Assembly (NCBI GenBank): GCA_025354525.1
Contig: JANXMS010000027.1
Coordinates: 1-36,417, forward strand
Source: Acidobacteriota bacterium
GTDB lineage: Bacteria > Acidobacteriota > Terriglobia > Bryobacterales > Bryobacteraceae
Length of the DNA: 36,417 bases
Reading direction: 5' to 3'
The notes beneath the pieces are model-generated. The model was given only the letters and a program-made list of their open reading frames with translations. It did not search any database and was not told the DNA's origin. A program made the translations under genes and the position numbers. Shown here piece after piece: positions 1 through 36,417 of the stretch; position 1 is the stretch's first letter, and the number at the start of each line of letters is the position of its first letter.

Positions 1-1187
1 GCGGTGGCGACGGCGTGCCCGTCAGCGACGTCGGCCACGGGCTGCTGGCGCGTTTTGACGCAATCGAGAAAGTTGCGAACATGAAGGTCGAACTGCTCCT
101 CGGATGAACCAGGCACCTTCATGGCCGGGGTCCAGGGCTCCGGTTTCGCTTGGCTACGGACGGGTCCGCCGCCGGGAGTTCCTTTGAACTGAGGAATGGC
201 GTTTGCGGGATCGACCTTCATGTCGGGCACGATCTCGAAGCCGCCGCGATCAATCACCATGGAGCCCTTGGTCCCGAAGAACTCCAGTGAGCCGGGCCGA
301 GGGGTTCCCCTGGAAGCCTCGCGATGATGCCAGGCGGCGGTCATGCCGGGGAAGGCGTAAATTGCGTCTTGCGTATCCGGCGTTTCGCCGTCGTCGAGCA
401 GGGCAAAACGACCGCCCATGCTGACGACGGACTGCGGGCCCTTGAGGCCAAGGGCCCAGTACATGATGTCGATCGAGTGGGCACCGAGGTTAGTCATCTG
501 ACCACCCGAGAAATCCCAAAACCAGCGGAAGTGGTAGATGCCGCGATGGGGGGAATACGGTCGCATGGGTGCCGGGCCGCACCACATGTCGTAGTCGAAA
601 TTGGAAGGTGCCACACCTGGAGGAGGGGCGCCAAACCCAGGCATCACGTTGCGCGAAGCCTGCATGCGAACGTGATGGATCTTGCCGATCGCGCCTTCGC
701 GGAGGAGATCGCGGCCCTTAGCGTAATGGCGGCCCGAGCGCTGCTGGGTGCCCACTTGAACGACGCGGTTGTACTTGCGAGCAGCCTTAATCATCCACTG
801 CCCTTCTGCGTGGAACAACGTCATGGGCTTTTCGACGTAGACGTCTTTTCCGGCGCCGCAGGCCATGATCGTCATCAAGGCATGCCAATGGTCGGGCGTC
901 GAGACGACGATGGCTTGCAGTTCCTTATCGTCGAGCAGCCGACGGAAATCGGAGTAGGCCCGGGGCTTGCCGCCCATGGCTTGCAGCCCTTCTTCCAAGC
1001 GCGGCTGATAGGACTCGGCCATCGCAGCCATGTCGACATCGCGCTGGTTCTTGAAGTCAAAAACGTGTTGGGCACCGATGAGGCCGTAGCCGATGAACCC
1101 GACTTGAATCCGATCGTTAGCGCCCCAGACGCGACTGGCGGCGGCGGCCGTAGCGGCACCCATGAAGTATCGACGAGTGGTTACCAT
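1..1187 (-). CDS. Gfo/Idh/MocA family oxidoreductase, Tat-exported, 3' end cut by window edge
   Basis: The minus-strand frame is open from an ATG at 1187 to the left edge, about 395 codons, so the C-terminus is missing. The N-terminus has a twin-arginine leader ([16 protein letters not shown]), followed by a Rossmann nucleotide-binding loop ([12 protein letters not shown], about residues 29-40). The STPDHWH motif lies near residues 96-102 and the family's EKP motif at 119-121. The last visible part ([15 protein letters not shown]) matches the usual C-terminal region of Tat-exported Gfo/Idh proteins abundant in Acidobacteria and Planctomycetes. These are NAD(P)-dependent sugar or polyol oxidoreductases acting in the periplasm; the substrate cannot be read from the sequence. 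The gene is divergent from the xylonate dehydratase with 45 bp between starts, so shared control and a role in sugar-acid metabolism are plausible inferences. Confidence 0.88.
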
Positions 1188-1232
1188 CGGCGCGATTCTA
1201 TCACTCCTCGCGATAGACTTAAAGCTGAGCCA

Positions 1233-3203
1233 ATGTCCACAATTTTTGATTCCGGCGATTCTTCCCTCTTCGATGTCCGCACGAAGGTTCCTGGCCCGAA
1301 GGGCCAGTTGCCCATCACCCCTGAGATGCTGCTCACTCGCCCGTCGGGCGACTTGTTCGGCTGGACGCTGAACGCTGGCATGGGCTGGGACCCCGCCAAG
1401 CTCGGCGGGAAGGAGATTTTACTGTTGTCGACCCACGGCGGCATTCGCCGACCGGACGGCACGCCAGTGGCGCTGGGCTACCATACGGGCCATTGGGAAG
1501 TCGGGTTGATGGTGGAGGCCGCAGCCGAAGAGTTGGCCAAGCACGGCGCGGTGCCGTTTGCCGGAGCCTGCACGGACCCTTGCGATGGGCGCAGCCAAGG
1601 CACCCCGGGCATGTTCGATTCCCTGCCCTACCGGAACGACGCGGCGATGATCTTCCGACGGCTGATTCGGAGCCTGCCGACGCGGCGCGGCGTGATCGGC
1701 GTGGCGACGTGCGACAAGGGCCTCCCCGCGATGATGATGGCGCTGGCCGCCCAACACGATATGCCTTGCGTGCTCGTGCCGGGCGGCGTGTCTCTACTGG
1801 CCGAAGATGGCGAGGACGCCGGCAAAGTGCAGTCGATTGGCGCACGGTTCTCCCATGGTCAAATCACGCTCGAAGAGGCCGCCGATATGGGCTGCCGGGC
1901 GTGCGCGTCGCCAGGCGGCGGCTGCCAGTTTTTGGGCACGGCGGCAACGTCGCAGGTGGTCGGCGAAGCGTTAGGGATGACGCTGCCGCACGCGGCGCTA
2001 TCGCCATCGGGACATCCGATTTGGCTCGACATGGCACGGCGAAGCGGACGGGCGGTGTTGGAGTTGGGCAAGCTGGGTTGGACGATGGCCGACATTCTTA
2101 CGGACGCGGCGTTTGAAAACGCGATGGTGGCCCATGCGGCGTTTGGCGGGTCGACGAATCTAATTCTGCATATTCCGGCCGTGGCGCACCAGGCAAAGCT
2201 CCGGAGGCCCAACGTCGACGATTGGTCCCGCATCAACAAGCAGGTGCCGCGCTTGGTGGACGCTTTGCCGAACGGGCCGCGGAACCATCCGACGGTCCAA
2301 GTCTTCCTGGCCGGCGGGGTACCGGAGGTGATGCTGCATCTTCGGAAGATGGGGCTGCTCCAGCTCAAAACGAAGACCGTCGCGGGCTGCACTCTCGATG
2401 AGGTTTTGGACTGGTGGGAGCAGAGCGAGCGTCGGGCCGAGTTGCACAAGGTGTTGCGCGACAGGGACGGGGTGGACGCGAACAACGTAATCTTTTCGGC
2501 CGAGACGGCGCGGTCGCGCGGCATCGGCTCGACGGTCTGTTTTCCAACTGGAAACCTGTCGCCGGAAGGCAGCGTGATCAAGAGCACGTCGATTGATCCG
2601 ACGGTGGTAGATGCCGATAACGTCTACCGCAAACGCGGCCCGGCCCGCGTCTTTACGAGCGAACCCGCGGCGATTGCGGCGATCAAAGAAGGCAAGATCC
2701 AGAGTGGCGACGTGATGGTGCTGATGTCCCGCGGGCCGAGAGGATCCGGGATGGAGGAGACGTATCAGGTGACGAGCGCGCTGAAGTTTCTCCCGTTCGG
2801 CAAGCACGTCGCGCTACTGACGGATGCGCGGTTCAGCGGAGTTTCAACCGGCGCGTGTATCGGCCATGTTTCCCCGGAAGCGTTGGCGGGCGGGCCGATT
2901 GGCCGCTTGCAGGACGGCGACTTGATCGAGATCGTCATCGATCGGAATTCTCTGGAAGGCACCGTGAATCTACTCGGCGAAGATGGCACGCGGGAAGCCG
3001 GTACGTTGCTGCTCGCGGGCCGGACGCCGCACCCGGGGATCCGGCCTGATCCGCTGCTGCCGGACGACACCCGGCTTTGGGGCTTGCTTCAGGAAGTGAG
3101 CGGTGGCCCGTGGGGCGGCTGCGTCTATGACGTCGATGCTATTGCGGAGACTTTAGAGGCTGGCCTGGTGGCGCTAGGCCGGAAAGCTCATTCTCCAGCT
3201 TGA
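1233..3203 (+). CDS. yjhG: D-xylonate dehydratase, YjhG/YagF type (IlvD/Edd superfamily)
   Basis: 656 residues, essentially the length of E. coli YjhG/YagF (about 655), and alignable by eye along its whole length ([29 protein letters not shown]-like and GPIGRL segments). The family dehydrates D-xylonate to 2-keto-3-deoxy-xylonate using an iron-sulfur cluster. Likely cluster cysteines are C117 (DPCDGR), C160 (ATCDKG) and C231 (GGGCQF). The frame is open far upstream (to 324), but homology begins at the ATG at 1233, where the protein reads [13 protein letters not shown]; earlier starts would lie inside the divergent oxidoreductase gene. No strong ribosome binding site is visible. The last 65 bp overlap the end of the convergent TPR gene. 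Confidence 0.92.
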
Positions 3204-3909
3204 AAAGGTTGATCAGGTTCTGGAGCTGAGAGGCGACAAAGGGGCTGGTCTTTTGCATAGCAAGGACCAGCGCCTGGGCTTCCAGTTGACGTTTCTCAAG
3301 CAGGTAGCTGACGATGAGTTGGCGGGCGGCGGTGACGTGGAAGGGATCGAGTTCACAAGTCTTTTCGAGAGCTTTGATTTTTTCCTTGGCGTTGCCGGCG
3401 CGGTCGTAGCTGAGGCCGAGCAGATACCAAGCTTCGGCGAAGAGGGGCTTGCGGGCGACGGCCTGTTTTAGCTGTACGATGGCGGCATCCAGATTTCCGC
3501 GCTCATAAAGCGGCAAGGCCGTTCGGACATGGCCTTCGGCGACGGGGTCGATGTTGGCACGCCATGCCGCCAGCGATTCTGGGTTGCGCGTTTGGACCGG
3601 GATCGGCTTGGCTGAAAATAGCATTTCGGTTCCCGTCGTCGGCAAGTGGAAACCGAGGAGGAGGCGACCGCGGGCGACGTCTTCCCCGCGCACCGCATTG
3701 AATTTGAGTTCGGTGCCTTGGTGGGTTCGAGCGGTGATTCGCTCTGCGCGCACGAAGCAGGGACGCGCGGTTTCGACGACTCCAGGCTCATTGGCGAGCC
3801 GGCCCACTTCGGCGCAGATCTGTTTGCCTTCGGCGTTAAAGCCGAGTACGGTGAGGGTTAGGACTTGGGCCGGAGCAGTGAGCGCCCAGAGAAACAGAAG
3901 AGCCCGCAT
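3139..3909 (-). CDS. Exported TPR-repeat protein
   Basis: 256 residues from an ATG at 3909, chosen because it begins directly with a hydrophobic signal peptide ([15 protein letters not shown]); a start 27 bp upstream would put a polar extension before it. Residues about 20-115 form an unassigned domain. About residues 135-225 contain TPR-like helical pairs ([43 protein letters not shown]). It probably acts as a periplasmic scaffold or assembly protein, but no partner is identifiable. It lies 28 bp from the divergent start of the next exported protein, and its 3' end overlaps the xylonate dehydratase gene tail to tail by 65 bp. Its C-terminal 20 or so residues are therefore encoded antisense to a conserved enzyme. 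Confidence 0.75.
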
Positions 3910-3937
3910 AGAATTGATGGTAGAACAGCAGGACACG

Positions 3938-4675
3938 ATGAGACATTACAGATTGGCGGCGATGCTTCTGATGGCGTGGATAGTAGGGGCGGCGGAGCGA
4001 CCTTATATTACGGAGCGGGGGCGGCAGATGAATGGGCACTCGGCGGGCAGCGGTCCCGCCATTGTTTCGGGACGAAGTTCCACTGGCGCGACGTTTGTGC
4101 ACGACCCGATGGGCCACGCTATCTTGCGGTTTCCGGATGGCACCAAACAGCGGCTCTTCACGAATTTGAGTAAAAAGACAACTTTTTTTGGCACGCCCGC
4201 CGAAGCGTTGCAGGTTGAACTCACCCCAGAGAGCGACTGCATGAAGGATGGCGACGGCAGCCCCTCGGTGTTTGCAACGCTTGCCGGCCGGGAGAAGCTT
4301 CTGGGGGTTGACACTGTCAGAATTCTGCACGTTACCCCGAGCGCCCGTGCGGTGTCGTGGCGCGTGCCGGCAGCGGGATGCGCTCTGGTCCAGATGGGCG
4401 TGCAGTGGTTAGATCCAGCGACGGGTCGGATGGGATCGGTGACGACCGAACAGATGACAAAGTTCGAATTCAGAGAGCCGGAGGTCAAGTGGTTCGCTTC
4501 GAACGGGTATGAGGAGGTGACGCCATCGGCCGCCCAACAGGCCCAGTTATTTTTCAATACACAAGGGAGAGGACCGAAACAGCCCATCGACGACAAGATA
4601 ATGGAACTTTTGAAAAGGGACGACGCAAACTATAAGCGTCGCAACCCGGACGGTCGCACCAGAAACGGCCTCTAA
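3938..4675 (+). CDS. Hypothetical exported protein
   Basis: 245 residues. The ATG at 3938 is preceded by an AGGA element at a good distance and opens a signal peptide (RLAAMLLMAWIVGAAE). The frame continues upstream, but that part is antisense to the TPR gene and is not credible. The mature part has a central region (residues about 45-200) with two cysteines (SDCMKDG, AAGCALV) that could form a disulfide, and a basic C-terminal tail. I do not recognise a domain. Start-to-start distance to the divergent TPR gene is 28 bp and ileS begins 39 bp downstream, so it may share control with either. Confidence 0.68.
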   Translation: MRHYRLAAMLLMAWIVGAAERPYITERGRQMNGHSAGSGPAIVSGRSSTGATFVHDPMGHAILRFPDGTKQRLFTNLSKKTTFFGTPAEALQVELTPESDCMKDGDGSPSVFATLAGREKLLGVDTVRILHVTPSARAVSWRVPAAGCALVQMGVQWLDPATGRMGSVTTEQMTKFEFREPEVKWFASNGYEEVTPSAAQQAQLFFNTQGRGPKQPIDDKIMELLKRDDANYKRRNPDGRTRNGL

Positions 4676-4714
4676 ACGAAAGCGACCGCTTCTGTTCGAT
4701 AATAGAGGACTACC

Positions 4715-7525
4715 ATGGATTGGAGTTCGCTCGACCTCAAAAAGACCGTAAACCTGCCCCAGACGGCGTTTTCGATGAAGGCAAATCTGCCCAACCTGGA
4801 GCCGAAATTGCTCGCGGAATGGGCAGAGACCAAGCTCTACGAGCGAATTCGCGAGCGTCGCAAAGGGCAGCCGCAGTTCATTCTGCATGATGGGCCTCCG
4901 TACGCCAATGGCAACATCCACCTTGGCCACGCCTTCAATAAGCTACTGAAAGACTTCATCGTCAAATCGAAGACGATGGCTGGCTTCGATTCGCCCTACG
5001 TCCCCGGATGGGACTGCCACGGCTTGCCGATCGAGATCAAAGTCGATAGCGAGCTCGGCAGCAAGAAGGCACAGATGTCGACGGCGGAGATCCGCCGGGC
5101 GTGCCGGGCTTACGCCCAGAAATACGTTAATCTGCAGAGCAGCAGTTTCCAGCGCCTCGGCGTCATGGGCCGATGGGACGACCCGTATCTGACGATGGCC
5201 CCCGAGTATCAGGCCGCCATCGCGGGCGCGTTCGTGGACTTTTACGCCAAGGGATATGTTTACCGCGGCCTCAAACCCGTGAACTGGTGCATCAGTTGCC
5301 GTACCGCATTAGCCGAAGCTGAAACCGAATACGAGAACCATAAGAGTCCCTCGATCTGGGTGAAGTTTAAGCTGACTTCGGCGGCCGAAGCCGTCGATCC
5401 GGCGTTGGCTGGACGCGACGTTTTTGGCCTGATCTGGACGACCACGCCTTGGACAATTCCGGCCAATCTCGGCCTGTGCTTCCATCCACGACTTGAGTAT
5501 GTCGCTGTCGAATCGCCGCAGGGGTTGATGATCGTCGCCGATGGCCTGCTCGCACAAGTCGCTAAGGATTTGGGCTGGGAGAGCCACGCTGTGATCGCCC
5601 GCTTCCCGGGGTCGCGGTTGGAAGGCAGCACGTTTGCCCACCCGTTCGCCCAGCGCGAGAGCAAAGGCGTACTGGGCGAGCATGTGACGCTTGAACAAGG
5701 CACTGGCATCGTGCACACGGCACCCGGCCATGGCATGGACGATTACATCGTCGGCCTGCAGAATGGCTTGGCCGTTTATTGTCCAGTGGACGCGGCGGGT
5801 CGCCTGTATCACACCGAATCCGAGCCGGGCCATTTGCCGGAAGAACTCATCGGACTCACCGTTTGGGAAGCCAACGCCAAGGTGATGGAACTGCTGACGG
5901 CAGTGGATGCTTTGGCCGGACGGCGGACAATCGAACACTCCTATCCCCATTGCTGGCGCTGCCATAAGCCCACCATTTTCCGGGCGACCGAGCAATGGTT
6001 TATCGGCATGGAGAAGAACAATCTTCGCCAAACGGCGCTCGACGCCATCAAACGCGTGAAGTGGATGCCCACGTGGGGCGAAGAGCGGATCTCGAACATG
6101 ATCGCCGCCCGGCCGGACTGGTGTATCTCCCGGCAGCGGACCTGGGGTGTGCCGATTGTGGCGTTCACGTGCAACGCCTGCGGCGATCTAGTCAAGGATC
6201 GGACGGTCCTCGACGGCGTCGTCGCGCAGTTCAAGATCCATTCGGCCGACCTCTGGTACGAAAAGACGCCGGCCGAACTGCTGCCCGAAGGCTACGCTTG
6301 CGGCAGTTGCGGAGCCAGCGATTTTTCCAAAGAAAAGGACATTCTGGACGTCTGGTTCGACAGCGGCTCCAGCCATTTGGCCGTCTTGAACGAGCGGTAC
6401 GATTTGCCATGGCCGGCCGACTTGTACCTGGAAGGAGGCGATCAGTATCGAGGTTGGTTCCACTCGTCGCTGCTCGTTGGCGTTGGGACCAAGGGCGATG
6501 CACCGTATCGGGGCTGCCTCACCAACGGCTGGGCGCTGGATGAAAAAGGCCGGGCGATGTCGAAGTCGCTGGGCAACGTGATCGAACCGGAAAAGATCAT
6601 CAAGCAGGCGGGGGCGGACATCCTGCGCTTGTGGGTGAGTTCGGTTGAATTCTGGGAAGACGTTCGGCTGGGAGACGAAATCCTCCAGCGGTTAATCGAG
6701 GCCTACCGTAAGTTCCGGAACACGTTCCGTTACGCCCTCGGGAATTTGCATGGGTTCGATCCGCAAACCGATGCGGTGCCCGCCGACGAGTTAGAGCCAA
6801 TCGACCAGTGGATTCTCGTTCGCGCCGAGGAGTTGGTGGCGAAGTGCCGCGTTTGGTACGACGAATACGCGTTTCATCGCATCTTTCAGGCCTGCTATGC
6901 GTTCTGCTCCACCGACTTGAGCGCTGTCTATTTTGATGTGTTGAAGGACCGTCTTTACACGACGGCGACAAAGTCGCGGGCCCGGCGCAGTGCGCAGACC
7001 GCGCTCTACCGCTTGATCGATTCGTTGATCCGCTTGCTGGCTCCCATCCTCGCCTTCACTTGCGAGGAGATCTGGAAAAGCCTCGGCAAAACCGATAGCG
7101 TTCATTTGGCTCTGTTGCCAAATCCTGAGGAGTTGACCGCGGGTATTCCAGCGGCGCAACGGAGTTCGCTCGCCGATTGGGACAAGTTGATGGCACTCCG
7201 CGGCGAGGTAACCAAGCCTCTCGAAGCCGCGCGGCAGACGAATCTGATCGGCGCTCCGCTCGAAGCGAAGGTGAAGATCGCTGCCGAAGAAGCGACCTAC
7301 AACTTGCTGGCGGCGCATCGGGACGAACTGCCGGGATTATTTATCGTTTCGCAGGTTGAGTTAGAACGCAGCGGGCCGGGGCCGATGGCGGTCGAAGTCA
7401 GTAAGGCCGATGGAACCAAGTGCGAGCGCTGTTGGAAGTTCATGCCGAACGTCGGGGCTGATCGAGAACTGCCGACGGTGTGCGCTCCGTGTGCGGCCTC
7501 GGTGCGCGAAATGTTTGCGGCTTAG
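4715..7525 (+). CDS. ileS: Isoleucyl-tRNA synthetase
   Basis: 936 residues, normal for bacterial class I IleRS, which charges tRNA-Ile in the cytoplasm. The HIGH-type motif is seen as NGNIHLGHA at about residues 65-73, the WTTTPWT editing-domain motif follows, and the KMSKS motif appears as AMSKS at 614-618 (the first lysine is alanine, a change I believe is tolerated in many IleRS). A C-terminal zinc-binding module with two CxxC pairs (CERC and CAPC) lies near residues 905-930. An AGAGGA ribosome binding site at 4704-4709 precedes the ATG. The gene is followed 2 bp later by lspA, a very common bacterial pairing, so ileS-lspA-lgt are likely co-transcribed. Confidence 0.97.
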
Positions 7526-7527
7526 TT

Positions 7528-8034
7528 ATGATGTCTAGGATCCGAATTGCCATCATCGCTTTAGTGCCGCTGGTCTTCGCCCTCGATTGGGGAACCAAGC
7601 GGCTCATCGAAGCGCGGGTAAGCTTCTGGGACACTCACGCCGTCATTCCGGGCTTCTTCAGCATCGTCCACGCGCAAAACCGGGGGGCGGCATTCAGCTT
7701 GTTACAGGATGCCTCCGAGCAGGTCCGCGGAGTCGTTCTCATCGGGTTTTCTGGCGTGATCACCCTCGTCGTGGCCGGGATGCTCGCGATGTCGTTTCGG
7801 AATAAAGATCGGCAGTCTGATTGGGTTCGGGCGGCGTTGGCGCTGGTGCTCAGCGGCGCGCTGGGAAACATGTGGGATCGGGTGCTGCGCGGCTACGTGA
7901 CGGATTTCTTGCTCGTCTACATCGGCGAGTATAGTTGGCCGGTGTTCAACGTGGCCGACAGTGCGATCTGCATTGGGGCCGGTTTGCTGCTGCTGGATAT
8001 TTGGCGAGAAAGGGGGGAAAAGCATGCTGCCTAA
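7528..8034 (+). CDS. lspA: Lipoprotein signal peptidase (signal peptidase II)
   Basis: 168 residues, the usual size for LspA, an inner-membrane aspartyl protease that removes the signal peptide from diacylglyceryl-modified prolipoproteins. The conserved NRGAAFS segment is present, as are the two catalytic aspartate motifs, GNMWDR and FNVADS. Hydrophobic segments at about residues 5-22, 60-80, 90-110 and 135-155 fit four membrane spans. Two adjacent ATGs (7528 and 7531) are possible; the first is 2 bp after the ileS stop. Its 3' end overlaps lgt by 11 bp. Confidence 0.95.
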   Translation: MMSRIRIAIIALVPLVFALDWGTKRLIEARVSFWDTHAVIPGFFSIVHAQNRGAAFSLLQDASEQVRGVVLIGFSGVITLVVAGMLAMSFRNKDRQSDWVRAALALVLSGALGNMWDRVLRGYVTDFLLVYIGEYSWPVFNVADSAICIGAGLLLLDIWRERGEKHAA

Positions 8035-8818
8035 GCTGTTTCCAGTCGGCGATTTTTTCCTGCCGACGTATGGGGTATTGGTCGCCAGTGGCGTACTTCT
8101 GGGACTGATGGTGACGACGCGGTTGGCGCGCCTGCACAAGTTAGATCCCGAAAAAATCACAAACTTGGTGCTTTACGTCGTGTTCGCCGGAATGCTCGGC
8201 GCGAAGTTGGCTATGTTTGCTTTCGACTGGGGCTACTACGCCCAGCGACCGGAAGAGATCTTTTCCTTGGCGACACTCCAAGCGGCGGGCGTATTCCAGG
8301 GAGGGCTGGTCACAGCGATCCTTGCCGCCTGGTGGTACGTTCGACGCGAGAAGATGGCTTTTTTGCCGATCGCCGACCTGTTCGCCCCGGGGCTAGCCTT
8401 GGGGCATGCGGTAGGGCGGATCGGGTGTTTTGCGGCAGGCTGCTGCTACGGAGCGTATTGCGAGCGTCCGTGGGCCGTGCGTTATACGAATCCGGACGCC
8501 GCAAAAATCAGCGGGACACCCTTAGGGATCCCCTTACACCCGTCGCAGCTTTACGAGGCGGTGGCTGAGTTTGTTCTGTTCTGGGTACTCTATCGGATGG
8601 CCAAGCGGCCGCATGTCCCAGGAACGGTGATCGGACAGTACCTGACCGTCTATTCGACAGTGCGCTTTTTCGTCGAGTTTGTTCGACATCATGAGCAAGG
8701 GTTGCAGGCAGGGTTATCCCTGACGCAGTGGATGAGCCTGGGTTTTGCGCTGGCCGGAGCCGCGTATTTAGTGCGGGCGCACAGGGTCGCTGCCTCGGTT
8801 GCGGCACCCAAGAACTAA
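8024..8818 (+). CDS. lgt: Prolipoprotein diacylglyceryl transferase
   Basis: 264 residues. Lgt transfers diacylglycerol from phosphatidylglycerol to the lipobox cysteine, the step before LspA. Recognised features are the signature region GRIGCFAAGCCYG and the HPSQLYE motif, with about seven hydrophobic segments expected for this inner-membrane enzyme. The ATG at 8024 is preceded by an AGGGGGGA ribosome binding site lying inside the lspA gene; the frame extends further upstream, but only as an out-of-frame shadow of lspA. The overlap implies translational coupling of the two lipoprotein-maturation enzymes. A lipoprotein substrate of the pathway is encoded at 34393-35421. Confidence 0.95.
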   Translation: MLPKLFPVGDFFLPTYGVLVASGVLLGLMVTTRLARLHKLDPEKITNLVLYVVFAGMLGAKLAMFAFDWGYYAQRPEEIFSLATLQAAGVFQGGLVTAILAAWWYVRREKMAFLPIADLFAPGLALGHAVGRIGCFAAGCCYGAYCERPWAVRYTNPDAAKISGTPLGIPLHPSQLYEAVAEFVLFWVLYRMAKRPHVPGTVIGQYLTVYSTVRFFVEFVRHHEQGLQAGLSLTQWMSLGFALAGAAYLVRAHRVAASVAAPKN

Positions 8819-8828
8819 GGTGTTTTTC

Positions 8829-8860
8829 AGGCAGTTTTAGGTAGACTGCTTCATTTGTTT
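8829..8860 (+). terminator. Possible weak terminator after lgt
   Basis: AGGCAGT (8829-8835) can pair with ACTGCTT (8845-8851) through a 9-base loop, with one G-U pair, followed by a T-rich stretch. It is weak, but it separates the housekeeping operon from the TadE-like genes. Confidence 0.3.
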
Positions 8861-8912
8861 CCGGGTCTTCCTCCTCTATCGTGATGTATAGGCACAGAGT
8901 GTCTGTAGATCA

Positions 8913-9407
8913 ATGACGGAACAAATCGACAAACTGCCGCGGAGTAAGGAATCGGGCAACGCGATGCTCGAGATGGGATTGGTGTTTGTGCCCTTGTTCG
9001 CAATTCTGTTTGCGATTTCCGACTATTCGATGGCGGTGTTTATGCGGGCTACTTTGCAGCACTCGGTGCGCGAAGGGGTTCGCTACGCCGTGACGTATCA
9101 GACGATGTCGGGGCTGTGTCAGGACGCATCGATCAAGCAGGTGGTCAAGTCGGCGTCGACCGGTTTTTTGAACTCGACGCATGACAGCCTGATCTTTGTT
9201 AAGTATCACGCGCCAACCGATTTGACGTCGGTGGTTACGGGTGCCGGGAGCAACGCCGCCGGCAACATCGTCGAAGTATCGATCGAAAATTATAGCCATC
9301 GCTGGATCGCGCCACTGCTGCGGAGCAACACGCCGCTGACCATCACAGTAGCGGCAGCCGACCGCACAGAGAGCTTAGCCGGGACGGCAACGCCGCCCTG
9401 CCGTTGA
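8913..9407 (+). CDS. TadE-like pilus assembly/pseudopilin protein
   Basis: 164 residues with the TadE arrangement: a short polar N-terminus, a Gly-Asn-Ala then Glu just before a single hydrophobic segment (MLEMGLVFVPLFAILFAI, about residues 18-35), and an extracytoplasmic domain. In Tad/Flp systems such minor pilins are processed by a prepilin peptidase and help assemble or anchor Flp pili. Here no Flp major pilin, TadA ATPase, secretin or peptidase is nearby. It is the first of three similar proteins (next start 6 bp downstream) and presumably forms one transcription unit ending at 11627. Confidence 0.8.
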   Translation: MTEQIDKLPRSKESGNAMLEMGLVFVPLFAILFAISDYSMAVFMRATLQHSVREGVRYAVTYQTMSGLCQDASIKQVVKSASTGFLNSTHDSLIFVKYHAPTDLTSVVTGAGSNAAGNIVEVSIENYSHRWIAPLLRSNTPLTITVAAADRTESLAGTATPPCR

Positions 9408-9413
9408 GGACTT

Positions 9414-10052
9414 ATGCTCGATTCTAACCATCGATCTCGTAGAGCAAGACAAGGCGGAAACTCGATCATCGAGTTTTCCCTCGTGATCGTATTCTTGCTG
9501 CCCATCCTGTTTGGGGTGTTCTCGGTCGGCATGAGCCTTACCAAATCGGTTCAGGCCGCGGTGGTGGCTCGCGACTCTGGCTCCATGTTCATGCGCTATG
9601 TGGATTTTTCGACCACGCAGAATCGCGCGCTCATCGTGCGGATCGCCAGTGGATTGGGAATGACCGACAACGGAGGCAACGGGACGGTGATTCTGACGCA
9701 GATCATGCGGGCTGGTGCCGGGCAGTGCGTCCCGACATTCGCCGATACGGCGTCGTGTCCGAACTTCAATCGCCACGTGATCATCAAACGAATTGTGATC
9801 GGCAACACGACGTTGACTACCAGTGCCTTCGGCACTCCCGCCGTTGGGATCATCGGGACGGATGGCAACATTACCGCCACCAACTATCTTTCGAACTCCA
9901 CCGCGCGAGCCGACGCCTTCGATCCGGTGATGAACCCAGACCTCGGAGACGGAGAGTTCGCCTTCGTCGCCGAAGCCTACTTCATCACCCCGGAACTCGA
10001 CATGCCGGGCAATCGAGTCAACACCAGTGTCTATCAACGCAGCATTTTCTAG
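9414..10052 (+). CDS. TadE/TadF-like protein
   Basis: 212 residues. It has a basic N-terminus, then NSIIEFSLVIVFLLPILFG, with the glutamate typical of TadE-like segments directly before the hydrophobic helix (about residues 16-40). The rest is a polar extracytoplasmic domain rich in Thr, Asn and Gly, with two cysteines (GQCVP and SCPNF) that may form a disulfide. The GAGGA ribosome binding site lies at the end of the preceding gene, so translation is probably coupled. The TadG-like gene follows 16 bp downstream. Function is inferred only from the family and context. Confidence 0.75.
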   Translation: MLDSNHRSRRARQGGNSIIEFSLVIVFLLPILFGVFSVGMSLTKSVQAAVVARDSGSMFMRYVDFSTTQNRALIVRIASGLGMTDNGGNGTVILTQIMRAGAGQCVPTFADTASCPNFNRHVIIKRIVIGNTTLTTSAFGTPAVGIIGTDGNITATNYLSNSTARADAFDPVMNPDLGDGEFAFVAEAYFITPELDMPGNRVNTSVYQRSIF

Positions 10053-10068
10053 TTAGGGGGCCCGATCA

Positions 10069-11568
10069 ATGCCTAGTTCCGTTCCCGTTCGCTTCTCACG
10101 AGCAGCCCGTGAAAAGGGAATCGCGGTCATGCTTACGGCCTTTATGTTGGTCTTCACGATTCCCATCGTGGGTTTGGCAATCGACGTCGGCCTGCTCTAC
10201 GTCATTCGCGCCAAACTCAGCAGCGCCTGCGACGCGGCCGCCCTGGCGACGGCGCGAAACCTCAACCTCGGCAGCACTCTCGCAGAGCAGACCGCCAGCG
10301 CCACCGCCCGGGGCAACGCGTTCTTTAGCGCCAACTTTCCCACCGGGTTCATGGGGACATCCGATACAGCCTCGACCATTACCGTGACGCAGGCGACAAT
10401 GAACACGCTAGACGTCACCACCACGGCGTCGACAACCGCCCCCCTCTATTTTATGCGGTACATCGGCACCACCGCTACGCTGGCCAGTTCCACGGGTCGG
10501 GCCTCACGCCGCGACGTCAACCTCATTCTTGTGCTCGACCGCTCAGGCTCGATGGGCGGCCAACCGTGCGCAGATATGATCTCCTCGTCGAAGACCTTTG
10601 TGAATATGTTCGTAAATGGGCGCGACCGACTAGGTATGATTAGTTTCGGAGCAAGCGTCTACAACGCCTACGCCCCTACTACGGATTTCAAAAACACCGC
10701 AACACCTTTAACCGCCTCCATCGATCAAATCACGTGCAATGGCTGGACAAACACCTCCCACGCCTACGCAACCGCCTATCAGCAATTGGTGACGATCAAC
10801 CAGCCCTTGGCCCTAAACATGATCGTCTTCTTTACCGATGGCGTACCAACCGCGTTTACGGCCGCCTTCCCCATCAAAACGCTCGCCGACCAGCGCCTCG
10901 ATTACAGCGGCGGGCCTTGCGGCGGTGTCAACGTCTTTTGCAATGTTCCGACATCCACGTGTACGGACGATACCGGAAAGCTCTTCACAGCATCTGGCTG
11001 GGGCACTTTCGCGCCGAAATCAGGCGTCATCGCCGGGGGCAACCTGAACTCGACCGGAGCTGATACCCCGGGCTTGATTAACCCGACCGCCACTACGTTC
11101 ACAGGCGAGTCCATGATCGATTCCTCCCTGCGGCCTGGCTGCCAAATGTCGGTAGACTCAAGCCGCGCCCGCTACGACCTCGCGTACGTCCCCTGGACCG
11201 ACGCCAACGGCAACAGCACAACCGGATACCAATCCGGTCTCCTCACTTTCGGATCAGGCCACCCCTACCAGGACTTCCTCCGCCTCGACCGTCCGGAGAA
11301 CATCGCAAAGATCGGCATAAATCTGGCAGATAACGCCGCAGCCGCCGCGAGAAACAACACCAGCCTCGGCGTCGTTACTTATACGATCGGTCTCGGCAGC
11401 AACGGCGGCGTGGACGATACCCTCCTTAAAAGGATGGCCAACGACCTCTCTTCACCCATTTACGACAACACGAAGTCAAACGGCATTTATATCTACGCCC
11501 CCTCTTCGGCCGACCTCGGCAATGCCTTTGCCCGCATCGCCTCGGAAATCCTCCGACTCGCCCAGTAG
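10069..11568 (+). CDS. TadG-like protein with von Willebrand A domain
   Basis: 499 residues. The N-terminal region (about 20-45) has the Tad hydrophobic helix and the following LSSACDAAALATA stretch typical of putative Flp pilus-assembly TadE/G-like proteins. A VWA domain starts near residue 150; the metal-site motif DRSGS is intact at D157-S161, and a later FTDGVP motif fits the same fold. A long insertion rich in Thr, Asn and Cys lies between about residues 270 and 370. TadG-type proteins are thought to sit in the envelope and bind other proteins or surfaces. It is the last gene of the trio and is followed by a strong intrinsic terminator. Confidence 0.85.
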   Translation: MPSSVPVRFSRAAREKGIAVMLTAFMLVFTIPIVGLAIDVGLLYVIRAKLSSACDAAALATARNLNLGSTLAEQTASATARGNAFFSANFPTGFMGTSDTASTITVTQATMNTLDVTTTASTTAPLYFMRYIGTTATLASSTGRASRRDVNLILVLDRSGSMGGQPCADMISSSKTFVNMFVNGRDRLGMISFGASVYNAYAPTTDFKNTATPLTASIDQITCNGWTNTSHAYATAYQQLVTINQPLALNMIVFFTDGVPTAFTAAFPIKTLADQRLDYSGGPCGGVNVFCNVPTSTCTDDTGKLFTASGWGTFAPKSGVIAGGNLNSTGADTPGLINPTATTFTGESMIDSSLRPGCQMSVDSSRARYDLAYVPWTDANGNSTTGYQSGLLTFGSGHPYQDFLRLDRPENIAKIGINLADNAAAAARNNTSLGVVTYTIGLGSNGGVDDTLLKRMANDLSSPIYDNTKSNGIYIYAPSSADLGNAFARIASEILRLAQ

Positions 11569-11594
11569 TACTTAGCTAATCCTCCCTCCCCAAT

Positions 11595-11627
11595 GGGGCC
11601 AGTCGAGAAATCGATCGGCCCCTTTTT
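11595..11627 (+). terminator. Intrinsic terminator of the Tad-like operon
   Basis: GGGGCC (11595-11600) pairs with GGCCCC (11617-11622). An inner TCGA/TCGA stem closes on a GAAA tetraloop, and five T residues follow. It lies 26 bp after the tadG-like stop. Confidence 0.85.
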
Positions 11628-12038
11628 CTTGTCCGCCAACCCAGTACTAGCAATTAGGCCTTCTCGCTCTTTGGTGTAAGTGAGGACGACAAAGCCAAGC
11701 GACGGCATTCGGCTTTTGAAGGTGCCGGGTTACATGGTGTCGCAAATCGATCAGGGGATCTTGGAGTGCGCGGTGCTTCTGTTTGGGTTCGACCGGGGAA
11801 TCTGGAAATCGGGCCTTATCGCGATTTTAAACGGCGGTGGGAGGAGAGTAAAAACCAGCCGTTAGCTTTTCCTCGCTTTCCACGGCCCGCCATTTCCACG
11901 GCTGACCTCAAGGACCAAGTACGCTGGCTCGCCCATCGCTGGCGAACTTGAACGGGCGCTTCTACCCACGTCAAACAGCGAAGAACCGAAATTATACAAT
12001 TCCATTCAAATATGTTTTAGGTTAAAGTATTGCTGTGC
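11628..12038 (+). other. Gene-poor stretch with a possible gene remnant
   Basis: No convincing complete gene lies between the terminator and the next leader. One frame, from about 11766 to 11951, encodes a protein-like tail (for example YRDFKRRWEESKN and LKDQVRWLAHRW) ending in TGA. A second, overlapping frame from 11680 also has plausible composition, so a frameshifted remnant of an unknown gene is possible. The last 50 bp (about 11985-12030) are markedly AT-rich compared with the surroundings and probably hold the promoter of the next gene. I could not fit a clear -35/-10 pair. Confidence 0.3.
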
Positions 12039-12060
12039 GGGTGTGTCTGCTGACACACCT
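12039..12060 (+). promoter_or_regulatory. Leader hairpin directly before a ribosome binding site
   Basis: GGTGTGTC (12040-12047) and GACACACC (12052-12059) form a perfect 8-bp stem with a TGCT loop, extendable by a G-U pair. Two bases later comes the AAGGAG ribosome binding site (12063-12068) and then the ATG at 12076. There is no T-run, so it is not a normal terminator. It may stabilise the mRNA or gate ribosome access. Confidence 0.5.
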
Positions 12061-12075
12061 AGTAAGGAGTTTTCC

Positions 12076-13833
12076 ATGACAATCAAATCCCTCGTTTTCT
12101 ACGGGGCCGCAGCGTTCGGCCTCTCCGTCCCCGCCCTCGCTCAGAACATGACGTGTACTGCCACCCCGCCCGCCGCAGCCACGGTTCGGCAGGGCGGCGT
12201 TGCGGAGCTGGTCGGCGATATTTTCGTCAGTTGCACGGGCGGTACGCCCGTCACGACCGGCGCGTTCCCCACCGTCAACGTCAGCATGTTCTTCAACACT
12301 GCCGTCACCAGCCGCATCGTCGCCACGGGAACCCCTCCCATTACCGAGGCGGTCCTCATCATCGACAATCCAACCTCACTCCAGCAGATCCCCTGCGCCA
12401 CCACTGTTTGCAACAATACCGACACCATCTTCCAAGGCCGCTACGAGTCCTTTAACTCGCTCTCCTGGTCCAACATCCCGGTCAACCCTCCCGGACCGGG
12501 CGTCCAGCGGATCCTTCGCTTCAAAAATGTCCGCATCAACACAAACAATTTGCCAAGCAACGGCACCGCCATCGTCTTCCTGTCGGTTACCGGCGCGGCT
12601 GTCGGCTCGTTTGCCAACCCCCAGCAAACCGTCGCGACAGTCCGCCCAGGCCTGACGCTCGAACTCCGCTCGCTCACGGATACCGCCATGGCCAGCCCAG
12701 TTAGCTACGTCGCTTGCACCAGCAACAATACAGAGCTAGCTACGAACAACGCCGGGGCCTATTCTACTCCGGGCGGACGCAGCCTGCTCCTCAAGTTCTC
12801 GGAAGCAGCTTCCTTCCCAACAGCGTTCAAGCGCAGGTTGGCCAGCACAACATTGGCGGAACCGCTAGCCGTCCTTTCGCAGGATAATCCAGCGTTTACG
12901 TACAACACCGAGAGCGGGTATTTCAACACAACCTTTCCGGCGACTAACGGGCTGAATCGGGTCGGGGTGGCTGACAGCGGCACTACATTGCGGGCGGTCT
13001 TTACGAACGTCCCCTCGAACGTTAAGTTATTTGTCACCACCCGCGAAGTCCTCACCGGCTCCACACTGGGTGTCGATGCCTCGGCCTCGACGAAGGCCCG
13101 CCTCACCGCGACTCCCGGCCTGCCCTTCACCCCGCTACCGAACGACTCGGCGACCGACGGCGGACTTCGGTTGGTCCCGCCAAGCGGCGAGGTCAATTGG
13201 GAGTTACTCGAGACCGACACCAACGCTGTCGAATCGGTTGCGTTCGGCGTGGTCGTAGCCTTCACCGGCACGCCTCAGCCGACGGCCGGTACCATCAGCG
13301 TCGCAGGCGGCTTCGGCCCGCAAACCGGCGGTGCCGCTGCTTCCACCACCGACTTGGTCCCCCGCCACGCCGGTCTGACGCCCCCCGCTCCGGCCTTCGT
13401 TATCAATGCCTGCCGCACCACTCTGCTCTTCCAGTTCCTCACCAACCAGTCCGGTTTCGATACCGGCCTCTCGGTCAGCAACAGCTCTAGGGATACCCTG
13501 GGAACCCTCCCCCAGACCGGGCGGTGCGTGGCAACGTTCTTCCCCACACCATTCAACGCCACTAACCAAGCCCTCTTCCCTCCGTTAACCAGCCCCGTGC
13601 TCCAAGGCGGAGAGCAATGGACGTTTACGGTTTCCGCCCAACGCCCAAATTTCCAGGGTTACATGATGACGACCTGCGAATTCCAGTTCGCGCACGGGTA
13701 CGCATTCATCAGCGATTTCGGCAGCACCAGACTCGCCCAAGGCTACCAGGCACTCGTCGTGCCCGATCGTCTCCGCGTGGCTGATCCGATGACCACCTCC
13801 GTCTCTGGATCGGGCGAACAGCTCGTCCATTAG
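12076..13833 (+). CDS. Large secreted protein, Acidobacteria-type, unknown function
   Basis: 585 residues. The ATG at 12076 has a strong AAGGAG site and opens a clear Sec signal peptide (SLVFYGAAAFGLSVPALAQ). The mature protein is rich in Thr, Ser, Asn and Pro, looks like beta-sandwich material, and carries few charged residues. The C-terminal region from about residue 450 (CRTTLLFQF, TNQSGFDTGLSVSN, CEFQFAHGYAFI) resembles an unnamed domain I associate with many Acidobacteria secreted proteins; paired cysteines there suggest disulfides. It has its own leader hairpin and terminator, so it is probably a single-gene, well-expressed unit. Surface or extracellular matrix protein is a guess from composition. 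Confidence 0.78.
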   Translation: MTIKSLVFYGAAAFGLSVPALAQNMTCTATPPAAATVRQGGVAELVGDIFVSCTGGTPVTTGAFPTVNVSMFFNTAVTSRIVATGTPPITEAVLIIDNPTSLQQIPCATTVCNNTDTIFQGRYESFNSLSWSNIPVNPPGPGVQRILRFKNVRINTNNLPSNGTAIVFLSVTGAAVGSFANPQQTVATVRPGLTLELRSLTDTAMASPVSYVACTSNNTELATNNAGAYSTPGGRSLLLKFSEAASFPTAFKRRLASTTLAEPLAVLSQDNPAFTYNTESGYFNTTFPATNGLNRVGVADSGTTLRAVFTNVPSNVKLFVTTREVLTGSTLGVDASASTKARLTATPGLPFTPLPNDSATDGGLRLVPPSGEVNWELLETDTNAVESVAFGVVVAFTGTPQPTAGTISVAGGFGPQTGGAAASTTDLVPRHAGLTPPAPAFVINACRTTLLFQFLTNQSGFDTGLSVSNSSRDTLGTLPQTGRCVATFFPTPFNATNQALFPPLTSPVLQGGEQWTFTVSAQRPNFQGYMMTTCEFQFAHGYAFISDFGSTRLAQGYQALVVPDRLRVADPMTTSVSGSGEQLVH

Positions 13834-13861
13834 ACCTGCCTTTTTACAACTCCCTCCGCAC

Positions 13862-13901
13862 CGGGAGAGTGGGCCGCCAGCCTACTCTCCCGTTTTTTTT
13901 T
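13862..13901 (+). terminator. Strong intrinsic terminator
   Basis: CGGGAGAGT (13862-13870) pairs perfectly with ACTCTCCCG (13884-13892), followed by nine T residues. It ends the secreted-protein transcript. Confidence 0.9.
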
Positions 13902-13916
13902 GCGCCGTTCTCCGAT

Positions 13917-13966
13917 CTTGTTAACTCTCATGAACAAGGCTTGAAATTATGCCGACTCATCGAGTC
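13917..13966 (+). promoter_or_regulatory. Two small inverted repeats upstream of the 1123-residue protein
   Basis: CTTGTT (13917-13922) is mirrored by AACAAG (13933-13938), and GACTC (13954-13958) by GAGTC (13962-13966). Both lie between the preceding terminator and the start at 14035, where a promoter should be. They could be operator half-sites or chance; no assigned regulator is visible. Confidence 0.3.
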
Positions 13967-14034
13967 AGCGCTGTTTTTGGTGATATCGTAATAAGTCTGT
14001 TGGGTTCGATCTTCGATTGAGGGACGGCAAAACG

Positions 14035-17000
14035 ATGCGGCTGCTACTCACGTGTTTTATCGTCGGAATGGTCGGGAACTTAAGCGCTCAAGACTTGACC
14101 ACTCAAGTTCGGGCACTCGAATCAAAAGGCAAGTCCGCCGAAGCAAGAGACCTCCTGGCGAACGCCGTGCGGAATGCGCCAAACAACCCCGTCGCGCTTT
14201 CCTTCTACGCTGAGTTTTTGGACCGCCATGGCGACCCGGCAGCTCGCGTAGCCCACACTAAACTCCTCGCCTTGCTCGAAAAGACCGGCGGAGACCGCAA
14301 GCAAGTAGCCCGCAGGCTGGCGATGCTGGACCTGCTCGGCGGCGACTCCGCAGCGGCAACTCAGCATTTGGAAGCTTACCGGAAAGCAGGCGGTCAGGAT
14401 TTGGCGGCCGCAATCCCCCAACGAAAACCGCGCAACACAGGACTGGGTTGGTCCATCATCGAGATCCCCGGCCCGCTCAAGTCGTTTAACCGGATGGCGG
14501 CGCTCTCCCCCGATCTACCGGAAGAAGAAATCCTACCGGCCCTGGCGCGGAATGTGGTTACCAATGGCTATCAGGCCGCGAACTCATCTGAGGGATTGGA
14601 GCAGACGGAGTATCTCAAGCTGGTCGTTCGTTATTTGGGCCAAGCCCGTGAGTTAACTAAGTTGGCTGGCGAGGCGAAGACCATCAAAATCGATCAGTGC
14701 GAATCGGCCATCACCGCAGACCTTTTGAAAGCGCTCGGATACCGGATGCGCGGAGCCTGTGGTGCCGAAGTAGTGCTCGAGACCGTCAATGCCTCGCGCG
14801 CCTTTTTAACCATCGATTCAGGATTTCCGCTGGCCGAACTAGAAACAGCCCTACGTTCCAATCGCCCCTTCTCATACCCCTACGGAGCCACGAAGGTACC
14901 GATACTCTATGACTCGGCTTACTGGCTGGGAGCGAAAGAAAAAGTCCAGGGCGAATTCATCGACTCCTTCCTCGGCGACCCGCAACTCTGCCGCCTCTAC
15001 CTCGGTATTTCAAAGCTGGACCGAGAAACCGCCGACAAGATGAAGGCTGGCGTGCCGGTCATGCGGCTGAAGGCCTTCTCGCATGTGCTCGATTTCTTCG
15101 GCGGCATGTTCTACATCCGAAATGGCAAAGCGGTCGTCCCTGGCGGGCCCAAGGCGGAAGCGATCTGGGCGGAACTGGCAGGAGCCTCTCCTTCCGATCC
15201 CGCCGCGTTCTTTGAACGGCTCGTCGCTAAAGACGATGGATGGCTTTGCAGCTACTTTGACTCGATCTCCCGGATCGCCGGCCCGGTCCAGGAGTTCCTC
15301 ACCCAACCCGACAGACTGCGGCGCTACTACGGAGCCGTCAAGGGCCGCATTACAAGCCCCGGACCCGCCCGACCGGTCTTCCGGGCCAATACCGACCTGC
15401 TTCTGTTGACCACCCGTCTGCGCCTCGAAGCCGACGGCAAACCCCACGTTCCGGGCAACGTCGAAATTTGGAAAAACCTTTTCATCAAGCACCCGCATGG
15501 CAAATACGACGGGAAGTTGACGAAGGCCGCCACGGGCTGGAAAGAGTCCGACGACGTCATCGAAGCACTCTTTGCCTTGAGTCGCAAGGCCGTCGAAAAC
15601 GAACCCCTGCGGATCTATATGGCCCTCAGCGATATGAATCGCCGACGCGAAAAACCCTTGCTCCCGGCCACGGTCGATCGCTTGGCGCGCGAGTTTCGAA
15701 CCTTCGGGGCCCAATACCCCGTCCTCAACGAAACACCCCGACTCACCGACGCGACCATCATCGCCTACATCGACCTCCTCACTGCCGAAGTAAGCATTCG
15801 CGACCAAGGCGTCCGCGCAGATTCGGCCGGCACGCTGCAAGCGCTCGTCAGCTTCTGGCAGATTTTCGTACGCCAAGGCACCATCGCCGAAACGGAGGCG
15901 GACAAGGTCTTCGGACAAATCACGAGCCCCTTCGCAAAAGTAAAGTCGAACAAGGACGTTTTCGCCGCCGGCATCGAAGGACTCAAAATCCTCCTCGCCG
16001 CCACCAAATCGCGGTCCGATGCGAATCCCCAAGATCGCATGTTGGACCTTCTTGCCGGCTTCGACGAGGAACTCGAAAGCGACTCCCATATCGCCCTCGT
16101 GCAAGAGCAAATGAAAATCTTCGAGGCACAGCGGCTCGTTTCCTTGAAGGCCATTCTTGATCTCGCCGATCATTTGGACGCTCTCGGCAAAGGAGGAAAG
16201 GTAGACCCGGCAATTATCTCTCGGGTTGCCCAACGCATAGCTGACGTCCAACTGCCTCGCGCGGGTTTGTCTAGTGTCGAAAAGAACGCGCTCCTCTTCG
16301 GCTACTGGTCGGAACGTCATATCGAAAATCAGCGCAAATTGAATCTACGGGCGGCGATTGAAAAAGCTGCCGGCAACGCCGAAAAACTGTCGGATATTAA
16401 GGGTTCTCTCGCTCCTCTCCTGCGCGACACCCTTGTCGGGTTGAACTACGCGCACTTTGCCCCTCCCGGCGCTCAAATCCTCTACACTAACCCCATTTTT
16501 GTCCGCAGCCATGACTTCTTGGGCCTCCAAGGGACGAATCAAACCTGGCGTCATACCGAGGTAGTCGGCACCGGTTGGCCGGCCAGCGCGGGCGGGCGAT
16601 TGGTGGGCTCTCTCGTCGGCCTGTCTTATGCCTTGGCAGAAGCAGAACAGAACTTCCTCGTGCCCAGCCGTGAACAGGCTCTGATCTGGGGCGATCTGGT
16701 TCCGCAACTGATCCAGAGCGCGAAGGTCCCCCGGTATTGGGACGTCACTCCCGATCAACTGCACTTCACCGCCCTGCACTTGCGCTACGCCGATTCCCTG
16801 TTGGCCGAAAGCGTCCTAAACTCGACCCTGCGAGAACGGGTAGTCGAGACCCTGATCCAGCAGGCCCCTCCCGCCAGAGCCCGGCTGGTGGGTCGTCTGC
16901 TCGCCGACGGAGACTTGTCGAAGGCCCTCGAAAGCGTAACCCCAACCGAGTCCTTCCTTCTCGCCATGCGCACGGTAAATACAGACGGCCTGGGCGACGC

Positions 17001-17406
17001 CGACCTGGCAGGCGAGATCCGAAGACTCGCCAAAGCCGCTCCGCAGTCCGTTAACTATCAGGCCATCTCGAAGCTGTTCGGCACGCCAAAGCCAACCCTA
17101 ACGAACAGCTATCAACCCGAATTGCTCTTCCTCCGAACCTTCCCCACTCTGATGGGATACTCGAGCCGCGTTATGGCCGAAAGTTGGGAGTCGAGCACCC
17201 TCTATTACGCTTCCATAGCCGATTCGCTGTATCTCAATCCCGGCCAACTTAACGTGAGCATCCCCGAGTGGACACGCCACACTGTCGAACGGATTTTCGC
17301 TACTCACCTGGAAGACTGGCCAGCCCTGCTGCGGAGTCTTCGAAACGTGGGCAACGACGCCATCAACAAGAATGCAAAGTCAGCGACCGCCGCTGGTCTA
17401 GACTAA
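14035..17406 (+). CDS. Very large exported protein of unknown function, partner of a VWFA-related protein
   Basis: 1123 residues. The ATG at 14035 follows a GAGGGACGG element and opens a signal peptide (MRLLLTCFIVGMVGNLSAQ); an in-frame TTG 18 bp upstream would disrupt it. Residues about 20-130 look like TPR-type helical repeats (ARDLLANAVRNAPNNPVAL). The rest is largely alpha-helical with no motif I recognise, and no later membrane segment is obvious. The VWFA-related gene starts 22 bp downstream and both end at one shared terminator, so the pair is probably an operon and may act together in the periplasm or at the surface. I cannot assign a function. Confidence 0.8.
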   Translation: MRLLLTCFIVGMVGNLSAQDLTTQVRALESKGKSAEARDLLANAVRNAPNNPVALSFYAEFLDRHGDPAARVAHTKLLALLEKTGGDRKQVARRLAMLDLLGGDSAAATQHLEAYRKAGGQDLAAAIPQRKPRNTGLGWSIIEIPGPLKSFNRMAALSPDLPEEEILPALARNVVTNGYQAANSSEGLEQTEYLKLVVRYLGQARELTKLAGEAKTIKIDQCESAITADLLKALGYRMRGACGAEVVLETVNASRAFLTIDSGFPLAELETALRSNRPFSYPYGATKVPILYDSAYWLGAKEKVQGEFIDSFLGDPQLCRLYLGISKLDRETADKMKAGVPVMRLKAFSHVLDFFGGMFYIRNGKAVVPGGPKAEAIWAELAGASPSDPAAFFERLVAKDDGWLCSYFDSISRIAGPVQEFLTQPDRLRRYYGAVKGRITSPGPARPVFRANTDLLLLTTRLRLEADGKPHVPGNVEIWKNLFIKHPHGKYDGKLTKAATGWKESDDVIEALFALSRKAVENEPLRIYMALSDMNRRREKPLLPATVDRLAREFRTFGAQYPVLNETPRLTDATIIAYIDLLTAEVSIRDQGVRADSAGTLQALVSFWQIFVRQGTIAETEADKVFGQITSPFAKVKSNKDVFAAGIEGLKILLAATKSRSDANPQDRMLDLLAGFDEELESDSHIALVQEQMKIFEAQRLVSLKAILDLADHLDALGKGGKVDPAIISRVAQRIADVQLPRAGLSSVEKNALLFGYWSERHIENQRKLNLRAAIEKAAGNAEKLSDIKGSLAPLLRDTLVGLNYAHFAPPGAQILYTNPIFVRSHDFLGLQGTNQTWRHTEVVGTGWPASAGGRLVGSLVGLSYALAEAEQNFLVPSREQALIWGDLVPQLIQSAKVPRYWDVTPDQLHFTALHLRYADSLLAESVLNSTLRERVVETLIQQAPPARARLVGRLLADGDLSKALESVTPTESFLLAMRTVNTDGLGDADLAGEIRRLAKAAPQSVNYQAISKLFGTPKPTLTNSYQPELLFLRTFPTLMGYSSRVMAESWESSTLYYASIADSLYLNPGQLNVSIPEWTRHTVERIFATHLEDWPALLRSLRNVGNDAINKNAKSATAAGLD

Positions 17407-17428
17407 AATCTCAGTTCAGGAGGATGTT

Positions 17429-18436
17429 GTGAAGTCTCTTCGCAGCATTGTGGCAATCGGAGTTGGTCTCTCGCTGTTCAGCGGAGCCGGGGTGTACCTG
17501 CTCGCGCAGGATACGAGCCGCCCCACCTTTCACGTGAAAGTCGACATGGTCGTGCTCGGCTTCACCGTGACCGACAGCAAAGGCCGATACGTGAACGGGC
17601 TGAAACCAAAAGATTTTAAGATTACCGAGGATGGCATCGCCCAAAAGCTAAACACTTTTGCCGAAGGCAACAAGCCCGTCATGCAGGTGTTGGACGACGG
17701 CTCCATGAAGCCGCTCAATCCCGGAGGAGACGCCGACAAAGCGGGCCCCGACGTGAAATCCGACGCTTTCGTCGGAACCAACGTCTTCGTGCTCTTCGAT
17801 ACCTCGAACTACATGTACCGCGGCTTCGTCTACGCCTCCGACGCCATCGCCGATTTTGTCCGTGGACTCGACCGCGCCGACTCGGTGGCCGTCTATACCT
17901 TCTCGCGCAACCTCACCCGCGCCGCCGACCTGACCAAAGACCGGAACAACGCCATTCTAGGCCTGCGCAAAGCGGTGGCCGGCGACGACGCCGCCCTATA
18001 TAACGGCTTGCTCCTAACGCTCAGGGACGCCGCCAAGGTGCCCGGGAGAAAAGTGGTAATCGTATTCTCAAACGGGCCCGACAACGCCAGCATGGTCGCC
18101 CCAGACGACGTTCGCGCCGTGGCGGAAGACGAAGGCATCCCGATCTATGTCATCTCAACGGCGGAAGCCAGCCGAGACGCGATCTCCAGCAGCGTCTTCA
18201 AGCGCATCGCCACCCGAACCGGCGGCAAAGCCTACTTCGCCAAAACGTGGCAGAAACAAGTAGAGGCCTTCGAATCAATCCGCGAAGATCTAGGGAACTC
18301 CTATACGGTCACCTACTATCCGCAGACTAATCCAAATGACGGGTTCCGCAAGATCGCCGTCGAAGTTGTGGGCGATGTCGGCAAGAAGTACCGGGTCCGA
18401 GCCCGACCAGGCTACCGGCCCAGCCGCGGATTCTAA
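17429..18436 (+). CDS. VWFA-related Acidobacteria-type domain protein, exported
   Basis: 335 residues from a GTG at 17429, chosen because a CAGGAGG site (17417-17423) sits 5 bp upstream and the nearby ATG is followed at once by a stop. Signal peptide at about residues 1-27 (ending YLLAQD). The region FHVKVDMVVLGFTVTDSKG, followed by LKPKDFKITEDG, is typical of the VWFA-related family (TIGR03436) that is expanded in Acidobacteria. The VWA domain spans about residues 117-300. Its metal-site motif is degenerate: D124-T-S126-N-Y128 instead of DxSxS. Family function is unknown. It is the second gene of a two-gene unit. Confidence 0.88.
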   Translation: MKSLRSIVAIGVGLSLFSGAGVYLLAQDTSRPTFHVKVDMVVLGFTVTDSKGRYVNGLKPKDFKITEDGIAQKLNTFAEGNKPVMQVLDDGSMKPLNPGGDADKAGPDVKSDAFVGTNVFVLFDTSNYMYRGFVYASDAIADFVRGLDRADSVAVYTFSRNLTRAADLTKDRNNAILGLRKAVAGDDAALYNGLLLTLRDAAKVPGRKVVIVFSNGPDNASMVAPDDVRAVAEDEGIPIYVISTAEASRDAISSSVFKRIATRTGGKAYFAKTWQKQVEAFESIREDLGNSYTVTYYPQTNPNDGFRKIAVEVVGDVGKKYRVRARPGYRPSRGF

Positions 18437-18447
18437 ATCCCGTCGAA

Positions 18448-18492
18448 AACAACGGCGCGGACAAACTCATTCAGCTCCTCCGCGCCGTTGTT
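18448..18492. terminator. Bidirectional terminator between convergent genes
   Basis: A perfect 14-bp stem pairs 18448-18461 with 18479-18492 around a 17-base loop. It lies 11 bp after the VWFA-related stop and abuts the stop codon of the minus-strand ferritin-like gene. On the minus strand the stem is followed by TTTTCG; on the plus strand the T-run is poor, so it may serve the minus-strand gene better. Confidence 0.7.
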
Positions 18493-19455
18493 CTATTTGC
18501 CGTTACCAGCGTAGTTGATCGTCACCGTGTCTTTTGCGGTACCGCCCGCCGAGTCAGTCACGGTCAGTTCAAATACGGCGGGACCAAACAGTAGGAAATT
18601 GGCGGTCGGAGTCGCCGTGGTGACACCGGTGAGGCCGGCGTTCCCGCTAAGAACGGTCCAGGAGTATTTGAGCGGTTTCGAATCGAAAGCAACTGAGGCG
18701 CTGCCGTCGAGGAGAAGGAACTGCTGAATTGTGGTTGCATCTTTCGGGCCGGCAACAGCCTTCGTTGCGGCTCCGCCTCCGCCGCCCGGAGTAGCAACAC
18801 AAGACGTGATGAACGGTCCGGCGGCCGCAAGGATCTCTTGCATCGTCTTCCCCGTATCAAAAGCGGCAGGGAAGGGGATGGTGAGCGAGATTAGATTAAG
18901 GTAGGCCGCATGGCGAGCCTCGACTGTCGCGATCGTCGCTCCAGCGGTGCGAACGGCAGGGCTCTGAATCATTCCGAGCGCCCCGGCGTAGGCCATCACG
19001 CCCGTATTTTCCAGCACCGTCGCCACCGCCACGAAACCATCAAAATTGGTGTATCCGAAGTTGTACTGGCAGGCATCAACGGGAACGCCCCCAAGGCTCC
19101 GAATCGTTGCTTTGAGCGCATCGACATGGACGTTCTCGTGGTCACGAATCGCTTTGAAGTTATCGAAAACCTTTGCGCCAATCAAGTTGCCGACGAGCGG
19201 AACGAAGCTCGCCCCGGTGAAGTCGCTGGCCGCGAAGCGAGTTAGACCCTGGTTGTAGAAAGCTGCTTCGAGATGCTCAAGGGTGAGGGCGAAGTTCAAG
19301 ATGTCGATGTCGGTGACGGGCGCGGGAACGGTCTGGGCCATGGCCGGACGACCAGTAATCGTGACAGCCGAAGCTCCGATGCCTAGGGTCATCGCCCCCG
19401 TCGTGAAGAAATTCCGACGGGAAGAGCGGGAAGAGATTTGGGGTGTGGTTTCCAT
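18493..19455 (-). CDS. Tat-exported ferritin-like protein with C-terminal PKD-like domain
   Basis: 320 residues. A twin-arginine leader (SSRRNFFTTGAMTLGIGA, residues 11-28) indicates folded export. Residues about 48-215 are a Ferritin_2-type four-helix domain. The expected di-metal ligands are visible: E60 or E63, E107-x-x-H110, E149 and E179-x-x-H182. A Gly-rich linker leads to a PKD/Ig-like beta domain (about residues 225-318, with the LDGSAS and YSWTVLSG features), absent from the neighbouring paralogue. It may bind iron or handle peroxide outside the cytoplasm, by analogy only. It follows the paralogue by 37 bp with an AAAGGA site, so the two are likely co-transcribed. Confidence 0.85.
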   Translation of the reverse strand: METTPQISSRSSRRNFFTTGAMTLGIGASAVTITGRPAMAQTVPAPVTDIDILNFALTLEHLEAAFYNQGLTRFAASDFTGASFVPLVGNLIGAKVFDNFKAIRDHENVHVDALKATIRSLGGVPVDACQYNFGYTNFDGFVAVATVLENTGVMAYAGALGMIQSPAVRTAGATIATVEARHAAYLNLISLTIPFPAAFDTGKTMQEILAAAGPFITSCVATPGGGGGAATKAVAGPKDATTIQQFLLLDGSASVAFDSKPLKYSWTVLSGNAGLTGVTTATPTANFLLFGPAVFELTVTDSAGGTAKDTVTINYAGNGK

Positions 19456-19492
19456 TTTGAAATGTCCTTTTATTGGGGTTGGTAATTCCGTT

Positions 19493-20131
19493 TTACACAG
19501 CGGGGCAGGACTTGAAGAAGGGGGCGGCCGCCGCCACGATCTCCGCCATCGTCTTTGGCGTATCGAACGCCGCGGGCGCGGCCAAACCGTTGTTCAGAAC
19601 GTTTAGGTAGCCGGCATGGCGAGCCTCGACCGTCGCAATCGTCGCCGCGGTGGTGCGAATGCTGGGGCTATTAATCATGCCAATCACGCCGGTGTAGGCC
19701 ATAACACCAGTATTTTCTAAGGTCTGGGCGACCCGTAAAAAGTCTTCGACGCTCGAGTAGCTGAAATTGTAGGTGCAGGGAGATACCGGCGTGGCTCCGA
19801 AGCTGCGCAGAGCCGCCACCAAACTCCGGACATGAGTGTTTTCGTGGGAGCGAATCAAGGTTAGGTAGGCGTACACTTCATTAGCGGTAACCTCACCCAG
19901 TTGCGCGAAAAAAGGCGCTTGTGCAAAGTCGGAGGAAGAGTACTGGCGGAGACCCTGGTTGTAGAACGCCGCTTCCAGGTGCTCAAGAGTGAGTGCGTAA
20001 TTCAGAACTTCCAGGTCGGTGGGCGGTCGCGTCTGAGCGGTAAGCGTGGAGGCCGCGAGTAAGCCTCCAACAACAGCTACAGTGACGGCAGAAGCTCCGT
20101 CTTGGTTGGTTCGATTTGTTTCGAGGTTCAT
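19493..20131 (-). CDS. Exported ferritin-like domain protein, paralogue of its neighbour
   Basis: 212 residues. It carries the same four-helix Ferritin_2 core as the next gene, with ligands E50 or E53, E97-x-x-H100, E139 and E169-x-x-H172. Identical short stretches (ALTLEHLEAAFYNQGL, ATIATVEARHA) point to a tandem duplication. The leader differs: a plain hydrophobic segment (residues about 14-31) with no twin arginine, which suggests Sec export or uncertain routing. There is no C-terminal beta domain. An AAAGGAAAGAG site precedes the ATG. It is first in the two-gene minus-strand unit, with about 167 bp of shared upstream region with the HAD gene. Confidence 0.83.
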   Translation of the reverse strand: MNLETNRTNQDGASAVTVAVVGGLLAASTLTAQTRPPTDLEVLNYALTLEHLEAAFYNQGLRQYSSSDFAQAPFFAQLGEVTANEVYAYLTLIRSHENTHVRSLVAALRSFGATPVSPCTYNFSYSSVEDFLRVAQTLENTGVMAYTGVIGMINSPSIRTTAATIATVEARHAGYLNVLNNGLAAPAAFDTPKTMAEIVAAAAPFFKSCPAV

Positions 20132-20287
20132 TCTCTTTCCTTTTCAAATAAAGTAGGACAGCGAGCCTGCTAAAAGTCTGGCCGTCGTTAAGAGGACGCG
20201 ATGAATCGAAAAAGTGTTAGCTGCTTTCCTCCGCCCCCATTCCCCTGTCCGATGGAACCTTTAATCGAATTGCAACACCCAAAGCTA

Positions 20288-20293
20288 TATAAT
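20288..20293 (+). promoter_or_regulatory. Consensus -10 box that would give a leaderless transcript
   Basis: A perfect TATAAT lies 5 bp before the ATG at 20299. A start site 6-7 bp downstream of it would fall on the start codon itself. No good -35 is seen at 17 bp spacing (TTGCAA is only 12 bp away), and no ribosome binding site is visible between the box and the ATG. Confidence 0.4.
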
Positions 20294-20298
20294 GGGGA

Positions 20299-21075
20299 AT
20301 GAAACGTGGCTATCTCATTGATATGGACGGAGTGCTCTACCGGGGCGCAACTGCAATCCCCGGTGCGGCCGCATTCATTGCTCACCTCCACGAAGAGAAA
20401 ATCCCCTACCTTTTTCTGACGAACAATTCCACCTACACGCCGCTGGATGTGGTCTTCAAATTGCAGAAAATGGGTATCGACACAACGCAGGATCATGTCT
20501 ACACCTCCGGCATGGCAACCGCCGCGTTCCTGCATCAGCAAAAGCCGAAAGGCACCGCCTTTGTCATCGGGGAAGGCGGACTCTTGCTCGCGCTTAACGA
20601 TGTGCAATACGCCATCACCCGCAGCCACCCAGACTTCGTCGTCGTGGGCGAAGGCCGAACGCTGACCTACGAAATGTGTGAAGTCGCCCATCGGTGCATC
20701 GCCGCCGGGGCCGGCCTCATCTCAACCAACGCCGATACCTGGTGCCCCACCGACGAAGGCCCCCGTCCTGGCTGCGGAGCCATCGTGGCGCTGCTCGAAG
20801 CGGCGTCCGGAAAGAAGGCCTATCACGTCGGCAAACCGAATCCATTCATGATGCGAGCCGCCCGCAAGCGGATGGGCTTGGCTACCGACGAAATCACCAT
20901 GATCGGCGACACCATGGAAACCGATATCCGCGGTGCCACCGACTTGGGCTTCCGTTCCGTTCTCGTCCTCACCGGATCCACCGAACGGGCCCACTTGGCC
21001 GACTTCCCCTATCACCCCACCGCCATCGTCGAGTCGATCGCCGAATTGCTACCGGTATCCGCCCTAGCGATCTAG
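20299..21075 (+). CDS. HAD-superfamily hydrolase, subclass IIA (NagD-like)
   Basis: 258 residues, normal for NagD-type phosphatases, which dephosphorylate nucleoside monophosphates or small sugar and glycerol phosphates in the cytoplasm. Visible HAD motifs: the nucleophile motif DMDGVL (D8, D10), motif II threonine in LFLTNNST, the lysine in GKPNP, and the acidic motif GDTMETDI near the C-terminus. The type IIA cap lies between motifs II and III. The start has no ribosome binding site but a TATAAT box is very close. The 3' end overlaps the convergent membrane-protein gene by 12 bp. The substrate cannot be predicted. Confidence 0.9.
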   Translation: MKRGYLIDMDGVLYRGATAIPGAAAFIAHLHEEKIPYLFLTNNSTYTPLDVVFKLQKMGIDTTQDHVYTSGMATAAFLHQQKPKGTAFVIGEGGLLLALNDVQYAITRSHPDFVVVGEGRTLTYEMCEVAHRCIAAGAGLISTNADTWCPTDEGPRPGCGAIVALLEAASGKKAYHVGKPNPFMMRAARKRMGLATDEITMIGDTMETDIRGATDLGFRSVLVLTGSTERAHLADFPYHPTAIVESIAELLPVSALAI

Positions 21076-21678
21076 TCCGCGGTCTAGCCGATCCCAGGCC
21101 GCAGCCAAACGGTGGCTGCGGCCTGGAATTCTTGTCAACACCGCCGCGAACAAAAGATGGGCCAGCATTGTCGTCGGCTGCGGAGTCATCCTCGGAATCA
21201 GCGGATTTAAGGCTCGTAGAATCCCATCCTGCAAGATCCAATACCAAAGGAACCCTGCCACAGCCGAAGCCAAAAGAACCATCCCAAAGCTGCGGAGCCG
21301 TCCAATCGCCAATGCGATTAATCCCCCGGCTACGCCACCCAGGAATAGCTGGAGAGCCGCTCCCGCCAAACTCGCCTTCCCTAAACTCATCCGAAACACG
21401 ACGTTGCCGTAGATCGCCGACCCCCACAAATTGAGAATCGCCCACCACTGCTGCCGTTCCACAAGCGAGTCCAGCGCGAACCAAACAAGCATCAGCGCAA
21501 CACCCAAAACACCGGTTTCGAGGCCCGCAAACAAGAGGTGCGTCCGCTCGAGTGGCACCGGCGGTGGGGCCATCGCCAGAGGCGCCATCACGGGCATCGG
21601 CGGTGGTTGCACTACAAACGGAGGCGGCTCAGGAGGCTCGGCCGGGACCGAAGGAGGCAGCGGGGGAAAAGTCTCCAT
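21064..21678 (-). CDS. Proline-rich integral membrane protein, unknown
   Basis: 204 residues from an ATG at 21678. The first 45 or so residues are unusually proline-rich (METFPPLPPS, EPPEPPPFVV, MAPPPVPLE). About four to five hydrophobic segments follow, at roughly residues 47-68, 80-90, 100-123, 128-147 and 160-180. A similar plan, cytoplasmic Pro-rich tail plus a small membrane domain, is common in uncharacterised bacterial membrane proteins; I do not recognise the family. The start codon overlaps the candidate ATG of the divergent ketosynthase, and the stop lies inside the HAD gene. A longer frame upstream is antisense to the ketosynthase and is not credible. Confidence 0.65.
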   Translation of the reverse strand: METFPPLPPSVPAEPPEPPPFVVQPPPMPVMAPLAMAPPPVPLERTHLLFAGLETGVLGVALMLVWFALDSLVERQQWWAILNLWGSAIYGNVVFRMSLGKASLAGAALQLFLGGVAGGLIALAIGRLRSFGMVLLASAVAGFLWYWILQDGILRALNPLIPRMTPQPTTMLAHLLFAAVLTRIPGRSHRLAAAWDRLDRGLDR

Positions 21679-22954
21679 GCGAACTTTATATACTAACAGG
21701 GTGGAAGCTAGGCGGGTAGTCATCACTGGGATTGGAGCCTTGAGCCCCAACGGAATCGGACGCGAACAATTCTGGCAATCCTGTCGGGAAGGACGGAGCG
21801 GAGTAAAACGAATCACCCGATTCGACCCCTCCGACTTCCCCGTCCAGATCGCGGGCGAGATCACAGACTTTGACGGAAACACGTGGACAGATCCCAAAGA
21901 GCGGCCCCACATCTCGCGGGTTACCCCGCTCGCTCGCGCCGCCGCCGGCGAGGCGCTGGAGCACGCTGGCCTGAAAACCGAAGCGATGTCGATGGACCAA
22001 CTCCGAGGCATAGGCATCGTCCTCGGGTCAGGCGGCGGCAGCCAGGAGTGGACCGAACAGCAGTACCGGCACTGGTACGCCGGCGAACACAAGCAATGCA
22101 GCGTCTACGTGATTCCCACTTCAACCATCGGCACCCTCGCCAGTGAAGTCTCCATGTACTTTGGGCTGCGCGGCATGTCCCACGTCATTTCCACCGGCTG
22201 TACCTCCTCTACCGACGCCATCGGGTACGCTTACCGGCAGATCCAGTGCGGCATGATCGACTGCATGCTAGCCGGCGGAGTCGACTCCCCGTTGGCCCCA
22301 CTGATCCACCGTGGCTTTCAATTGATGCGCATCATGACCCAAAGTTGGAACCAGGAACCCACCCGCGGCTCCCGCCCATTTTCCGGAGATCGGGACGGCT
22401 TCGTCGTCGGCGAAGGGGCATGGATGTTCGTATTGGAAGACCGCGAACGGGCTATCGCCCGAGGAGCCATCATCCTCGGAGAAATCGGCGGCTATGGATC
22501 CACCTGCGAGGCCTACCACCGCGTCCGTCTCGAAGAGTGCGGCGAAGAACCGGCCCGCGCGATGCGGATGGCTCTGGCCGAGGCCGGAGTGGCACCAGAG
22601 GGTGTCCAATACATCCAATATCACGGGACATCCACGCCCCTGAACGACCGAATCGAATCACGAGCTGTTCGACTCGCTTTCGGAGACCATGCCTACCGGC
22701 TATGTGGCTCGTCAGTCAAGAGCCTCATCGGCCACCCGCAAGGCGCCAGTGGAGCCGCTGGAGTAGCGGTATGTCTCCTCGCGATGCGCGATAATGTCGT
22801 GCCACCCACCATCAACCTGGAACAAAACGATCCCGACTGCGACCTCGACTACGTGCCCGGCCTCAGCCGCTCGCTCGTCATCGAAACCGCAGTCGCAAAT
22901 TGTATCGCCTTCGGCAGCAAGAACAGCGCCCTTTGCCTCCGCCGGCCGTCGTAA
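21677..22954 (+). CDS. FabF-like 3-oxoacyl-ACP synthase, stand-alone
   Basis: 425 residues from ATG 21677, or 417 from GTG 21701. The GTG version starts MEARRVVITGIGALSPNG, like most FabF proteins, and is a serious alternative. The condensing-enzyme triad is complete: C175 (STGCTSS), H316 (YHGTSTP) and H353 (IGHPQGASG), with FabF-like spacing. The enzyme would extend an acyl-ACP with malonyl-ACP. No acyl carrier protein, malonyl transferase or ketoreductase is nearby, so it may serve primary fatty acid synthesis as a second FabF or act on a special acyl chain. It ends 8 bp before the convergent kinase-like gene. Confidence 0.87.
   Translation: MRTLYTNRVEARRVVITGIGALSPNGIGREQFWQSCREGRSGVKRITRFDPSDFPVQIAGEITDFDGNTWTDPKERPHISRVTPLARAAAGEALEHAGLKTEAMSMDQLRGIGIVLGSGGGSQEWTEQQYRHWYAGEHKQCSVYVIPTSTIGTLASEVSMYFGLRGMSHVISTGCTSSTDAIGYAYRQIQCGMIDCMLAGGVDSPLAPLIHRGFQLMRIMTQSWNQEPTRGSRPFSGDRDGFVVGEGAWMFVLEDRERAIARGAIILGEIGGYGSTCEAYHRVRLEECGEEPARAMRMALAEAGVAPEGVQYIQYHGTSTPLNDRIESRAVRLAFGDHAYRLCGSSVKSLIGHPQGASGAAGVAVCLLAMRDNVVPPTINLEQNDPDCDLDYVPGLSRSLVIETAVANCIAFGSKNSALCLRRPS
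21684..21696. promoter_or_regulatory. AT-rich box between overlapping divergent starts
   Basis: A CTTTATATACTAA stretch contains TATACT (21689-21694, plus strand) and, on the minus strand, TATAAA (21690-21685). Read as -10 boxes, the first would start RNA near the GTG at 21701 and the second near the ATG at 21678. No matching -35 elements are clear. Confidence 0.3.
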
Positions 22955-22962
22955 ACGAAAAC

Positions 22963-23919
22963 CTATTCGGGTTTTCCGCCGGGCGGCGCGCTCGCGCCAA
23001 GGGCCTCGGCATCGGCCTCCCCGTCCTCGCGAGCCTTGGCCTCGGCAGAATAATAATACGAGTGATAGTAAGTGTAGCGGCTGTACAGTTCGCCCCGCCG
23101 CGCACCGTTTACGGAAATCCCCAGGACGTTGTTCTCGCAAAGGGACTGCATCGCACGCGTCACCGAATCGATGGTCGTCGTCCCAATCCGAACCACCAAC
23201 AGCGTTCCATGACACATCGTCGATAGCAAATTCGCATCCGCCGCAAAAAGCAGCGGAGGCGTGTCCAAAATCACCCAGTTAAACACCGACGGTAACCGAT
23301 CAACCATGCTCTTCACTTCCCGCAAATTGAGAAGCTCCAAAGGGTTCAAAACCGCTTCCCCCGCCGGCATGATGTACAAATTCGTACCCGCTATTTTCTT
23401 GATAATCTCGTGAAGCTGCGCCCGCCCAAGCAGAAAATCCGTCACCCCAGGACTGCGATCAACCTGGAACAGCGTATGAACAATCGGCCGCCGGAAGTCG
23501 AAATCGCCCAGCAACGTAAGGTTTCCCGCCAAATGCGACTGCGCCAGGGCCAGATTCACGGCCGTAAACGACTTCCCCTCAGCCGGCGAAGGCGACGTGA
23601 CAACAATCGAGTGAATCGGACTCAAACTCTGCATGTGGTTGAGCCGAGTTCGCAAACTCCGGAACTCCTCGCTCGGAGCTTCGCTCGGCCGGGTCGGATC
23701 AATCAAATGGGCGTCGGCCAGCGGACGAAATGGAATCTCTTCGATCTTGTCCAGCAGTCCTTGCAGATTCACCGGATCATTGACCATCGCCGCAACGTTC
23801 TGCATCGCCTGCTGGGCATACGCGGGCACCATCGTTGAAGGAGGAATCGGCGCTCCCCCCGTCGGTTGAAAGGATCCCGCGCGCTCGGCGCGGCGTAAGG
23901 CATCGTGAACTCTGCTCAT
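22963..23919 (-). CDS. Bacterial tyrosine kinase-like protein of exopolysaccharide export (CpsD/CapB type)
   Basis: 318 residues. The core is a BY-kinase ATPase: Walker A SPAEGKS near 111-117, Walker A' region LLGDFDFRRP (136-145), and Walker B VILDTPP (216-222). A tyrosine cluster lies at the C-terminus (Y279, Y282, Y284, Y285, Y288-Y290), where autophosphorylation occurs in this family. In known systems the kinase works with the Wzz-like membrane partner to control polymer length and export. Here the two are separate polypeptides, as in Firmicutes. The tail (about 291-318) is acidic then Pro/Gly-rich. Walker A' has a Gly and two Phe where LLVDADLR is usual. It is last in the wza-wzz-kinase unit, 27 bp after the wzz stop. 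Confidence 0.9.
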   Translation of the reverse strand: MSRVHDALRRAERAGSFQPTGGAPIPPSTMVPAYAQQAMQNVAAMVNDPVNLQGLLDKIEEIPFRPLADAHLIDPTRPSEAPSEEFRSLRTRLNHMQSLSPIHSIVVTSPSPAEGKSFTAVNLALAQSHLAGNLTLLGDFDFRRPIVHTLFQVDRSPGVTDFLLGRAQLHEIIKKIAGTNLYIMPAGEAVLNPLELLNLREVKSMVDRLPSVFNWVILDTPPLLFAADANLLSTMCHGTLLVVRIGTTTIDSVTRAMQSLCENNVLGISVNGARRGELYSRYTYYHSYYYSAEAKAREDGEADAEALGASAPPGGKPE

Positions 23920-23946
23920 GGTCTTTGTCTCTCGTCCTCTAACCCG

Positions 23947-25641
23947 TTACGGCCTGGTCGCGATGTAGTAGTAGAAGGATCCGCCCATCACAACCGCTCC
24001 GATCAGTATCGCTGTGGACCAAGCCAACAGCGTCAATCGCTTTCGCCGTTTTACAACCAAGTCCTCCTCCAGAAGCGGAATCGAACCCAGCACGGTCAAT
24101 TGCGTATAAGCCCGCACATCCTTCAAGTTCTTTAAGGTCGTGTCCTTCATCTCGCGGCCTCCAACCAAGATCACTCCCAATATAAATCCAAGAGCCGCTC
24201 CCGCTCCAATAATCACCCCGCGTTTAGGTTCAGTCGGCTCGTTCGGCAGCGAAGCCTCATCCAACAGCTCCAGCATCTCGCCTTGATTCCGGCGCTCCAC
24301 TTCCTGTCCGCGCTTGGCATCGCTCTGCTTGGCTAACATCTGCTGATACTCTTGCTTGGCGCTCTCGTAGTCCCGGCTCAGCGACAAATATTCTTGGTCG
24401 GCCATCGGAGTCGAACCAATTCGCCCCTGAAACTCGCGAACCTGAGCGTTCATCCGCGCTAGCTCCGCAACGTAATCCTGAACCTCGGTAACCTTCGCCT
24501 GAACCAGGGTCTCCATCTGACGTAACGTGATCTGCATCGCCTGCATGTCCCGCGTCTGCAAAATCGGCTTCGAAGGCGCCGGCTTCGCCGCTGGCGTCGC
24601 AGCAGCCTCCGCCTTTGCCTCCTCTTCCTCTCGCTTCGCCAAATCCGCCTTCTGCCGCTTCAAGTTCTCAAGGTTGCCCTTCACCCTCTGTACATCCGGG
24701 TAGGACTCCTTATACAACTCTCGCAACTGAATCAGCATCTGCTCACCACCCTGAATCTCCCGCTCCAGCCCAATCAGACGCTCATTCGCTACCCTCGTCT
24801 TAGCCGCTTCCCCTAACGGAGCGTTCGACAGCGCCGCGGCAGCCGCCACCGCCTGGTTGTACTGCTCACGCTGCAATCGGATCTGGGACTCAAGCATCAG
24901 CTTCTCCTGATTAATCCGCTGGATCCCCGTGTTCATCGTAGAGATCCGAGTCTCAACACTCTGCAACGCCGAAAAATTCATCGAACGCTCATCCGGCAAA
25001 CGACCCGCGTTCTTCATGCGAAACGTCGTCAACGACTGCTCAATCTGATCCAATCTCGTCTTCGCCTTGGCAACCTCTTCCGTCAAAAACTCGGTCGTGT
25101 TCTGCGTAATGCCCAACTGGACTCGAGTGTTCTCGCTAATCAGGCGGCTGACCAGCTCTTTCGTTACTTTCTGCGCCTTGTACCGATCCTCGTATTTAAA
25201 ACTCACCGGGAACGTGCCCGCCCGCGACGCCAACCCTTGGATCGTCGTCACTTGACCAAAAGCCAAGTCCTTCGTCTTCATGCGATCCACCACGTCTTCC
25301 ATCGGTAATCGACGACGGTCCCGATCATACAAGTCTAAGGTTTGGATGATGTTGATTAAGGTCGTCCGACTCGCCACCTGCTGCTCAATTGTGCTGATCC
25401 GCTCATTCAGCATCTGGTTCAAACCCGACTGCACATACCGCTCCGGTACCTGCGCCGCCGTTACCCGCACTACCGCATACGAAACATACGTATCAGGCCA
25501 CAAAAACGCCACCACCGTCGCAATCACGATCCCCGCAAATAGCGGGCCCAATATCCACGACTTGTGTCGACGCAGCACGTCGACATAGTCTTCCATGTCC
25601 ATCGTACGACGGCCGATCTCGAATGATTCCTGCATCTGCAT
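23947..25641 (-). CDS. Wzz/GumC-type chain-length determinant protein
   Basis: 564 residues. An N-terminal membrane segment (SWILGPLFAGIVIATVVAFLW, about residues 29-49) is followed by a Wzz domain. A long coiled-coil periplasmic region (about 150-430, rich in Glu, Gln, Arg and Lys) follows, then a proline-containing second membrane segment (EPTEPKRGVIIGAGAALG onward). After it comes a cytoplasmic stretch with VLGSIPLLEE and a further hydrophobic segment close to the C-terminus (LLAWSTAILIGAVVMGG), which is not typical. It probably forms the polysaccharide co-polymerase spanning the periplasm between the Wza-like exporter and the inner membrane. It has no kinase domain; the kinase is the next gene. 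Confidence 0.9.
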   Translation of the reverse strand: MQMQESFEIGRRTMDMEDYVDVLRRHKSWILGPLFAGIVIATVVAFLWPDTYVSYAVVRVTAAQVPERYVQSGLNQMLNERISTIEQQVASRTTLINIIQTLDLYDRDRRRLPMEDVVDRMKTKDLAFGQVTTIQGLASRAGTFPVSFKYEDRYKAQKVTKELVSRLISENTRVQLGITQNTTEFLTEEVAKAKTRLDQIEQSLTTFRMKNAGRLPDERSMNFSALQSVETRISTMNTGIQRINQEKLMLESQIRLQREQYNQAVAAAAALSNAPLGEAAKTRVANERLIGLEREIQGGEQMLIQLRELYKESYPDVQRVKGNLENLKRQKADLAKREEEEAKAEAAATPAAKPAPSKPILQTRDMQAMQITLRQMETLVQAKVTEVQDYVAELARMNAQVREFQGRIGSTPMADQEYLSLSRDYESAKQEYQQMLAKQSDAKRGQEVERRNQGEMLELLDEASLPNEPTEPKRGVIIGAGAALGFILGVILVGGREMKDTTLKNLKDVRAYTQLTVLGSIPLLEEDLVVKRRKRLTLLAWSTAILIGAVVMGGSFYYYIATRP

Positions 25642-25700
25642 TGCCTAACTCGCTCCTCTAACGTTACTTCTTAACTGCCCGTTCTCACCAATCCCAACAC

Positions 25701-26339
25701 CTACTGAACGTAGACTTGGTCACCATTCTCGAGGAAAATGTTCTGCTCGAGCTTTTTGCCCTTCATTACCTCATCGTAGTTAAACTTGATTCTTTGACTG
25801 CCCCGCAAAATAACGATCTTTTTCTTGTTGGCATACTCCCGCAACCCGCCTGCGGCGTTCAAAGCCTCAAGCACCGTAATCGGCACCACCAAAGGGAACA
25901 TTCCCGTTTTACCCACTTCGCCAACTAAGAAATATTTCTTGCTCCCTACCCGCATCAGCGATACGCTCACCTCAGGCCGATTCAACTTCTCCCCGTACGC
26001 CTTCGTCACCTCTTCTTTCACCTGATCCAGCGTCAGCCCTTCTACTTTCAAGTCGCCCACCAGCCGTAAAGTTATTTTGCCGTCCGGACGCACGACAAAC
26101 TGACCGCTCAATTGCTCTTCCCGCCAAACGAAAATCCCTATCACATCCTCCGGTCCCAGCTTGTATCCCTTCGGATCCACAGGAGCGGCACTATCCAAAC
26201 CCGCGTTCGCATTCGGAGACTTAACCTCCTGAATCGCTGGCGCGTCCGCTGGATTGGGCGCTTTTTGCGCCATTCCGGCCACAGGAAGCATCAACGACCA
26301 CACGACCATCGCTGCCCTCAACTTGCTCTGCCTTTGCAT
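25701..26339 (-). CDS. Polysaccharide export protein, Wza-like (Poly_export + SLBB)
   Basis: 212 residues, shorter than Wza (about 380). Signal peptide at about 1-24 (VVWSLMLPVAGMAQ) with no lipobox cysteine. The polysaccharide export domain covers about residues 58-140 (YKLGPEDVIGIFVW, VRPDGKITLRLVGDLKVEG). One SLBB domain follows (KYFLVGEVGKTGMFPL, ALNAAGGLREYANK). The C-terminal amphipathic helix that forms Wza's outer-membrane pore is absent, so it may build only the periplasmic ring or need another pore. It is first in the wza-wzz-kinase unit and is preceded by a GAGAGG site. Confidence 0.9.
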   Translation of the reverse strand: MQRQSKLRAAMVVWSLMLPVAGMAQKAPNPADAPAIQEVKSPNANAGLDSAAPVDPKGYKLGPEDVIGIFVWREEQLSGQFVVRPDGKITLRLVGDLKVEGLTLDQVKEEVTKAYGEKLNRPEVSVSLMRVGSKKYFLVGEVGKTGMFPLVVPITVLEALNAAGGLREYANKKKIVILRGSQRIKFNYDEVMKGKKLEQNIFLENGDQVYVQ

Positions 26340-26517
26340 AAAACCTCTCTTCGTTTTTGCCGACTCGGGACGGGTTACGGCTCAATGCCAGTTCGCACTG
26401 CCTTACCCGCTATTGTATACCACCCGAATCGTCCTACGAGTTCCAGTTCTTTATGGTCTCCCACCTTAGCCCGTTGGGCTAACTGCTTCTGCTACAAAGG
26501 AATAGTACAAACCACCT

Positions 26518-26937
26518 ATGCCTTCTCCTCGCTACCACCTCGCCAAGACCGACCCGGAAACCTACAGCATTTCCGATCTTGAAAAAGAAATCAAAACCGT
26601 CTGGAACGGCGTCACCAACGCCCAAGCCGTCCAATCCATCCGGGCCATGCAGAAAGGGGACAAAGTCTTTATCTACCACAGCATGGGGGATTCCGCCATC
26701 GTCGGACTCGCCCGCGTCGACTCCCCCTCCCGACCCGACCCCGAAAATCCAAAATCCGCCGTCGTCGACCTCACCTTCCTCCGCCGCCTCGACCCGCCCA
26801 CCACCCTCCACGCCGTCAAAGCTTCCAACCTATTTCCCCTCTTCGCCCTCGTCCGCCAAAGTCGACTCTCCACCATGGCCTGCCCCGACGAGTTCGTCGA
26901 TTGGGTCCGTGCTCGCTACCCCAAAATCAAAATCTAA
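26518..26937 (+). CDS. EVE-domain protein
   Basis: 139 residues, the full length of a stand-alone EVE domain (PUA-like fold). Features are the N-terminal YHLAKTDPETYSI, the WNGVTNAQAV segment and GDKVFIYHS, with AIVGLARV following. EVE domains are thought to bind modified nucleobases in DNA or RNA; stand-alone copies are widespread and of uncertain role. The stop codon overlaps the convergent Maf stop in a shared CTAA. The region 26340-26517 upstream is a 178-bp divergent promoter region with a TACAAT-type box facing the Wza-like gene but no clear -35. No restriction or methylation gene is adjacent. Confidence 0.88.
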   Translation: MPSPRYHLAKTDPETYSISDLEKEIKTVWNGVTNAQAVQSIRAMQKGDKVFIYHSMGDSAIVGLARVDSPSRPDPENPKSAVVDLTFLRRLDPPTTLHAVKASNLFPLFALVRQSRLSTMACPDEFVDWVRARYPKIKI

Positions 26938-27485
26938 AGCAGACCCCGCCGACGCAGTTGCCCAAACACCTTCGCCACAGGCAACCCCACTACGTTCCAA
27001 TAACATCCCTCAATCCGATCAATGTACCGGCTTGCCCCGCCTTGAATCGCGTAAGCCCCCGCCTTGTCCATCGGTTCACCCGTCCGGACGTACGCCGAAA
27101 TCTCCTCCCCGCTCATCTCCACAAACCGCACCAGCGTCGTCTCGGCATCAATATATAACTGACCGCCCACCTTCAAACAAATCCCCGTAATTACCTCATG
27201 CGTCCTCCCCCCTAACAACCCCAACATCCGCTCCGCATCCGCCGCGTCCAACGGCTTTCCCAAAATCTCACCGCCTACTACGACCGTAGTATCAGCCCCC
27301 AGCACCACCTCCCCCGCCTGGCCCACCGCCACCGCCTTCTGCGTCGCCAATCGCCGCACATAGCTCTGAGCCGCCTCCCCCGCCCGCAAGCTCTCATCCA
27401 CGTCCGCCACCCGGACCACAAACGGTATTCCCGCCCGCTCTAAAATCTCCCGTCGCCGCGGCGATTGCGATGCCAGTATTAACAT
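26934..27485 (-). CDS. Maf-family nucleotide pyrophosphatase
   Basis: 183 residues, normal for Maf/YhdE. The signature LASQSPRRREIL is at residues 3-14, GADTTVV near 73-79, and GKPLDAADAERMLGLLGG and the AYAIQGGAS motif follow. Maf proteins hydrolyse dTTP, UTP or modified NTPs in the cytoplasm and are linked to septum formation and nucleotide quality control. The start is 28 bp from the divergent TonB-dependent receptor gene; the stop overlaps the EVE gene by 4 bp. Confidence 0.95.
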   Translation of the reverse strand: MLILASQSPRRREILERAGIPFVVRVADVDESLRAGEAAQSYVRRLATQKAVAVGQAGEVVLGADTTVVVGGEILGKPLDAADAERMLGLLGGRTHEVITGICLKVGGQLYIDAETTLVRFVEMSGEEISAYVRTGEPMDKAGAYAIQGGASRYIDRIEGCYWNVVGLPVAKVFGQLRRRGLL

Positions 27486-27513
27486 GTTCTAGCTCCGATG
27501 TTACACTGTCCAA

Positions 27514-30500
27514 ATGCTGTTAAGGGTTACTCTCGCGCTCACTGTGGCTAATTTCGCAGCCTTTTCACAAGGCACCACCTCCCGTTTGCAAGGCACCGTC
27601 CAGGACTCCTCCGGCGCCGTCGTCGCCGCCGCCAACGTCTCGTTGACCAACGAAGGAACCAACGTAACCTTTCAAATGAAGTCGACCGAAGCCGGCACCT
27701 ACGTCTTCGAAGCCCTCCAGTCCGGCCGCTACACCCTCGCCGTCGAAGCCACCGGCTTCAAGAAATTCAGCGCCAAAAACTCCGTCGTCTCCATCGGCCA
27801 GCCCACCACCGTCAACGTCGTCCTCCAACTCGGTGCCGTCACTGAATCGGTCGAGGTCAGTGGAGCCTACCAGGCCGTCCAAACCTCCACTTCCGGCAAC
27901 ATGGGCAACCTGATCGAAGAGAAAATCATCAAGGATCTCCCCATCGTCGGCACCCGCGGCCGCAATCCGCTCGACCTTGTCCTCATCCAACCCGGCATCA
28001 CCTCCGGCGGCAACACCGGTGGTGGCATCCACGTCCACGGCGCTCGCGACCGCGCCTGGAACTACACCCTCGACGGCATCGATACCAACGAAACCTCCGC
28101 CGGCGGCTCCAACTTTTCGCCCATTCGCACCAACCCTGACTCCCTCGCCGAGTTCCGCGTCATCACCGGCAACTTCACCGCCGACTCAGGTCGCAACTCC
28201 GGCGCCCAGGTCGCCATGGTCACCAAGTCCGGCACCAACGACCTCCATGGCTCCGCCTTCTGGTTCTACCGCACCCCCCGCTTCAACGCCAACGAATGGG
28301 AAAACAATCTCGATCGTCTCGGCAAGCGCCAGTTCGTCCAACATATCTTCGGCGGCTCCCTCGGCGGACCAATCATCAAGAACCAAACGTTCTTCTTCGC
28401 TAACGGCCAGGGCCTCCGCGCTCTCGAAACCGCCCAGGTAACCCGCACCGTCTACACCCAAGCCATGCGCCAAGGCACCTATCGCTACAACCGCGCTGGT
28501 CGCAACCTCCCCGCTGGCGTCGCCGGCGGCACCGTCGACCAGTCCGGCAACCCCATCGGCAACATCGGCGCCTACAATATTTTCCAAAACGATCCCCAAC
28601 GCCTCGGAGCCGACCGCGACATCGCCGCCCTCATCGCCCAATCCCCCCTTCCCAACCGCTTCGATTTCGGCGACGGCCTCAACACGGCCGGCTACACTTT
28701 CGTAGCTCCCCAAAACGAACGCCAGAACGACATCACCTTCAAGGTCGATCACATCTTCGATCCGCAAAACGCCGTCTACATCCGCTACTCCTTCGGCCGT
28801 CAGGACACCAACTGCGACCGCGGCAACGGCGGTGCCCCGCTCTTCCCCGGCACCACCTGCCTCGTCAACACCGAACGCACCCCCCGCAACTTCGCCGCCA
28901 ACTGGCGCACCAACCCCACTTCCAACATCACCAACGAGTTCGTCATCGGCTTCAACCAATTCGAGTTCTTCTTCGACCAGCCCCTCGCCTCGCTCACCCG
29001 GCCCTCTCTCTCCGGTCCCGTCGACCTCATCTCAGACTTCTCCTTCGGCAACAACCGCCGCGTCCGTACCGCCCAGTTCGTCGACAACTTCTCCTGGGTC
29101 AAAGGCAAACACAACCTCAAATTTGGCGTCAACGTCCGCCTCCAGCGCCAAAACGACGACCGAGGTACCGTCGGCGGCGCCAACGCCAACCCCAGCGTTA
29201 ACTTCTCCACCGCCCTCAACCCCGTCGACCCCCGCACCTTCGGCCTCCCCACCGACGTCAATCAGCAGTTCGACCTCGGCACCCTCCAAGGGCATACAAA
29301 CTTCCTCCTCGGCCGCGTCGGCCAGCGCTCCCAAGGCTTCATCTCCCAGGGCGACAAGTTCGTCGCCGGGCGCTTTGACTTCGTCACCGACTACCCCGAA
29401 TACGATCTCTACGTCCAAGACAACTTCAAACTCTTCCGCAACTTCAACCTCGACCTCGGCCTCCGCCTCGAAATGAAACCGGCCCCCAGCAATCTCGATA
29501 ACCGCATCCGCCGCCCCGACCAACTCCTCGTCAACGGTGCCACCCCCCAGAACTCGGCCACCTGGGTCCCCGGTCAACTCTTTAAAGACCGCATGAACAA
29601 CTTCGGCCCCTCCATCGGCTTCGCCTGGGATCCCTTCGGCACCGGCAAAACCTCCATCCGCTCTAACTACCGCATCGCCTATGACCGCATGCCGACGTTC
29701 CTGCTCGCCTCAACGATCTTCCCGAACATGCCCGGCGAAACCTTCGGCCTCGCCGACCAGCAATACGGCATCAACGGCGGCCGTCTGGCCAACATGCCCG
29801 CCTTCACCGCCCCTACCGCCAACCCCCTCGCCCTCTCCCGGCCCGCTCCCTTCGGCGCCGCCGGCGTCACCGTCGTCGACCCCAATCTCAAAATCCCCAC
29901 CACCCACCAGTGGTCCCTCTCCCTCCAACGCGAAGTCCTCAAAAACACCGTCGTCGAAGTCAGCTACATCGGTCGCCGCGGCTACAACCTCTTCGGTGCC
30001 TATAACGCCAACCAGTCCGACATCTTCCGCAACGGCTTCCTCCAGGGCTTCAACGAAATCAACGCCGGTGGCCAGTCCGCCACCGTCAATCGTCTGCTCT
30101 CGGCTGACTCCCGCCTCCAAGCCGGAGAAACCCCGTCCACGATGATCCGTCGCCTCTTCCCCGGAGACCTCCGCACCGGCAACGTCGCCGGCCTCGCCTC
30201 CAGCTTCGCCACCCGCCTTCAGAACGGTCGCTCGGTCACGGATCTCTCCGGTGCCGGCCCCTTTGCCTTCAATAACTTCCCCCAGTTCAGCAGCGTCACC
30301 ACCATCGACTCCAACGACTTCTCCACTTACCACGCCCTCGAACTCACCTTCGAACGGCGCCTGTCTAAAGGCTTCTACCTCAACGCCAACTACACCTGGT
30401 CCAAGTCGCTCGATACCCGCAGCTTCGACCCCGTCTTCACCACGACCGCCACCACCGGCAGCTCCCAGCAGGCCTCCTCCACCCCGTTCGATATCAATAA

Positions 30501-31107
30501 TCGCCGCGGCAATTACGGCCTCTCCGATTTCAACCGCACCCATGTCTATAAAACGACTTGGTCGTACGAACTCCCCTTCGGCCGCAACGGCATCTTCTTC
30601 AAAGGAGCCAACGGCGTCGTCGACCGCATCGTCGGCGGCTGGCGTGTAGCCGGCATCATGAACGTCACCTCCGGCCGACCCTTCACCGTCTACTCCGGCT
30701 CCAACGCCGTTTCAAACGCCGTCCAAACCACCGCCAACTGCACCGGATGCACCCCCGACATGGGCAAAGCCTTCACCGACCCCAACCAGGGCCTCGTCTT
30801 CTACTTCAACGAAGCCGAACGCGCCAAATTCAAGATCGATGGAGCCATCCCCGGCCAGCAAGGCAACACCCCCCGTAACTTCTTCACGGGCGACGGCCTC
30901 TTCAACCTCGACTCGTCCTTGCAGAAAGACATCACCATCCGCGAAGGTAAGAAACTCGAAATTCGCGCCGACGCCACCAACCTAACCAATACGCCCACGT
31001 TTGGTTTCCCCACCACTACCGCAAGTGCCGCCACCTTCGGCCGCATCCGGAACTCGGTGGCCAGCTCCAGCCGGAAGATCCAACTCGGCCTGCGCTTCTC
31101 GTTCTAA
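27514..31107 (+). CDS. TonB-dependent receptor, Oar-like, with N-terminal carboxypeptidase-regulatory domain
   Basis: 1197 residues. Signal peptide ends near FAAFSQG (about 20). A CarboxypepD_reg beta-sandwich spans about residues 24-105 (GTVQDSSGAVV, YTLAVEATGFKKF). A plug domain follows (about 115-235, with ITSGGNTGGG, NYTLDGIDTNE and VAMVTKSGTNDLHG), then an outer-membrane barrel ending in aromatic QLGLRFSF, a normal BamA recognition end. This architecture is greatly expanded in Acidobacteria. Ligands are unknown; oligosaccharide uptake or protein secretion is a family-level guess. Codons end overwhelmingly in C. It is the first gene of a tight four-gene plus-strand unit; the Cas6-like gene begins 10 bp after its stop. 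Confidence 0.93.
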   Translation: MLLRVTLALTVANFAAFSQGTTSRLQGTVQDSSGAVVAAANVSLTNEGTNVTFQMKSTEAGTYVFEALQSGRYTLAVEATGFKKFSAKNSVVSIGQPTTVNVVLQLGAVTESVEVSGAYQAVQTSTSGNMGNLIEEKIIKDLPIVGTRGRNPLDLVLIQPGITSGGNTGGGIHVHGARDRAWNYTLDGIDTNETSAGGSNFSPIRTNPDSLAEFRVITGNFTADSGRNSGAQVAMVTKSGTNDLHGSAFWFYRTPRFNANEWENNLDRLGKRQFVQHIFGGSLGGPIIKNQTFFFANGQGLRALETAQVTRTVYTQAMRQGTYRYNRAGRNLPAGVAGGTVDQSGNPIGNIGAYNIFQNDPQRLGADRDIAALIAQSPLPNRFDFGDGLNTAGYTFVAPQNERQNDITFKVDHIFDPQNAVYIRYSFGRQDTNCDRGNGGAPLFPGTTCLVNTERTPRNFAANWRTNPTSNITNEFVIGFNQFEFFFDQPLASLTRPSLSGPVDLISDFSFGNNRRVRTAQFVDNFSWVKGKHNLKFGVNVRLQRQNDDRGTVGGANANPSVNFSTALNPVDPRTFGLPTDVNQQFDLGTLQGHTNFLLGRVGQRSQGFISQGDKFVAGRFDFVTDYPEYDLYVQDNFKLFRNFNLDLGLRLEMKPAPSNLDNRIRRPDQLLVNGATPQNSATWVPGQLFKDRMNNFGPSIGFAWDPFGTGKTSIRSNYRIAYDRMPTFLLASTIFPNMPGETFGLADQQYGINGGRLANMPAFTAPTANPLALSRPAPFGAAGVTVVDPNLKIPTTHQWSLSLQREVLKNTVVEVSYIGRRGYNLFGAYNANQSDIFRNGFLQGFNEINAGGQSATVNRLLSADSRLQAGETPSTMIRRLFPGDLRTGNVAGLASSFATRLQNGRSVTDLSGAGPFAFNNFPQFSSVTTIDSNDFSTYHALELTFERRLSKGFYLNANYTWSKSLDTRSFDPVFTTTATTGSSQQASSTPFDINNRRGNYGLSDFNRTHVYKTTWSYELPFGRNGIFFKGANGVVDRIVGGWRVAGIMNVTSGRPFTVYSGSNAVSNAVQTTANCTGCTPDMGKAFTDPNQGLVFYFNEAERAKFKIDGAIPGQQGNTPRNFFTGDGLFNLDSSLQKDITIREGKKLEIRADATNLTNTPTFGFPTTTASAATFGRIRNSVASSSRKIQLGLRFSF

Positions 31108-31117
31108 ACCTCCAGCC

Positions 31118-31816
31118 ATGGAACTTGAGCTCTCCGTCCTGCCCCTACCCCCGCGGACCGAGAGCTCAAACCATTTACGCGGTCAACTCGGCAATCTTCT
31201 CTACCACTGCGATAAATCCCTCTACGACGAATTCTTCTCCCCCGTCGCCGAGACCGGCCCCAGCGGTCTCCACGACCGCCCCCGTCCCTTCGTTCTTCGG
31301 CCCAACGCCATTCACGTCTTTAGTCCCCCCCTAGTCCCCCGCTTAGCCACAATTCTCCAAACCACCGTCCAAACCCTCCGCTGGCCCCTCGCCCCCCTCC
31401 CCGCCCAACGCCTCCGTATCGAGTTCCTCACCCCCACGGAACTAAAACACGCCGGCCAAATCCTCCATTCACCCCACTTCCCCGCTCTCGCCGCCCGTGC
31501 CCGCGATCGCGTCCTCAGCATCCTCGCGCTCTACCAAAACCAGCCCGCCACCCACGTCGACTTCCCCGCCCTCACCACCCTCGCCGACCAAGTCCAACTC
31601 ACCGCCAGCCATACCCATTTCGTCCCCGGCGAAACCCGCCGCTCCGCCCGCAATCAAAACACCCATTCCCTCGGTGGCTTCACCGGCTGGGCCGAGTTCT
31701 CCGGCCCCCTCGACGAGCTCCTCCCCTACCTCATCGCCGCCCAATGGACCGGCGTCGGCCGCCAAACCGTCTGGGGGAAAGGGGAACTAAAAGTAACTGT
31801 GTTACCGTTTGATTAA
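31118..31816 (+). CDS. cas6: Cas6-family CRISPR RNA endonuclease-like protein (orphan)
   Basis: 232 residues. The N-terminal part has the RAMP-type [12 protein letters not shown] and [10 protein letters not shown] segments. The middle has [16 protein letters not shown] and [10 protein letters not shown]. The C-terminal part ([18 protein letters not shown], then [15 protein letters not shown]) matches the Cas6 core and its glycine-rich loop (GVGxxTxxGxGxL). Cas6 enzymes cut pre-crRNA at repeats. The cysteine cluster many Cas6 proteins carry in the N-terminal insertion is reduced, which explains the shorter length. There is no array and no other cas gene in the window. The ATG has no ribosome binding site and follows the receptor stop by 10 bp; the stop overlaps the next ATG (TAATG), so it is translationally coupled at both ends. 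The family call is from eye alignment. Confidence 0.78.
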
Positions 31817-34380
31817 TGCGTCCTTTCGCCGCTCTTCTTGCCCTCTCTTCCCTCCTACTAGCTCAGGATCCGCCCAAACCCGAGCCCCCTAAAACCGAAG
31901 CCCCCAAACCCACCCTCCCCGGTCGCCCCACAAACGCCGAACCGGAAATCAAGCCTTACGATAAGGTCATCACCAAGGACGCAAAGTCCACCCCCGGCAT
32001 CTTCACCGTTCACCAAATCAAAGACAAGTACTACTACGAAATCCCCAACGCCGAACTCGGCAAAGACTTCCTCTGGGTCCAACAAATTGCCCGCACCACC
32101 CTCGGCGCCGGCTATGGCGGCCAAGCCCTCGGCAGCCGCGTCGTCCGCTGGGAACGCCGCGATAAAAAAATCCTCCTCCGCGACGTCAACTACGACATCG
32201 TCGCCGACCCCTCCGCCCCCATCGCCAGAGCCGTCGCCGACTCCAACGTCAGCGCCATCCTCCAAGCCATCAACATCGAAGCCGAGAATAAAGAGAAAAA
32301 CGCCGTCGTCATCGAAGTAACCCGCCTCTTCAACGCCGAAGTCCCCGAACTCAGCGCTCGTACCCGCCTGCGCGCCCGCGGCTTCGATTCCTCCCGCAGC
32401 TTCCTCGATCGCGTCTCCGCCTTCCCCACCAACATCGAAGTCGAAGCCACCCACACCTACGTCGCCCCCCCCGATGCCGGCCCCACCACCCCGTCCCCCT
32501 TCCCTTCTCCCTTTGGTGGAGGCGGCATGCGCGGCAACAGCGCCACCGTCGTCCTCCATTACTCCATGGTCAAGCTCCCCGAAAAACCCATGATGCCCCG
32601 CCTCGTCGACGAGCGCGTCGGCTTCTTCAGCGTTCGCAAAACCGACTTCTCCCTCGACGAAGCCCGCGCCCCCAAACGCGCCTACCTCACCCGCTGGCGC
32701 CTCGAGAAAAAAGATCCTTCCGCCGCCCTCTCCGATCCCATCAAACCCATCATTTACTACGTCGATCCCGCCACCCCGGCCAAACTCGTCCCTTACATCA
32801 AAGCCGGCATCGAAGAATGGAAAGTCGCCTTCGAAGCCGCTGGCTTCCGCAACGCCATCCAAGCCAAGGATGCCCCCGCCAACGACCCCACCTGGAGCGC
32901 CGAAGACGCCCGCTACTCCGTCGTCCGCTGGCTCCCTTCCGACACCGAAAACGCCATGGGCCCCCACATTCACGACCCCCGCTCCGGCGAGATCATCGAA
33001 TCCGATATCCAGATGTATCACAACGTTATGAAGCTCGCCACGGCTTGGTACTTTACCCAAGTCGGCCCCCTCGATCCCCGCGCCGCCAAACTCCCCCTCC
33101 CCGACGATACCCTCGGCAAAATCGTCCAGTTCGTCGTCGCTCACGAAGTCGGCCACACCCTCGGCTTCCCCCACAACATGAAAGCCTCTTCCATGTACCC
33201 CGCCGACAAAATTCGCGACCGCGCCTGGGTCAAGAAGATGGGGCACACCCCGTCCATCATGGACTACTCCCGCTTCAACTATGTCGCCCAGCCAGAAGAC
33301 AAAATCGACGTCGACGACCTCATTCCCCACGTCGGCCCCTACGATATCTGGGCCACCGCGTGGGGCTATAAGCCCATCCCCGGCGCCAAAACCCCGTCCG
33401 AGGAAAAACCCACCCTCGACGAATGGGCCCGCCAACAGGATCAAACCCCCTGGTTGCGCTTCATGACCGCCGGAGCCCGCGGCACCGACCCCGGCGAAGT
33501 CACCGAAGCCGTCGGCGATGCCGACCCCGTTTACTCTACCGCCCTCGGCGTCAAAAACCTTGAACGCGTCATGAAGATGCTCATCCCCGCCACCGAACAG
33601 AAAGGCGAGGATTGGAGCGACCTCGAAGAAATGTACGGCCGCGTCCTCGGCCAGTTCACCCGCGAAATGAACCACGTCGCAGGAGTCGTTGGCGGCGTCG
33701 CCTCCCAACAAAAAAACGGCGGCCAGTCCGGCGTCCTGTTTACGACCATTCCCGTCGCCCGACAGAAAAAAGCCGTCGAATTCTTGAACGCCCAAGTCTT
33801 CACGACCCCCGCCTATTTCGTCGACCCAGCCATCCTCCGCCGCATTGAACCCGACGGCATCCTCACCCGCATCCGCGCCGTCCAAGGCTCCGTCCTCGAA
33901 ACCCTCCTCTCCCCCACCCGTATCCAACGGATGACCGAGCAGGAAACGATCGACGGAGATAAAGCCTATAAACCCCTCGACCTGCTCACCGACGTCCGCC
34001 GTGGCATCTTCGCCGAACTGGCAACTCCCACCCCGAAACTCGACGCCTACCGCCGCAACATCCAGCAGGTCTACCTCGACTCGATGAACGCCCGCATCAA
34101 CGGCGGAGCCGCCCCCGCCAACCAACGCTGGCTCTACCGCGGCGAATTAAAAGCGCTTAGCGCTGACATCGCTCGCTCCCTTCCCCGGGTCGCCGATCGC
34201 CCCAGCAACATGTTCCTGTCCGACGTGAAAGAACAAATCGCCCGCATTCTCGATCCAAAATTCGCCCCGCCCGCCCCCTCCGCTCTCTCCCTGGCCAACC
34301 GTCGCGCCCTGGACTCCATCAATCTGGATTCCTGCTGGCAAGAGTTAACCATTACTAGAGACGGGATCAAGCTACAATAG
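31816..34380 (+). CDS. Secreted zinc-dependent metalloprotease, DUF5117 type
   Basis: 854 residues. Signal peptide [17 protein letters not shown], then a proline/lysine/glutamate-rich linker (about 18-42). About residues 45-330 match the DUF5118/DUF5117 region that precedes the protease domain in this family. The metzincin zinc site is complete: H443-E444-x-x-H447-x-x-G-x-x-H453, with a Met-turn (SIMDYS, M482). The C-terminal third is a helical family-specific domain. It is probably a periplasmic or secreted peptidase. Its start overlaps the Cas6-like stop by one base, and the lipoprotein isomerase begins 12 bp after its stop. Confidence 0.9.
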
Positions 34381-34392
34381 GTGCTCTTACCC

Positions 34393-35421
34393 ATGTATCG
34401 TCTGTCGCTGCTTCTCACCCTCGTAGCCGCCGCTCTGGTCTCCGCCGGCTGCAAAAAGACTCCTCCGGCTAACGTATCCGCCACGGTCAACGACCGCGCG
34501 ATTACCTTCGCCGATCTAGAAAAGCAATTCGGCATGCAGTTCCCTGCCCAACCTGGTCAAACCGAAAACGACGACCAGACCATGATCAACAAGCTCGAAG
34601 TGCTCCGTAGCATGATCGATCAGGAGATCATGATGCAGCGCGCCGAAAAGAACGGCCTCCTCGCCCAGCAGACCGACGTCGATGCCGACTTCGCCAAACT
34701 AAAAGGCGGCTTCACCGAAGAAGAGTTCAAAAAGCGCCTCGAAGAGAAGAAAATGACCGCCGAGGACTTGAAGTCCGACATCCGCAAAAAGTTGAGCATC
34801 GAAAAGCTGATCACCAAAGAGATCACCTCGAAAATCAACATCACCGACAAAGACGTCAGTGACTTCTACGCCGCCAACAAACAAAATTTCAACCTCGCCG
34901 AACCTCAAGTTCACCTCGCGCAAATCCTGACCACCCCCGTCGCCGACGCCAGTATTCGAAACCTGAAGAACGATAAAGCCCAGAACGACGACCAAGCCAA
35001 ACGCAAAATGCAGCAGATCTCCGACCGCCTCCGCGCCGGCGAAGACTTCTCCATGCTCGCCCAGAACTACTCGGAAGATCCCGGCTCCTCCGCCAACGGC
35101 GGCGATCTCGGCTTCGTCTCCGAGTCCGCTCTCGAAAAAGCCAACATCGATCTCCGTCGGCTCGTTAGCACGATGCAACCCGGCCAAATCTCCCCCGTCA
35201 TTAAGACCGGAGAAGGCTACCGCATCCTCAAGCTCCTTTCGAAGGAGCCTGCCGGTCAACGCGAGTTGAGCGACCCCCGCGTCCAACAAACCATCCGCGA
35301 GACCCTCATGAACCGCAAGGATCAACTCTTCCGGTCCGCTTTCTTAGAAGCCGTTCGCAACGAAGCCCACGTCGAAAACTACCTCGCTCGCGTCGTCGGC
35401 CAACTCGACCCCAAAAAATAG
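34393..35421 (+). CDS. SurA/PpiC-like peptidyl-prolyl isomerase lipoprotein
   Basis: 342 residues from ATG 34393 (a GTG at 34381, right after the previous stop, is possible but would lengthen the leader). The leader ends in a lipobox, VSAGC, so the protein should be modified by the Lgt and LspA encoded in this window. Residues about 30-155 resemble the SurA N-terminal chaperone domain (LRSMIDQEIMMQRAEKNGL). A parvulin PpiC domain follows (about 167-285: VHLAQIL, GEDFSMLAQNYSEDPGS, GGDLGFVSESAL, GQISPVIKTGEGYRI). It probably helps fold outer-membrane proteins, such as the receptor that heads the same operon. It is the last gene of the unit; no terminator is evident. Confidence 0.92.
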   Translation: MYRLSLLLTLVAAALVSAGCKKTPPANVSATVNDRAITFADLEKQFGMQFPAQPGQTENDDQTMINKLEVLRSMIDQEIMMQRAEKNGLLAQQTDVDADFAKLKGGFTEEEFKKRLEEKKMTAEDLKSDIRKKLSIEKLITKEITSKINITDKDVSDFYAANKQNFNLAEPQVHLAQILTTPVADASIRNLKNDKAQNDDQAKRKMQQISDRLRAGEDFSMLAQNYSEDPGSSANGGDLGFVSESALEKANIDLRRLVSTMQPGQISPVIKTGEGYRILKLLSKEPAGQRELSDPRVQQTIRETLMNRKDQLFRSAFLEAVRNEAHVENYLARVVGQLDPKK

Positions 35422-35437
35422 CGCCAGCAGCAGCCCA

Positions 35438-36000
35438 TCAAAGCGCTCTACCAGCAACAATTCCCAGGAAGTGGCGTGTGGTGTAACGACTTCGGTGCCA
35501 CCTCACCGGACAAGGAAATCCCTGATACCGCACGCCTACAAACATTCCAGGAAGGCATCGTCGTCGAGGTCCGAACAGGCTCGAACAGCCTCCGATGCCC
35601 TCACCCAATAAACCTTTTTCCTAACACTCTCCCAGGCCGAAAGAATCGTTTCCTCTGTTCGACGAAACCGCGGTCGGCGTATCACTTCCTCTATAGCAAG
35701 TCTTGACTTAACAGAGGGCAAATCGGCGACGTCTGAAGAGATCCGGAGCAATGTCGGGAGAGAGGAAGGGGGATAGAGCCTCGGCGAGATCGACGACAAG
35801 CGCATGCATTGACGGGGCCCTGAGCTGGGACAAACGCAGTTTGCAGTCCGCCCAATACGGGGCCGGTAGTTCGGGTTTCCAGAACGCCTCCATTAAGGCG
35901 GGTATCGCTCTAGCGCCAACAAGAACACTTGTGCCGGAGGCCCGAGGGGTTGGAGTAACGCCGAGACGATGATGTTCGTGTCAAAGGACGCCGAGACGCG
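35438..36000 (-). pseudogene. Decayed PIN-domain toxin gene, interrupted by an insertion
   Basis: Pieces of one PIN-family toxin are spread over several frames. The N-terminal part at about 35890-36000 reads FDTNIIVSALL then GPPAQVFLLALER and runs into a stop. After about 200 bp of unrelated sequence, including repeat copy 1, coding resumes as EEVIRRPRFRR, VRACSDLDDDAFLECL (the acidic PIN motif), and then, in another frame, FPCPVRWHRSR and RHFLGIV, ending at a TGA at 35438-35440. The order and spacing match stand-alone PIN toxins that cut RNA. At least two frameshifts and an insertion make it non-functional. It lies downstream of an antitoxin remnant and converges on the isomerase gene. Confidence 0.6.
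35692..35775. repeat. 84-bp direct repeat, copy 1
   Basis: It differs from copy 2 (36255-36338) at two of 84 positions, both within the GGGC(A/C)AATC(G/C)GCG stretch. Both copies have the same orientation. It begins TATAGCAAGTCTTGACTT, with AAGTC/GACTT as a small inverted repeat, and ends AAGGGGGATA. This copy sits inside the toxin remnant, directly before (on the minus strand) the EEVIRRPRF segment, and on the minus strand reads as 28 open codons in that frame. Confidence 0.9.
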
Positions 36001-36250
36001 GGTCGGTTGTGCAACGGCTTTGCCGCGCGGGCAGCGATCTCTGCCTCAATCTCATCCAGGGACAACTGATCGAGCCGTCCTTTTCCGCGCTTGACCATGA
36101 CTGGCGCAGCCACTCTGGAGACAAATCCCGCTCCAGCACCTGCAACGCATACTGCTCGGCGAAGATCCCCTGCGCTCTGGCCTTCACTTCCAAGGCCCGT
36201 ACCTCTCCATCGGGGAGGCAAATCGTCAGGTTCACGGCGGCGGTCCTCAA
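35996..36250 (-). pseudogene. Frameshifted antitoxin gene of the PIN toxin
   Basis: From a TTG at 36250 or GTG at 36235, the minus strand encodes NLTICLPDGEVRALEVKA and EQYALQVLERDLSPEWLRQSW, typical of small antitoxins partnered with PIN toxins. Near 36075 the frame is lost. The natural continuation, LDQLSLDEIEAEIAARAAK, is in the neighbouring frame, consistent with loss of one G. The toxin N-terminal fragment follows with little or no gap, as in operonic pairs. Repeat copy 2 begins 5 bp upstream of the TTG. Confidence 0.6.
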
Positions 36251-36254
36251 TTGT

Positions 36255-36338
36255 TATAGCAAGTCTTGACTTAACAGAGGGCCAATCCGCGACGTCTGAA
36301 GAGATCCGGAGCAATGTCGGGAGAGAGGAAGGGGGATA
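36255..36338. repeat. 84-bp direct repeat, copy 2
   Basis: Same orientation as copy 1, 82 of 84 bases identical. It lies immediately upstream of the antitoxin remnant on the minus strand, so that its TATAAC end could supply a promoter box. The flanks on both sides differ from those of copy 1, which defines the repeat length precisely. Confidence 0.9.
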
Positions 36339-36417
36339 ACACAGCAGCACCTGTTGCTGCCGCCCCAGCCGCCACACCAATCAACGTGCCCAAACACAAT
36401 TGTGTAAAACCTGAAGT
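36271..36417 (-). CDS. C-terminal end of an unknown gene, finishing inside repeat copy 2, cut by window edge
   Basis: The minus-strand frame is open from the right edge for 48 codons to a TAA inside the repeat. It reads a Gly/Ala-rich hydrophobic stretch (LGTLIGVAAGAAATGAAV), like a membrane or glycine-zipper segment. The last 22 residues (LSPFLSPDIAPDLFRRR and ending ALC) come from the repeat. The same repeat frame supplies the end of another short open frame at copy 1 (35708-35893). It may be a true gene whose end was replaced by the repeat, or chance. Confidence 0.3.
   Translation of the reverse strand, partial: TSGFTQLCLGTLIGVAAGAAATGAAVLSPFLSPDIAPDLFRRRGLALC

Follow-up and report, generated by a model that had tools for sequence, protein, structure and literature searches.

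The window analysed here, a stretch of 36,417 nucleotides from a Bryobacteraceae genome of the Acidobacteriota, is the entire contig C598 of a 7.3-Mb assembly in 633 contigs. It carries a run of genes that starts with a TonB-dependent-receptor-like outer-membrane protein (27514..31107, +; PF25183 with an E-value of 6.3e-152, together with CarboxypepD_reg and Plug). This is followed by cas6 (31118..31816, +), by a DUF5117/DUF4953 Met-zincin protease gene (31816..34380, +; PF16313 2.7e-107, PF17148 1.4e-53) and by a gene for a SurA-like peptidyl-prolyl isomerase, PPIase (34381..35421, +; PF00639 1.2e-18, PF13624). The gene of a Maf-like protein (26934..27485, -; PF02545 3.7e-60) is divergent from the receptor-cas6-protease run. 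A preliminary description of this DNA had called the neighbours of cas6 envelope genes, and the Pfam matches to a receptor-like barrel, a Met-zincin and a SurA-like PPIase make this a fair account. The stop codon of the receptor gene is separated from the cas6 start by a gap of 10 nt, and the cas6 stop codon overlaps the ATG of the Met-zincin gene (TAATG). Near the contig end, at 35536-36380, two ORFs were seen from their translations to share the stretch PPSSLPTLLRISSDVAD, so that a DNA segment appears to be repeated there.

The cas6 reading frame is intact, running from an ATG at 31118 to a TAA at 31814-31816, and encodes a protein of 232 aa. This protein matched PF10040 with an E-value of 3.6e-13 (50.5 bits against a Pfam cut-off of 25) and the PADLOC Cas6 profile with 4.9e-37 (126 bits). 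None of the NCBIfam models matched it, and a phmmer search of PDB sequences returned a weak Cas6 match alone (E 0.075). An AlphaFold (AF2) model built from an alignment of 66 sequences had a mean pLDDT of 91.3 and a pTM of 0.87. Its top Foldseek matches were Cas6 structures (6njy, 1.4e-11; 6fjw, 1.7e-11), and VIA-align placed it on 6fjw with a Z score of 17.8 and an rmsd of 2.9, with 197 of the 232 residues aligned over the model range 5-228. Two RRM-like (ferredoxin) domains are predicted in the model, as in solved Cas6 structures. The identification as Cas6 is well beyond chance, and the Cas6-like endonuclease gene that the preliminary description had proposed for 31118-31816 is thus confirmed by significant profile matches and by the fold.

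Both the PADLOC profile and the family alignments covered chiefly residues 85-230 of the window Cas6. Many relatives outside its clade align in two blocks (~12-65 and 85-230) that are separated by additional residues, and the Cys-rich stretch of many longer Cas6 proteins is absent from the window protein. Judging from these alignments, part of the N-terminal domain is evidently absent. In fold, in C-terminal motifs and in the residues invariant across the family, the protein agrees with the PADLOC PDLC01477 / PF10040 Cas6 group. Among the longer relatives, L003, L012 and L180 align to almost the entire PDLC01477 profile; the window lineage matches its C-terminal half only. It also differs from the group in lying within an envelope-gene run and on a long stem branch. 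The alignment has 31 columns that do not vary among the 58 relatives from beyond its clade, and the window Cas6 keeps 30 of them, the sole exception being F for Y at 194. The residues kept include R21, R56, R61, K110, R129, R131, R174, S176, H183 and R215, and nine of the 30 are basic and spread over both domains. The glycine-rich C-terminal loop noted earlier is present, with G214, G220 and G222 invariant in 66 aligned rows. A catalytic His in the N-terminal domain is found in most Cas6 proteins, not in all. A His stands at position 30 in the window Cas6 or at 31 (L006, L007), and no His is conserved there in the wider family; H183 is invariant among the aligned Cas6 rows. A Cas6 that lacks the canonical His is mentioned in PMC4041471.

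Eight close genomes, each counted once (the window, L101-L106 and L118), have Cas6 proteins that form one clade (support 100/100) on a stem of 1.03 changes per column. No internal stop was found in cas6 across these genomes, and the gene is under purifying selection, with a dN/dS of 0.25-0.31 between the window and the other seven; this exceeds the values of the protease and PPIase genes (0.03-0.23). Such a gene could be what is left of a lost CRISPR-Cas locus, in decay and retained for now by its operon position with possible polarity on the protease gene. The shortened N-terminal domain without the Cys-rich stretch, the long stem branch and the dN/dS above that of the neighbours would all suit decay. 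However, the ratio lies well under 1 with the frame open in all eight genomes, 30 of the 31 family-invariant residues are kept, and a confident, complete fold is predicted. Short forms are also seen outside the window clade: the 75 other solitary-looking Cas6 proteins have a median length of 290 aa, and 20 of them, on several branches, are under 260 aa, against none of the six CRISPR-linked ones (Mann-Whitney p 0.0075 for length, a value that ignores relatedness and one duplicate). We regard decay as very unlikely. A relic of a local CRISPR locus was rejected as a candidate, no array and, among 19 ORFs scanned, no other cas gene having been found in the window.

The order cas6-protease-PPIase was observed in 8/8 close genomes, and the receptor gene lies upstream of cas6 in seven of them, being missing in L103 (genome G004). 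The Maf gene stands beside the receptor run in six of the eight; in the remaining two, the receptor gene is cut off by the contig end. Conservation of the order, which had been suggested as a check, also in relatives lacking CRISPR, was borne out and extends to two genomes of the same genus with no cas1 and no family-type array among the matches listed. In more distant genomes cas6 persists among different neighbours. When the ORFs of 20 Cas6 stretches were clustered, no partner was common across genera except receptor-like proteins (6/20), and on this account a single operon common to all solitary Cas6 genes was rejected. A wider survey covered 80 of the 142 Cas6 loci found, often on short contigs, with a blastp set and a repeat finder, and a cas gene or an array was seen in four of them (L138, L164, L166 and L180). 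A receptor 54-58 % identical to that of the window was found directly upstream of Cas6 in 5/80 loci (L131, L141, L144, L156 and L158); in the Cas6 tree these five solitary genes are spread over at least two branches.

In the window no repeats of at least 23 nt recurring within 120 nt were found, and 19 of its larger, non-overlapping ORFs (10 + 9) gave no PADLOC match at 1e-4, in agreement with the earlier statement that it holds neither an array nor another cas gene. The rest of the source genome is richer. Contig C168 carries an array and a type I set, namely cas6 (323 aa), cas3, cas8, cas7, cas5, cas1, cas2 and cas4; cas1, cas3, cas4 and cas6 were identified by profile, and cas8, cas7, cas5 and cas2 were named from size and order. 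An RT-Cas1 fusion (RVT_1 + Cas1) is encoded at 781-2841 (-) on the 3.6-kb contig C213 (L035), where the gene stands between two arrays that differ in repeat. Arrays were located on contigs C65, C102, C168, C213 and C633, and a detached Cas10-Csm2-Csm3-Csm4-Csm5 operon in L055 (G000:C593:3000-20000) at 6185-10993 (+). RAMPs on C214 and C633 showed no match to the detached Csm set and were left out of the Csm counts. The view of cas6 as an orphan without CRISPR context therefore holds for the window and fails for the genome, which has a type I locus, an RT-Cas1, arrays and a Csm operon, none of them beside the window cas6. An array elsewhere, named before as one possible source of substrate, is indeed available on five contigs.

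PADLOC matches of the source-genome operon were 4e-20 for Cas10, 1.2e-13 for Csm2, 1.8e-55 for Csm3, 1.2e-26 for Csm4 and 2.8e-16 for Csm5. We fetched 27 loci with a strong RAMP match (20 + 7), and in 27/27 this RAMP was the csm3 of a Cas10-Csm2-Csm3-Csm4-Csm5 operon with blastp hits to all five proteins; in L067 the contig ends inside csm5. Neither Cas6 and none of the type I cas proteins had a blastp match in these loci, which contained no array, only uninterrupted tandem repeats. Nineteen of the 27 genomes were without Cas1 among the matches listed, and 17 of those 19 have Cas6. Identity to the source-genome copy was 60-91 % for Csm3 and 64-95 % for Csm2, and mostly 32-45 % outside the genus for Cas10, Csm4 and Csm5. 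In a phylum-level search with Csm3 (E <= 1e-20), 11 of 297 genomes were hit among the matches listed, three of them Bryobacteraceae (two, besides the source genome's own, at 75 %) and eight others at 39-48 % identity; from this distribution the conserved Csm form looks like a family trait. Downstream of the operon a shared gene, encoding an ATPase read as putatively ExeA-like, was present in 8/20 loci, which suggests that in several genera the operon was inherited vertically at one location.

The operon agrees with subtype III-A (Csm) in its ordered Cas10, Csm2, Csm3, Csm4 and Csm5 genes and in keeping the Csm3 Asp motif (GG[AS]DNP), present in 27/27 loci, which we take to be the putative catalytic one. 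It differs from that subtype in that no cas1, cas6 or array was found beside it, in a compact Cas10 with no visible HD domain and a variably lost GGDD motif, and in that a RAMP of the Csm3 kind occurs in nearly every Bryobacteraceae genome among the matches listed. An HD nuclease domain is common in Cas10, though not universal. In the source-genome Cas10 none was apparent from the profile match or the sequence, the best Cas10 profile match covering residues 381-553 of 605, the palm part; in 3/27 Cas10 ORFs the sequence has an HD dipeptide within the first 250 residues. The GGDD motif was intact in 15 of the 27 loci, GGDE in five, GGND in one, GSDD in one and destroyed in five (G009, G041, G097, G055 and G070). 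Across three genomes of the window's genus dN/dS was 0.03-0.04 for Csm3 and 0.05-0.08 for Cas10, as low as for PPIase (0.03-0.08), some of the dS values being near 1.5 or higher and so close to saturation. As far as the sequences tell, the RNA-cutting backbone is the most constrained part of the Csm effector.

Tandem repeats of 45-63 bp were seen a short way beyond csm5 in 7/27 Csm loci, overlapping small ORFs (L055 12382-12506, L056 4278-4469, L057 4377-4561, L058 3827-4150, L074 11450-11810, L096 2513-2960 and L098 8155-8440). Several of them read as proline-rich peptides, for example PPPDPWGD, and they could encode a linked small protein. Repeated words beside the operon in L058, L064, L074, L096 and L098 were considered as arrays and rejected, as they are tandem, have no variable spacers and overlap ORFs.

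The family was sampled with 101 Bryobacteraceae genomes that are 62-100 % complete. A Cas6 match was present in 90 of them, Cas1 in 55 and a PF03787 RAMP in 93, the last two counted among the matches listed. The sole Cas6 match of G044, G051, G056 and G099 is distant (29-34 % identity); RAMP matches were mostly about 280 aa with E near 1e-20, a few being weak (G084 2.4e-5, G006 2.4e-8). Eighty-six genomes have both Cas6 and RAMP and four have neither (Fisher p 0.0045); Cas6 alone occurs in four and RAMP alone in seven. Thirty-five of the 46 Cas1-negative genomes keep both, including two of the window's genus, G004 and G078. These two have one Cas6 match and one RAMP match each, and among the matches listed they showed no Cas1, no Cas3 over the cut-off and no family-type (GTYTCART) array; Cas6 and Csm are thus all the cas machinery found in them.

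Array patterns were limited to repeats starting GTTTC or GTYTCART. Arrays with a GTYTCART start occurred in 27/101 genomes among the matches listed, with zero control hits: in 26 of the 55 Cas1-positive genomes and in one of the 46 Cas1-negative ones (G072, which is without RAMP). The comparison of these 26/55 with 0/35 Cas1-negative genomes having Cas6 and RAMP, among the matches listed, gave a Fisher p of 1.4e-7 with relatedness ignored. Eleven of the 35 are 95-100 % complete, and the first 80 bases of each of their 117 GTTTC-triplet rows were inspected; none was array-like, those of G078 being tandem repeats of about 66-72 bp and that of G094 a low-complexity stretch. When the repeat pattern was relaxed, 13 Cas1-negative genomes had between one and three hits apiece among the matches listed (G013, G014, G018, G021, G032, G034, G040, G041, G043, G046, G062, G068 and G094), the repeat unit of G068 sitting at a contig end.

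A likely substrate was indicated by relatives in which a member of the window's Cas6 group stands next to an array. In L180 (Ca. Angelobacter) it occurs with Cas10, Csm4, Csm3 and Csm2 by PADLOC and an array whose repeat ends CCCCGATGAGAAGGGGATTGAAAC; no csm5 was recognised, and a SAVED-TIR protein lies next to csm4. Beside the type III-A genes, the region 2167-4839 of L180 encodes this SAVED-TIR protein, which matched PADLOC at 6.7e-52, together with a protein of 488 aa that has an mCpol (minimal CRISPR polymerase) domain (PF18182, 9.1e-25). In L166 the Cas6 accompanies a III-D-like set (Cas10, Cas5_IIId and two Csm3-like RAMPs) and two arrays, so the window's Cas6 group is not tied to III-A. 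The repeats of L180 and L166 end CCCCGATGAG(A/G)AGGGGATTGA(A/G)AC, and the source genome's repeats belong to that class too when the opposite strand is read. Lying beside a Cas6 of the same group, the L180 array repeat gives the likely Cas6 substrate.

We scanned 179 stretches (2.09 Mb) for ATTGA(A/G)AC directly preceded by a perfect stem of at least 4 pairs; the counts for three control handles were 0, 1 and 0. Once loci holding three or more copies were set aside, 8 hits in 7 loci were left. Two are array repeats of the source genome's type I locus (L005) and one is an array end of the source genome (L088); the hits in L078 and L087 are one place fetched twice, inside a 1443-aa ORF, and those in L131 and L162 both overlap long ORFs. 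The last, in L173, consists of two repeat copies ~73 nt apart around 200-300, one of them degenerate, on a contig with a solitary Cas6, and is to all appearance a one-spacer array remnant. A conserved guide RNA beside Cas6 or Csm was sought by the repeat search and the hairpin scan and rejected, there being no ncRNA among the 8 hits. In the window itself the scan returned nothing, and when mismatches were allowed, scattered partial matches alone were seen; L037 has one exact GGGGATTGAAAC without such a stem.

These scans bear on the idea, raised in the preliminary description, that Cas6 was recruited to cut hairpins in the mRNA of its own operon. As an exapted local regulator, it would act on the receptor-cas6-protease transcript or on other mRNAs independently of Csm, and the tight coupling of the genes (10-nt gap and TAATG overlap), the order kept in 8 close genomes, the related receptors upstream of Cas6 at 5 further loci and the long stem branch of the window clade would be in keeping with this. 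Against it stand the empty stem scan of the window, the partial matches of the mismatch scan with the stemless GGGGATTGAAAC of L037, the retention of Cas6 across genera despite differing neighbours and its retention in G004 without the receptor. Cutting of its own operon's mRNA thus found no support, and we think a role as local regulator very unlikely.

The same data can be read as an ordinary type III arrangement, in which this Cas6 matures crRNAs for arrays elsewhere, acting in trans as Cas6 does for most type III systems, and the array-less relatives are products of losses in MAGs or of repeats missed by the patterns. Arrays of the matching class in the source genome speak for it, as do the array right beside the Cas6 of G007, those in the same stretch in L166 and L180, the two-repeat remnant on the Cas6 contig L173, the repeat unit at a contig end in the cas1-negative G068 and the one to three loose-pattern hits in 12 further cas1-negative genomes among the matches listed. 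The stricter pattern evidently misses many arrays, since 29/55 Cas1-positive genomes show none among the matches listed. On the other hand, the type I locus of the source genome has its own full-length Cas6, the cas1-negative genomes with Cas6 and RAMP gave 0/35 arrays against 26/55 in the cas1-positive ones among the matches listed, and the 117 GTTTC-triplet rows of 11 of these genomes, 95-100 % complete, held nothing array-like in their first 80 bases. Lost arrays alone would also not explain so widespread an effector operon. We consider this a possible, if rather unlikely, account.

Type III systems without adaptation genes are already known. The window Cas6 is not truly an orphan; most likely it acts in trans with a Csm complex that is encoded elsewhere and has no adaptation genes. 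The detached Csm operon persists in the genome alongside cas6, and on balance it is probable that Cas6 works in trans to make guides for a widespread, adaptation-less Csm complex that cuts RNA. In favour of this are the fold, the 30 invariant residues kept and the purifying selection on cas6, the Csm operon at 27/27 loci, the joint occurrence of Cas6 and RAMP, the low dN/dS of Csm3 and Cas10 and the L180 locus with its array. Cas6 would cut RNAs that carry a CCCC-loop-GGGG hairpin followed by AUUGA(A/G)AC; from what is generally known of Cas6, cleavage would fall at the hairpin base and leave AUUGA(A/G)AC as an 8-nt 5' tag. The product would be loaded into the detached Csm complex, whose Csm3 backbone would cut complementary RNA. 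In the source genome, transcripts of arrays on other contigs could serve as precursors. For relatives without cas1 or a detectable array, a precedent for a non-CRISPR precursor may be found in ncRNA60. According to PMC4041471, this RNA does not come from a CRISPR, is cleaved in vitro by a Cas6 of Sulfolobus and is abundant in the Sulfolobus CSM complex. The likeness to S. solfataricus Cas6-3, ncRNA60 and CSM is limited, in that the system of that source is archaeal with arrays present, and no RNA homologous to the ncRNA60 described there was identified in this analysis.

More tentatively, the Bryobacteraceae may possess an ancestral, core RNA-guided ribonuclease independent of CRISPR arrays, in which Cas6 would make guides from chromosomal non-CRISPR RNAs for an HD-less and increasingly cyclase-less Cas10-Csm, with Csm3 cutting cellular or mobile-element RNAs; we hold this to be doubtful at present. 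An effector operon and a trans Cas6 are kept across most of the family under strong constraint, in many genomes without a detectable array, and such conservation suggests either a function outside adaptive immunity or a source of guides yet to be discovered. PMC6452270 discusses reduced CRISPR variants that were exapted for purposes other than defence; by title and abstract opening, no paper on a family-wide solitary Cas6 with Csm was found among the matches listed. The Bryobacteraceae pair offers a testable case for the guide source in array-less strains.

In a Cas6 tree of 84 rows, the deep forks of which are weak, the six CRISPR-linked Cas6 rows (L138 and L032 being identical) fell into two clades together with solitary-looking ones (support 86/83 and 86/94, neither starred), and the gene therefore seems to have moved between contexts. 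Most members of the window's Cas6 group have no recognised cas gene nearby. The long stem of the window clade together with its reduced N-terminal domain suggests that specificity may have shifted. Distances of Cas10 and Csm3 correlate (rho 0.63, 0/2000 permutations as high). For Cas6 and Csm3, rho was 0.35 over 14 genomes (22/2000) and 0.28 with one genome per genus (189/2000), and co-inheritance of Cas6 and Csm by distance was rejected, the correlation being weak once one genome per genus was kept. The weak correlation, the mixed clades, the long stem with the reduced N-terminal domain, the genomes having Cas6 or a RAMP alone and the III-D-like set of L166 count against the pairing of Cas6 with Csm. 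A Bryobacterales-type Cas6 was also encountered in L113, a MAG named 'Bordetella parapertussis'; it groups with L110, and the bin is probably mislabelled.
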